Shown: one piece after another, positions 1-64,000 of the stretch
Numbering within the stretch: the first letter of the stretch is position 1
How the letters are laid out: each line of letters opens with the position of its first letter
Assembly: GCA_950295325.1 (NCBI GenBank)
Contig: OX485804.1
Location: 52,142,001-52,206,000, forward strand
Length of the DNA: 64,000 nt
DNA from: Polytrichum commune
Lineage: Eukaryota > Streptophyta > Polytrichopsida > Polytrichales > Polytrichaceae
Direction of reading: 5' to 3'
Notes under the pieces: model-generated
Database searches by the model: none
What the model saw: only the letters and a program-made list of their open reading frames with translations
Told to the model about the DNA's origin: nothing
Position numbers and translations under genes: made by a program

Positions 1-1099
1 GGTGGATTATAAGATTGTGTAGTTGGTGTCTTTTGTTTTGTTTGCTTGTTGGTCCATTGGTGTTTGGGGGTTGTCCTTGGTTGGTGAGTTCTTACGATTA
101 TAGTCTATGTTGCGTAGTGGTTTGATGTGCTTTAGGTCTCCACCTCCCCTCCAAGTGGATGTGTCTTTTTGGTTCTTTACTCATTCTTTGGGGTTGGCAC
201 ACATTGATATTATGTCATAGACAATAATAGATAGATAGATATGAAGTTGGAAGTGCTCATAACATGGCCACATTCCTTACATAGCAACCACATGCATCCC
301 ATGCAACGTGTCCCATACCATAAATTGTTTTTCTTTCAAGTCTAATGTTGGAAACATGGTCCTAGAACACACTCTCCATTTCTTATGGGTAGTCATGAAA
401 ACTCAATTCCATAGACAATTATCAAGTCCAATATACAACTATCATAGATTCTTCTCAACCAATGTCAATCGGGTTGTGTGTCAATGACCGCATGTGTTGG
501 ATGGAAAGCGAATTCTATAACTATGTTTCCTACTAGTGTGTGGAAGGTTTTAAGAATATTCAATGAGAAATCAATAAGAGTATGTGTATGGATGTAATTA
601 CACAACACAACGTGGTATCGCATCCTTCAACACCACTATTGATAAACTCATTTGATATTTGCACAAAAGGTAAGTGGTCCTAGAACTAATAGTCACCTAA
701 AATAAGCAACTACTTTTGGACCATAAAGTCTCAACGAGTGAGTGCAATGGTGCATTAAGTAAGTTAAAGCTAAAAGCAACCAATTGTATCCGGCATAAAG
801 TACAAAATAGCACCACTTTCACCAATCATAATGGCAGTTTAAGAAGGACGTGAGAACAATTTGAGAAGTGCATGAACTTTTGACCAATCACAATGGCTAA
901 TCTAGGATCCACCTCTCAAAGAGGCAGTATAAGAAATGTTCCACAAAAGGTGAATAATGTCTTTATTGAATAAAAATTACTCTCACCCACTATGATGTTC
1001 ATTTTGTACGATTCTCACCTAACGGTCCAACTATAATGGACCTCCCTAGTGGATAAAAAGAAGGCTTATTTCCTTGAATAAATTTCTATAAGTAGGTTG

Positions 1100-1137
<38 letters not shown>

Positions 1138-2206
1138 GTTTGTTTTGTCTCCCTTCTTTGCATTGTAACTGTCGATTCTTCACAATTTTGTAGATCTATA
1201 AGAATATTTTGAATTTGTTTATGAGCTTTATAAACTTGCTTGAAAGTACAAAAATTTATTAATGTGATGCTTTTAGGCACACATACCTTATAGCATTGCA
1301 AAATCCCATGACATCACATGCAGACCTTGGGATATTCTACGGAGATGGCTGATACCATGATAAGCCATGTATCCTTGATTATGTTCTCCTACCATAACAT
1401 TACTCAACCTTTGATTGCCACTCCCTTCCTACACGGGAAGTGCACAATGACAAGTTCCCAACCCCCTATATATCTCAAGTAGTTGTTCTCAACTACCTTA
1501 TTCCTCGTGGTCACAAATCCATACTTGACATGCACATGGGACTTGTCACAAGTCGACATCTAAACGACTAACGATATTGCTCACCTAGTTCAAAATAAAA
1601 TAAGTAATGGAGTTTAACCGGGGTTACTTAGATGTCACTTCAAAGGCGTGTTGTGAACAATGCTTTAGATGAACACTTTTGATTTTGTAAAAGAAACCCA
1701 AAATAAGAAGGACATAATGCCCGCAAATTCCCAACCGTACAGTACATCAACTTACAATTGAGTAATGATATGTCAATACCTTTACCCACTAGTAGTATTT
1801 CGGTTTCTCCGTCACTTTGTTCAAGAAGTTCCAATAAAGACACACTATGGAATAAATGCTTATAATAAGTCACCCGTTCTCATGTAGATACAATCTTCTA
1901 TTTTTAATCAATTTGAGCAGCTAAAAGAATCTCCTCTTGTCAAAGTGTTTGGATTTTAGGGCACATGTAACCAAGTTAGTTGAGGTTTGTGCATGAGGTG
2001 CCAAGAGCAATGAGGAACCCGAGAAAAAAAAATATCCGCCGCAATATCGGCATCTTCACGGTGGCAATCCAAACTCCAATCAAGCACATGGCATCCAAAT
2101 TCTAAATCGGCACCGTCACCATCTTCGTTCTTTACGGAGTTTTGGACTTACATTTGTAGTACCCCAAGGTGGCAATGCGTTCTCTATTGTGGTTTAGCGG
2201 CGCCCA
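1..2206. other. Intergenic, no gene recognised
   Basis: AT-rich DNA with only short, unconvincing open frames on both strands. Apart from a TG dinucleotide run no element boundary or coding domain was recognised. Confidence 0.5.
1105..1134. repeat. (TG)n microsatellite
   Basis: About 15 uninterrupted TG units, followed by TTTTG-rich sequence. Confidence 0.95.
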
Positions 2207-3020
2207 CATAAATACGTATACACTCTTCAGCCTTTGCAACTAACACTAGGATACCCATGTAATCAAAAATGACGTAAGGGGGCTTATCCCGAGCTTGTGG
2301 ATATAATAAAACATCAATCACTCTCCTTGTGCATGACCATAGAATTGTTTAAGACTGTGCATACAATTTATCTTGCCCAAACATATAGCCTAGACAAGCT
2401 TGCATATTTAAGGTTAGCAAAAAATGGATAGGATGGATTCACCCATAACATTACACAACTCCTTGGTTGCATAAATACGCATACACTCTTCGGCCTTTGC
2501 AACTGACACTAGGATACCATGTAATCAAAATGACGTACTGGGGCTTATCCCGAGCTTGTGGATATACTAAAACACCAATCACTCTCCTTGTGCATGATCA
2601 TAGAATTGTTTAAGACCGTGTATACAATTTATCTTGCCCAAACATATAGCCCAAGCATATAGCCTAGACAAGCTTGCATATTTAAGGTTAGCAAAAAATG
2701 GTTAGGATGGATTCACCCATAACATTACACAACTATTTGGTTGCATAAATACGTATACACTCTTCAGCCTTTGCAACTAACACTAGGGTACCATGTAATC
2801 AAAATGACGTACCGGGGCTTATCCCGAGCTTGTGGATATGATAAAACACCAACCACTCTCCTCGTGCATGATCATATAATTGTTTAAAAATGTGTATACA
2901 CTTGATCTTGCCCAAACATATAGCCCAAGTATATAGCCTAGACAAAGTTTGCATATTTAGGGTCAGCAAAAAATGGATAAGCTAGATACACCCATAACAT
3001 TACACAACTCCTTGGTTGCA
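2207..3020. repeat. Three tandem copies of a ~270 bp unit
   Basis: Units begin near 2207, 2470 and 2744, each opening with CATAAATACG followed by an ACACTCTTC word, and each ending with ACATTACACAACT. The copies are close in sequence but carry small indels; units two and three contain an extra CCCAAGCATATAGCC segment absent from unit one. No open frame runs through the array. This is a local head-to-tail amplification; no transposon termini were found. Confidence 0.9.
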
Positions 3021-3787
3021 TTATGTGAGACCATGTATCACATGAGCATAATTCTCCTTTAATACCGGCGGGATTCCCCAATTATGGGGAACACTCATGT
3101 TATATGTTGTGAACTTTTCAACTGGTAGTTGTAAATTGTCATAGTATTTGAAACCCATCCTCTTTCTTTGGAAGGAGACCAGCATGTAGTTGCTTAGTTA
3201 TGCTATGACCCTTAGCAAATGAACTCCACTTGTTATTCTTGTTGCAACAACCTATTGTTTTGGTGCAATGGCTTTGTATAGAGGGGCCTACAAGGAGCTT
3301 AACAATCTTATGACTCTTGACATTCTTGTAATAACACCAATGAAACATGTTGTCAAAGTATTACCAATTACCTATTCCAAAGGATGAAATAGTGACTATC
3401 TTTGTGTCACACCAAATTTTGCTAGTAGTATAATTTTAGTGATTAACCTTCACACACTTTCACCGTCATTATGGCATATTGCATAAAAGCATGTTCACAT
3501 AGTCACCAATATGTGATCTTATGGCATTTGTTAACCCCAAAGCATGGAAGAAACCCTACACACACAAAGACATGTATTTGAGCTACATATATCCGATCTC
3601 AACCAAACATGTAAAAACGTTCCCTTCTAGAGTAAAGTTATTCACAATATGGTAGATAACTTGATATGATCAATTATTTGATTTGAAATACGTGGCTCAT
3701 GTGTTTCCAAATGCAAATGCACATTGATTATATTGATACTCAATGTTGCATATGATCAAGTTTCTATTCTCTCCTTGACGAAAGATA
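3021..3787. other. Intergenic, nothing recognised
   Basis: AT-rich stretch between the triple repeat and a CACTA-like MITE. No domain, repeat boundary or RNA gene was recognised. Confidence 0.4.
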
Positions 3788-3923
3788 CACTACGGGAATT
3801 GTAGTTCCTTACAAGTTGTTTCTCTTCCACTTGATGGTTTATGATAATAGATTCATAATCATGGATTACAAACCTCCTATAGTGGAAGAAAACCAATGGT
3901 AAAGAACCGCAATTCCCACAATG
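3788..3923. mobile_element. CACTA-type MITE, 136 bp
   Basis: The left end reads CACTACGGGAATTG and the right end is its imperfect complement. Inverted arms of about 40 bp run inward through TTCCTTAC and CTCTTCCAC. The flanks show a 3 bp duplication, ATA, at 3785-3787 and 3924-3926. A CACTA-like terminus with a 3 bp target duplication is characteristic of En/Spm-type elements. A second family member lies at 29057-29208. There is no coding capacity. Confidence 0.75.
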
Positions 3924-5334
3924 ATAATGTACCAAATCATTAAAAAAAACCCATAAACATAAAAAGTATGATTTCAAAACTTGGCAAGGACTCGTACAAA
4001 AGAGGTGGAAATGACTTAGATAAGTCGTACGCTAGAAGCCTTTAGATCTTTAAGCGCTAATTCCTCCACCCCCAAAGCTTGGCTCCACCTTTAAAGAAAA
4101 TTTGTGTGCTCAAAAGCGTGAGGGCGACTCCACTTTGGAAGTTTGCTTTAGATTATTAAACTTAACTTAATCCCGGCATGAGATTCTCGATTGAATGGGC
4201 AAATGAGCATTGAGGAGTTGTTCCTTTGCTAATGGCGGCATGTGGTGGCTCAAAAGATTCGTTGCAAAAAGAGAGATTTAAAGATAATTGTAATGATTAA
4301 TCATTTCATTGGGTTGCGTGCTCAAAAGCTAGTACTTAGTCTACATGTTATGTATTGTCAAGTTATACGGTGACACATTGAAAAAGCGATTCCACCCTAA
4401 ACCCTACCTAGTAATTAGACCAACTAAAAAGCACACCAATAAGAGTACTTAGTGTGGGGTCACACTATTTACCTCTTACCATCAATGGTAAATTGCGGTC
4501 CACCTTAAATTGGTAGGAACATTAATGCCATGCTAGTGGGGCAAATACACCTCAAATTTGTCCGCGAGGATTCAATACGGCAAGCACTAAGTAGGTGCAA
4601 TGAAGTGAACGTAACTTAATTCCAAAATGCTCTAATCAAATTGCGAATGCTCTTAAATGTTCCGAAATGATCCGTTTTTGACTTGGAAATCATGGATGGG
4701 AGGGGTACACTAAATATGATATTAAATGTTTGATTTTATTTAGTTTGTTACCACCCTACCCTGCTCAACACTAATTTTCAATTCCTTTACAATTTGTGTT
4801 AGAAGATATGTTGGAATTCTCCTTTTATCATATGTTTTTTTTAAATAATTTCATATCCTTACCAACATTAAATTCAAACATGTAATTTCCACATATTACT
4901 ATAGTTGATATTTAGTGTTTGAGTTTACATTTGTTGTTACTTACTTTCATAGGGTTATTGACATTTATTGTAAGCGTTTGTATTTAGTGTAGCTTGAATA
5001 CATGGAGACAAAATATTGATCATGTGTGAGGGATTTTTTTATTTTGATTTCCCCCCCCTTAGAATTACCTCCTTGTAGATTAGGATGTTTGAAAAAATGA
5101 ATATTGGTTACTATCTATAATATTTTTGAAGGCGTTTTGCCTCATTGTCTACTCTCTTACTAAAAGGTGTGTGTGCATGTGTTTATTTATTTATTAAAAA
5201 TGCTTCACATGTTAATTTCGTAGCTTAAACGCACAAAGTTTTGTGATAACTTTTACAAAAACTTAGACCCTCAGCTATAACATGTCATTATGCATTGATC
5301 ATGGTATTCCCGTGATGCAACATATGGCTCACGC
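3924..5334. other. Intergenic, nothing recognised
   Basis: AT-rich DNA with homopolymer runs and no supported gene or transposon boundary. Confidence 0.4.
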
Positions 5335-5625
5335 ACATGGACCAAAAACCCGCCGCCCAGGATGCGCCCCCGTCCCGCTACACACAGAAGCGGCGCTTCT
5401 TTGGGGGCTCGGGAGAGAGGCCTCACGCGAGCTGCCCGGGCAAGAGGCGCATCACATCCACTAGGGAGCTGTAGTCTCCACTTGGAAGGGCTGCAACATC
5501 CATCCGCTGGTGGATGGGGTGGATGTAAACTCCACATCTGTCCGGTCTTCCCACAGACCTGGCAGGCTACGCCCCCTGCTCAGGCCGGCCATGTGCTCCC
5601 GCCAATAAGGTGAAATGCCTCTTAG
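5335..5625. other. GC-rich island of unknown nature
   Basis: About 290 bp that is strikingly richer in G and C than everything around it. It contains short open frames on both strands, none matching a family I recognise, and several short palindromic stretches such as the one around CATCCGCTGGTGGATG. It lies just beyond the 3' end of the minus-strand LINE relic, so it may be that element's 3' UTR, a captured sequence, or an unrelated insertion. Confidence 0.4.
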
Positions 5626-5659
5626 GAGGTGGGCTCATGTGTAGTATGTATATTCCCCA

Positions 5660-7325
5660 TTTAACTTTTTTTGGGGGGGGATGGGTGTTTGTTTATTTTC
5701 AAATTCTCTTTTGTTTAGGACCAAATATGTGAGATATTTGATGGTGTTTTGGTGGATATTCCTCATGAGGGTTTTAATGATTGGTTTGGGACTTTTAGAT
5801 TGGTAAGTTTGTTGATGGAGTGTTCATGTATGGGCCCTCTTACTCCGGTTGTGATGGTAATTAGGGTTGGTCTTCCATCCATTATTTTGTATGGTGTTAA
5901 TTAGGGCGTCATATTTAGTATGTTTGTGTATGAGGGCTTGGTTAGGGTATCTATCGTGGTAGTATGTGAATTCAATGAGTTGGATTGTGAATGTGGAGGA
6001 GGGTGATCTTGGTGTTTGTGTATGGTTTGGGGCTCCGATTATGCATAAAATATTTTGTTGTAGTTTGGCTTGGCATTGGCATGTTATTTGTGGGCATGTG
6101 GTGGGCATGTGCATTTAAGGAGTCAGTATGGGAATTTTTATTCAGGGGGTTTGTTGTTAGGGTTACTTGCATTGGTCCTTGTAAAGAATCGGGTGTTTAT
6201 ATTAGCTTGTATTGCTTGGGTAATGAGGTGTACCGCTTTATTGTGTCATGTGATTCTTAGGCCTTTTTGAGTATGGGTTTTCGCATGTTTATAATAGGTG
6301 AGGCCATGTGTCTCTGTCATTGTGGTGGCACAGTGTACATTTGGGGTTTTGACGTGTGAGGGGCCAGAAGATATTCTTCATGTGGTTACCCATGTATTGT
6401 GTGGATCTGAATGTTAACGCTTGGGTGATTTGGGCATATGTGACATTCTCATTTTTCCAAAAGTGGTTGGAGATTTTTTGGTGTATTTGAGTATTTGATA
6501 ACCATTTGTCCACATATGGAAATTTGGCTTTGGTTGTTTCAAATTCATGGTTTTTGTGTTCTTTTGTTACGAACGCGTGGAGGTTGCGGATGGCTCCGCC
6601 ATGTGTAGCCATTGGGCAACTTGCTAGCCAGTAGGAAGTAAGGTGAGCCGTGTGTATGTGTGGGGTAGTGGTTGGTTCTTCTTTAAGTGTTCCTTCATTG
6701 GCTAGTGTATCAACTATCTCATTTCCAGTGATGCCCAAATGTGCGCGTACTTTATGGATGTGAATTGTGTGTGGGGTTTAGTATATATGGTGTACAATTA
6801 CTGCAATTAAGAGTTTGTCGGGGTGATGGTGTTGTGATGTCGGGTGTTGTATGTGATTGTTGATTAGGAACATGCTATTTAGATTGTCTATAAATATATG
6901 TGTGTCTAGTTGGGTGGTTTGTATGGTTTGGATGGCGATGAGTATTGCGTTTAGTTATGCTCTTACGATGTTTGGGTAGCCTGGGAATTGCTATGCTATT
7001 TGGGTGTTGTTGTCAGGGCTATAGACTCCCGATCCGACTGTACTGCCCTCTATTTGACCTTCAGAGTTTTTGGTGGATGGAATAAATGAACCGTATGTGT
7101 AAATGCATTGTTGTGGGTGGCATTTAAGTGGATAGATGTGGTTGTATTTGGTTGGTAGAGGTGCCGTAGTGATGGTTGTTTGATTGGAGGTGTTTGTTTT
7201 GGGGGTATCTTTCCATGGTTTGGAAAATTTAACGTGGTAGTATGTGGGGAGGGAGAGGGGGGCGGTGGGTTTAATGAGGTATGTGTCTTTGTGTGTGTTT
7301 ATTATGTTCTTTAGAACATGTTGTA
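5660..7325 (-). pseudogene. Decayed LINE 3' end: RNase H and C-terminal domain
   Basis: Read on the minus strand, the segment gives the tail of a non-LTR retrotransposon polyprotein. A linker containing FSKPWKD leads into an RNase H fold (about 7110-6660). That fold shows YTYGSF where YTDGSF is expected, a stop at the usual glutamate (RA*LNAI), IDNLNS for the third site, and GNEIVDTLANEG for the last aspartate region. A zinc-finger-like C-terminal segment follows (CTLCHHND...W). Several stops and frame changes interrupt it and the first acidic residue is lost, so it is dead. It is 5'-truncated near 7325 and its 3' end is near 5660. The RNase H assignment is strong; the LINE clade is not resolved. 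Confidence 0.75.
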
Positions 7326-7669
7326 GTTCGTGTGGGGTTTAAACAGTATAACTACATGGATGTAGTCCGCAATATTATAGAAAGATAAAATGTCTTTTGA
7401 AACCGTGAAATCAAAGTCTTAAATCTATCCGTGAATCACAAAACAACTTGAGCATGTTGGGGTCAATAATCTCCAATGCATGATGAACAAAAGTTTAGGA
7501 TACGGCTTGGTGTGCGCATTGTTGTCAAAATATTTCAATGTACCAAATTTTGCCTTCCCTCACGCTACACAAGATTCTCATGGTCCAACATCCACTTTTA
7601 GTTATTGCTCCACTCTCAATTCCATGTTACATTTGAAATTTACCATTCCTTGGGAAACTTGTGTAAACT

Positions 7670-9013
7670 CACGGGGAGGTCACTTAGTGCATTTTAAAAA
7701 CGACGTGCGGCATAATACAGAGAGGATTAAAATCATTTGACATAAAAATTATAAAAGAATTCCAAATAATGAAGGGTCCATTAAAAGTACATAAGCCCAT
7801 TACAAGTAAAATAGATAGGTATAAAATATGGGCCATTCCCTTCTAGTAAAAATAATATAGGGGCTGAAAATAAGGATCTTAGGATGTATGTTTAGTAGAA
7901 TCAATTTCGTACGCATGCCTCACGAGGGATGGATGAAAAATTACTCATCATTCACCCAAAAATGGATGAAATTGGAAGCCTAACTCTATGCCCGACTTCT
8001 CTTGGTGGTTTTTCTCCCTTTCTCTTTTGAAACTCTTCAACCCGATTGTAGGGCGCCCGTTTGTGCACAACATTTGAGCCTCACCGTTGTGTTTAGGGTT
8101 TAGGATTGCTTGTCGTCATCCTCTTCTCCAATCTTGTGTAGAGTTTTTTAGCCAGGCTGCGTGATCTGATGCGGAAACCTTGAAGAGCAGGTCTGAAATG
8201 ATCCACAGAGATTAGTGATCATTGAGTGTCGTGGTTATTCTGATTGTTAGTCAATTTCTGCTCCCGAGCTTTGCAGGAACTAAGCATAGCGCAGGCAGAG
8301 AGTACCAATATCGCGTTGCTTGTTGTCCTCCTATTCTCCAATCTTGTGTCGATATTTTCACTAGGCTGAATTTTATGATGTGAAAGCTCGCTTGCCTCGC
8401 CCTCCCACTTTTGTAAAGGAGAGTAGTGATTACCTTCAATACTTGAGTTTGTGCTTTTTGGCCCTTCAATCACTGACGCCCCGGCCCTCCCTCTCATCAG
8501 TCCCTCTCCTTTCTCTTCCGCCTGCTTGGGGAGCACCCGTTGTAATTTCCTCTATTTCTCTCTCTCTCTCCGTGATTTTGAATAAAGATTATTTATGGAG
8601 CGGGTGTTGTGTTTGTGAACACACACACAATCTTGTTGTGTTTGTAAACACACACTCAATCATGTTGTGTTCCATCCTAAGTTTTCTTTTTGTATTTTCA
8701 CTTTAAGTTTTTGTACTTGGTTTTTGCAATGGTACGTAATGTTTATATTTTTTTGTTGCCATGCTTTTCCCATCACTTTTGCATTGCATACATTCTTAAA
8801 TTCAATTTTTTTAATTAAAAGGAATATAGACTACAAAAAATTTCAATGACATGGGCATTATAAGTAATGGTAGGGTACAAAAAATAGGCCATTTTAGAAT
8901 ATTATGTAATTATAGGGAGCTTTTAATTCATGCCTTGGAGGTAAATAGCCCCTAAACAAATACCCCTCCGCTGCACATGGTACACAAAAATCCTACTGAG
9001 TGACCTCCCGGTG
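7670..9013. mobile_element. hAT-type element, non-autonomous, 1344 bp
   Basis: The terminal inverted repeats begin CACGGGGAGGTCACTT on the left, with the complement of CACCGGGAGGTCACT on the right. The element is flanked by near-identical 8 bp duplications, TGTAAACT (7662-7669) and TGTAAATT (9014-9021), as expected for hAT insertions. It shares terminal and subterminal sequence, in inverted orientation, with the element at 54677-55315 and termini with 30246-30651. It carries several hundred extra internal bp (about 7930-8815) that the other copies lack, including a direct duplication of about 70 bp at roughly 8103-8172 and 8313-8382. No transposase was recognised. Confidence 0.8.
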
Positions 9014-9021
9014 TGTAAATT

Positions 9022-10817
9022 ACATATGATATCTATTGTTCCTTGGGAAACTTGGTATCATTCCTTGGGAAGCTTAGATTGATTTACATCCTAAAGTCTA
9101 CTATTTCTCAAGAATCTTGGTATCGCTCTGATGGAAGTTTGGTTCGAATGCATTCGAGAATCTATTATCCTCGAGAAGCTAACTTGCCATCACTTCACCA
9201 AATTCTCGATTCGTGTGTGTTTCCGATCAATTGAGAATTCACCATGTGACACTATAAGATGAAACGTGTGGTGTCATTCAAGTGCACTTAGTTTTATATA
9301 GCAAAAAATGCATTCATTTCATAGTTTTATTACAATAAAGGAGACAATAATGCGTTAGCTCAAAATTCTTCAATTCATACTTGGTTTTTATGGATCATGG
9401 TTTAGCTCAATAATATAGACATTAAGAGAATGAACAATCAAGAACCTAACATCAAAACAAACATAAGGTATGACATGCCTTATCAATATCCTTAATATGA
9501 TTCAGTATTATTGTTTCAAGTATTCTAAATAAAAATATGGCTACTTGCAAGCATAAACTGACGAGGTACAATTCGTGTTTGCTTTACCATGCTTTGACCC
9601 AACCAAGAATAAGATTCAAATACGATGCATGTATTTCACCCATATCTCATAATCTATATTTAATTTTTTTCCAATAATCATAATAAGTGACTTTTGATTG
9701 CAATACTGAAAATATAATCAGTTTATGGTGAAAGATCCTCAAATTTATTTTCTTTGAAATAATAATAATAACAATAACAATAATAATAATAACAACAATA
9801 ATAATAATAATAATAATAACCTCGTGAGGTTGATAACATGAATGAAGAACCTCTGGATTTGCATGCTACAAATACCTCCCAAGTGTGACTCACTATGTAA
9901 CTTCATGCAACGTAGAAATTATCAACTCACAATCCCATTTATTATCATTGGAGCTTTACAAATTTTTAGAACTTCCAAAAATCTAACTCATACGAGATAC
10001 AATAATTTGTAGAATGTGATTTTCAATCAACCAAGCAAGTCTAAAGCATGATAGATGACTACAAAATTCAAGTATTGGCTAATTATTGTTGTGGATAAAC
10101 TTGAGTTGGGTTATACTACATTCACTAAAGGTAGACTAATTATGATATTCAATATGAATGCAAAGTCCATGTGGATTTCCATAAAAAACGAACTACATTG
10201 CTTATGACATGTCAACAAGATGTTAGGCTTCATACCTCTTTCCTATATGAATGTGCAGTTGGTCAAATACATAAGTGACAAAAGTAGTCTTATGTTTGCT
10301 CACATGGCCTTTCTTTCCATGTTATCGAAATTAGGGATGAAGTGCCAAGAGAGCATTGACACGTCATTTAGGTTCTTTCCCCTAAATCCCTACATGCATG
10401 AACATTGAAGATGCAACCAAATTGAAGATGCAGTATAAAGCACAAGTTGAAGATCTTATTTGGAGTTTACACACGAGAGAGAGAGAGAGAGAGAGAGGTC
10501 TAATGTGTGAATAATTTGTAATTAAGTATAATAAGAGATATTTTCTTAAATTGACTATTTGGTTGTCTACATATTATGAGAGATATGTGAATCCTCAAAC
10601 GATCATTTGAATGTTCTAATATCAAAATATGACTAAATGAATGTAATAGTTTTTTTAGATGATTTATTAGAGGTGTTGTGGAAGTTTGATAGCGAGAAGT
10701 AAACATGAAAGTTATTTGGAACTGAACTTATACCTTTAATGTGACTTTGGAAACATTCAAAGTCCACATACGGGCATTTAGGCTTTTAGGGGTTCAAGGT
10801 TAACACTGGTACCTTTT
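9022..10817. other. Intergenic with simple repeats
   Basis: Holds an (AAT/AAC)n trinucleotide run at 9759-9820 and a (GA)n run at 10475-10497. No gene was recognised; the open frames here are short and lack family features. Confidence 0.5.
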
Positions 10818-10820
10818 TTA

Positions 10821-11113
10821 GGGTGTTTTTACATTGGGTTGAGGTCCAACAAACTTGGGTTTCCAAACAACCCTTTTGTGGAACTTGCTTTTAGACTCAA
10901 GCTTGAAGATCGATCTTCTCAAATATGGAGGAGTAGTTTCCTGGTTTGGACCACCGAGATTGGATTGGAAAGTGATGCCAGGTTAAGCAGGCACAATATA
11001 TTTTCATGTCTTGGACTGGGACCCTAGTGTAAACTCATTGGACCCAAAATTTTGCTCCAGACCAATGGAATAACTCAATCTTAGGATTTCTTTGACCTTG
11101 GACAAACCCACCC
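10821..11113. mobile_element. Harbinger-like MITE, family B copy 1
   Basis: The ends read GGGTGTTTTTAC and, complemented, GGGTGGGTTTGTCC. The flanks are TTA at 10818-10820 and 11114-11116, the 3 bp duplication usual for PIF/Harbinger (Tourist) elements. Its interior aligns along almost its full length with 37029-37354. Confidence 0.7.
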
Positions 11114-11136
11114 TTATTAATCAACCTTTCAAGTCA

Positions 11137-11525
11137 CTGATCCTCAAGTGTAGTGTGAAGTCATATGTGATTGGACCCTCAACCAAATGTTACTTCAATG
11201 AATTTCTATTCATGTGGGTCCTCACGCATGATAAAATAAATTAAATCAACGGTTGTGAGCATTCGGAGTGCCATGGTCTCCTGGTTTTGTGTTAGGCCTA
11301 CCTCCAAGAAAAGATTTTTGAGAGTAGTTCAGGTGACCATGGAACATGATCCATTTGATGCCATGTAGGAATCCATGTGGACTTTACATCCATCTTGCAT
11401 TCACATACTCGTTAGTCCCTCAAGCATAGTGTGAAGCGAACTTGGACCGGCTCCGCCTTTTCCACCAATGAGGGTGCTTGAAGAGTAATGGTCATGGGCT
11501 GTCAGTCTCGTGTGTCGAGTGGCCC
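11137..11525. mobile_element. Harbinger-like MITE, family A, 5'-truncated
   Basis: Matches the right four fifths of the complete copy at 15435-15935, beginning at the GATCCTCAAG word and ending TCGTGTGTCGAGTGGCCC, followed by TTA. The left terminus is missing; the gap coincides with the nearby family B element, which suggests deletion at or near that insertion. Confidence 0.7.
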
Positions 11526-11528
11526 TTA

Positions 11529-14500
11529 TCACCGCCTGCCTTAACATGTTAAGTGACATGTAATGATAAGCTCAATTCTGACAAATGTCGGGCGGGCAGC
11601 GGGCGATTGCAAAAAAAAAAAGACTGGCATTACTTTGTAACACAAAGGGCTGGCCGTGACTCAAGGCTTCAATGAGAGCCCGTGTGTCTCTTAGGTTCTC
11701 CAAAGGACTTCTTGGATGAGCCAACAAATTGCAATTGGGAGATTGGTATTTATTGTGCATGACCCGGTGCTTGCATTTGATTCGCCAATAAAAAGAGCCA
11801 AAAATGAGGATAGGAATCTCCAACTTGGTACCTAAAATAAACTTGGTGTTAAAGACAACTTGCAATTGGTAAAATTTAATATTACTTTGTCTAATTAAAT
11901 AACATTAAATTGGATGATTGTTGTCATCACATTATTTTGCAAGCTAAGATAGAAAAATGGAAAACGACGAATAGTCACTATTGATTCAGTAGACTAGGAG
12001 TATAATGATTCTTGTGTGGACCCAAAATGGCTCATTATAAAAGTAGTGGCCCAACAAGAATGCAGTCATGAGCTGGATGCAGTTTGTGATTGGCCATGTA
12101 GGTCTTATATCACACCACTTGGGATCACTTTTGGGTGCCATTGAGTTGACCATTTCATGTGCATTGGAATGCATAGAGTAGAGGCCCCTATTCGCAATCG
12201 ACACCCCATCGGAAATCTTAAAGGTGCCATAATTTGAATAAGGTTGGGGTCGATTTCAATAATTTATTTAGATGGGTGGTTTGCATTAGGTTCCAGGTTT
12301 CACAATCTCCAAGGGTTAATTATTATGTAGGCCACCAAGTGGAGTCTACATTTCCACAAGAATGTCATGGGCAAAGCGGCTTGCATGGAATCTAACCCTA
12401 AGTCTCCAACTTCGGTTATGGTATCACCAGGGTATCAATAGTGCCATGAGACATGTTCCCGGTTTTGAATGCTAAAGGGATGAGGCATTGGCCTCAAAAT
12501 GAGCGTATGAGCAGACTCTAGACATTGGTAATGTGCCAACTTTTGGTTTCAAAAATTCACATTTCTGGAATATATATATATTCTCATTCCTCCTTATTTC
12601 TATCATCCTACATAGAAAAAAAATTGCACCACCTTATACTTCTCTAGATCTAGCCCAAAATCTCTTAAGTGATTGGTTATGGACACCTCTACTCTAGTAG
12701 GATATATTGATGCTCAAACTTTGGAGACTCTATCACACAAATAGGAGGTTTGACCTACTCACCTCCTTGAAAAAATGTAACTAATTATTTACAAGGAATA
12801 AAATTATAGAACAATTTGCATTCCTCATCATTTTTCCTACTCCACCTCTGTAAAATGTTGCACAAATTTCAAGCCACTCAATCTGGCCAAGTCAACTTAT
12901 TTTCACCATTTTCCGTATTTCTACCTTACCTATCTTCGACTAAAGGCAAAAACAATAAGTGGTACCATATTGGCACTTTTCACATTCGGCCATTACACGT
13001 GAAAGAATCGGTTGGCTTCCCAAAGTTAAGTGCAATGAGGTTGCCCCACGCACTAATTTATCAAAACTCCACACTATTTCTAACATTCATTATATAAGTA
13101 TCAAAATAAATGAAAATTGTTTTTAGATTGGTTGCTATACAGATGAACACATAAAATCATAAGTTGGGTGATTTGGTATTGATTCAAAAGTAAACCTAAA
13201 CTTATTCACGGGGTCAACCATAGTAGTGTGGAAGTGATTGAATCACTTCACCATGAGTCATTGTTCAATCTAGCATGTTGGGTCTCTCTTGTTTTCACTA
13301 CGATTTAGTCTCTCATGATTTACATTGAATTCCGTTGTTGTATTTTATGGTTGAAGCTTAGCTAGATTCATCACGGAGATGGCTACATTGGGCTTAATAG
13401 GAATTTTAACATAAAAATAAATCGTTACAAATTGCCATGACATCCTTCTATTACACCAAGACTATACATGACATACCATAAAATGCCACTAATTTACACT
13501 AATTTAGTGAAGTTGTACGAAAAAAAAACTAAGAGAGAACAAAACAATCTAATGCCGATTGATGAGGGAGAAACCTAAAGTATTTAGCTGGGTGGCAATA
13601 ATGGAGAGTGGAGGATTTTGGTTCATGACAATCACACTAAATAGTCATATTAGTGTGGCCATTTGGAGTTACACATGCTAGAACGTTTGACTGAGAGTGT
13701 CATGTTTTACCATAAAACAATTAGTATGCACATCAAAGAACATTATATAAGTTACTTGGGAGAAAAAGAGGATGTTGGCCAAAAAGTTATAGCAACATGT
13801 CGTTCTACAATAATAGGATTATTTAGTGCAGTAGAATTAAGGTGCAATAAAAACATGTCCCTCATGAGTTTGTTATTTATTCATTTCATTTTGGGACGCT
13901 ATACTAAATTGGGGACTTTAACAACAATTTAGGGTCAATCTGACTACGTGGAGAAGAGTGTGGACCACAAAATGTTTCTCTTCACTATAACCATCCCCCA
14001 TGGGCAAGTCTCACAACCTTATACATGAGGCTGGCCAAGTAGGGAAATTTTCCAAGCACAACATAACATTAATTAGCTATGTGGGAGTTCAATTTGAATC
14101 TGAGTCTCCATGCGCAACTTTTTGAGCATCCCACTGTTATATATTGAGGGCCCATGGAGTGAGAGCTGCACATTGAGTTATGTTATGATGATTTTCCCAA
14201 TAAACCTAAAATCCACAACCACTTTCCATTCAAAAAACTGCGTCTTGCTAGGAGATTTGATAGTTTCTTTCATTTTGACTAGAATCCTTATTATGTGTGT
14301 GAAGACAAAAGGTCAAGAATGGATTAAGAATTGAGAAAACGTGCCCACCTTGAGGGGAGGCATGGCCTCTTGAGTGGATCACATTGGTACATATTGAACA
14401 CCATGACCCATTGGGAGAGTTTCACCCCCCAAACTTCTGGAGTGGGTGCTAAACGTAAAGACTATTGCACCCATGCACATGAATCAATATCCTGGATGAT

Positions 14501-15431
14501 GCCAACCTCATGATACCCATGCACCCATGCAACCCTATGCCGATGCCCGTGCAAACTCGCCATATGCATTTATGCCCCGTGCCCATGCTCATAAGCCCCT
14601 CATGACTTACGCACCATGCCCTGTGGAGCACTTTACGGGAAAAAAAAATATTTTTCTTATTATTTTAAAATTAAATTATTGTACTCTATCCTATTGCCCA
14701 TGCCATGTCGCCACCTTAGCTCCATGCCCACCACCTCGCCCCTAGTTTCATCCACCATGCACACCTTTCGCACTTGTAGTCCTCCACCTTGCCAAATTTG
14801 TTTCCCCTTTGTTTGTTTTTGCCACATTTTGTTTTGTCGAAGAGCTTTTGGCATGTGGCCTTTTGCTTTGGAAAGCTTAGGTGGGCACATGTCCATCTTT
14901 CATAGACTCCCACCACCACAAGCTCTGTTGTGTATAGATTGGACCATAAGGGGGAGGGAGAAGTAGAGATGTTGCATGTAGGGAGGGGAGAACATGGCCG
15001 AACATTACATGACAAAAGCAACATCAATGTGAGGCTCTCCATGAATTCCAACCTATTGGCCCGGCCATGGAAAATCCCACACTTTCTAAATGGGGGCCAA
15101 TGAGATCACACTTGTCTCATCACACAAACAACAACAAGTTTAGAGTTCCAAACAGCCATGGATCAAGTGATCTCCGACGGTGGACTCTTTCTCTTCCTAT
15201 CCGCGCCCCCCCCCCCCCAAAAAACCGAGTGCACATGATTTCCTTTTTCAATTTATTTTATAGAGCCAACTATAATAGCCTACCCACCAGTGAATGGTGA
15301 GTATCAACACTGGTTACATCTAGTGGTTCTCACTGGCTAAACCAACTTTAAAAGTGGCCTCTGTTGGTAGGAGTTGTTCAGGGGTGGTATGTACAAGTAA
15401 GTGTGGGTGGATTATGAGTTAATGGCCAATG
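11529..15431. other. Intergenic, mostly unrecognised
   Basis: Contains one diverged MITE (13645-13812) and a stretch at about 14450-14760 enriched in CATGC/TGCCC words that gives accidental open frames on both strands. No gene, RNA or complete transposon was otherwise recognised. Confidence 0.4.
13645..13812. mobile_element. Diverged MITE related to 48109-48315
   Basis: The left end (ATTAGTGTGG..ATTTGGAGTTAC), an interior TTAGTATGCAC word and the right end (AAAAGTTATAGCAACA) occur in the same order and spacing as in the better-preserved element at 48109-48315. No clear target duplication remains. Confidence 0.5.
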
Positions 15432-15434
15432 TTA

Positions 15435-15935
15435 GGGCCACTTCACACATGAGCCAAGAGCCGTGACCATGAAATTGTGAGAGCCCAAAAGAAAGTATCT
15501 AAAGGCCGTCCCAAGACATCTCTAAGTCATGTAGTGTGGCCACGGATCCTCAAGTGTAGTGTGAAGCCATATGTGACCGATCCCTCAACCAAAGGCTATT
15601 TCAATGAATTTCCATTCATACAACGGGTCCTCACACATGATAAAATAGAATAAAACAATGGTTGTGAGCCTTCAGAGTGCCATGGTCTCCCGGTTTTGTG
15701 TTAGGCCTACCTCCAAGAGGTGTTTTTTGAAAACAGTCCAAGTGACCGTGGAACATGATCCATTTGATGCCATGTAGGAATCCATGTAGACTACACATCC
15801 ATCTCGCATTCACATACTCCGTTGGTCCCTCAAGCATAGTGTGAAGCAAACTTGGACCAGTTCGGCCTTTTCCACCAATGAGAGTGCTTGAAGTGTAATG
15901 GTCACATGCTCTCAGTCTCGTGTGTGAAGTGGCCC
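15435..15935. mobile_element. Harbinger-like MITE, family A, complete 501 bp
   Basis: Termini GGGCCACTTCACACATGAG and the complement of GGGCCACTTCACACACGAG, flanked by TTA at 15432-15434 and 15936-15938. A TTA/TAA duplication with 3 bp length suggests PIF/Harbinger. It lies in the opposite orientation to the copies at 17823-18280 and 32028-32519. The spurious minus-strand frame at 15631-15849 lies inside it. Confidence 0.85.
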
Positions 15936-16017
15936 TTACACTTTATTTCTGATTTAACGGGGTACTAATTTTATGTGTCAATTCATAATTTGTTATGCAA
16001 CAACAAGTGTCCCATGT

Positions 16018-16636
16018 AGGATCTCACTGGAAGTTGTCAAAAGTTGTCCCCATTGTGGTTCGGGAGCTATTGAATCAGTGGAGCATAGGTTTTTCAGTTG
16101 TTCGTTAGCTCAACGATTGTGGCATTATGCAGCTAATATCATTTGGCAATTCTTTGCGAGGAGAATTGGTTTTCCACCTTGGCCCTCGGAAGTCTTTCTC
16201 AATGATGAAATGCCTCTTCGATCAATCACTCAACAACTTTGGTTCTTCTTGAGAAGTGGCTTCCTGTGGATCATTTGGCGTCAATGTAATGATTTGGTTT
16301 TCAATGCTAGTCAACGGCCGTTGGAAAAGACGCACCAAGTGGTGTGGGACTCCTTACTTGACTATGGGAGATTGGAGTGGCAACAAACTCTCCATGACTT
16401 GGAAAAAGCCCCGGATGTTGCCTGTGAGGATGTTCTTAAAGAATTTGACTCGGTGTGGTGTGTCAAAAGGTCTTATTGTTACTCGTAGTAATTCGTTAGT
16501 TACTTGGAAGGTTAGACACCAAATTTCTTGAGTCCCCTCGGTATTCCTTTGGTTCTCCCAAGGTGACATGTACTTTTCTTTCAAAGTTGAATGTGTTTTC
16601 AATTTGTTCCCAAAAAATAACAATAATAATAATAAA
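16018..16636 (+). mobile_element. 5'-truncated L1-like LINE tail with zf-RVT domain
   Basis: The insertion is bounded by a 10 bp direct repeat, TGTCCCATGT, at 16008-16017 and 16637-16646, and ends in AAC/AAT repeats. That is the signature of target-primed reverse transcription. Its open frame continues to 16488 and encodes the zinc-binding C-terminal region of plant LINE reverse transcriptases: CPHCGSGAIESVEHRFFSC, then the LW, W and IIW..RN-type hydrophobic pattern ending in IIWRQCNDLVF. The frame is still open over about 155 codons, so the insertion looks young. The reverse transcriptase domain itself is missing. Confidence 0.88.
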
Positions 16637-17071
16637 TGTCCCATGTCAATCTCTATGGTTGCCCATGATCGTTTTACACATGTGACCAAGGGCTGTGAGA
16701 AAAGTGATTTCGGATTTCTTGTGGTCATGGTCGGTGGTCCAAAGATCATGTCCAAGAGAAATCCACATCACTTTTAAAAAACCTTGGTCACAAGATGTAG
16801 GCATTTTTAATAGATTAAATTTTTGTGTTAAATAATATTATAAAAATGAGCATCTAAAAATGAATAAACACTGTCACCTTCGTATTTTTGACGAGGCAAC
16901 CTATTTGGGTTCTCTTGCCACAATATTTGGGTGACCACCAAACAATATCCATTTATGGGCATGTAGGATTCTATGTTGTGTCCATATCACATCCTCATTC
17001 ATTGTATGACATGCTCACCCAAAGACACTTCTCAAGTAACAAGACTTTTTGGAAAGCCACAATTATTGTCA

Positions 17072-17282
17072 CTACACTGGTTATCCCAATTTCGGAGTTA
17101 CCCAATGCAATGATATCTTACTCATGAGTTCAATTTTACTAACAAAGCTCAATAGATTGTTGGCTTTAAAAAAAACACATAAATGACTTTGCTTTGTAAA
17201 ATATTACATTCTCAATTAAAAAAAGTTGTAGGATAGTGTAACTCTGGATAGTAACACTCACTAATTGGGATAATCATTGTAG
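17072..17282. mobile_element. MITE, 211 bp
   Basis: Inverted ends CTACACTGGTTATCCCAATT and the complement of CTACAATGATTATCCCAATT. The flanks are TCA at 17069-17071 and 17283-17285. A similar arm lacking its partner occurs near 18645-18695. Superfamily is uncertain (3 bp duplication). Confidence 0.65.
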
Positions 17283-17285
17283 TCA

Positions 17286-17819
17286 GTTGTGTAAATATAC
17301 CTCTACATTGACTGCAAGATCATTTATGTGGATCGATGATGAGCAATGTGGACAACTACAAATCAAATGTGTAGTGTAAGTGTATTGCTCTTCGAGTCGA
17401 GTCCTCATAATCTTACCTAAAGTGGAAGCTTTATCATACCACATAGTTTAAGGTTTTATGAGATTTGACTCCAAAATTAGCATCAGAGACATCAATTTGG
17501 TTTACAAACCCTAAACCACTCAAGATGACATTGGCCACACACCTACAAGGGTTTGTATTTTTTTGTTGTTTATTTTTAACACTGTTTTCTAGAGTATCAC
17601 TAAGTAAATACGGACCGTGTCCATATACTTGAAATTTTCTTTTTTGCTTGATACTTGTCGGGTACATCAGACTACCTTAATACTCATGCCAAAATTACGC
17701 ATGCAATTAACATTTAATTTAAATATTAAGACTGGAATAATAATATATTTAAATATAGTCATGCCAATTAGGAATCAATACCTGCTTGGTATTAAAATTC
17801 TTAATGCCAATTTAATATC
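17286..17819. other. Intergenic, nothing recognised
   Basis: AT-rich spacer between two MITEs; no coding or RNA signal was identified. Confidence 0.4.
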
Positions 17820-17822
17820 TAA

Positions 17823-18280
17823 GGACCATTTCACACACGAGCATAACATTATTCAAATTCATAACAATGTTCTGTGGGATTGACAATATTTTACGGAATA
17901 TTTCCGGATATTTTTTACATTCAGTCCAAATCTGGATTCCTATATGACTTATAATGGATCATGTTTCATGGTCACTTGGATTATTTTCAAAAACCACCTC
18001 TTGGAGGTAGGCCTAACACAAAACCAGGAGTCCATGACACTTTGAACGCTCACAACTGTTATTTTTTTCTATTTTATTGTGCACGAGGACCCGCATGAAT
18101 AGACATTCATTGAAATAGCATTTGGTTGAGGGCCCGGTCACATATGACTTCACACTACACTTGAGGGTTTGTGACCACACTGCATGATTTTGGAGGTGTG
18201 TTGGGATGGCCATTGGACACTTTCTTTTGGGCTCTCACAATGTCATGGTCATGGCTCTTGGCTCGTGTGTGAAGTGGCCC
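17823..18280. mobile_element. Chimeric Harbinger-like MITE, family A
   Basis: Flanked by TAA at 17820-17822 and 18281-18283. The right terminus (complement of GGGCCACTTCACACACGAG) and right half match family A. The left terminus (GGACCATTTCACACACGAG) is retained, but about 100 bp of the left interior is replaced by sequence like that at 26055-26150 (shared GGAATATTTCCGGATATTT). It therefore looks like a recombinant or nested derivative. Confidence 0.7.
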
Positions 18281-18283
18281 TAA

Positions 18284-20470
18284 CTCTCACATACCACCAT
18301 CGCACATACCTAGGTGAAAGCCTACATATCCACACCAATTTTTACGACACTCCTTTACCTCGGTAAGGGTCGTAGACAAAGAGAGAGAGAGAGACTCTCA
18401 TTCATCCGACATAAAAGTCGTGAACTACATCCTTTTTCGTATTTTGTGCCATTTACTATTTGAATTTACAATGTGCTATAGTTATTTTTTTTACTATGGA
18501 TCTCAAGTTTTACCAAAAAAGCCAAATTGGTTGTTTGACATTATATAACATTAACATCTTTACTCGGTAAGATTTTACATTAACAGTAAAATGACATAAC
18601 AATGTGTAATAGCAAATAGCGAGTGACACTAAATATCATAAATGGTGTAGACTGATTATCCCAATCAATGCATGTTACTATTCGGAATTACGCATTGCAA
18701 TAACGTCTTGCTTAGGATATTATTCTTAGTTTATTCAACGATGAAGTTACTTGTAAAGACCTTGAATAGTGTACGTGAGGTGATTTGAGATGAATTGGAA
18801 ACAAACCTATACGGGTTCAAATTCTTTCAGACCTCGCACAAGTAACCAACTTATTCAATTATCAGTTAACTAGTTTGCCTTTCATAACTATAGTTGTTTG
18901 TGATTTGACTTGCCAAAAAATCTAGTTAACTAGAGTTATATACACAATATCTAGTTAACTAAAGTTGAGCACAACATGTTCATGGAATTCTATTGTAGTG
19001 TTGTAGTGTCACTAGTGTGTTATTTGTGTTGGTGGTGTACATGGAGGTTGTTCCAGAGCCCATCATAGTGAGCGATTAGATAAAGGCGATTCTTGATGAT
19101 CCTCAGTGGCCCGAGCATGTTAAAAACCCTCAACTAAAGCAAATCAAGAGGCAAACTTCTTCGAATATATAATAATACTTGAGAATTTTTCTAGTTAACT
19201 ACAGTTGTTCCCTAAAATGCAGTGAAAAACAATCTAGTTAACTACAATTGTTTTGACAATTGTCCAAGGTCAAAATTCTTTTGTTGAATGGATGAGAGGT
19301 ACGCTCGTATGCAATAATTGCCCCTCTCTTTAAGTAATATAAAGAAAGATACACTATGTAGATGTGGCCCATTATTCATGGGGCCGGGACTCACCGTCAT
19401 GGGTCCTTTGGAAAGTTGAGAGAGATTTGAGCATGATTAATTTGGTGATGAAGCATCAAGGTACAGTCATGGGGTTCCCGGAATGTTATATTCATTCTTT
19501 TGTGCATCTACGAATTTTCTTGTCCTCATTGACTTTGAAGCTAGTTAAGTAACTTAGTACCCATGAGACGGAAGATGGAGAATGTGACGAATACTCATTT
19601 GTATTGCACTATAAATAAAATTAAGAAGCTAGGAAATTTGTGGTGTCTACATAAACTCATCCATAGCGAAGGTGAAAAACGCATTGAATTATATTACGAC
19701 TTTTCAATGTTTGTTTTGAAACGATTTGACTCCATAGTTAGAGTCACAAACCCCAAATTAGTCAAGTGGTGTTGGATTGGAGCAAATTGGCCCTCAATCT
19801 TGTACTGGAACCCCTTCATCAACGATGAATGAGTTTACGTAAACACCACAAATCGCAAGTCATCAAATTGAAATGCATCACCCCTTTCATTCACTTGGAG
19901 GTGTTCAATTGCTAGTAAAAGTCATTTCCACTTAGTGACAATCGTATGTCCCAATTCCTTCACCTAACTTCCAAGCGACTCTCAAGATTAATGTGGTCCA
20001 CCCTAATTGTTGCACACCCTAATAAGATGTCTGCACTAATAAAAATAAGTGCTGTTTAGTAGCCATCATATTGCTAATTATTGGAATGACGAATGATTCC
20101 TTGCTAAATCGCAAATCATTCTAATCAATGCCAACGCAACCTAGTCATTTTGGGTGGTTCATTATTACCCTAGTTGCATATTTAGTTTGACATAACTACT
20201 ATTTGGGAAGGGGGAGGGGATGTGTTATTATCCCATTGGTTGGACCCTATGTAATCTCACATGCAAAGTGCATTTTGGCATTTATACATGGAATTTTGCA
20301 ACCACTCTTCTCCTTTATGAACAACCCATCACACTATCCTCCATCGTTGGGCCTTCAATGTCATACTCCTAATGTTTGATGTTTTGGGACCAAAGTACCT
20401 TAAAGTATTATTGGGTCGCTACTAGGGAGGGACTCCTACTAGAGGAGTATTTGGTCACAAAATGCAAGAG
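18284..20470. other. Intergenic, mostly unrecognised
   Basis: Includes a GA run near 18380-18394 and a solitary MITE arm near 18645-18695. The words TCTAGTTAACTA recur around 18920-19245. No gene was recognised. Confidence 0.4.
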
Positions 20471-20473
20471 TAA

Positions 20474-20994
20474 TGCCCCCTTCCCACCTGACTTTAGCTA
20501 AGAGTAAAAGTTGGTTCTAACAAACCGGCCTTCGCACCATCGACATTATCTAGTGCCGAGCCTAGTTGGCAAATGATGTGGCATGGCTTAAAAGTGGAGG
20601 TTTTAAGCCTCAACCACCGAGCCTCCCATCGGTACCTAAACATGAGGCAAGAATATAGGAGCTTTAAAAGTGTCGCCTCCCATCCTTGTGATTGGTTGCT
20701 TTTTAGTCTTAGCTATGAGGGCACGAGGAGCTTCATTAACAAAAACCGATGGTAAGATAGGTGAGTAGTAAGGCATTTGGGGATGGGACAAAAACTACCC
20801 AACATTCATTGCTTGGTAGATAAAACTATGAACATGTGTGAAAGCTACTTAACTAAAACCTACTTGAAAATCTCCGGAGCAAGTTCTTGTAGGTGCATTA
20901 GGATAGTCGGATGCCTCCGCTATAACCGAGGGAGCTTTACCCAGTTTTTAAGAAATACTTTGGGTCTAAACTAAAGTCAGGTGGGAAGGGGGCA
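20474..20994. mobile_element. Harbinger-like MITE with perfect 24 bp ends
   Basis: Both ends carry the identical inverted sequence starting TGCCCCCTTCCCACCTGAC and continuing through TTTAG. Flanks are TAA at 20471-20473 and 20995-20997. The interior (521 bp in all) has only accidental open frames. The perfect ends suggest fairly recent movement. Confidence 0.85.
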
Positions 20995-21339
20995 TAATTA
21001 AGGCAACAATTTTTGTTTTGTGCTAGAGCTATGTGTAAAGGCCCTCCAAAAGGGGCAAGAGCCAAGGGTTTGGTCTTTCTTTGAGAAAGCTTTCCATTAA
21101 GAGGTCGTTAGCTCGTCGTGTACCATACTTTACTTTGAAAGGTGCGTGAAACTTTTGGGCACTTCTCATTTCACCTCTCAAAATTTGTGAGGATTTTAAG
21201 ATTTAAATAGAGTATTTGCATGGGACCCATTGTCCTACATCCCGGATCAGCCTATGCAAGGCTAGCTCGGTGCACACCCGTCCTAGTTGGGCAAGCTAGA
21301 AAGCCGGTTTTTACTAGCCTGACACCACTCTTTGTGTAT

Positions 21340-21820
21340 GGTAAATTAAATATATGCTACTAATGTCATGTGGCAACTCTTTGCTAAAAGAGGGAACATT
21401 GGTCCGAGGAAATCCTTCTCTATGGTGCAATGCCTTTTCGACCAACCTTTGTGCAAAACACTGAAACAGTTCAGTTGAATCTAGTTCTTCTTAAGGAGTG
21501 GTCTTCCATGGATTATTTGGCGCCAACGAAATGACCTCGTGTTCAATGCGATGCAATGGCCCATTAAGAAAGCAAGACAAGTAATTTGGGACGCCTTGTA
21601 GGATTATGGCAGAATTGAGTGGCAATGGACTCTCGTAGATTTGGAAAAAAGGCCCTGGACGTTGCCTACCAAGATATTCTTAACGATTTTGACTCGATTT
21701 TGGGGGGGTCAAAGGCCCCATTGTGACCTAGAGCAACTTAAAGGTCGCATGGAAGATTAGGCCTTAGATGGACATTATTTATTCGGCATCTTGCAAAAAT
21801 AAAATAAAACCCACTTTTGC
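21340..21820 (+). pseudogene. Decayed LINE tail, zf-RVT region
   Basis: Relic of the same LINE family as 16018-16636. Translation gives YATNVMWQLFAK, later WIIWRQRNDLVFNAM and DYGRIEWQWTLVDLEK, aligned with the better copy, but stops and shifts break the frame and the cysteine pair is absent. It ends in an A-rich tail (AAAATAAAATAAAA). Target duplications were not found. Confidence 0.75.
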
Positions 21821-22084
21821 CAAATGGTCAACAACACACTCCTTCCTTAAACAATGTCATACATGCTACCTCCGACTCCCAATGGAGGGCCATTGTTGTG
21901 GCTTGGCTAATGATTTTTGTATATCGGATGTTTTGGGTACCAGCATTGCCACTTTCCTTGGTTGGCCGGCTGTGTTGAGTATCCTCTGAATCACTACAGC
22001 TCCACGACCTTCAACTTTCGGCACAACACCTGCAATAACAATTCACAAGATAATCAAGCGGGTCTTCATATGAAACTTGCAATT

Positions 22085-22620
22085 AGGGCAAGATGATCAC
22101 CAAACCCAAATTGTGGCCATAGCCATTTTTTTTCTTCCATACTTTTCATAGTTTATATGAATATCTTATTTACTATCAAAGTGAAGGTCCGATCCTCTTT
22201 TCTTTAGTTGATCATATAGTTTTGCCCAACTATGTTGACTATTGAGCTGAGAGTGGTTAAATTTGTTGAAGCACATAGTCCAATTTCTTTTAAAACGTAT
22301 CATTTTGGTGTCCGTTCTCAGATCCACACTTTTCTACATACCACTCAAATATAGACTTGTTTATTTAAGATGAGTAACCAAACTAGACCCGCTTACCTTA
22401 CGGCATGTGTAGTGAATCTCATATCACACTTGGAATTTGGGTATGTGTGGTCACCTAGTTCATAGGGCATAATGCGGTTCCTTGTTTGAATTGGGCTCCT
22501 ATATTTGAGTGGTGTGTGGTGATGTGTGGATTTAAGAAACAAACACCAAAAGACAAGTGTTTCAAAGAAGTGCTCTAGATGTGTTCATTATCCTAAGTTT
22601 AATAATCAACATAAGTGAGG
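22085..22620. mobile_element. Long-arm inverted-repeat element (Mutator-like?)
   Basis: Arms of roughly 130 bp, around 22232-22360 and 22488-22607, are inverted copies of each other; shared words include CCACTCAAATATAG and TTTTGGTGT. The left flank (TATGAATATCTTATT, GGCCATAGCC) is shared with other copies at 39420-39780 and 63140-63440, so the family extends beyond these arms. No transposase was seen and the outer ends are not sharply defined. Confidence 0.6.
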
Positions 22621-23904
22621 GAGTTATCCATAACCCCTATGGGCCAAACTTAGGTTAACAGTTGGCTACAAGATAAGTTAGAAACTTATGCATAAAGTGA
22701 ATCTAGTTTATTTAGGTCCAAATTAACTTGCTAAAGGAACGGGGCCGAGTTATCATAACCGGCCTTTTGGCTTGGCATACCAAGGTTGGTGGACAAGGAT
22801 GACCTTGCACAGGCCTAACCAAAATGGCGATAAAGCGGGCCATGGTTTAGGATTGCCCGCCCCATGGACTAACTTATTTTAAATACCGAAATCCTTTGAC
22901 ACATTTATGCACTAATCAAAATAAGTCCAAAAAGTTTCATCCACGTTTCAAAATCAGGTCATCACACAAGAAAACTCCAATGAACTTCTAATAGAGAGAG
23001 AGAGAGAGAGAGTCCTTAAGGAGGCACCAAACTTCTTGGTTGATGCATGTTTGAAAGAACTTATGGGTGTTTCTATATCGCATTGTTATTGGGGGCCATT
23101 CACGATCAAGGTACTACTTTCGGGACAAAGGACTTAAGGACTTTGTCGCATTAATCTTGGTTTTTATCATGATTTACTATTATTTGATCAATAAATTTTA
23201 CATAAATAAGTAGATAGTTCATAAGCTTTATCAAGAAATATTTTTATTATTATTTAATAATCGCCCTAAACCCTAAACCCTAGGCCACATCAGTGGCATT
23301 TTTTTGCTATTTAGGTGTGCATTGGTGGTCAATTATTTCTTGTTATGTATCTTGGTACCTTGGTAAAAGTGTCATGTGTTCATTCATATAAATTTTTTTG
23401 TCCAATTCTAATACTAGACGTTCCTTTTACGTGTGGCCGTGAGTATATGTATATTTGGACATGTTTGGTGCCACATGTAAAGTTGGGCAATTGCTATTCA
23501 ATACATATTTGGTTCTATTGGTACACACTTGAAGTCTTGAACGATGAGTGTGAGGAAATTTTTTGGGATTGTTTCGATTGATTCTTGTTGTCCTTTTCAT
23601 TCCTTGATCCTAAGGTGAACAATTAAGATAACACTCCTGAATGTCCTTTAAGGAATCAAAAGGATATCTTAGATGACCCTATTCCTTCTAAATTAACTTT
23701 GTCAGTGTACTCGATATGGAGTATGAAATGTAGGTATGATCCAAAATATGCTTCACAATACAAATCTAAGCATACCAAGCATGTGAAGTTATCCAAAAAA
23801 ATCCGTTTTCCGTTAGACGGCCAAAAGTAGTACCCTAACCGTGAATGGCCCCATTGCAACTAAGTTAAAACATTTGGGTTGACACGAAAAGCTTGTGGAG
23901 TGTT
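22621..23904. other. Intergenic, mostly unrecognised
   Basis: Contains a GA run (22984-23012) and the telomere-like patch at 23264-23283. Open frames here are unsupported. Confidence 0.4.
23264..23283. repeat. Interstitial telomere-like repeat
   Basis: Two full CCCTAAA units plus a partial third (CCCTA). This is the plant telomere unit and also resembles a telo-box; at this length it may be chance or a regulatory motif. Confidence 0.6.
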
Positions 23905-24195
23905 TCACACACCTCCGGCGTTCCGAAGAATGCCTTGATGTGCATACGATGTACATTGGAGGCCGGCCTCTAATGGCCCAATGCCCGGCAACCCCCCTCT
24001 TTGTTGAGTGGGCGGTAACCCGGGAGTGGCGCTCGATTTGTGGTTGTGGGTTGGGGTTAGTGACGATGAAGAGGGTTTCAAAGAGTCGCATTGGAGGACC
24101 CCCATTGCTCCCTCGAGGCTTTTCAAGGCCTTGTCTTCCACCAATTGGCTACGCTTTGACAACCCACTCTTCAACGGGGTAACCAAATGCCTCAC
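23905..24195 (-). other. Unassigned open frame downstream of CDC14
   Basis: A minus-strand open frame in a locally GC-richer patch. It begins with basic residues (SGLSKRSQLVEDKALKSLE), then a Ser/Thr/Pro-rich stretch. It could be a further 3' exon of CDC14 in a disordered tail, since an AG at about 24171 would give a phase-0 junction. Another minus-strand frame overlaps it and no homology was recognised, so it may be an accident of base composition. Confidence 0.2.
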
Positions 24196-24707
24196 GTCGT
24201 GTTTTTGAAACCGTACGCCTCCGGATTCATGGTTCTAGTATTCATCCAAGAGCAAATCATTTAAGCTTTGAACGTTTTCTTCACATTTTAGAAATCGGTA
24301 TTTTATTGATAAATTTGAGACACGTCATGGAAGATTTAAACTTTATTGTAAAAAAAACCATACATGGTCATCAGGATCTGAAGCACACGGCGGAGCCAAA
24401 CAACCTCAAGAAGTGAAAGAGACTTAATGCATGATCAAATCAACCGCCATCATAGGAGTTCAAACTCCACGACAAATTACAACACATAGTTTAAGGAGAA
24501 CAATCACGATCTACAAACACTAGTGTGATTCTTATAATTATGATGATGCGCTACAAGCATGTGCGTGCTAGACAATTGATATGTGTCACTAAATAATTGC
24601 GTTGCATTACTAGATATTTGTAAACTATCACAATGACGCATGTTGATTGCCTAGGATTTATAGGCTAGTATTAATGACTGCAGACTATGTCAAACTTGAA
24701 ATATTAT

Positions 24708-24760
24708 ACATACATACATACATACACATGCACACACACACATGCATGCATGCATGCATA
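24708..24760. repeat. Tetranucleotide and CA microsatellite
   Basis: ACAT repeats, then a CA run, then TGCA repeats in succession. Confidence 0.95.
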
Positions 24761-24762
24761 TG

Positions 24763-24768
24763 TTTATT
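24763..24768 (-). promoter_or_regulatory. Possible polyadenylation signal AATAAA
   Basis: AATAAA on the minus strand, about 45 bp past the TGA at 24811-24813. It fits the end of a longer CDC14 transcript; no comparable signal was seen shortly after the TGA at 25611. Confidence 0.35.
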
Positions 24769-24810
24769 GATAAGGGAAAAAGATGCATGGAGTGTATCCT
24801 AATAACTACC

Positions 24811-24956
24811 TCAAGCGATAATGAAGTGGGAAGGGCGAGATTGGTTCTTGGTATTGTTCTCAATCTTTGTTGATTTGGCAGTGTTTTGGGCCAAGTTATG
24901 TCCTTCGACCGTAGGTTTATCCGCTCCTGCCTTGCCTCTACTCCACTTGTCCAATT
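24811..24956 (-). CDS. Tentative extra 3' exon of CDC14
   Basis: Follows a good acceptor (CCCTTAG). Two overlapping frames are open. The phase-0 frame joins exon 12 if the donor CCG|GTAAAT at 25623/25622 is used, and runs on to a GAG|GTAGTT donor near 24810. The other frame ends in TGA at 24811-24813, is rich in Lys/Asn/Gln, and would need an alternative acceptor 12 bp further in (ACAAG|TGG). The AATAAA just downstream favours the second. Whether this exon is used at all is undecided. Confidence 0.4.
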
Positions 24957-25610
24957 CTAAGGGAAACAAGCAACAAGTCGTTTAGCCACAAAAATGAAAT
25001 GAATTGAAACTAAGTTTAAAGTTTGGGAAGCCAAAAGGTTTATGGGACTCATAAGTACATCGAGATGGCGTTAATAAGGTTAATTTCTTAGAGTAATGAA
25101 ATGTAGTGACCTCTGTGATATAGAAAAATAATGTCAATTTGATGGTCTTATTGAAGAAAGACTTGCCAAATATTTATTTCAATATATGAAAAATAACCTA
25201 TCTTAATGAAGTCATAGATAGAGGGGACATTCCAACATAAAGCATGTCTCATTTTCAACTAAATTGTAAGAGCAAAATTGACGAAATCGGCTATCTCTAG
25301 GACTTGGGATAATGACCATCTGCAACATTCAAAATAACTTTTCTAAATACGAAGAGTAGAAGACTAATAGTTGGGAGGAGTGGAACGTAATCATAGAGAT
25401 TATATTATCATTACTCACTAAGAAGATTGCTATTGAGATTGGTATGATGAACAACAGTAGCAAGCACCTTCAGTACAAGCGTACAAGTCATGGGCAATTG
25501 GTTGGCGTCACAATGGTAGATTAAGATGCTTCTCTCTCACCACCGCAAAATAATTGCCTAGGACTCATATGCTAGTCTAAGTGCTCAATTCTTAAAAACC
25601 TAATAGATAT

Positions 25611-25826
25611 TCATAGTTCATTTACCGGCTTCAAAATTGTGCCCCTTTGGAGAGAAGAATTTGTAACAAGCCCTTCATCATTTTTAGGCCAAGTGATGGC
25701 CCCATCCGTAGTCGATGTAAAATATGAAGGTGATGTCACAAGAGAGTTTCCGGGTTCGTAAAGGGAAGACAAATTGCCTTGCCCAAGTGTTGAACCATTT
25801 TGTTGTTGGCTTCGCATCACATTGCC
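25611..25826 (-). CDS. CDC14: CDC14 exon 12, tail
   Basis: Acceptor TTCTAG, phase 0 with exon 11. Encodes a low-complexity tail ([15 protein letters not shown], then Ser/Thr-rich) ending ILKPVNEL and TGA. A strong donor (CCG|GTAAAT) lies just before the stop, so some transcripts may splice onward. Confidence 0.75.
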   Translation of the reverse strand, partial: GNVMRSQQQNGSTLGQGNLSSLYEPGNSLVTSPSYFTSTTDGAITWPKNDEGLVTNSSLQRGTILKPVNEL

Positions 25827-28800
25827 CTAGAATTAAAAAATAGGCTCGTTAATAACACACGGAAGCCATAACAAGGGTACTTACATACATCACTTTTATT
25901 TTACTTAGGATGCATATATTATGTCTTGAGGTGTGACACTACAAGGATGTGGATTAATATAAAAAATGAGTGGGTCAATTCCTCAAGGTACAAACAAAGT
26001 GAACAACTACTAAGTTTCACTATGCAATGAAACTCATTTTGGTTAATGCTTAAGGACTAACATAACATTATCCATATCCATAATAATGTTCAATGGAACT
26101 GACAACATCTGAAGGAATATTTCCGGATATTTCTCACATTTATTTTGAATGTGGGAAATATTCGAGTCCAAAAAAACTGATATGGATTTTAATAATGTTA
26201 TGAATGATCTAAATAATATTATGAACGGCCAACCATTAAAGTGGATGCAATGACATTCCTGAAGCCCTAACTATCATACACCCTTAAAAATACGCATAAA
26301 ATTGTTCGTTGGATACACATTAAATAGTATGGCCAAAGTGCCGCCTATGACTTGAAGTTTGTACATTTTGGAGTGGTAATGCAGTTGAATTTGATGTACA
26401 CTAAGAAAGGTTACAATATGAATAAGGGGAGAATACATAGGATTATTATAATCTTAATAAACAATTAGGGGTTCAAGCATGGCCCAACAAATTGATGTTT
26501 GTATATTTGATGTGTGAGCCATGGGGAGAGCTCTTTTTGGAAAGAAAGAAGAAAAAATTGACTCTAATGTTGCCACCAACATGAATGGTGTTGCTTTATT
26601 TTTTAGTTGGTCTAAGTCTGGATGTAATCCCAAAACGGGCATTACGAGAATTACAGGGCCCCCTTTCAAAGGTCACAAACACCTTGAATGGGCGTGGAAA
26701 AGCCGGATGACACCTAAGGTAGAGGGGCACATTCCCGCTCGGGTCCTTAAACCGCTCACTAGACCTATCCAAACAAGAGGTACATTATAGCTTCGTACCT
26801 CAAATTTCTATGTAATCATGATGTACATTTTTGGGGTGAGTGGTTTTGGGTACCCCTATGAGTTCTCCTTCCAAAATTCATAACTAATTCAATATTAATC
26901 CAAAATTAATTATTCCAATTGGTCCAATTTCCAATGTACTTTGCACATCTTCCAAGATTGATTCCCCCTTAATAACTCCCCAATGAACATGCCAATCTAA
27001 AATTCGAGCGGGAATGTGCCCCTCTACCTTATCTCTCCCAAAGGCAAACCCTAAGGTTCCCACATGGTTGGTTGAAAAATATTTGGTTCACCCAGATATC
27101 GTCACTATGATTGGGTGGACCATATGTGGTAGGGTGCACTGGGAATCAAATGATAGGAAGGTCACCCATCCAAGTACTATTCCAACCTTAGGTGGCTTGA
27201 CCTCGTAGTTCCTTTGGGTTTAAGCCATCGATAGAGCTCTTTATACTTGATATTGAAGAGGCTAAAATGCTCTATACAAGGATTGACCTCCAGTGATGTA
27301 CATTGCTAATGACCAACCGTGTCAAAGACCAATGAAGAATTTCACCCACCAACCCTTAACTTCATGGAGCATATTGTGGTTTCATTAGATCATCTAAAAA
27401 GTAAGCTTTCTAGAGCAAATTTTTATATTGTATGGGTTACCTAAAAGAAGAGTTATTGCTCATTATTTTAAGTTCACATTAGTATGGTAGCAATATTTAG
27501 TTATTTTTATGACGTGCTTACAGATGATTTAGAGTAATCAAACTTCAAGAAATTGTGATAAGTATATGCAATAAAAGTATAGTTCAAACTTTCAAGATTA
27601 TATTAAGAATACACTTTGAGGTAAGAAAAAAGAGGTCATAAAATATTGACATTTTTCAATCAAAATAATATGAATTTACTATATATAACAACATATAATC
27701 AAAGGGAAAGATAGTTCATTCTTGACTTTAAACATCTCCGTGAACAACCATCTTTCCATATTGGAATGGGATTATCGCCATGGCCAATATGAAATTTCAT
27801 GAGGAACGCAATGATACCTATTGTGACCTTCCTAGCACCTTCCTTTTGGATGAATTTGCCTTCAAGAGTCAGTCATAAGCTCAGAACATGCCTCTCAGGC
27901 TGTTAAAGATTAAGCAAGAGATGCTCAACTCACCTTCCAGTATACCCTACCTTATATTATCAAATGAAGTCCGTTGAGTAAGATAAACCTAATGGGCTTG
28001 TATTCACGTCCATGTCAACACTCATATTTCTTTTTCTTTTTCTTTTTCTTTTAAGCAATGCTCCGGTAAGGGTAGGACCCGATTACTCACAAGTTTCCAC
28101 ATCCGGCTTTGCATGTCTCGTAGAAAATGTTGTTGAGGTCCGATCACACTACCGGGCCTCACAATTCGAAGGTAGCCCAATGCCTGCAAACCACATCCAT
28201 ATTCAACATGTTATCAATCAAACATAACTAGATTCGTGCTTCCTTTTCCCTTTTTCCCCATGACCAAAGGTGCATATTGACGTGAAATAAGGATTAGGCA
28301 TCAAGTGGTAAACCATGCCTATCAACATTCCACGATCTTATCTTGCATTAAGAATTACACATGAAACAAACCTTCAAGAGTGCATGCATCCATGCAATGC
28401 TTGAAAATGTTATTTGTGGATATTAAAATATATAAGCATAATATTAAGTAGAATATCAACGTTTACTTTATATATATTTAGTGAGAAACGAGATCGGAGT
28501 GTTTGACAATCGAGTAGGAATGGTTAATTTCTCATTAGCAACATGAATTTGAAGAACCGTGGGATCACAAGTGAAAAATTTGGGTTTAACTTTCCAAAAC
28601 TTCTTGGGCCCACAAAACAACAATATGTTGTTGAGTGTTGTTACGTTCTATTTGCATGTAACATAAGATTATTTAACTGAGTAACCATGGTCATTGTTGT
28701 GTGGGCCTTTGGTGCATTCAAAGTATAATGCTTTCAATGTTCTGAGTCCTACCTAGATTTAAGATGAATCTAGGTCTCATTTGGCATCAATATGAAGTAC

Positions 28801-31800
28801 TCCAAATAAAAAGAGGAAAAAACCTTGTAGCTAAGTAATATTATGAAGCATCATAATTATGTGTAAGGCTACATAAGTATAGCTGCGCTTTACCTCATTG
28901 CATGTGAATCGATGGTGCTTCATGATGTAACATCCAATCAACACACCGGTTCGACCCAATCCTGCCTATGCCACTCCCGCATTCACACAACTTAGGATTG
29001 GGATTTAAATAAAAGAATAATAGAAGTAGCAAGAATATTAAAAAAAAATGTACAAACACCATGGGAATCACGGCTCCTTACCACTAGGTCTCTTCCACCA
29101 GACAAGTTTGAACTCTATAAATATGGATTGGGAATCTATTGTGACAATAGATCATATAACCATGAAGTGGAAGAGAACTAATGGTAAGGAACTGTGATTC
29201 CTATAGTGAAAACAAGGTTATCATGAAGCTTTAATTTCATACTTTACAATGCACTGCGAGTGCTCCAACGCTTTGTTCCACTATTTCCAAAAATCTCTTA
29301 ACAATGCGCTCAGGGGGACAACTGCACGCACCAAAGACACCATCAATTTGTGAGTTGACGTATGGGTGTTATAAGATAGGGATACCCAAAATTGACACAT
29401 ATCCCAAAACCAATATTAGGTACCGACGTCGTACATTTGAAGCTTCCAAATGTATGATTGTGGTATATGGTGTTAGTTAAAAGTTTAATGTTGGTTTTGG
29501 TATGCAAATCGTACACACAAAATGACACTCTTGTAGGCAATTTGTTCACATCCCCATTTAGACAGGCACAACGGGTCTTGTTGTCCAACTTGGTCACGGT
29601 TTGCAATGATGGCAACAACAAGACATGTGGAGAGCAACTATGAGGGGACACCGGCAAACATGTTGGAGCGTCGCATTAAACCCCATACTAACACACCCAA
29701 ATTCAAACTGACGAACACATAATATTAGCATCCCATGTACATAAGTTCTCGAATTTTACACTTGGGTTCGCCAACCCCACAAAACAACCTAGTGTTGCTG
29801 AATACTGTTATGATAGGGTGGGATTCATTGTCGGTTCTTAGGGCAGTGGCGGAGGGTGGTAGTCACCTTGAGTCTATGCTGCAAATGATGGAGGGAGTTA
29901 TTGCATATATGGGAGGAAGTTACGAGGTTCTAATTCTTGGAAGAACGAATTTGTAGATCCATTTGGAGTGGGAGAGCATTACTCCCTACCCATAACATTC
30001 TCAAGCCATATTGTACACTTTCTCTTATTATACATCCACCCAAAATGTATAGCACCATAATGAAGTAGCAAGTTCCGTAGTTGGATCATCCTCGATTCAT
30101 GGAGATCCACTAGCCGGACACGAGCTAATTCAAATTAGGACCGAGTGATGACATTGTTAGGAATGCATGTCATTTGATGCGACCTTATAACCACACATTG
30201 TCCTCTTACAAAGAGAGGAGACACACATATCCACAAAATTGTAACCACGGGGGGATCACTCCATTGTCAAGTTGAACACCACGTGCGACCAAAAAAAATC
30301 TTCTTTTGGTAAGTTGCACCACCAAAATGGGTCAAAATTTTATCAATTTTTTTTCATGAGTAGATATACACAGTACCTATGACATAGTTAAAAGTGGTAA
30401 CTAAATTTGATGATTTGTTTTTTTCATAAAACATACCGTTTTAAACTAGAATGACATAGAATTGAACTAAAATTACTAAAAAAACAAAGATGACTAAAAT
30501 TTTCAAAAAAATATACAAAAGATACTATCAATGGTTATGTATATGTAGAAAAAATATCATAAATTTTAAAATTATATATGGCATGTAATATAGGGGTAGC
30601 AAACTTTGTCTGCACGTGGTGTCAACTTGACAATGAAGTGACCTCCCCGTGATTGTAACTTAATGCCAACACTTGAGACGGTTTGAAGTGTGTGAATGGT
30701 GGGATGGGAAGCGACTCCAATATTGTTATTGATGTTGGGGAAAATAAGCACCTGCCGTCGGGGAAATATAAGTCGTAGTGGGCAAGGCCGTTGTTGGTGA
30801 ATCGCCTCCTATCGTAAGCTCTCCCATTCAACCGTATCACCCCTTTAATCCCCGCCTGCCATGGCCCCCAACACATTGTACTTCGTGGTTTGGAAAAATT
30901 AGATAAACCCCACAACTACACTAAGCAATAGATTTAGATTTAGTGTGGGTTTAAGATTGGTGTGCCATGTTAATTCGAGTGGTTCATGTGGGAGAGGGGG
31001 AATTATTGCACACGAGCGTATTGTTTCATTCATCCAACATAAAAAGCTTTGAAACATTGTGTAGCTTGAATGTTATAAATTCTAGTCAATTTGACAGCGA
31101 AATTAGTTGTAAAGACTCCAAGTTATCTAGTATAGTCCAAGTCATACGATATTTATCGGCCACAAAGTTACAAGGGGTCAAGCTTTTCTGTTGGATGCAT
31201 GAGAGGCACGTTCCAATGTTGGAATGGTTTATAGGTGAATGCATGGTATCAATAATCAACATCAATGATAGTATCAATGGACCTACCCGTGGGTATCACA
31301 ATTGTAATACCAATCAAATATTGATGTTTGGTGGGTACGTCAAGGTGAGAGAAGCTTTGTATACCCGAGATATTATTTGGGTCATTACCATTCTAAACCA
31401 TATTGACACTAGGGTGATTTTACCCTAGTATGAAAGTTCTTGCATGGGATATAGACTTGAATGGTATTGAAAACCAAATGACTCTCGAATACTCATATCG
31501 TACTGCGATCAAACAACATGAAATCCTCATTATAGATACCCAAATGGCATAAAAAAGAAGACAATGCCAGTCCAACACTAGTACATTCGTATGCGAGAAT
31601 TCCTTCTCTCCATCTTCATGCCTTGTTATGTAGTACCAAGTGTCATGTGACACCCTCTCTAGGTGCCATCTAGTGAGTGCAGGATGATCAATATGAATCG
31701 ATGATGACTAGTATGAGCCATACTTGTTTGAAGTACGAATTTATATGAAGGGCTTATGTTGTTGAGTTATTGTAATCCCTAACTACATACTAGAAGTGGA

Positions 31801-34800
31801 TCGGTTGGTCTCTTGCGTTTTGGTTGGAGCTTCTTGGTGTCTATATACACTCACCCCCATACTCTATAGGATTGAGGGCCGATTCATTCCAACTTGCCTT
31901 TGAACCACCTTATTTAGAAATAGAAAATATCAAGCTAAAGAAATGATCATTGCATTGTTGCCTTCCCAATAGATGATTTTATGAAGATACAAAAAGCTCT
32001 GCCCACATCTTTGTGGTGTCTATGTAACGGCCACTTCACACATGAGACTGAGAGCCCGTGACCATTGCACTTCAAGCACTCTCATTGGTGGAAAAGGCGG
32101 AGCCGGTCCAAGTTCGCTTCACACTACGCTTGAGGGACCAACGGAGTATGTGAATGCAAGATGGATGTAAACTCTACCTACATGGCATTGAATGGATCAT
32201 GTTTCATGGTCACTTGAATTATTTTCAAAAACCACCTCTTGGAGGGAAGGCCTAACGTAAAACTGGGAGACCATGGCACTCCAAATGCTCACAACCGTTG
32301 ATTTATTATATTTTATCATGTGTGAGGACGCGCATGAATAAAAATTCATTGAAATACCATTTGGTTGAGGACCCGGTCACATGTGACGTCACACTACACT
32401 TGAGGGTCCGTGACCACACTACATGATTTTGGAGGTGTGTTGGGACGGCCTTTGGATACTTTCTTTTGGGCTCTCACAATCTCATGATCACAACTCTTGG
32501 CTCGTGTGTGAAGGGGCCCTAACCTCATCCTTTAAAGATGATGAGTTCTAGTACAAACAAGTCCCATGTAGTTTGAGGGCCATTTTCTTCCAGCCGAACT
32601 TCAATAAGATGCTATTTCGGAGTCAAACCATCGTGAAGCTCTAGCCGTGTGTTTGCATTGTAGTATACTCTTAATATCATGTCTTAGTTTCCGCCAATTC
32701 CAATTCATACCACTCGTTGAATACGCACAAATTTTACATCATTGGCTTGACTTGTGCTACTTCAAGCTATAGTTGCACTCACATCAATATACAGTCCACC
32801 CTCTATAAATGTTACACCTATAAGTGTTAACCCTCTCTAAATGTTAACTTTCTTCTACTCCCCACATATTGCACACTATAAATGTTAAACGTGTTAACTG
32901 TTAACAAAATGGTACTCCCTTCTTTGTAAATTTGACTCTATAAATGTTAACAAATGAAATACAACCATAATATGGATGATAAAAATATTCCATCTTATAG
33001 TGACTTGCAATCTAGTTTTGGTACCATTAGAAGGTACATGGAATCACGTTCATGTGATGTGTCCAAGTATGTGGGTTTGTTGGTGCAGATTGAGAAATAT
33101 TTGCAAGTTGTGCATGCAGATGAATCTCACCAAAGAACCATTGATTCATACTCCACTCGTGATTTGTAAACTTGATATTGAATAAAGTTTTGATTGGGTT
33201 TGCAATTTTATGAATGGTATTCTCTCACAAGGACTCTTCACAATTGCTTATATTTATAAATGTTAAGATTTGTATATTGCTCAAAAAAATAATTTTATAT
33301 TTGTTAACTGTTCACACCTCTATAAATGTTAACTTTGATCCACTCCCGAGGGTTAACATTTACAGAGGGTAGACTGTATGTATATCACTGGTTCAATTTG
33401 CATGACTTCAAGATAAAGCTGGCACTTTGACCCGATCGATCAATTTGATCCAACTTGTAGCTCGACGTGTACATTATTCAAGGGTCAAAATTGATGCCCA
33501 ACTACAAGTATATCAATCAATCATTAAATGAATAAATGCATACTGAACTGGCACTTTTGTGGAGGAACAAAATGCGGACACTTACTACAACTTTCAAGCT
33601 GGGAAGAAGCACAAACCCGATGAAAATATTCCACATAATCTTCGGGCACCAATGTTCGGTACCCATAAATCTGCAAGATGTTGTAGCATGAATATTGTTA
33701 AGGTACATATTTTGTTGAAGTTTGAAAGCCAATACCCCATTCATGAGAATTTAAGGTATAAGGATTAACTTTTCTTTGGTTACTTTTTTTAATCAAACAC
33801 CTATGTTTGATTGGTGTATGGTCAGGTGAGTTTCAAAGGACAAACACCATAGAGACGCATATTTAAAAGATATTGGATTGTGTTTTCATAGTTTGTTAGT
33901 TGCATACTCTATATTTAGCATAATTGGAAGGACCTATACATTCTGTTACAAATTCAACAAATATGCATTTTGGGTAACCATAAACGAGAGGAGGTCCAAT
34001 TTTCATTCTATAGTTTTGTTGGTGTTTCTTCACATCTTTGTCAATGCAACACAAATTTGAAGACGTAAATTTGATCAATAGAAATACTCGCACATCTTCC
34101 ATGCAAGATTGCTTATATACATATAAAAAGGGAAGGTGGAGGAAGAGGACCTCTAAGCATTTAGATGATGGTCCGCTAAAAGCCACAAGCTTATTTGGGA
34201 CAATCCAATTCAAATCTCCATTTTCAACCTACATGAAAATTGTTACAATAGTAGTTGTCAAATTGACATATTGCTCATTCAATCTTAGAGCCTCTTTACA
34301 ATAGAGAGGTTGAGAGGCTGAAAATTGAGAGCGGGAAGATAGAAGTCTTCTCATTGACTCGAGCTTCTTGCTCACATTTGCACACTTAAGTCCACTTAGA
34401 CCTTTCATGAGCTCTCAAGCTAAGAGTTTGACCCATTGTGTAAAACTTCTTCTCATAATCGACTTCATCTTGTTTCGAAGAACGGAGAATGGTTTATAAG
34501 GAAATAAAATTGACAAGGAACTTATTATGTATACAACAAGGGATTTCAATTTTTTTTAAATGTCAACATGTCGTATACTAACCCTTAATCCTACTTTGAA
34601 TAAAGATAGTGATGACCTTTTAAAAAAAAAAAAAAACTTCATGTTTTATCTTGATTTTTTTATGTATCTAAAGTTCAGATAGCCTTATTTTGATGATGCT
34701 CCTTGCTTATTTCAAATGAAGTTTTCCCCAAACCCTAGCCAATGAACTCTCAAGCATTGTTTGAGTTGTCATGAACCCTAAGTTGTGAATCCTATTCCCC

Positions 34801-37800
34801 AATTGATGACTAATTCCAACATCTCCACTTTACAATTGTTCAAACTACTTAGAGCTTGAAGATTGCTCAAGCTTTCCATAGTTTGGACTTTGGATGAAGC
34901 TTGTCATCTCCAAGTACCAAAGTCCACAAAATTGCAAGTTTGAGCTCTCAACTTGGGCTTGGGTGTAAAGGTGAGGGCCTTGTTGAACTCTACATTTGAG
35001 ATAATGCTTGGCAGTGCCAGGGCAAGGTGGTGTTTAGTTTGAATCATGTTAGGCTACCACTCGGAGAAGAGTTGTCCATTCCAACCATGCGTTGCAACTT
35101 GTCCATTGCAATTCATAGCAAGAAAATGCATAAATAAATCATTGTGGTGGCCAACTAGAGGTTTTTATTTGTAGTTTGGGGAGAATCGATAACCAACAAC
35201 CTCCAGTTGACAACCAAAATGATTAATATATATAATTTTTCATTAAGAGTTGTAATGGACAAGTTGCAATGGTTGGTTGGAATGGACAAGTTTTCTCCTA
35301 GTGTACGTAAATTGAACTGATTATGAGCAAAGAATCTAATGCTAAAATTTACTTGTTCAAAATATTCGTACTCCTCCAAGTTAAAGTTGTTGAAATCAAT
35401 CCACCCTATATTTTTGGCTTTTGCAAGAGCCTGCAATTGTCACCACCACCACCACCACATCTAAAATCATGAAGTGAATCTCTACATTTGCATGCATTTC
35501 AATTGTTCCAAGTTTGAGTACCATAACCATTGGTGCTTAAGATGGCGTTTCGATATTGGGCAATCATAGGATAATTTATCTTTAGTGACCCTTACCTTGT
35601 TCCATTCTCAATTTAGGTTGTTGAATGAATGAATGAACGGCCCTAGAGGGGAAAGTGCTCACATGATCATGTTTGTAACCTCTCTTTGGCCCTCCCCACA
35701 CGGGGGAGGGGGGGGGGGGTAAATTCTTGGGCGCATGATAACCCCCCCCCCCCCCCCCCCCCTACATGCTTTTGGAGGGAGGACCTCCTGATAGGATAAG
35801 GGACATGGTCCATGACCTGCAACCTCAAGTAGCCATTGTATCTTTTTTAAAACCAGACCAAAAAATGTTGCTTGCCCTACTCGACTTAGAAATGTTGCGC
35901 TTGCATTCTTGAAGACTACCTTGTTTACAAAACCCACATTGAGTGCACCTCACCTTCAAAGCCCAAAATCCAATATTTATATTTGTTCACTACCACTTAG
36001 GTTATAAATAATTGATTATGATTTCAATTCTGAAATGAAACCGTCAATAAAGCATGGAATTAATTTGGCAGTAGAAATATTAAAATTTTAAGTAATGTGA
36101 TTGGTCCTTCCATATTTTGGGTTGCCAAGTTAATTCTATGCTTTATTGACGGTTTCACTTCAGGAATGAAATCATAGTCAATCCCTTATGAACTAAGTGG
36201 AAGTGAACATATATAATTATTGGATGTTGGGCCTTGAAGGTGAGGTGCATTCAGTGTGGGTTGTGTGAACAAGGTGGTCTTCAAGAATACAAAGGCAACA
36301 TTTTATTGAAGTAAGGTGGGGTGAGCAATGTTTTTCAGTCAAATTCAAATTTTTTTGGGGTCTACTTGAGGTTTGTGGGTCGCAGGCTATGCATCTTAAA
36401 TCCTATTAGGAGACCCCTCCCCCCAAACATAACATTTTTGAGTTGCTATTAGCCAATCCATTCTAATAATACAAGTACACTGCTTTACCGAGTTTTTCAC
36501 CCTAAATATGCCAGTGCAATGCTCTACTGTGAGAATAAACAAAGTATAAATCCGAATAGAATTTGGCTTACTCCCAACCCACCTAGTGTACAAACTTAGC
36601 TGAATAATGTTACGAGCTCGCATGAGGAGGTTTGATGTCTGGTGTTATCTTGTCCAAATATATATTATTATTGTACAAAGTAGAAATGTCCAACTCCGTT
36701 AGTGATCTGATTTGACAACTATGTTATGTCCCAATGTGAAACAAAATACATATATCAAAGTGAAATTAATACATACATACTAGTGATATTAATCTAAGCA
36801 TCAGAAATATGCCTAACTAGTTGAAAAAGGCAAAAATGTCAACATTTAAGACTATCCATTGGGGGGAAGAGGGGGAGGGAGGTAGAGAAAGAGGGGGGGG
36901 GGGGGTTCTATATAACATCTATAGATCATAAAAAGATCTATACCATATGTGCTAAAGTTCATGATCTCATGAATTTTTTTTTCCTTAAATGATTTGAAAA
37001 CATCAAGGATCTCAAAAAGGTAGTCAAAGGGTGGGTTGACATTAGTGTTTAGGTCCAAAGAACTTGGGAGTTCCACCCCGTTTCAACACCCCTCACTGGA
37101 CCTAACTTTTGGTCTCAAGATTGAACCCAAGCTTGAAATTAGTTTTCTCAAATTGAGTGAAGTATTTCCTTGAGTTGGGACTGACAGGATTTGACGAGAA
37201 AGTGGTGCCACATCAGTGCCACGTCACTTTCCTCATAACTTTGGACTCGGACCCTAGATGTAAACTCCTTGGGTCCTGAATATTCCTCTCAACCAATGGG
37301 ATTGCTCAGTTTTGGAGTTCCTTTTGGGTCTTGGACCCTAATGAAAACCCACCCAAATTGTCCATTATAGGCGCTTCTACTTCTACCTTAGAGAATGCCC
37401 GATTTCAACTCTAGAGACTTATAGGAATCACATGAAGTCCTTTAGCAGGTGTACCTTGATGCAATCAAATACCGGGAGCTGGTACATTGAATTCCCACAC
37501 GTGGGATCCCGAAACGGCATATAAGGCTCAAATGCTGATAAGGGTCCATAAGCATCTTCGGCCCCCAAGCCACCAATGAGGACTAGGTATGCCCCGAGCT
37601 GAAAATGCCATCGCGAGTCACATGGTAAGTTAATGAATTTTGCAAATACAAATTTGGTTGTAACATGTTCAATAAGAAAATGGCTCTTCTCATCATTATG
37701 AAAGATAGGCAATAATAATTATACCCAAAACCACCAACATAACCTAAAACCATCAACATTATGTACCACCACTACTAGCATATGAGTCCTCTGCAGCCCT

Positions 37801-40624
37801 TCCATGTCGATCAAAGAACAATGCAAGTTTATCACTATATTAGATTTGTAAAATTTTCCAATCACGTAGGCCAAGTTTCCAGTGGCGTAGGTTAATTGCC
37901 TAGGACTCATATGCTTGTAGTGCACTGTCATGCATTTGGAGCTAGCCGTCCTGAACTTCGCATGTGTAAATATGATACTTATTGTTGGTTTTAGTTGTCA
38001 TGTTGAGTTTGGGTGTGTGCCTTATACATGATTTTTTCATGAAATTATTCAGCAACGCAACCGTGTTTCGTGGGTGCATGTGCAGACGGAGAATAACGTT
38101 CTGAAAGCAATAATTCTCATCCAAATTCAAACATTTCAGTTTGAATCTTGGTGCAAGTTGTCATAGCAAGGTCCGATTTGACGACTTCTCCAAGTGTTTT
38201 GGATTGAAAGAGAACGGACTACGTAGTGGAATAATAGTATGCTTTGAAACAAGGTTCCTTGGAGTATGTTATATAAGGTGTGCACCTAGCATACATTGTC
38301 GACCTAATGTAGATTTTAGAGTGTCTAGTTACATATCCAAGGCTGAAATGTACGGATGCAAAAGATAAATACTACAGACCATCTACGACTTTCATTTCAA
38401 GAACTCTTACGATATTCCATGACTCCATATCATCACAAACTTAACTACGACAAACTTCTCAGTTGGATATGTTACTTTGGTCATGTAATGTCTCGGTTTT
38501 GTTAACAAACCTCTACATATGTTGAAATGCAAAAAATGCCCCATAATAGGTGTCCTCTCACCTTAGACTTGATGAGCAACGTGTTTAAAATTTTGCTTAG
38601 TGGAGTCACATTACAAAATCATAAAAGCACGAGTGTTTAATAGTCTTGCATACCAGAACGGCTGCATTCGATTGCTTGGTAGGATTGGTGCTGCAGAAGA
38701 AAAGCACACATTGGTTGTGCTCCTCTTCTTCCTACCTCCTCTCGAAGGAGGCGGCCACTCCATCACATATGGATGACACACACATGTGATTAATACAATA
38801 ACATATGTGATTATGATATGTATTATGTGTTATTAAGCCGCGCGCAATTACACGTGCTTTTAGTATAGACTCCCCCTCTCAACATGTAAGTGACACTTCT
38901 ATTCGTATTACGTGCTTGAATGGGGTAAACCCATTTGATCAGTTTTGTTTTAGGGTGAATGTGCTTTCACATAACATTACTCAGCCTCACACCAAGCTTC
39001 GGTGGGGTCATGACTAAGTTATAAATCCTTTTCAAATACATGTTGCTTTGCCACTACTCACATGCACACTCTCAGTACGACTCCTATTCACAATCACAAG
39101 AAAATGTATTTGTCTCAGTCTGAACAATGCAATATGAACAATGGTTTTTTTTTTTCGCCGGTGAAAGTTGCTTGTGTGAACAGTGCTTTTTTTGAACATT
39201 GTTGGCTTGAACAATGTAATATGTGGATAGTGCCAGTTGGCAAGAGGAATATGTGAATGATGTTGGCTTGGATTGGCAAGCAAACGCACAGTGCTTGTTG
39301 AGTGATGTTATGTATACACTTCAACGGTTTATTGTTGATGTTTGTTTTCGTTTATTTCTCTAAGCAAGTACACATGGAAACCACAAATTCATGAATTTTC
39401 ATATACATAAAGTACACGTGCCTAAACCAAACACAACAATAATTTGGGTACCTATATTTGAGTGGTATGTGGGTAGGTGTGGAACTAAGAACTGGCACCA
39501 AAGAGACATGTGTTCAAAAGAGATCGGACTACATGCTCAAAACATATCAACCATTCTAAGCTCAATAGTGAACATGATTGGGGAGACCTATATGACCACT
39601 AAAATGAGCACAAGAGTCTTATTTTTGATAGTGAATAAGAATCATATTCATACCAGCTCCAAGATTTACGAAGCAAATTGGTCACATGCACGATATGGAT
39701 TTGCTAATCATCTTGCACTAATTGTGTGTTCCATAGCCTACGATAAGTGGGTGCAGAGAGAAAAGTGTCCATCTTATCCACGTCTACCTTGCATCTAATT
39801 TGGACGTATGGCTGACTCACATGACTGAAGCCAATTGTCTGAATGGAAGTGTATATAGGTGGTGTATTTACCCCTTTAAACAAAACACATTTTTCTTGTG
39901 GACTTGGCACATCTAAATGCACTTCCTGTGAATACTTACTGTTTGTGGTCCAATGCTTGAGCTTTTCTTACGAATTTGGGTAGCCAGAAGCTGACAGAAG
40001 CGCTAACCTTAAGGAGCCCATGAAGTTTCCAACAAAAGCGGTACGTGCATGCAAGATTCAGAGGTCCAAAGTCGGCAAAAAATGGCTCGTATACCTGCAC
40101 ACGATACAAATGCTGAGTTTTTTTTTAATTTTTTTTTTTTAAGAGTTTGGGCTACTGGAGGCTGATATATAAGGTCAAAGGATCATCACTATGGCTGAGA
40201 GTGGTATTCAGTAGGACCCAGAACGACAAATTTCTCAAGTTCATTGAAAAATGCTCGCAAAATTTAACCTAGGTGTATTACGGCCATCTGTTTGCAAGTA
40301 GTTGACTCATTTAGTTGACTCCAGAGATTGGTGGAGAAATGAGCAGCAGATGCATCAAAAGTTAGGATGGTCTTCCATACAGAAAGCGAGTATACATGAA
40401 TTCAGGGATTGAATTTTATTTGGGAGTTTGGGAGGCAGAGCATTAGCTAGAATTCTCACTAGCTCATCATCAATACTGAAGGTTTTTGCAGGCTTCGGGA
40501 GTCCCTGAAGTGTAGCAGAGTCTTCGGGCCGTGAGAGAGGTGCAAAATAGAGCTTCTCTTTTATGATCTCACTCAATTGTGCTGTCTCTTTCTTCTCCTC
40601 TTCCTCACATGAACCAATTCCCAT
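25611..40624 (-). CDS. CDC14: CDC14-family dual-specificity protein phosphatase
   Basis: Twelve exons on the minus strand: 40624-40460, 40094-40008, 37955-37866, 37598-37455, 35430-35353, 34228-34151, 33670-33617, 30855-30752, 29321-29243, 28965-28894, 28183-28091 and 25826-25611. Every junction has GT/AG and keeps frame, giving 419 codons and a stop. A stop lies a few codons upstream of the ATG in the same frame. Family landmarks in order: LYFAPLSRP and [20 protein letters not shown] (about 25-70), [10 protein letters not shown] (4th exon), [26 protein letters not shown], general-acid loop YFPDGS (Asp265), P-loop HCKAGLGRTG (Cys292, Arg298), then [15 protein letters not shown]. These are diagnostic of CDC14, which removes phosphate from CDK-type Ser-Pro sites and acts in mitotic exit, cytokinesis and at centrosomes or basal bodies. 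The tail after residue 348 is Ser/Thr/Gln-rich and shorter than in animals; a longer 3' end is possible. No coding lesion was seen. Confidence 0.93.
26055..26232. mobile_element. Hairpin-forming repeat in CDC14 intron 11
   Basis: Arms CATAACATTATCCATATCC and the complement of GGATTTTAATAATGTTATG face each other, with a second inner hairpin around GGATATTTCTCACATT. The left 100 bp matches the foreign segment of the chimeric MITE at 17823-18280. Confidence 0.5.
26716..27030. mobile_element. Inverted-repeat element with perfect 26 bp arms
   Basis: Identical inverted arms at 26716-26741 and 27005-27030, reading AAGGTAGAGGGGCACATTCC onward. A TA could be the flanking duplication, which would suggest a Tc1/mariner-like MITE, but the boundary is ambiguous. 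In CDC14 intron 11, next to the 5S-derived fragment. Confidence 0.6.
27137..27225 (-). pseudogene. 5S rRNA-derived fragment
   Basis: On the minus strand the sequence follows 5S rRNA from GGAACTACGAGGTCAAGC (compare GAACTCCGAAGTTAAGC) through AATAGTACTTGGATGGGTGACC (split here as AATAGTACTTGG then ATGGGTGACC). This covers the A-box and C-box regions of the internal RNA polymerase III promoter. Mismatches are scattered and the first ~40 bases are not conserved, so it is not a working 5S gene. It may be a pseudogene or the head of a 5S-type SINE. Confidence 0.7.
28091..28183 (-). CDS. CDC14: CDC14 exon 11
   Basis: 93 bp, acceptor TTTGCAG, donor CTT|GTGAGT. Encodes [21 protein letters not shown], the conserved C-terminal edge of the catalytic domain. 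Confidence 0.96.
28894..28965 (-). CDS. CDC14: CDC14 exon 10, rest of the P-loop
   Basis: 72 bp, acceptor GCATAG, donor GAG|GTAAAG. Encodes [20 protein letters not shown], completing the HCxAGxGRTG signature across the junction. Confidence 0.96.
29057..29208. mobile_element. CACTA-type MITE in CDC14 intron 9
   Basis: Ends CACCATGGGAATCACGG and the complement of CACTATAGGAATCACAG; flanks AAA at 29054-29056 and 29209-29211. Same family as 3788-3923. It ends only 35 bp from exon 9's donor. Confidence 0.75.
29243..29321 (-). CDS. CDC14: CDC14 exon 9, ends in the catalytic HCK
   Basis: 79 bp, acceptor GTGCAG, donor AAA|GTATGA. Encodes [15 protein letters not shown] and LAVHCK, with the nucleophilic cysteine (residue 292) next to last. 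Confidence 0.95.
30246..30651. mobile_element. hAT-type MITE in CDC14 intron 8
   Basis: Termini CACGGGGGGATCACTCC and the complement of CACGGGGAGGTCACTTC, with arms of about 40 bp. The flanking 8 bp duplication ATTGTAAC is perfect at 30238-30245 and 30652-30659, which identifies hAT. It sits 100 bp from exon 8. Confidence 0.9.
30752..30855 (-). CDS. CDC14: CDC14 exon 8
   Basis: 104 bp, acceptor GGCAG, donor CAG|GTGCTT. Encodes [27 protein letters not shown] and two bases of the following Ser codon; contains the general-acid aspartate. Confidence 0.95.
32028..32519. mobile_element. Harbinger-like MITE, family A, in CDC14 intron 7
   Basis: Left end CGGCCACTTCACACATGAG, right end the complement of GGGCCCCTTCACACACGAG, flanked by TAA at 32025-32027 and 32520-32522. 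492 bp, aligned over its length with the inverse of 15435-15935. Confidence 0.85.
32792..33376 (+). mobile_element. pogo-like element with transposase remnant
   Basis: Termini CAGTCCACCCTCTATAAATG and the complement of CAGTCTACCCTCTGTAAATG, flanked by TA on each side (32790-32791, 33377-33378). CAGT ends with a TA duplication are typical of the pogo branch of Tc1/mariner. A 71-codon frame at 32954-33169 ([14 protein letters not shown].. [11 protein letters not shown]) resembles the C-terminal tail of pogo/Tigger transposases in pattern; the DDE core is absent. It lies in CDC14 intron 7. Confidence 0.75.
33617..33670 (-). CDS. CDC14: CDC14 micro-exon 7
   Basis: 54 bp, 18 codons, acceptor TTGCAG, donor CGG|GTTTGT. 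Encodes [18 protein letters not shown], equivalent to the P-E-x-Y-x-x-Y-F stretch before the catalytic strand. It is too short to stand out as an open frame and was found by needing the segment between exons 6 and 8. Confidence 0.92.
33790..33875. mobile_element. Fragment of the long-arm repeat family
   Basis: AATCAAACACCTATGTTTG and GGACAAACACCATAGAGAC match, inverted, the fragment at 62385-62520 in the LRRC46-like gene. In CDC14 intron 6. Confidence 0.5.
34151..34228 (-). CDS. CDC14: CDC14 exon 6
   Basis: 26 codons, acceptor TGTAG. Encodes [20 protein letters not shown], where the second, catalytic domain begins. Donor GAG|GTCCTC is non-optimal but keeps phase 0 with exon 7. Confidence 0.92.
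35353..35430 (-). CDS. CDC14: CDC14 exon 5
   Basis: 26 codons, acceptor TTGCAG, donor CAA|GTAAAT. Encodes [17 protein letters not shown], matching the F-D-F-x-x-F-(D/N)-x-x-E-Y-E block of the family. Confidence 0.95.
35774..36418. mobile_element. Fold-back Mutator-like element in CDC14 intron 4
   Basis: Two arms of about 300 bp (35774-36070 and 36130-36418) are imperfect inverted copies, sharing words such as CTTGCATTCTTGAAGAC with the element at 52474-54046. It has almost no spacer, unlike that element. Its left end abuts long G and C homopolymer runs (35702-35762). A target duplication was not resolved. Confidence 0.7.
37029..37354. mobile_element. Harbinger-like MITE, family B copy 2
   Basis: Ends GGGTGGGTTGACATTAG and the complement of GGGTGGGTTTTCATTAG; flanks AAA at 37026-37028 and 37355-37357. 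Interior aligns with 10821-11113. It lies in CDC14 intron 4, 100 bp from exon 4. Confidence 0.7.
37455..37598 (-). CDS. CDC14: CDC14 exon 4
   Basis: 48 codons, acceptor TTTTCAG, donor AAG|GTACAC. Encodes [20 protein letters not shown] and the LPVFDCIK helix, a clear match to CDC14. Confidence 0.95.
37866..37955 (-). CDS. CDC14: CDC14 exon 3
   Basis: 30 codons between acceptor GCGAAG and donor TAC|GTGATT. Contains the TVHY motif matching the IVHY of CDC14, then a segment ([16 protein letters not shown]) that diverges from the KRANAAFLI expected and is about three residues longer. A competing acceptor 6 bp in would shift the frame into a stop. Part of the exon shares a 23 bp word with DNA near 25551. 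Confidence 0.78.
39420..39780. mobile_element. One arm of the long-arm repeat family in CDC14 intron 2
   Basis: Inverted relative to 63140-63440 and to the left arm of 22085-22620, sharing CTATATTTGAGTGGT, CTCAATAGTGAACATG and the TATTCATACCAGCTCC region. A 135-codon plus-strand frame overlapping it is a by-product. Confidence 0.6.
40008..40094 (-). CDS. CDC14: CDC14 exon 2
   Basis: 29 codons, phase 0 at both ends, acceptor TGCAG, donor AAG|GTTAGC. Encodes the family-defining block [15 protein letters not shown]. Confidence 0.95.
40460..40624 (-). CDS. CDC14: CDC14 exon 1
   Basis: 55 codons from ATG to DDEL, with donor CTA|GTGAGA. It encodes an acidic N-terminus (EEEEKKE) and the conserved [10 protein letters not shown] start of the N-terminal phosphatase-like domain. 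Confidence 0.9.
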
Positions 40625-40671
40625 TGCTCTTGGGCTCGAATTTTTTTACTTTGCGTTCATGAACTCATACA

Positions 40672-41385
40672 ACATCACGTCGTCGTCGTCGATCAACCGC
40701 GTCGGTTATACATGTACACTCGTTTGCGGTGCCTTAATTAACCTGAATTCAATCTTCTGCAGAGATTCATTGGAATTACTTGATGAAACCACTATAAAAT
40801 ATTCGACTCTTCCTTACGTGGTGAATGTTGTAGCGTATGTGAGCCCGGCAGCAGCAACGTTGTTGACCATCAGGGGCCACTGATTTGTACACAATCAAAA
40901 CCTGATTTTTTCGGCTGATAAATGCAACCTCACGTTGTCGAATCACGTAGGGAATACATCCAGACTCGTTTGCGGTGCCTTTGAATCTGATACTCTGCAG
41001 AGATCCATTGTAATTGCTGAGATCAATATAAAATACTCAACTTCTTCTCATGTGATGAATGCAAAATTTGCCGCTGATAAACACAAGTTCACGTTGTCGA
41101 ATCACGTAGGGAATACATCCAGACTCGTTTGCGGTGCCTTTGAATCTGATACTCTGCAGAGTTTCATTGTAATTGCTTGATGAGATCGATATAAAATACC
41201 CAACCTCTTCTCATGTGATGAATGTAAATTTGCCGCTGATAAACACAACTTCACATTGTCGAATCACGTAGGGAGTACATCCAGACTCGTTTGCAGTGCC
41301 TTTGAATCTGATACTCTGCAGAGATCCATTGTAATTGCTTGATGAGATCAATATAAAATACTCAACAACTTCTCATGAGATGAAT
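40672..41385. repeat. Tandem ~160 bp repeats upstream of CDC14
   Basis: Three close units start near 40911, 41069 and 41231. Each contains TCGAATCACGTAGGG, ATACATCCAGACTCG, TTTGCGGTGCC, TCTGATACTCTGCAGAG and ATATAAAATACTC. A more diverged unit lies at 40672-40830. The block starts within 50 bp of the CDC14 ATG on the upstream side. The phrase GTTGTTGACCATCAGGGG recurs at both ends (40858 and 41386), so a longer segment was duplicated too. Part is open on the plus strand, which accounts for the repeated frame LVCGAFESDTLQ. Confidence 0.88.
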
Positions 41386-41635
41386 GTTGTTGGCCATCAG
41401 GGGCACTAATTTGTGCACAATTGAAACCCGGAATTTGCGATTACGGTATCTTCTGGATCCCTGGAGGCATCTTCCCAAATCGTTCGTTGAAATATTTCCA
41501 GACACGCTTACCCTACACAAAGTAGAGGAACTTGAAAACGGGACGAAACGCTTCGGACGGAATTTCTGGACATTAATAATCCTGTGCGAAATAGGCAGGC
41601 GTGAACAATTCTTTTGCAACCCTAGCTCTTCGATC

Positions 41636-42480
41636 AGAGAGTCAAAGTTCCACGATGTTGGGTTCGTACCAGTGATGCGAAACCCAAGGGTTGGGTTGAG
41701 TACTTCAGGTGGTCTCTTTAGCACCCACATTGATTGTGATGTCACATGGCTAGTGAACGAGACTAGAACCCCGTGACTTGGAAAGGACGGGTCTAGACTC
41801 ATCTAGAGATTCATATATATACACACATATACATACATATATATATATATATATACACACACATTTTAAAGTTACGTTTGTTAGTGGGAATGAGGATTAT
41901 GGGTTATTTTTCGTCTTCCGGGTCCCTCGGCAACCGGTTTGAGTCCAAACCCACACCTTCTCACATGAACATCATGTGCGATCGCATGTGGATGGGGAAA
42001 AGAACCGTGTCCTTTCGCAACCATGGATGGTAACCATTCACATGTGCAAAGTCCAAGGTAATAGAGTACACACACATGTGGAAGCTTCATAAGTACCCTT
42101 TCAAGTCCAATCTAATCGGTTCTATCACGTTGGGTCGTTGCCACCCTCTCGGTCTTCATAAAAGTCAATGTTCCAAGATGTTGGGTTTGAACCCGTTCAT
42201 GTGACACAACCAATGGTTGGATCAAGTCCTTCATGGTGTCTCCTCAATGCATTGTCATGTCAAGTGGCAAGTAAAATAAACTAGAATTCCACGACTTGGG
42301 AATGACTATCTACTTTATCTAGAGATTGATATCTATTTACGTTTGTTAGTGTTTTGGAGACTTTAAGATTGGTATTTCCTTTTGGGTTTCCTCAGTAACC
42401 TATTTGACTTCACCCTGCCATCTCACTTGAGAATTACAATAACCATATGTGCATGACACTTGACATGTCATGTCACATCC
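41636..42480. repeat. Diverged tandem duplication
   Basis: The segment 41636-42000 and the segment 42164-42440 share order and words: AAAGTTCCACGATGTTGGG / AATGTTCCAAGATGTTGGG, CCACGACTTGG, ATCTAGAGATT and TACGTTTGTTAGTG. The first copy has gained a TA-rich microsatellite (41812-41866). No gene was recognised in either; the first copy is open on both strands by accident. Confidence 0.75.
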
Positions 42481-42939
42481 ATTGCAACCATTCACACCAG
42501 GATCTACACACCCACTTTTAGGATTCAATATACATGAGATTTAGGAATCATTTGCAAATATAAGGTGTTTTAAAACTAAACATGTATTTTAGTTGGGGGG
42601 GGGGGGGATCGCATTGTGACCGGGTACACCTGGATTCACAAATTTCGATTCAAGTGTGGATTATCAAAATTTCAGCAGAGATTTGGTCCATCAAAAAGCT
42701 GAGGAAGACCCTACTCGCAATATTGCTGCAAGATACACATGCCAAGGCTATAGAAAGAAACGCAAAGAAATTAGGACTTGAAAGTTCTGGAATTTTGCAC
42801 ACATTTACCAACACAAATGAGATCAGTATAAGATAATGGAAATCAAACTCCGATTTAGTTTTGATTGGAGGGGTCCAACAAGTGGACCCCAAGAAAAGTG
42901 GGGATTCAAGCCCAGAAGGGCGAATCCCACAAAAAATAA

Positions 42940-45858
42940 CCAGTTCACCTGAAACAACCCACTTACACCAAGTCAGCAAAGTACAAGGAAGAACTTGAAG
43001 CAAACAAAGGTTTAGAGAAGAGAGCTTACCATGCCACCTCAGATGCCAGATGGGCAGAAAAGCCAGCTCGGCAGCAAGATCAAGAACCCACAAGCTTAGG
43101 GTTGAAAGCTCGGAGACTGTCCAAAGACACTTCTCTTTCAGCTGAAGCTCGAACGGTTGCAGCAGTTACCTCGCCGCCCTTAGCAACTGTCTCCCAGCTA
43201 ACCGAATTTCCAATAACAATAGCTCTTGTCACTGAAGGAGTATCCACAGGGAAGCTGGTTTCAAAACGAGATGAGGCTTTGGGTCTGATTGAATCAAGAG
43301 CACTCAAGGCTCTTACCTCCATCAAGTTCAGCACAGAGGATAAGGAATTGTACCCACCATTGTGCAAACAACACATTTGGCAGCAGGTGCTCATTCGAAC
43401 GGTTATCCAAGCGGCCAAGCTACTGAAAGATTTTCCGAGCTTCAAGCTGATGCACGGATTGGTACCATATACACCCATGGAGTCGTTTGCTTTCCACATG
43501 GATGCGGCTTACAAAAGCACTCAGTTCAGCAAGGAGGAGCTGACATTTTTACGTAAGCTAAGACTGGGGGAGTTCTTGTGCGATGTACCATGGGGAGTTG
43601 TGCATCCAGTCAGAGCAGCGGAGGCTATCAACACACTCCAAGAGGACACTCTGAAGGTCAGCCTTAAAGGTGAGACTTTACCTCTGTTTTCTGAAGACTG
43701 GAGGGAATTGTTTCGGAACATTTTCCATTTATCACCCAAAGGAGAGAGTAAGGGGGAGACCTGGCAGTTACATGAACTCTTCCCCTCTCTTAAGGTCATA
43801 CAGAAGGGACAGGTCACGGTAAAGGTAAGTGACTGTCAAATGGCGGGTTCCAAAAGGCCATTGCGGCTTCTCAGCTCGTTTTTCTGCCTCAACACAACAG
43901 GCCAGTATAGCATCGCCATACATTTTGCTAAACTCATATTGGCAGCTGTCAATGGGCAAGCGGTGGACTGGCCCCTAGAATTTTTGGACGAGCTTAAGGC
44001 TGAGGTGATCACCCTGCATCGACAACAACAAGAAGACAAGGCCAAGGTAATCAAAACGGCCATTGGGCCGCACCTGACCTTGCTGATTGATGACGCAAAC
44101 TTTTTGGGCAGTCAAGAGAGGAAGGCAGCAGGATTCGGCACCCCAGCAGGGTTGTCCATGGCAGAACGAGCACCCCCACCCCGGAAACGCAAGATGGAAG
44201 AGGAATCCGGCTCAGGGAAGTTAGACATTGTCACCCGAGTCACCCCACACCCCAAACAAACCATTAGTAGCGGAACCCAGAGTGTTCAGGGCACGACCTC
44301 GGGAGAAAAACCTCAGAAGTGCCGAATAATTCACTCAGCAGAGAAGTGGCAGGTACCAGATAGCACATCCAACATGGTCAACCAGATTTGTTTCACCCAT
44401 CGCAGATTGGAGAAATTGCTCACTACCTTTACAAGTCAAGCAGGGCCGGAATTCGTCAAGAGAATGGATGACGAATTTCAGCAACTACAGGTTGAGGCTA
44501 ACCAGCATTACAACCAGAATTTGAGGTTGAAAGAGCCTCTAACTACAAATGAGCACGCAGTGGAGAAAGGCTTACTGCACACGGAAATTAGCAAACTCAA
44601 AAAGGAGTTAGCCACCCTTAATGAGGGATATGCAGATCAGGTCGAGATGGTTTTTGAGTTACAGGACCAATTGTCTGCATCAGAAGGCATGGTGGCTTCT
44701 CTCACAGAAGAGAAGCGGTCCCAACAAGAACAATATGACCAGATGACAAGAGAGGTGGCCAAACATAGTCACGAATTTGAAACCATAAAGAAGGAATTAC
44801 TGGATACCCAGCAAAGACTGACGGCTTTGCAAGCCGAGCACGACCAGCAAGCCATCAATTTGGCGACACTTGAAGAAGAACTTAATCAAACCCTGAAAGC
44901 TTCCTACAACACCAGCCCGGTTACACCCAGGTCGGAGGAGGCAACACCGCAGGCCAGCGGGAGCATCACACAAACATGCACATCGGCACTTTATTCTCTG
45001 ATTGAAGAAGTGATGAACCCGGCAGAGTCCCATAAATGCTCAGTCACCGAGTTGCAACAGGAGCTTCGTTACATTACCAGGGAAAGGGACGAGTTGTAGG
45101 TGATGGTGGAGAGGATCTTTGAGAGTCTTCCAAATCCAAATGCGGACACCCTCCCCAATGATCTCAGCCCCACAGATATTCCCAGGACATGCATTTCACC
45201 AAGAGCAATCATCTACCAGCAGCTGATCACAAACATTCCTCCCTTCAAAACCATAATGCAGGCTTACCATGCTCTGAAGGGACTTAACCTATTGATCAGT
45301 CAGGTACCTCTCCTTAAAACCGGTGTCACTCTCTCCAAGCCACAATTTGAGCAGATCTGGTCCAATGCGGACGCCACAACAAGAGACACCCTTGCATTCA
45401 TGTGGGTCAAGGGTGAGATAAAGTTACCAACATGGATTATGGAGGTGGTAACAGGCTCTCCGCCGTTTTACATCGGCCGATTCGTGCTGCGCACCCTTAG
45501 TTTCATTAGCCACCACCATTCAGAGTACTACAATCACACTCCTGTCACCAGATTGCCAACCCTGAAACCCTACCCTAGCAACTTGTATCACCAGATTAAG
45601 GAGGCAATCAAAAATCAGCCCATCACCTTCAACCAGGCTCTCAAGACACTCACAACAGAGGATACCACTATTTGTTATGAGGCAGTGCAACAATTCACCT
45701 GGCTGCGGGAAAGGCACCCAAATCGATTACCAGGCCCCTACACATTATCCCAGATCAAAGAGTATGTGCTGCGAGTAATCAGGGAGAAAGAGACCACCAT
45801 TTCCACCAAGAGGTTCGGCACACCAAATCCTCGAACCATATTGCAGCTTGATCAGTGA
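42940..45858 (+). CDS. gag-like ORF of an LTR-type element, one in-frame UAG
   Basis: One frame is open from a TAA at 42937 to TGA at 45856, apart from a single TAG at 45097-45099; 719 codons lie before it and 252 after. No ATG occurs in the first 170 codons, so the start must be spliced in, non-AUG or lost. Translation gives an N-terminal globular region (FSEDWRELFRNIFHLSP, SFFCLNTTGQYSIAIHF, AVDWPLEFLDELKAE, IGPHLTLLIDDANF), a basic NLS-like PPPRKRKME, and a long coiled coil (about residues 430-610 counted from 43102). After the TAG comes a second globular block (YQQLITNIPPFKTIM, PLLKTGVTLSKPQFEQIW, QFTWLRERHP). No protease, RT, RNase H or integrase is present. The layout recalls gag-only LARD-like plant retroelements; assignment rests mainly on the polypurine tract and LTR-like sequence downstream. 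Codon-like structure continues smoothly across the TAG. Confidence 0.6.
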
Positions 45859-45883
45859 AGAGCATGAGGACATGCTCTTTTCC

Positions 45884-45900
45884 GGGGGAGGAGGATAAAA
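45884..45900 (+). promoter_or_regulatory. Putative polypurine tract
   Basis: GGGGGAGGAGGATAAAA directly precedes TGTGGACC, where a 3' LTR would start with TG. A small hairpin (GAGCATGAGGACATGCTC) lies between the ORF stop and this tract. Confidence 0.55.
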
Positions 45901-46643
45901 TGTGGACCCCCAAACTGTCATGTGTGATCGGAGAAAAGACCTCAAGACAAACATGGATCCAGGAGCAAAGAGCATTGAAGGTTGAAGGATTTCGGAGACA
46001 GGGTAGCAGCAGAACCAGAGAGAGGCCGAGAGAGAGAGAGCCGTTCGGACTAAAGGCCGCGAGACCGACGGAGAGCCGGCACAGGAGCTTAGGGCCCAAC
46101 ACGTGGCGTAAAGGGGAGCTGCGGGGCCTTCAGGTAGAAGACCAAGAGACCGAGGAGCGGGAAGGCCAACAGGAAGCTGAGAAGACTGAGGGACCGACCG
46201 CAATTTTAAGGCCACCGAGAGCGGATTAGGGCACGGGGCCACCTCACCGAGCCACCTCACCAATTAGTAGATAGGTTAGTGAGCAAAGTAGTAAACACCT
46301 AGGACAAAGGGGGATGGAAAGACATACCCGAGGGGGATGAAATCCCTTCGGATGAACCTAAACTACCCATTTCATTTTAATGAACTTATGCAATGAGAAT
46401 GAATGGATGGGTGCAATGCGGATGAATGGATGAAGGGGGGGTTGTAACTACCAATGGCACATCTAGGCGGTTAGAACATGCCCGTATGTACTTCATGGGT
46501 AGATCTAATTTAAGCACGTGTTAGTCTAATTATAGATCGACAGGGCTGAATTTAGACTGTATGAACCTTCAGGGCTAAAATTAGTAAATACAGACATTTA
46601 AAGACCTAACCGCCACATCTTAGATTACCCTAAATTCGAAGCC

Positions 46644-46651
46644 TATATAAA
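46644..46651 (+). promoter_or_regulatory. TATA box
   Basis: TATATAAA in the context GCCTATATAAAGGGGCC, a near-ideal plant TATA element, ahead of the hairpin array; fits a Pol II start around 46675-46685. Confidence 0.6.
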
Positions 46652-46734
46652 GGGGCCACATATGGCACCTAATTCACCTCATTCAACGCAAGCAACTCGA
46701 GGTGGCGGGCTAGAAGACCGGTGGCCTACGAACT

Positions 46735-46971
46735 TTAAAGGATTGAAATATATCCTCGCGCTCGAAGACTAAAGGATTGAAATATATCCTCGCGCTTGAA
46801 TACTAAAGGATTGAAACATATCCTCGCGGAGTTTTAAGGATGGAAATATATCCTCGCGGAGCTTTAAGAATTGAAACATATCCTCGCGGAGTTTTAAGGA
46901 TGGAAATATATCCTCGCGGAGTTTAAAGGTTTGAAATACAACCTCGGACTTGGATTGAAATATATCCAAGT
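46735..46971 (+). repeat. Array of ~30 bp self-complementary units
   Basis: About eight units of the form AAGGATTGAAATATATCCTC plus GCG. Each contains AGGAT and ATCCT separated by a short AT-rich loop, so each can fold on its own. The array is immediately downstream of the TATA box and would lie in the 5' leader of a transcript. Confidence 0.85.
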
Positions 46972-48108
46972 TTTCTAAAAGTATAAGGGGCTTCGCCAAG
47001 TCCTCAAAAACTTGGAGAAAGTGCAAATAGGAGAATTTGAAGGTGTACGGCCGTAAAACAACACCCAAGCCTAGTTTTGTTTGGAGAAGTTTGAAAACTG
47101 AAGGCGGGTTAAAAATAGCAAAAAGAGAAGGACCTCTTTGATAAATTACATTTTGAACTTGGAGGACACATTCTCGGAATCAGAGCAATTTCATCTAAAG
47201 TTAGTTTGGAATCGGAGAATCATGGGTTAAAGAATACAAGGTACTTTACTCGGCGGAGATATCGGTTTCACCATCAAGAGGAGGACCGAAAGGAGATGGC
47301 CATCGATTAGGCCACATCAACTACAATCCAAGATATCATCTCTAAACACATCTTGTCATTCAAATGAGCTTGCAATGATTACGTAGGAATTCCTAAAGAT
47401 CTCCAAAGAAACTCTGAAATGATGATTTAGGAATTACAAATGAAAAGAACTTGAGTAACCATAGGGCAAGCATTTGGAATGAAAGATTTCATGCATATAA
47501 ATGTGAACTCTAGGAATTGAGTATAGGAGGGAAATCTTATGAATATACTTTAGTGAGGGAGTATGTTTTGACTTTCAAGGAATTGTAACCTTATCATAAG
47601 TACATATTCTTAAATGGATTAAGAATCTTTTACGATCATTCAAACCATGAAAGATATTGTATGTATGAATGAGGTTCTCCCTAAAACACCTAACCTTGAC
47701 ATTAGGATTTCGGGGAACATAAACTTAAAGACTTGGACACTTTATCCTTAGAGATTTATAAAAGGTTTTTTATTAGAAAAAAGATTATGTTACTAAATCC
47801 ATATAAGATGCAAAATCTAATAAAGGTTTAGGAACACCTAACCTTGACATTGGATTTCGGGGGACATAAACTTGAAAACTTAGGTCAATTTGTCCTTGAG
47901 GATTCGTAAGAACATTAAGAGCATGTGTTACAAGATTATTTGAGTGCAAACACCTTCACCAGAAATGGAAATCAAATGAAGGATCTAATTTTGGTGGGAG
48001 TAACTTCCATGTAAACCGGTCAGCAGCGGGTTACACCGTCTAAGTTTGCTGAGGGTTTGAAGGTGACCTCGACACCCATCTAAGATCCTATCTACCTTCG
48101 TGAAACCA

Positions 48109-48315
48109 TTTTGTCTAATTAGTGTGGATTATCATTTGGAGGTATGCATTGCTATAATTGTTTAGTGAGAGGATCATATTTTACCCAAATTACTTAACTA
48201 GTTAGTATGCACGCCAAATAATATGCTATAATTTAGTTGGTAAACAACGATAATGTCGGCAAAAGTTATAGCAACACGTAACTCCAAATGATAGTCCACA
48301 CTAATTTGACCAAAA
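48109..48315. mobile_element. MITE with ~46 bp inverted ends
   Basis: The left arm AATTAGTGTGGATTATCATT continues through TTGGAGGTATGC and TGCTATAA. The right arm is its complement with few changes. A related, decayed copy is at 13645-13812. Target duplication not resolved. Confidence 0.75.
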
Positions 48316-51300
48316 AGTGTAGCTCTATGCACACCTATTAGGCATATTTATGGCTACTCTAGGACTCAAAAGCCAATTTTTTTGGCCTATGCCATAAATG
48401 ATGCCTATCATGTCGGCTCTCCCCATATTTGTTGCGTGGCACAAAAAATTAATAAAAGCCAGGCATCTTACTCCAAACAAAATATGAATAGGCGCTTTTA
48501 AGTGGTACCCTATGGTACCCAATTCTGAATGGAGTGATTGGCAGTTCGATCCCCGCTATGAAATCTTCTCACTACTTGGCAGAACAAACTAGGTAGGTAG
48601 GTAGGAAGCCAAGAGCTCACCCACCTCAAGGTAGGCAATAAACCCCATCCTGCACCAAGAGGATTCTTGAGCAGGGTAGGGGCCAACGGACTCAAATTCA
48701 CGTCAGATTGCCCAATGTTGGTCACTTTTTTATTTATACATTTATGGTATCCTATGCTACTTATAATGTAATCACTCACATGAAAGACTAATCACCCTAT
48801 AGTAGAATTAACATTTTGGTAGATTTACTCCCCATGAACTAAAAGAACCTTTGTAATTAGTTTTTAGATGGCTACTATTTTTTGACATAGAAACCTCCCT
48901 TGGGACATACTAAAACCTTGTGACCAAGGTGACAAACTCTAAATTTGTTAGGAATACATATAATTATGCTTGTTAGTATTTTGATATTTATAGGAAATTC
49001 CACCCCCCCCCCCGGCACATGGGTAGATACTGCGATGTAGAGTGCACCTCTCCCTCCCAACACGTTGAAATCATTTAATTGCAACTATTGAGGTTCAAAA
49101 TGTGCTTTTTCGGAAGCATTGCACCAATGCAAGTCCCTCTCTTTGGTCCCATGGCATTGAGTTTATTCTAATAATGAGTATTAATTTATCCTTAGGCATC
49201 CATTGAGACCATTCACATGTCAAAAAATTACATTAAAGATACCAATTAGTGAGAGTGGTACTAATTCAAGTCACATGCATAATCTAGCCACATCTCAAAG
49301 TTACCGAGGGCTAAAGTTGCTATTGGGTGACACTAAATTCATGAAAGCGGTAAATTCTATGCTCACTCACCATAGATTTCAAGAAAATTAATGTGTGCTA
49401 CATGCTTGTTAGTGAATAATACCAAGTGCTGATACTTTTAATGATTAGTACCAAGTGTTGATACTTTAGTGAATAGTGCCAAAATGAACAAAGTTTCGTA
49501 GATCTTTTGGTGGCATTAATTCATAGTGTATAGAAATTTAGTGATATCGCCTTCACGAATTTTCCACCCTCACTATTAGCCCACACCCACTAATTGGTAT
49601 ATTTAGTGTAGTTATAACCTTGTTACTTGTGGAGAACCTAGTACCTTTGAAGCTGACATGCCCTTCCACATTGGCAGTGCAACCATGTCTTTTTGCATAC
49701 ATCACACCCGTTCATATGAGGATTTACATACACATACAACTGTAGGTAGCCTTTCTACAACCCTCATCAAATCCAAAGAGTTTATACCTACAAACAAGTG
49801 GTTGGTTGTTCTCATAGGGGGCGCACCCTTCACTAAAAGCATTCGTCATGTGCAAGTGTTGCCTTCATATAAATACCCCTATGTTTGGAATTTTGGTGGA
49901 TTAGAAACAAATTGGTTTTTAAAATTTAGCAAGAAGTATATATATGATGAAATAGTTAAACAATGAGGTTATACCATACCCTATGTATACTAGAAAAAAA
50001 AGATTTGCAAATAATAACTCCAATATTTGTATGGAAAAAATACTCCATTATTGCTTAATGAAGCCATGGAAGACTCCATCATCCAAATTGGTTCTTACCA
50101 TGACTATCATTGTCGCCAATGCATTGTTGACAAGCCAACCATGCTGTGGTTGGTGAAGTCACAGTCCACATTGAGCCACTTGACTTTTGATACCAACATG
50201 ATCTCAGTATATCCATATTCAAAGGTCAGTTCATGTGGTCAATAGGATCTCTATACTTTACCTACTTATTTGCTATCTCGAGATGCATATATTTACCATC
50301 CCAAGTTCATAACATTACACATGCTACCCCCCATGCACCCTTTCTAAATGGGGAGGGATAAGCCCATTAGGTTGTTATCTCATACATTTTTTGGCCTATA
50401 CTCAACCCCTTGAATTTTGCTAGATTTTGCTAGTACATCAGTAGATGGGCATGCAAACATGGGGCCTCAGAATGCATATATGTTGGGTCTTAAATAAATA
50501 TATGTTTACACTGCAATCCCGATAAGGGAAGGCTTAGATTAGCTACCTATCGTTAAATTGGCATTTGGAGAAAAATGCTCAAATTGAATACTGCTCAATT
50601 TATAAGGCAATCCCAAAATAATAGGGGCATAATCCCCCCCCCCCCCCCGCAAAAAAAAAATCGGTCCCATAGTGCATTGGCCTAGAATTGAGTAATGTTG
50701 TGATACCAACTCTTGGTGACTAACTTTAACTTTGAAGAATTGCAATGATGGTGGATGAGCCATCCACAAATGAATGAAATATGAAGATGTTGGATGATTA
50801 TCTCCAACTTAAGTTCTTGTTTGTAAATTTACTTACAGGATCCAATGTTCCATAAAGCATAATAATGTATGTCTACATTGCTAAGAAAAATATCACCCTG
50901 GCCCTAGTATGTATATCATGTAAACCATATAAATTAAATAATCCCCCTTTTCGTGCACCCGTGTGCTACATGTACAAATTTGAATGTAAGTGATCACCTC
51001 TCGGGGTTGTTTTGCAACTTAGACTTTACATATACATATTGATTGCGGGGGAAGAGGGTGGGGGGTGGGGGGGATGTGCTCAATGTAGCCGGCATGATAG
51101 GGTGTAGTTAATGAAAGCTTCACTTAATTACAAATTATACATATGGGATGGAAATTTTCCACCTAGACTTGGAGAAATAAGTAGGGTAGTATTAATTTTG
51201 GGTAAGAAGTGTATCCTAAGCCTCCCCCTCAGATTTCTTAGGACATGAGTTTTTTTCATCCAAATATTGATGTGTTCATGTATGAAGCAATACTTACCAT

Positions 51301-52464
51301 CCCATGTGTCATGCTTCATTGACTTTGCGAATGAGAAGTGATATATGGACCTTTATACAAGTACTTTTATTATTATTTTATTATTTTTGTTCGCTTATAT
51401 TTTACAAAATGAGACAATTTCCCTTAGGAGCTCAAAATCGCCATCTACATACATAAAACATTTACAAAGGCTGTGATTTGTAAGGATAGTCTTCTTTTTG
51501 GTCATATAGACGCATATACATATACATATATGTACTTATTGTTGCACATGCAAACACAAACATAGATCATGGCTTTGATACAACCCTCTCATTCAATCTG
51601 AAGACCACATGTGACCTACAACTCTATGTAGACAACCGGTTGGTTGTTCTGCAACGCTGTAGATAAACTTAAAGCTCACATGCATGGTCGGACGTGGATA
51701 AGAATGGTGAACAGCCATCGCATGTCAGTTGTAAAAAACACCGACGTTCCTTTTCCTTTTCCTTTTTCTAAAGATCACATTGTCGGACCTTTCGCGGCAT
51801 CGATCCACCTCCACAATTTGCGTAAACGTTGGACCATTTACCGGTCGTGCTACGGTCAAAGCGATGCGGTGAACCAAGGTCGCACCAATGAGAAGAAGCA
51901 TGCAACGATTTCTGTAACCGAAACGCATGTCGATCTCCTCCTCCTTCCACGACAATCAATTGGCCAAGTAATTCGAAGTTGTTGATCCGGTTCTTCGTAC
52001 CATCGCGGCACTTGGTGGGTTTCATGGATTTTCCTCCAGCCTTTTCCTTAATAGTATCTCAACGTTGACGACTGTTGAGGGTGTCTGTTCTGTTTGATCA
52101 ATCTCGAACACGACTCTCTTGAGGGTGTCGTCGAATCTTGACGCGGTCATGAATCAGTGCGCACAGTTTCTGAAAAGGTGGAAATTGCCTCCTCCCCTGG
52201 CATGGCAAGCACATGCAGGGCCACTTGATTTGCAACAAGTGTTTTCACAGAGATTGTTACACAGACACGGCACTTTTGATTCCAACAGTCGCACCTTTGA
52301 GTGCATCTTTGGGTATCAATCCATGGGGTGAATTTTGGAAACACCCGATCGAGGTCCTAAGTTTTTCTTCAAGGTAGTTGGCGTTCTCCTCGCTATTGGT
52401 TATCTCTTGAGAAAAACGGGAGAATATCGTATGTTCTTCCTCTAAATTTATCGGTTCTCTCTCA
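48316..52464. other. Intergenic, no gene recognised
   Basis: AT-rich with homopolymer C or G runs (49002-49014, 50634-50648, 51044-51073) and a small local repeat at 49420-49480 (ACCAAGTG(C/T)TGATACTTT). Short frames at 49658-49966 and 51644-52025 have no recognisable domain and overlap frames on the other strand. Confidence 0.4.
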
Positions 52465-52473
52465 CTCCCTCCC

Positions 52474-54046
52474 GGGGGACGCTAAAGTACCCCCATCGAA
52501 CTTATAGGGGAGGCAGATTCGGGTAGGGGCAGCCGTCCGCCCAAAATTTTTAAATAGTCTGGATCCGACCGAAAATTGTTGCCCGCCCGCCCGACTTCAA
52601 AAAAATCATTGCCCTTGCATTCTTGAAGACCACTTATCCACAAATCCCATATTGAGTGCATTTCACCTTCAAGGTCCAAAATCCATTATATATATGTTCA
52701 CTTCCATTGAGTAAATAAGCGATTGACTGGGATTTCATTTTCAAAATGAAATCACCAATAAAGCATGTAAATAACTAGGAAGTCAAAAAATATTGTAAAA
52801 CCCTCATTAGCACCGAGGTTATGATTTTTGTGACTTGCCATTGCAAGGGTCTTTGTCATTCTAAAATAGAACTAAAATTAGTGGTTTTATTTTTAGTATG
52901 TCAGTATTATAATCTTTTAGTTAATACCTTTTACTTTCACAAAGTTTCCATACACATTTAAACTAATTAAGTGTGATTCAATGTAATTAAGTCTAGTTAA
53001 TTCTAGCATAACACATTTGCAAATATGGATTAGGCGCATAACACATTTTTCAAAATGTGGATCTAGTGCATGACACATTCGCAGACCTGGATGTAGTGCA
53101 TAGCACATTTGTAAATTTGAATATGATGTATGACACACTCACAAATCTAGATCAAGTGCATGACACATTTGAATATGAAGCATGACACATTTGTAAATAT
53201 GAATATGATGCATGACATATTTGTAAATCTGGATCTTGTGCATGACACATTTGTAAATTTGGATCTAGTGCATGACACATTCGTAAATATGAATATGACG
53301 GATGACACATTTGTAAATTTGGATTTAGTGCATAATACATTTGTAGATTTGGGACCGGCATATAACACATTCCAGAGATTTTGATGCATAACACATCCGC
53401 ATACATCGTTTGCATAACACATTAGCAAATGTGGTTGAAAACCGATGGGAAGGAGATAGGGAACGTTCCCAATGCTCGGGAGAGGGTCCATGGCTCGAAG
53501 GATGACTAACGTCGTTGGAGCTAACTCCGTCCAAGGTTACATTGAATCACACTTAATTAGTCTAAATGTGTATGGAAACTTTGTGAAAGTAAAAGGTATT
53601 AACTAAAAGATTATAATACTGGCATACTAAAAATAAAACCACTAATTTTAGTTCCATTTTAGAATGACAAAGACCCTTGCAATGGCAAGTCACAAAAATC
53701 ATAACCTCGGTGCTAATGAGGGTTTTATAACATTTTTGACTTCCTAGTTATTTACATGCTTTATTGGCGATTTCATTTTGAAAATGAAATCCCAGTCAAT
53801 CGCTTATTTACTCAATGGAAGTGAACATATATATTGGATTTTGGACCTTGAAGGTGAAATGCACTCAATATGGAATTTGTGGATAAGTGGTCTTCAAGAA
53901 TGCAAGGGCAATGATTTTTTTGAAGTCAGGCGGGCGGGCACCAATTTTCGGTCGGATCTAGAATATTTAAAAATTTTGGGCGGACAGCTGCCCATTCCCG
54001 AATGTGCCTCCCCTATAAGTTCGATGGTGGACCTTTAGCGTCCCCC
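52474..54046. mobile_element. Fold-back Mutator-like element, 1573 bp
   Basis: Arms of about 510-530 bp are near-perfect inverted copies from the ends GGGGGACGCTAAAG inward to GTGTGATTCAATGTAA. The flanks carry a 9 bp direct repeat CTCCCTCCC (52465-52473, 54047-54055), the Mutator target size, though in low-complexity sequence. Between the arms lies a ~30 bp tandem array and no transposase. Related to 35774-36418. Confidence 0.85.
52985..53420. repeat. Tandem ~30 bp array inside the fold-back element
   Basis: About fourteen imperfect units built on GCATGACACATTTGTAAAT with alternating TGGATCTAGT or ATGAATATGAT. Because units are near multiples of three, both strands stay open over part of the array and give repeating peptides; these are not taken as genes. 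Confidence 0.9.
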
Positions 54047-54676
54047 CTCCCTCCCCCCCCCCCCCCCCCCAAAGAATTAAACTCTGGGTTATTGATTTTG
54101 TCATTTCAACCGGTTGGTTCGAAACTATATTGTTTATGGTAAATTCTCTGGGCTTATTTATAGTGTGGCTTTACCCTTTGAAGCATTATATTGTGCTCTG
54201 CGGTATACAACCATCATGCATTAAAATAGCATGGAATCTCATATTTGAGGGAGTTGATTTTGCATTAATATCTCTACATACATGTCCTACTTATGCAACT
54301 TTGATGGATACTGTATTATTTTGCTAGACAAATATGCGGAGATTCTAGTTTCAAACAAGTAACGTTCAACAAGGGAATTTTGGGGTTATAATAGGTTTCC
54401 ATCTTGTTCAAGTAAATGAAATATTCTAATCATAGATTCAACACAACCCACGTAGAGCAAGTATGAATTGAATCTCACTTTGTTGGAAGTCTCTCAAATG
54501 CACATTATTTTCCATCCCATAGAAATATTGTAAGCTACAACGTAGACCTCTGATGTTATATCTTGTGGGGTGGGAAACAATGTGCATCCACAATGATGCC
54601 TCCAATTCATTGAGTGTTGGTTTCCTCGTTTATATTGTGGTCCACAATATTTTTCATAAAACAATGTAGCCACAAT

Positions 54677-55315
54677 CATGGGTAGATCACTCTAAGGCAT
54701 TTTTGTGCACCACGTGCGGTTGGGGTTTTTTTTGTTTTGGGGCTATTTACCTTCAAGGGTTGAATTAAAGCCTCCCTATAATTACTTAAATTTCAAAAAT
54801 GGCCCATTTGTTTGCACCCTTCCAGTACTTATATTGTCCAAGTCACTGCAATTTTTTGTACTCTATATTCCTTTTAAGTAATAAAAGCTAATCTACTTCC
54901 TAACGCAATTGACGAGTGTTGAGGGAAAGCATGGAAACAAAGAAGGGTGCAAACAATAATACCATTGCAAACAGAGTTATGAAGAAAACACATAGGAGAC
55001 CATAGCAAAGTAATACCATTGCAAACACTGTTATGATGAAAACACATAGGAGATGCCAGAACAAATACCATAGTGGTCATTACCATACTAAACATACCTT
55101 CTAGGATCCTTATCTTCAGCCCCTATATTAATTTTACAAAAAAATAATGGCCCACATTTTATGTCCATCTAACTTACTTATAATGGGATTGTCTACATTT
55201 AATGGCCCCTTCATTATTTGGAATTCTTTTATAATTTTTTTATTTCAAATGATTTTAAATCTCTCTATATTATGCCGCATGTTGTTTTTAAAATGCACTA
55301 AGTGATCTACCCGTG
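54677..55315. mobile_element. hAT-type element, 639 bp
   Basis: Ends CATGGGTAGATCACTCT and the complement of CACGGGTAGATCACTTA, with arms of about 40 bp. A perfect 8 bp duplication GCCACAAT lies at 54669-54676 and 55316-55323. Subterminal sequence matches 7670-9013 in reverse order. The interior holds its own direct repeat of about 68 bp (54950-55085). Confidence 0.9.
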
Positions 55316-55323
55316 GCCACAAT

Positions 55324-55836
55324 TTCTCCTTGGAGGTAGCCTTTTAGTGGGTTTAAGGACATGTCAACAATGTCCCAAGTATAGACATGGGTGTGGCATG
55401 GACGGATGGTTAGGTGGTTGCGTGAGGAGCGAAGATGGAAGAGAAAGGAGGAGGGAGGGTGGGTGGGCTAAGGATTAGATAACCAATGAGAGGACAATAT
55501 ATGATGCACCACGGGAGCAAGAGTCAATCATCTAGTAGAGAGTCGAGTTGGTTTTATGAACAAACTCAGGGATTTATGAATGATATTGTGCCTCCATGGA
55601 TGCAAAACTGTGACAAGTTCTCATAACCCTTATGCTCTTGGATGAGTGATCAATTATGTTGGCAATGGTGTTGAAATGCTCAAAATTTTGACAAGGAGTT
55701 CAGTTCAATATAACTATGACTTGGTGTAAGTCGAACACAATTGCTTCAATCCACCAAAATTGGGGATCATGTAACATTATAACTTATCAAAATTGGAGCG
55801 AAACCCCCTACCAAAACATGAGTTTCAAAGAGACTT
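55324..55836. other. Intergenic, nothing recognised
   Basis: No supported gene or element; a purine-rich stretch near 55430-55470. Confidence 0.4.
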
Positions 55837-55839
55837 CAA

Positions 55840-56381
55840 GGGCCGGTTCAAATGGGGTCCCAAGTCCCACATCCCACTCATTCTAGCAAGTCCCAACATG
55901 GAGGCAAAGTCCCAATTTGGAACCTCGAGAAACCAATATGGTTAATTGTCATTAAAGTGGGATCTAGATTATTTTATGCAAAGCATTCCCGGGACTTGTA
56001 TTTTCTTTTTTCTTTTTTCTTTTGGGCACAAACTGAAAATTCAATTGCAAGAGGGTAACCAAAATACAACCAAAAGGGGCGAACCATCACAACCCGAGTG
56101 GAGATCAAGAAATAGCGCCCATTTGTGGCCTAACCTTCTTCGCGGGACTTGTGTTGAGAGTTGAGTCTAACTTTTTGCTTAACCCAACTCTCGACACAAG
56201 TCCCAAGCCTCACCACCAAAATGTGTTGCCATGTAGGCAACCATGTCATACTTGGGACTTAGGACTTGGGACCCCGTGTGAAGTGGCAAGTCCCAACTTC
56301 CATACTCTCAACAACTGAGATTGCACGGATTGACCTCAAGTGACTTGGGACTTGAGGATTGGAACCCCGTGTGAACTGGCC
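55840..56381. mobile_element. Inverted-repeat element with internal hairpin
   Basis: Ends GGGCCGGTTCAAATGGGG and the complement of GGCCAGTTCACACGGGG, followed inward by CAAGTCCC on both sides. An internal 20 bp perfect-but-one hairpin (56144-56163 with 56185-56204, GGGACTTGTGTTGAGAGTTG) may be a second, nested MITE. The flanking duplication is unclear. Ends resemble the family A Harbinger termini. Confidence 0.6.
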
Positions 56382-57145
56382 TAAAACAAGAATAACTCAC
56401 TCTACCACAACATTATCAAGCAGTGTGCATTCGTTCACATGGGCCCTAAAAATATAACCATGGGATGCCCAACCTACCGCAAATTCCGACCTAATATGAC
56501 ACTCCTTACACTGGGCTGGAGCATCCTTGCACTAGCATAAACATGTTATGAATAAGGCCCACAGTAAGGTAGAAATACCATAACCTGTGAAAATAAGATG
56601 ATTTGCATTAAAGATTTGGAATGACAATCATAAGATATTTTTTCAAGATAAGACGAGAAGGATGCATGAAGAATGCAAGTTGTTTCATATTTTTCTGCCC
56701 TATACAAAAAATGCTACAATTTTTCAAAGTGGAAAGTTGTCTAAACCCCTACTCGTTCACTAGATTCTCCCTACACCGAACACGGTAATCCGCATTTCCA
56801 TACAAAACATCGCCTAAATCGGTTACCTCATGAATACATTAACACTTGACTCCCATTGGCTACACGAAGTGTACACGCATTGAAGTTGCCGCCGAGCCAT
56901 GATCCATTTAGAAATGGCACTTCACCATTATGACGGCGGTCTAGTGCATGGCTAGAGGGTGGTTCACGGGCTATGGTATTTCTACTTTAAAGGGAAGAAA
57001 GAGCACGGCCTCCTTCATGCGTCAGCAATGTCCCGGTAGGTGGACAGGGTCGTGGTGGGTAGTTGACGGTTAGGCGGCTGGGGAGAAGGGAAGGACAGAA
57101 GGCAAGGGATCGGAGGAGGAGGAAGAAGGCTGGTTGGGCTAAGTT
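56382..57145 (+). other. Upstream region of the LRRC46-like gene
   Basis: No transposon was recognised. The last 90 bp before the ATG are purine-rich (GGGAGAAGGGAAGGAC and GGAGGAGGAGGAAG) and more GC-rich than the flank, as expected of a 5' leader. No convincing TATA box was seen. Confidence 0.4.
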
Positions 57146-57255
57146 ATGGAGGAGATGGCATTGGACTGGGACGAGGCTCTGGCAAATGCAGCTGCCATTG
57201 TGGCACAACGCAACCTCCCTTCTGTCTTCCTGGACGACGCCACCGCAGATGCCAT
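57146..57255 (+). CDS. LRRC46: LRRC46-like exon 1
   Basis: 36 codons plus two bases; donor CCAT|GTAATC. Contains MALDWDEALANAAAIVAQRN. Reading on without splicing meets a stop at once, which supports the donor. Confidence 0.75.
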
Positions 57256-60200
57256 GTAATCGATTCCAACCACACCTGCCCAGGCTAACTTAACTGCGTC
57301 AACGATCTCCTTGTTTGCTGCAACTTTGGGAGGGAAGCACGCTCTGAGCGTCGCGAGAAATCGTTACTTGTGGATGGGAGAGGAGACTGTTGTGGGGTGG
57401 GTGGCACTGTCCGGGGAGAACTGTCAGTTAGTAGCAGATGAACCGGTTGAGTTTGAGAAAGAACGGGTCGAAGTTGGAGACGTCAGGAGAATTACCAATC
57501 ATTTTCGACGAATCTATAGAAGAATAGACCTCGAATGAGTAAAAGCCAATTCGGAAGATGTCAGCATGTAACCGGCTGGATTTAGAATCACTAGGATCTT
57601 GACCGACTATGACCAAAAACTTCCTGGGCACTGGTTGGTAGTGCTGGAAGCTTCGTAACATTGGCTAATTAATCCATGGGTTATCACAACCTAGGATTGC
57701 AGGATACTTGTAATTGCTGCGATCCTTGAATGTGAAGGTTAATTAGCAATGGGCGTGGACATTATGTGCTCTCCCGGGAACTGTATCCTGGATGACATGA
57801 ATTTGAGAAGCAAGTGTAAGTTTAACCCTGAGGCATGCAGTGACTCCACAAATCAATATGTCTTTTATTGTGTCGCTGCTTCAGGGTTCAAATGATCATA
57901 TCAGGGATGGATACAGTTCCTGCAAGTGCATTTATTGTCGACACCCAGTACTAACCTGCACAAGAATTATAGCAATAACAGGTGTCCTGCAATCCTCGTG
58001 CAGGTTAGTAATGGGCGTTGCCATTATATGCTCTCCTGGAAATGGTCTCCTGGATGAGATCCATGGGTTTTCACAACGATTGCAGGACACCTGTAACTGC
58101 TATCCTTGTGTAGGTTAAGTAGCAATGGGTGTGGACATTTAAGTGCTCTCCCAGGAACTGTATCCCTGGATGAAATGGATCTCAGAAGCCACTGAAAATT
58201 TAAACCCTGAATCACAGATTGATTGAACCGAGGCTATAATTAAACTATTGCAACCTCTGAGGGTTGCAATGATCTTCAAATACGGATGGGGGGAATGGAA
58301 TGATGTGAGGTTGTAGTGCTGGAAGCTTTCCAACATTGCTGATCTGGAAGGTTTTCACGAGGATTTCAGGATACCTCTACAGGTTAATTAGCAGTGGACG
58401 GCGTTGACATTATATGCATTTTCGGCCGTGGGAACTGTATCCATCCCTGATGAGATGAATTGGGAGGCAGCAACTGAATTCAACCGTGAAGCAGCAATTT
58501 CACAACGCACAGATTAATTGAACTGAAAGACCTGCTGGTGCATAATTGGGCGAGTCTGTCATATCTGGGAGAAATTGTATAAATTTTGATTTGATTTTAG
58601 TTTAATCAATCTGTGCTCTGTGGAGTCGCTGCTTCAGGGTTGATTTTCAAGTGCTTCCCAATTCATCATATCAGAGATGGATACAGTTCCCGGGGCCGAA
58701 TGTGCATATATTGTCCACACCCATTACTAGCCTGCGCAAGGATCACAGCCATTACAGGTGTTGACATTATAATTATGCTCTCCCGGGCACCGTATCCTAA
58801 ATTCAAATAAATGTGTGGTCTGTGGAGTCACTTCTTCAGGGTTGAACTCAGTTGCTTCTCAAATTCAGTTCCCGAGAGTACATATAATGCCGACACCCAT
58901 TAAGGTTGAGGCATCCATAAACAGTAATGGATCTGTTGAGGAGGAGTAAGAGCAGGGCAGTGTTTCTTTTGTAAAGGGAAACAAATTCTAAGGAGAATGC
59001 AAAAAAAATATTAAAAAAAATAAAATTCATGAACATGGAATTTGCTACAAATCTCGAAGCGGCAAAGTTAGGGTAACACATAGTTGATCCATAGATTAAC
59101 CCATAACCGCTCATCTAAATCCCAATGCTTGGCTTACGATAGTTGTTAAAAACTCTAATGAGGGTAATCAATCACAAGCCGCCACCACATAAATCTTAAC
59201 TCTGTTGCCTAGAAAATATAGATCTCATCCATGTCGGCATGACATAGACCCTAGTGAGCGGTTGAATGGACTTGGTCGACTATGGACGCCTCAACCTTTA
59301 ACATGCACAAGGATTGCAGAACACCTGCAGCTGCTCTGATGATCCTCATGCAGGTTAATTAGCAAAGGGTGTCGACATTATATGCACTCCTGGAAGTGGT
59401 GTCCTGGATGAGATGAATTTGAGAAGCAACAGGGTTCAACCCTGAAGTAGGAGTGACTCCACAAAACACACATTTATTGTAACTGAGATCATAATAAGAC
59501 TAGTCAATGCACAGATAGATCCATTAATCTGCGAGAGAGCCTTGTGGTGCATAAGTTAATTGTGTGGAATTCATCATCGATCTCTAACGATGACATGCAT
59601 CAGTGCTGTAACAGAGAGGAAGAGCTACAAAAGCTGACACATGTGAAGCTGGATAGGGAACACCTCACCTGCCTGCCACCCCACCTCTTTCTCCTCCTCC
59701 CCAATTTGACCAATTTGTACCTGCAGCAGGTGCAATCCACAATTCATCAGACTCTGCTCAATCGTCTCTAACTTGCTTTAAAGTCCAGGGTTTGGAGTCT
59801 TTTTGTGCTGAAATCGTTTCACATAAAAAATCCACAGTTATCTGAGATTGTGTTATGTATGTGAAAGACTTGGAGGGCTATTGATGCACACCTTCAGTAG
59901 ATGGGATGCACTCCAATTACAATCACACACTTTCTTAAATTGTTAAAAAGTCCAGAGTGCCCCCAAATCTAGAATGTTTGTTTCCCAGAAATGAATGCAA
60001 AATGTTGCGAGGTCACGGCCCATAAGAGTAAGGGTTACATGAGCCATAATTGCAGCAGAATTCAGCCAGGCAGCAGGAGGCTATTCAACTCTCTAGTCAT
60101 GTGTGTAATTTGTAGAACGAGTTGACAAGTTTGAGGGCCTTGGAGAGCGCAACAGAGCTTCACTTTCTGACAGTTGCGGGAAACCAAATCCGGGCGCTCG

Positions 60201-63200
60201 AGGGCAGCTTATGCTTTCTTCCACACCTCGTGTTTCTTGATGTGTCTGACAACTTGATTGAGGACATCAATGCTGGCAAGTGTCTGGTTTTTTTATTTTA
60301 AATATACTTATTCTATCCTTTTTATGTTTCTCTTCTTGAGATTAATAATTTGAAAGCCTGGGGTGGCAACTCTCCCTTTTTGAAAATTACCTCCACATTG
60401 TTTCTAATGTTTCTAGTGGATGGATAATTTTTTATTTCACAAAGAAGATGCACAACATCCTTGGAAAGAGTTTGGTATTGAAAGGAACCCCCTTTGATAA
60501 CATTCATGTCTGCATTCTTGAAAAAAATTTACAACTTATACTGTTGTTTTTAGAGCTACCTAGAAGCAAATTTTTTAAAGCGGGGGCCACTCTCCAACAT
60601 ACATTTCACTTTATTTTAGTCTTGAGAAAACTTGTAAATTTTTTTAAGAATTTATAGCCTTAAATATGCTTATGATACAAAAGCAAGTCCAAAATGTTTT
60701 AGTAGCTCCAGACCACGTTCTAAAGATAATGAGTTGTGCAAATGCTACAAATAGTTGCCATCTTGATCTCAAAAGACAACATAACATTGCTAAACCTCAT
60801 GCTCCCCCACCCTTTCTACTTAAAGAGATGTCCTCTTTCAGGAGGACTTTAGGCTGTGATTTTTGGAGAATCCTAGCATGCTATTAGGACCAAAAAAGTT
60901 TAGCCCTTGGCTGAATTATTCTCTTGCCCATGATAAGTGGCAAGTAGAACGTAGCAATGTTATGAACATGCTTTGTGAACACTTTTGTTAACAATATGAA
61001 CTAAGAAAGTCCACTGACAATTGTGATATTGGGTACGCTTTAGGGACCAGAAAGACGTACTTGTCATATTCTGCAGTTTTGAGAAATCCTAAATTGGACT
61101 GGGTTATGCAACAATTTGATTGAATTGCTTAAATTTTTTGGTTGTTGGTAATGTAGATGTCGAGCTCCCCAAATCCCTCAGTTTCCTTAATCTCAAGAAT
61201 AATCCATGCTGCCGAACACAAAAGGGGCTCTATCAAATGCTCGAGTCTTGTCTGACAAATCTTAAAGAGCTCAACTGGGAGGATCCGCTGGCGGACGAGA
61301 CAGTAAATTGGGAAGATGATGCCGAACTTGAAGAAGATACAGATGGGATGTCGGACAACAAACAGGTGTACCTCGAGGAGGATGAAAGGTATGGAAAACG
61401 TTTAAAAAATTACCTATTGATAAAGTTAAACCTCAGCTCCAGCACTTCCAACTCTACAGACATTTATGGCTGTTGGATTGGCTCGGGAGAAGTGCCCGGG
61501 AAGTTTTTGGGCATATATAGTCGATCAAGATCCTAGTGATTCTAAATCCAGCCGGTTACATGTTGACATCTTTCGGTTTTGCTTTCATTCATTTGAGGTG
61601 TATTCTATAGATTCCTCTAAAATAATCAGTAATTCTCCTGAAGTCTCCAACTTCAACCGGTTATTTCTCAAACTCAACCGGTTCTCGTACTACAAACCTT
61701 TGGACTCCAGTCACTTCGTTGTTCCTAATTCCAATTTATTAAACCTCTCGTCCTGCCTGTCCCCCAAGATAAAGTGCTTGACCGGAGTTTTGAGGGATAT
61801 ATAGATAGCACTGTGATATTGATAAACTAATATTTCTGCTGTCAACGGTGACGGTCATAATTGCCAACTTCTGGTGGGGGATATGTCGAGGTCAGCAGGA
61901 AGGCGAGATTTCAAGAAGCTCTGAATTCTTCGAATTTAGATGTGGCCGCATTCTTAGCCACCTTGCAAGAAGCCCAAGTGGACCGATGTTTTGAAGATGT
62001 TGATGCAACTGAGGAAACCGGGACAGCTGCGGAAGCCGTTGGCGATGAAACTGTGGAAGATTACAAAAGATTTCTTGGTCTAGAGTTGGACGACTTCTTC
62101 CAGGACCCAGGTTCCAATCCTGATTCTTCATAAAAACACCTTCACCATGTCCAGTTATGTAGACAGGTCCTAACGTATGTAGGTGTTATTCGGTCCATTT
62201 TTCATCTTCTCCAACTTCGGCCACTTAGATCTATGTACGCAATGAAACTTGCATTGCATTAGCGAATCTACGATGAAGCATCGACATAAATTGGATTGAA
62301 ATTCGATGTCCCCTGATTTAGTTATGGTTATTGGAAGTGTAGGTTTTGCTAATTCTTCAATTGAACACGATTGTGTTCATTATTGAGCGTGGAGTAGTCG
62401 ATAAAATATGAAGACGTAGTCGAGTTTGTTTTAAACATGTGTTCTTATGGTGTTTGTTCTTTGATCCTCACTTATTCACACAACAATCAAACATAGGTGT
62501 CCCAATAGGAAAAGTTAGGGTATTTGGCATACATATGGTAACCGTATGAACTGAAGATAAAAATTATACCTAAGTAGAACAACAGAGACCAGGTGTACTG
62601 CAATTTTTATTTTTATCCCAAGCAAATGTTGAAATAAACATAAATTTTTTAAAGTGAAAATTGTGTTCACAATCACCCAAAACCATTAGTGAACTTGATA
62701 TTCACGTGGTGAACATTCTCATAATTAATATGTACTTATTATGCAAGATTTCAGGGTGTTGGTTTTGGATGGGGTGTCAGGTTTAGCACCCTCTACCTTA
62801 ATCAGTTGTTCTTATTGGTTATCTGAGTTTATCTCTGATGGGTGAACACCATCTAATATATGGATTGATTTCAGGCTCCACAGTGAAGGCAATTCTGGTC
62901 AACACGTGTAAGAAGCTGAAGTTCGAATGCCATGAGATTCTTCAACGTTCTCACCTGCGTGTGCTTGAGGTACCATTCACTGCTGTCAAGATGGTAGAAT
63001 AATATCACACTCAATAACTACACTAAACATCTGATTTAGATGTCGCCCACACTATGTCAATGACCCACATTAAGGTAGATGGGTCTTAAATGGTTGCTTT
63101 CTTTGAAACTAGCCTACGTTTCCTAGGATATGAAACAAATGATGAGTATGAGCTAGTTGGCTAAATCTAAGTTGAGGCCATAGCAGCTTTCCTTATAGCT

Positions 63201-64000
63201 TATGGAGCTCGTATGAATATCTTATTCATTGTCAAAGTGAAGATTTTTATGTTCATTAAATGGTTACATAGGTCCTTTTAATTATGTTGACTATTGAGCC
63301 TAGAATGGTTAACATATTTTGAACGTGTTGTCCAATCTCTTTTGAACATATGTATTTTTGGTGGCCGTTCTTGGATGCACAAATTACCACACACCACCCA
63401 AATATAGGCATGTGATCAAGATAAGTAACTGAATCAAGTACGTTTATCTTGATTGTCTTGCAATGCATGAGGGGCAACAAGAGAGGATGTCACATGACTC
63501 GTCACAAAGACCACTCTAATCAACATAGCACACCAATTTTGATGCCAATAGAATGGCTTGCACATGAATATTGATACTGGCACACGGTCATGCCCTAATC
63601 AAGTGAAGGAGTGAACCGATATCTTTGACATTCATCATTTGGTCATTGAACTATATGACTAAATTGTGCAACAGAAACTGAGAATTAAAAAACTCTAGCC
63701 ACCCATTTCACAAAACTATAGGACTTTGCACATTCATCAGAAACGGCCTCGAGCTCTTATTGACACACCGTTGTCAACAACTTCCGGAGGCTAAGCCACA
63801 AAATCTCCGGGCCCAGGCTCTCGAGAATGGAATCTGTAGCTGAACTAACCATATTTTTGACTAGTTTTTTGTTTACTGTAGGACGAGAAAGCACTCCAGG
63901 AAGTGAAGAAAGAGTGCAAGGCAAGAGTCTGCACTCCGGTGACACGAGCCTCCGAGAAGCCGGAAGAAGCTGATGCAAAAAATGTACAAGCGCGTCCGAC
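57146..64000 (+). CDS. LRRC46: LRRC46-like leucine-rich-repeat protein (3' end outside window)
   Basis: Seven exons: 57146-57255, 59615-59729, 60116-60281, 61157-61388, 61896-62110, 62875-62969 and 63882-64000 (running off the end), about 350 codons. Phases match at every junction. A TAA two codons upstream in frame fixes the ATG. The N-terminus ANAAAIVAQRNLPS matches the TEALITKRNL start of animal LRRC46. The LRRs follow: LQKLTHVKLDREHL, LPNLTNLYLQQNEL, LHFLTVAGNQIRALEG, LPHLVFLDVSDNLIED and LPKSLSFLNLKNNPC, then the LRR cap and an acidic stretch (WEDDAELEEDTDG). The tail is rich in Glu/Lys and probably helical. In mammals LRRC46 is a sperm-flagellum protein; a role in motile sperm is inference here. 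The exon 3 donor (AAGT|GTCTGG) is weak and may be misplaced by a codon. Confidence 0.86.
57421..57660 (-). repeat. Copy 1 of a repeat block with conserved frame (intron 1)
   Basis: On the minus strand it encodes IVGQDPSDSKSSRLHADIF and SFEVYSS, and is inverted relative to the block at 61440-61690 in intron 4, which reads IVDQDPSDSKSSRLHVDIF. The family was not recognised. Confidence 0.7.
57697..59510. repeat. Cluster of about eight ~150 bp fold-back repeats in intron 1
   Basis: Copies near 57697-57856, 57990-58065, 58070-58217, 58340-58520 and 59300-59510 run one way; those near 57865-57990, 58600-58760 and 58800-58915 run the other. Shared words include GTTAATTAGCAATGGG, GACATTATATGC, CCCGGGAACTGTATCC, GATGAGATGAATTTGAG and AACCCTGAAGCAG. 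Neighbouring inverted copies could form long hairpins in the pre-mRNA. Confidence 0.85.
59615..59729 (+). CDS. LRRC46: LRRC46-like exon 2
   Basis: Acceptor GTAACAG, donor CAG|GTGCAA. Encodes EEELQKLTHVKLDREHL and NLTNLYLQQ, the first LRRs. The acceptor was chosen for phase; nearby AGs are possible. Confidence 0.85.
60116..60281 (+). CDS. LRRC46: LRRC46-like exon 3
   Basis: Acceptor TTTGTAG. Encodes NELTSLRALE, LTVAGNQIRALEG and LVFLDVSDNLIED, two clear LRRs. The donor AAGT|GTCTGG is poor but gives the right phase. Confidence 0.88.
61157..61388 (+). CDS. LRRC46: LRRC46-like exon 4
   Basis: Acceptor AATGTAG, donor AAAG|GTATGG. Encodes VELPKSLSFLNLKNNPCC, the last LRR and its cap, then an acidic segment. 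Confidence 0.92.
61440..61690 (+). repeat. Copy 2 of the conserved-frame repeat block (intron 4)
   Basis: Partner of 57421-57660 in opposite orientation; about four fifths identical by eye. The plus-strand frame continues to 61804 and ends in TAG. Confidence 0.7.
61896..62110 (+). CDS. LRRC46: LRRC46-like exon 5
   Basis: Acceptor GGTCAG, donor CCAG|GTTCCA. Encodes FQEALNSSNLDVAAFLATLQ and an acidic Glu/Thr/Ala stretch. Unspliced it would stop at TAA 62131; splicing to exon 6 fits phase exactly. Confidence 0.75.
62385..62520. mobile_element. Fragment of the long-arm repeat family in intron 5
   Basis: Shares ATGGTGTTTGTTCTTTGA and CAATCAAACATAGGTGT, inverted, with 33790-33875. Confidence 0.5.
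62875..62969 (+). CDS. LRRC46: LRRC46-like exon 6
   Basis: Acceptor ATTTCAG, donor GAG|GTACCA. The only frame without a stop gives TVKAILVNTCKKLKFECHEI, in the phase needed from exon 5. Confidence 0.72.
63140..63440. mobile_element. Arm of the long-arm repeat family in intron 6
   Basis: Matches the left arm at 22085-22360 directly and 39420-39780 in inverse: TATGAATATCTTATTCA, TGTTGACTATTGAGC and CACCCAAATATAGGC. Confidence 0.6.
63882..64000 (+). CDS. LRRC46: LRRC46-like exon 7 (partial)
   Basis: Acceptor ACTGTAG, phase 0. Encodes DEKALQEVKKECKARVCTPV and a Lys/Glu-rich continuation to the window edge with no stop. Confidence 0.7.

What the first reader, a model, noticed from the sequence alone, without database searches (positions are those of the whole stretch)
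25611..40624. Intact CDC14 phosphatase in a land plant
Twelve exons join in frame with all catalytic residues kept (Asp265, Cys292, Arg298). CDC14 is, as far as I know, absent from flowering plants but present in algae and some spore-bearing plants. A complete, long-intron copy is useful for dating its loss and for asking what the plant enzyme does.
Basis: partly seen in the sequence, partly recalled or inferred. Interest (0 to 1): 0.72.

Follow-up and report, generated by a model that had tools for sequence, protein, structure and literature searches.

The report
Intact CDC14 phosphatase gene, probably plant
The window holds a complete-looking, 12-exon gene for the cell-cycle phosphatase CDC14, which flowering plants have lost but a moss, a clubmoss relative and green algae are already known to keep, so it is a sound but largely expected find.

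Summary
On the minus strand, twelve exons (40624 to 25611) with GT-AG borders join into 415 open codons. The product has a full DSPn domain (3.1e-44) and a DSPc domain. It matches human CDC14A at 6.9e-105 (165 of 332 residues identical), against 1e-13 for the best other phosphatase. Open: the 3' end, and the organism. CDC14 in moss and Selaginella, its absence from 106 of 106 angiosperms, and co-inheritance with flagella are in print (PMC7374715, PMC3038932). This is a new member of a known family. One oddity: the residue capping the +1-proline pocket (Tyr132 in yeast) is Cys144. The likely role, inferred, is a pSer-Pro phosphatase serving basal bodies of swimming sperm. On recheck I found a second gene, a five-exon leucine-rich-repeat protein at 57146-62133, head to head with CDC14; it recalls the sperm-flagellum protein LRRC46, which I could not test.

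The parts
40460..40624 (-). CDC14 exon 1 (start codon; MGIGSC...SIDDEL)
   Evidence: residues 16-55 aligned to human CDC14A
40008..40094 (-). CDC14 exon 2 ([14 protein letters not shown]...; DSPn domain)
38654..38731 (-). CDC14 exon 3 ([26 protein letters not shown])
   Evidence: ungapped join to three CDC14 proteins; the pyrimidine tract of this acceptor is weak (9 of 18)
37455..37598 (-). CDC14 exon 4 (contains FRDPTCGN with Cys144 at the place of yeast Tyr132)
35353..35430 (-). CDC14 exon 5 (contains Glu180 and Glu183)
34151..34228 (-). CDC14 exon 6 ([13 protein letters not shown]; weak donor GTCCTC)
33617..33670 (-). CDC14 exon 7
30752..30855 (-). CDC14 exon 8 (RLNGRAY..., general acid Asp261)
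29243..29321 (-). CDC14 exon 9 (ends AVHCK; nucleophile Cys288)
28894..28965 (-). CDC14 exon 10 (AGLGRTG; Arg294 of the P-loop)
28091..28183 (-). CDC14 exon 11 ([13 protein letters not shown])
25611..25826 (-).
   Evidence: 5' end aligned to human; 3' end uncertain, a donor-like GTAAAT follows base 25626
24810..24956 (-). possible further exon of the C-terminal tail (49 open codons after a strong acceptor); unproven
   Evidence: 6 of 54 strong acceptors on this strand of the whole window, this one not left out, are followed by such an open stretch

Best explanation
This is an intact, probably expressed orthologue of CDC14, a two-domain dual-specificity phosphatase. Mechanism inferred from the family: the N-terminal DSPn and catalytic DSPc domains form a groove for pSer-Pro-x-Lys/Arg sites left by cyclin-dependent kinases; Cys288 attacks the phosphate, Asp261 acts as general acid and base, and Arg294 holds the phosphate. 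In the host it most likely serves the flagellated stage (basal bodies of swimming sperm) rather than being essential for mitotic exit; that is inferred from the published co-inheritance of CDC14 with flagella. Shown here: gene structure, domains, residues. Inferred: expression, activity, substrates, cell role, and that the host is a seed-free plant or a gymnosperm with swimming sperm.
For: Open 12-exon frame with GT-AG borders at 11 of 11 introns. DSPn over 1-140 of 140 positions at 3.1e-44 and DSPc at 4e-15, both above Pfam cut-offs. PDB sequence search: CDC14A 6.9e-105, CDC14B 1e-100, yeast Cdc14 8.5e-67, next family 1e-13. Asp261, Cys288, Arg294 at the places of human CDC14B 287/314/320 and yeast 253/283/289. 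Glu180 and Glu183 invariant in four sequences. Distribution with flagella: table of 22 species in PMC3038932 (section 11 read). A neighbouring leucine-rich-repeat gene recalls the flagellar protein LRRC46; this is memory, not a test.
Against: No transcript and no second plant sequence were available. The pocket cap residue (yeast Tyr132; Phe in human CDC14A, Tyr in CDC14B) is Cys144 here. No clear stimulatory tail motif of the vertebrate or fungal kind was seen by eye in the called tail. PMC3038932 itself lists two exceptions to the flagellum link (S. cerevisiae, C. merolae). The organism is unknown.
Confidence: 0.93

Rival explanations
1. The locus is a recently silenced pseudogene whose reading frame is still open.
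For: No transcript evidence; 3' end unresolved; the intron 6 donor (GTCCTC) and the exon 3 acceptor are weak.
Against: No frameshift or early stop in 1248 nt, all splice borders GT-AG, catalytic and groove residues kept.
Confidence: 0.06
2. The gene is a cell-division or cytokinesis phosphatase in this organism, as in fungi, with no special link to flagella.
For: PMC3038932 lists S. cerevisiae and C. merolae as having CDC14 without flagella; the yeast enzyme acts at mitotic exit (known biology, also in the abstract passage's listing).
Against: Loss from angiosperms without loss of mitosis (0 of 106 in PMC7374715), and joint loss with flagella in Ostreococcus and Hyaloperonospora.
Confidence: 0.3
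3. The window is not from a land plant but from a streptophyte or other alga, or another eukaryote.
For: No taxonomic marker was found; no genome is held; zf-RVT and RNase H hits are below cut-off.
Against: Introns of 277-2761 nt, a 15-kb gene and only two recognised genes in 64 kb of 37-45% GC DNA fit a large plant genome; weak evidence.
Confidence: 0.2
4. It belongs to another phosphatase family (DUSP23, PRL, PTEN, bacterial-type PTP).
For: Part of the catalytic domain matches these families (1e-13 and weaker).
Against: Full-length DSPn domain, and a best match about 90 orders of magnitude better to CDC14.
Confidence: 0.005

Closest known systems
Human CDC14A / CDC14B (PDB 9rib, 1ohc)
   Same: Two tandem DSP domains, P-loop HCKAGLGR, general acid Asp; 165 of 332 and 155 of 315 aligned residues identical
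   Different: Cys144 replaces Phe/Tyr at the pocket cap; the QGDKLRALK stimulatory helix of the vertebrate tail was not seen by eye in the called tail
Saccharomyces cerevisiae Cdc14 (PDB 6g84, 5xw4)
   Same: Same domains and catalytic residues; 115 of 296 aligned residues identical
   Different: Cys144 at Tyr132; no fungal Q-P-R-K tail motif seen by eye
CDC14 of Physcomitrella patens and Selaginella moellendorffii
   Same: CDC14 in spore-bearing land plants, reported in PMC3038932 and PMC7374715 (passages)
   Different: Could not be compared: I found no copy of their sequences in the collections that I could search
L001, eukaryote-like contig inside a Verrucomicrobiaceae MAG
   Same: Carries part of a CDC14 N-terminal domain, 54 of 182 aligned positions identical
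   Different: Keeps Tyr at the cap (FRDASYG); fragment only; probably a mis-binned protist or algal contig

Membership tests
CDC14 phosphatases | N-terminal DSPn domain joined to a catalytic DSPc domain | tested here: met
   Pfam DSPn 3.1e-44 over 1-140/140, DSPc 4e-15
CDC14 phosphatases | HCX5R P-loop with nucleophile Cys and Arg | tested here: met
   H287-C288-K-A-G-L-G-R294
CDC14 phosphatases | General-acid Asp upstream of the P-loop | tested here: met
   Asp261 aligns with human Asp287 and yeast Asp253
CDC14 phosphatases | Closest relatives by sequence are CDC14 and not other DSPs | tested here: met
   6.9e-105 against 1e-13; no tree with plant or algal CDC14 could be built
CDC14 phosphatases | Acidic groove residues for the +3 Lys (which residues these are is recalled) | tested here: met
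   Glu180 and Glu183 align with human CDC14B Glu206 and Glu209; invariant
CDC14 phosphatases | Activity on pSer-Pro-x-Lys/Arg | not testable with these tools
   needs an enzyme assay
CDC14 with a SLiCE tail motif (fungal or vertebrate subset) | Stimulatory pseudosubstrate motif in the tail | tested here: inconclusive
   looked for by eye only, in the called tail and the possible extra exon; tail end unresolved; motifs from PMC11407943 passages
Land-plant genome | Plant-specific genes or elements in the window | tested here: inconclusive
   only sub-threshold zf-RVT and RNase H hits; no own genome

The most novel reading that the evidence does not exclude
This copy represents a plant type of CDC14 whose proline pocket lacks the aromatic cap (Cys144) and whose tail lacks the known stimulatory motif, so that its specificity and regulation differ from the fungal and animal enzymes and are tuned to making sperm basal bodies from scratch; its head-to-head neighbour is a second flagellar gene of LRRC46 type.
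Probability: 0.12. Interest if true: 0.5.

Novelty: new member of a known kind. Interest (0 to 1): 0.3.

Why it matters
CDC14 is a textbook cell-cycle phosphatase that flowering plants dispense with. A well-defined gene model gives a target for asking whether the enzyme is tied to swimming sperm. If the species is a fern or a gymnosperm with swimming sperm, it would narrow the date of the loss, which the two surveys that I saw place only between lycophytes and angiosperms. The gene by itself changes no accepted view.

Tried and rejected
Exon 3 alternatives: a start at 38690 (strong acceptor) would need a further mini-exon; 35 candidates of 26-110 nt between exons 2 and 3 were listed. One of them, 39205-39126, holds KKKTIVHIA, like human KKIVHY, but is much too long to align there; a shorter version from a nearer acceptor would be out of phase (read by eye). 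The start at 38731 gives a gapless alignment and was kept.

Further tail exon at 24956-24810: a strong acceptor, 49 open codons, and an ITWPK motif shared with exon 12. The motif match is reached by 63 of 2000 shuffles; such open stretches follow 6 of 54 strong acceptors on that strand; the best DNA match between the two exon regions is a 24-nt repeat outside both exons. Left open. Another frame of the same stretch also ends in a natural-looking stop.

Relatives: two scans of viral contigs gave none (0 of 4 and 0 of 112 candidate stretches); one of genome contigs gave L001 (1 of 90). NCBIfam, a prokaryote library: none. Rfam at gathering scores: 0; tRNA: 0.

Other genes: Pfam scans covered 117 of the 124 stop-to-stop ORFs of 75 aa or more; of the 7 left out, 5 hold CDC14 exons and 2 lie opposite the 719-codon frame. 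Of 244 ORFs of 48-74 aa outside 25500-40650, 228 were scanned. Other weak hits, all under cut-off and taken as chance: LD_SV2 at 53151-53381 and Siva at 53328-53546, DUF4277 and DUF6693 (not traced).

Papers: ten searches used. No fern or gymnosperm CDC14 paper showed in the listings (capped: 20 of 4,517, 15 of 8,248, 15 of 122, 12 of 425); held 0 papers. Only an open-licence library was searched, so this is not proof that none exists. Kerk 2008 is not held and was seen only as a reference.

Full report
What is there. The gene lies on the minus strand. Six-frame reading of the region and joining of the exons gave twelve exons: 40624-40460, 40094-40008, 38731-38654, 37598-37455, 35430-35353, 34228-34151, 33670-33617, 30855-30752, 29321-29243, 28965-28894, 28183-28091 and 25826-25611. 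All 11 introns are GT-AG; 10 of 11 are phase 0; intron lengths run from 277 to 2761 nt. The joined frame is 1248 nt, 415 codons and a stop.

Is it CDC14? Pfam finds DSPn over its whole length (3.1e-44, residues 19-163) and DSPc (4e-15), both above curated cut-offs. Against PDB chains the best are human CDC14A (6.9e-105), CDC14B (1e-100) and yeast Cdc14 (8.5e-67); the next family, a plain dual-specificity phosphatase, is at 1e-13. Identities are 165 of 332, 155 of 315 and 115 of 296 aligned residues. Asp261, Cys288 and Arg294 sit on the human CDC14B residues 287, 314 and 320. The human C314 and yeast C283 numbering was recalled and used as the anchor; the yeast offset came out as zero, and yeast residue 132 as Tyr, as PMC7374715 says.

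How sure is the model? Exons 1 to 11 are each anchored, in whole or part, by alignment to known CDC14. Exon 3 was the hard one: its acceptor has a weak pyrimidine tract (9 of 18), but the joined protein aligns without a gap there to all three references. The 3' end is not settled. Exon 12 begins GNVMRS where human CDC14A has GDIFRS, which supports it, but the called stop comes shortly after a donor-like GTAAAT, and a stretch at 24956-24810 could be a further exon. The test shows that such stretches are not rare, so I make no claim.

What differs. PMC7374715 (section 6 read) says that yeast Tyr132 caps the pocket for the +1 proline and is the same in its fungal enzymes with one exception, which has Arg. 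Here the residue is Cys144; human CDC14A has Phe, CDC14B Tyr, and the fragment L001 Tyr. This may loosen the pocket or may be neutral. PMC11407943 (passages) describes a tail motif that speeds catalysis, of one kind in fungi and another in vertebrates; PMC3038932 (section 11) noted the QGDKL form in animals and oomycetes only. I saw neither form in the called tail by eye, and did not test it by structure.

Surroundings. A second gene lies on the plus strand: five exons, 57146-57255, 59615-59729, 60116-60275, 61157-61388 and 61896-62133, join in phase into 284 codons and a stop. One intron begins with GC (GCAAGT), the others with GT. The product has leucine-rich repeats above Pfam's cut-offs (LRR_4 8.7e-12, LRR_8 1.6e-9). 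Its start is 16.5 kb from that of CDC14, and the two point away from each other. From memory it resembles LRRC46, which mouse sperm need to build the flagellum (PMC9369233, abstract and passages). LRRC46 itself did not show among the 60 of 88 PDB matches listed for an earlier join of this protein; the best were other LRR proteins (LRRD1, 1.1e-18), so the name is a lead only. Between the two genes, frames of 719 and 252 codons at 42940-45858, split by one stop, have no Pfam match under 0.01. Retroelement traces are weak: zf-RVT at 15958-16485 (1.9e-4) and RNase H at 6292-6777 (2.4e-4), both under cut-off.

What is known. PMC3038932 lists CDC14 in Physcomitrella, Selaginella and Chlamydomonas and not in Arabidopsis or Ostreococcus, and argues for co-inheritance with flagella, with two exceptions. 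PMC7374715 (passages) found none in 106 angiosperms, one each in Physcomitrella and Selaginella, and one each in 6 of 11 green algae. The main point of the finding is thus in print. What could be new is the lineage, which I could not establish.

Mechanism. The chemistry follows from the kept residues and from established work on the family. The cell role is an inference: flagellated sperm are the feature that CDC14-bearing plants share and angiosperms lack (recalled, in line with PMC3038932). I put about 0.6 on a role in the flagellated stage and 0.3 on a general cell-division role; the LRRC46 lead would raise the first if borne out, and I have not moved the odds for it. The stated confidence of 0.93 is for the identity as an intact CDC14 gene.

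Verdict. A real and well-read gene, filed as a new member of a known family; modest interest, raised slightly (0.28 to 0.30) by the second gene found on recheck.

Noticed in passing
57146-62133 (+): A second gene: five exons, 284 codons, leucine-rich-repeat protein (LRR_4 8.7e-12), head to head with CDC14 and 16.5 kb away. From memory it resembles LRRC46, a sperm-flagellum protein; not tested. One of its introns begins GC, not GT.
   Followed up: partly
24646-24669, 25553-25576, 37895-37918 (+): A 24-nt sequence (ATTGCCTAGGACTCATATGCTAGT, up to 3 mismatches) occurs three times, once in intron 3 and twice just beyond the called end of CDC14; none expected by chance. The stretches before two copies look tRNA-like to the eye, perhaps an old tRNA-derived SINE.
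   Followed up: partly
40914-41387: 162-nt tandem repeat, 2.9 copies at 91%, about 290 nt upstream of the CDC14 start codon; could bear on its promoter.
   Followed up: no
42940-45858 (+): Open frames of 719 and 252 codons in the same frame, parted by a single stop, with a coiled-coil-like stretch and no Pfam match under 0.01; perhaps a retroelement gag-like gene.
   Followed up: partly
2375-3021: 274-nt tandem repeat, 2.4 copies at 91%.
   Followed up: no
L001 1-5612: Contig JAIYDP010000431.1, filed under a Verrucomicrobiaceae MAG, encodes part of a CDC14 N-terminal domain in a broken, intron-like layout; it looks like a mis-binned eukaryote.
   Followed up: partly
15958-16485 (+) and 6292-6777 (-): Weak zf-RVT and RNase H matches, perhaps remains of retroelements.
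   Followed up: no
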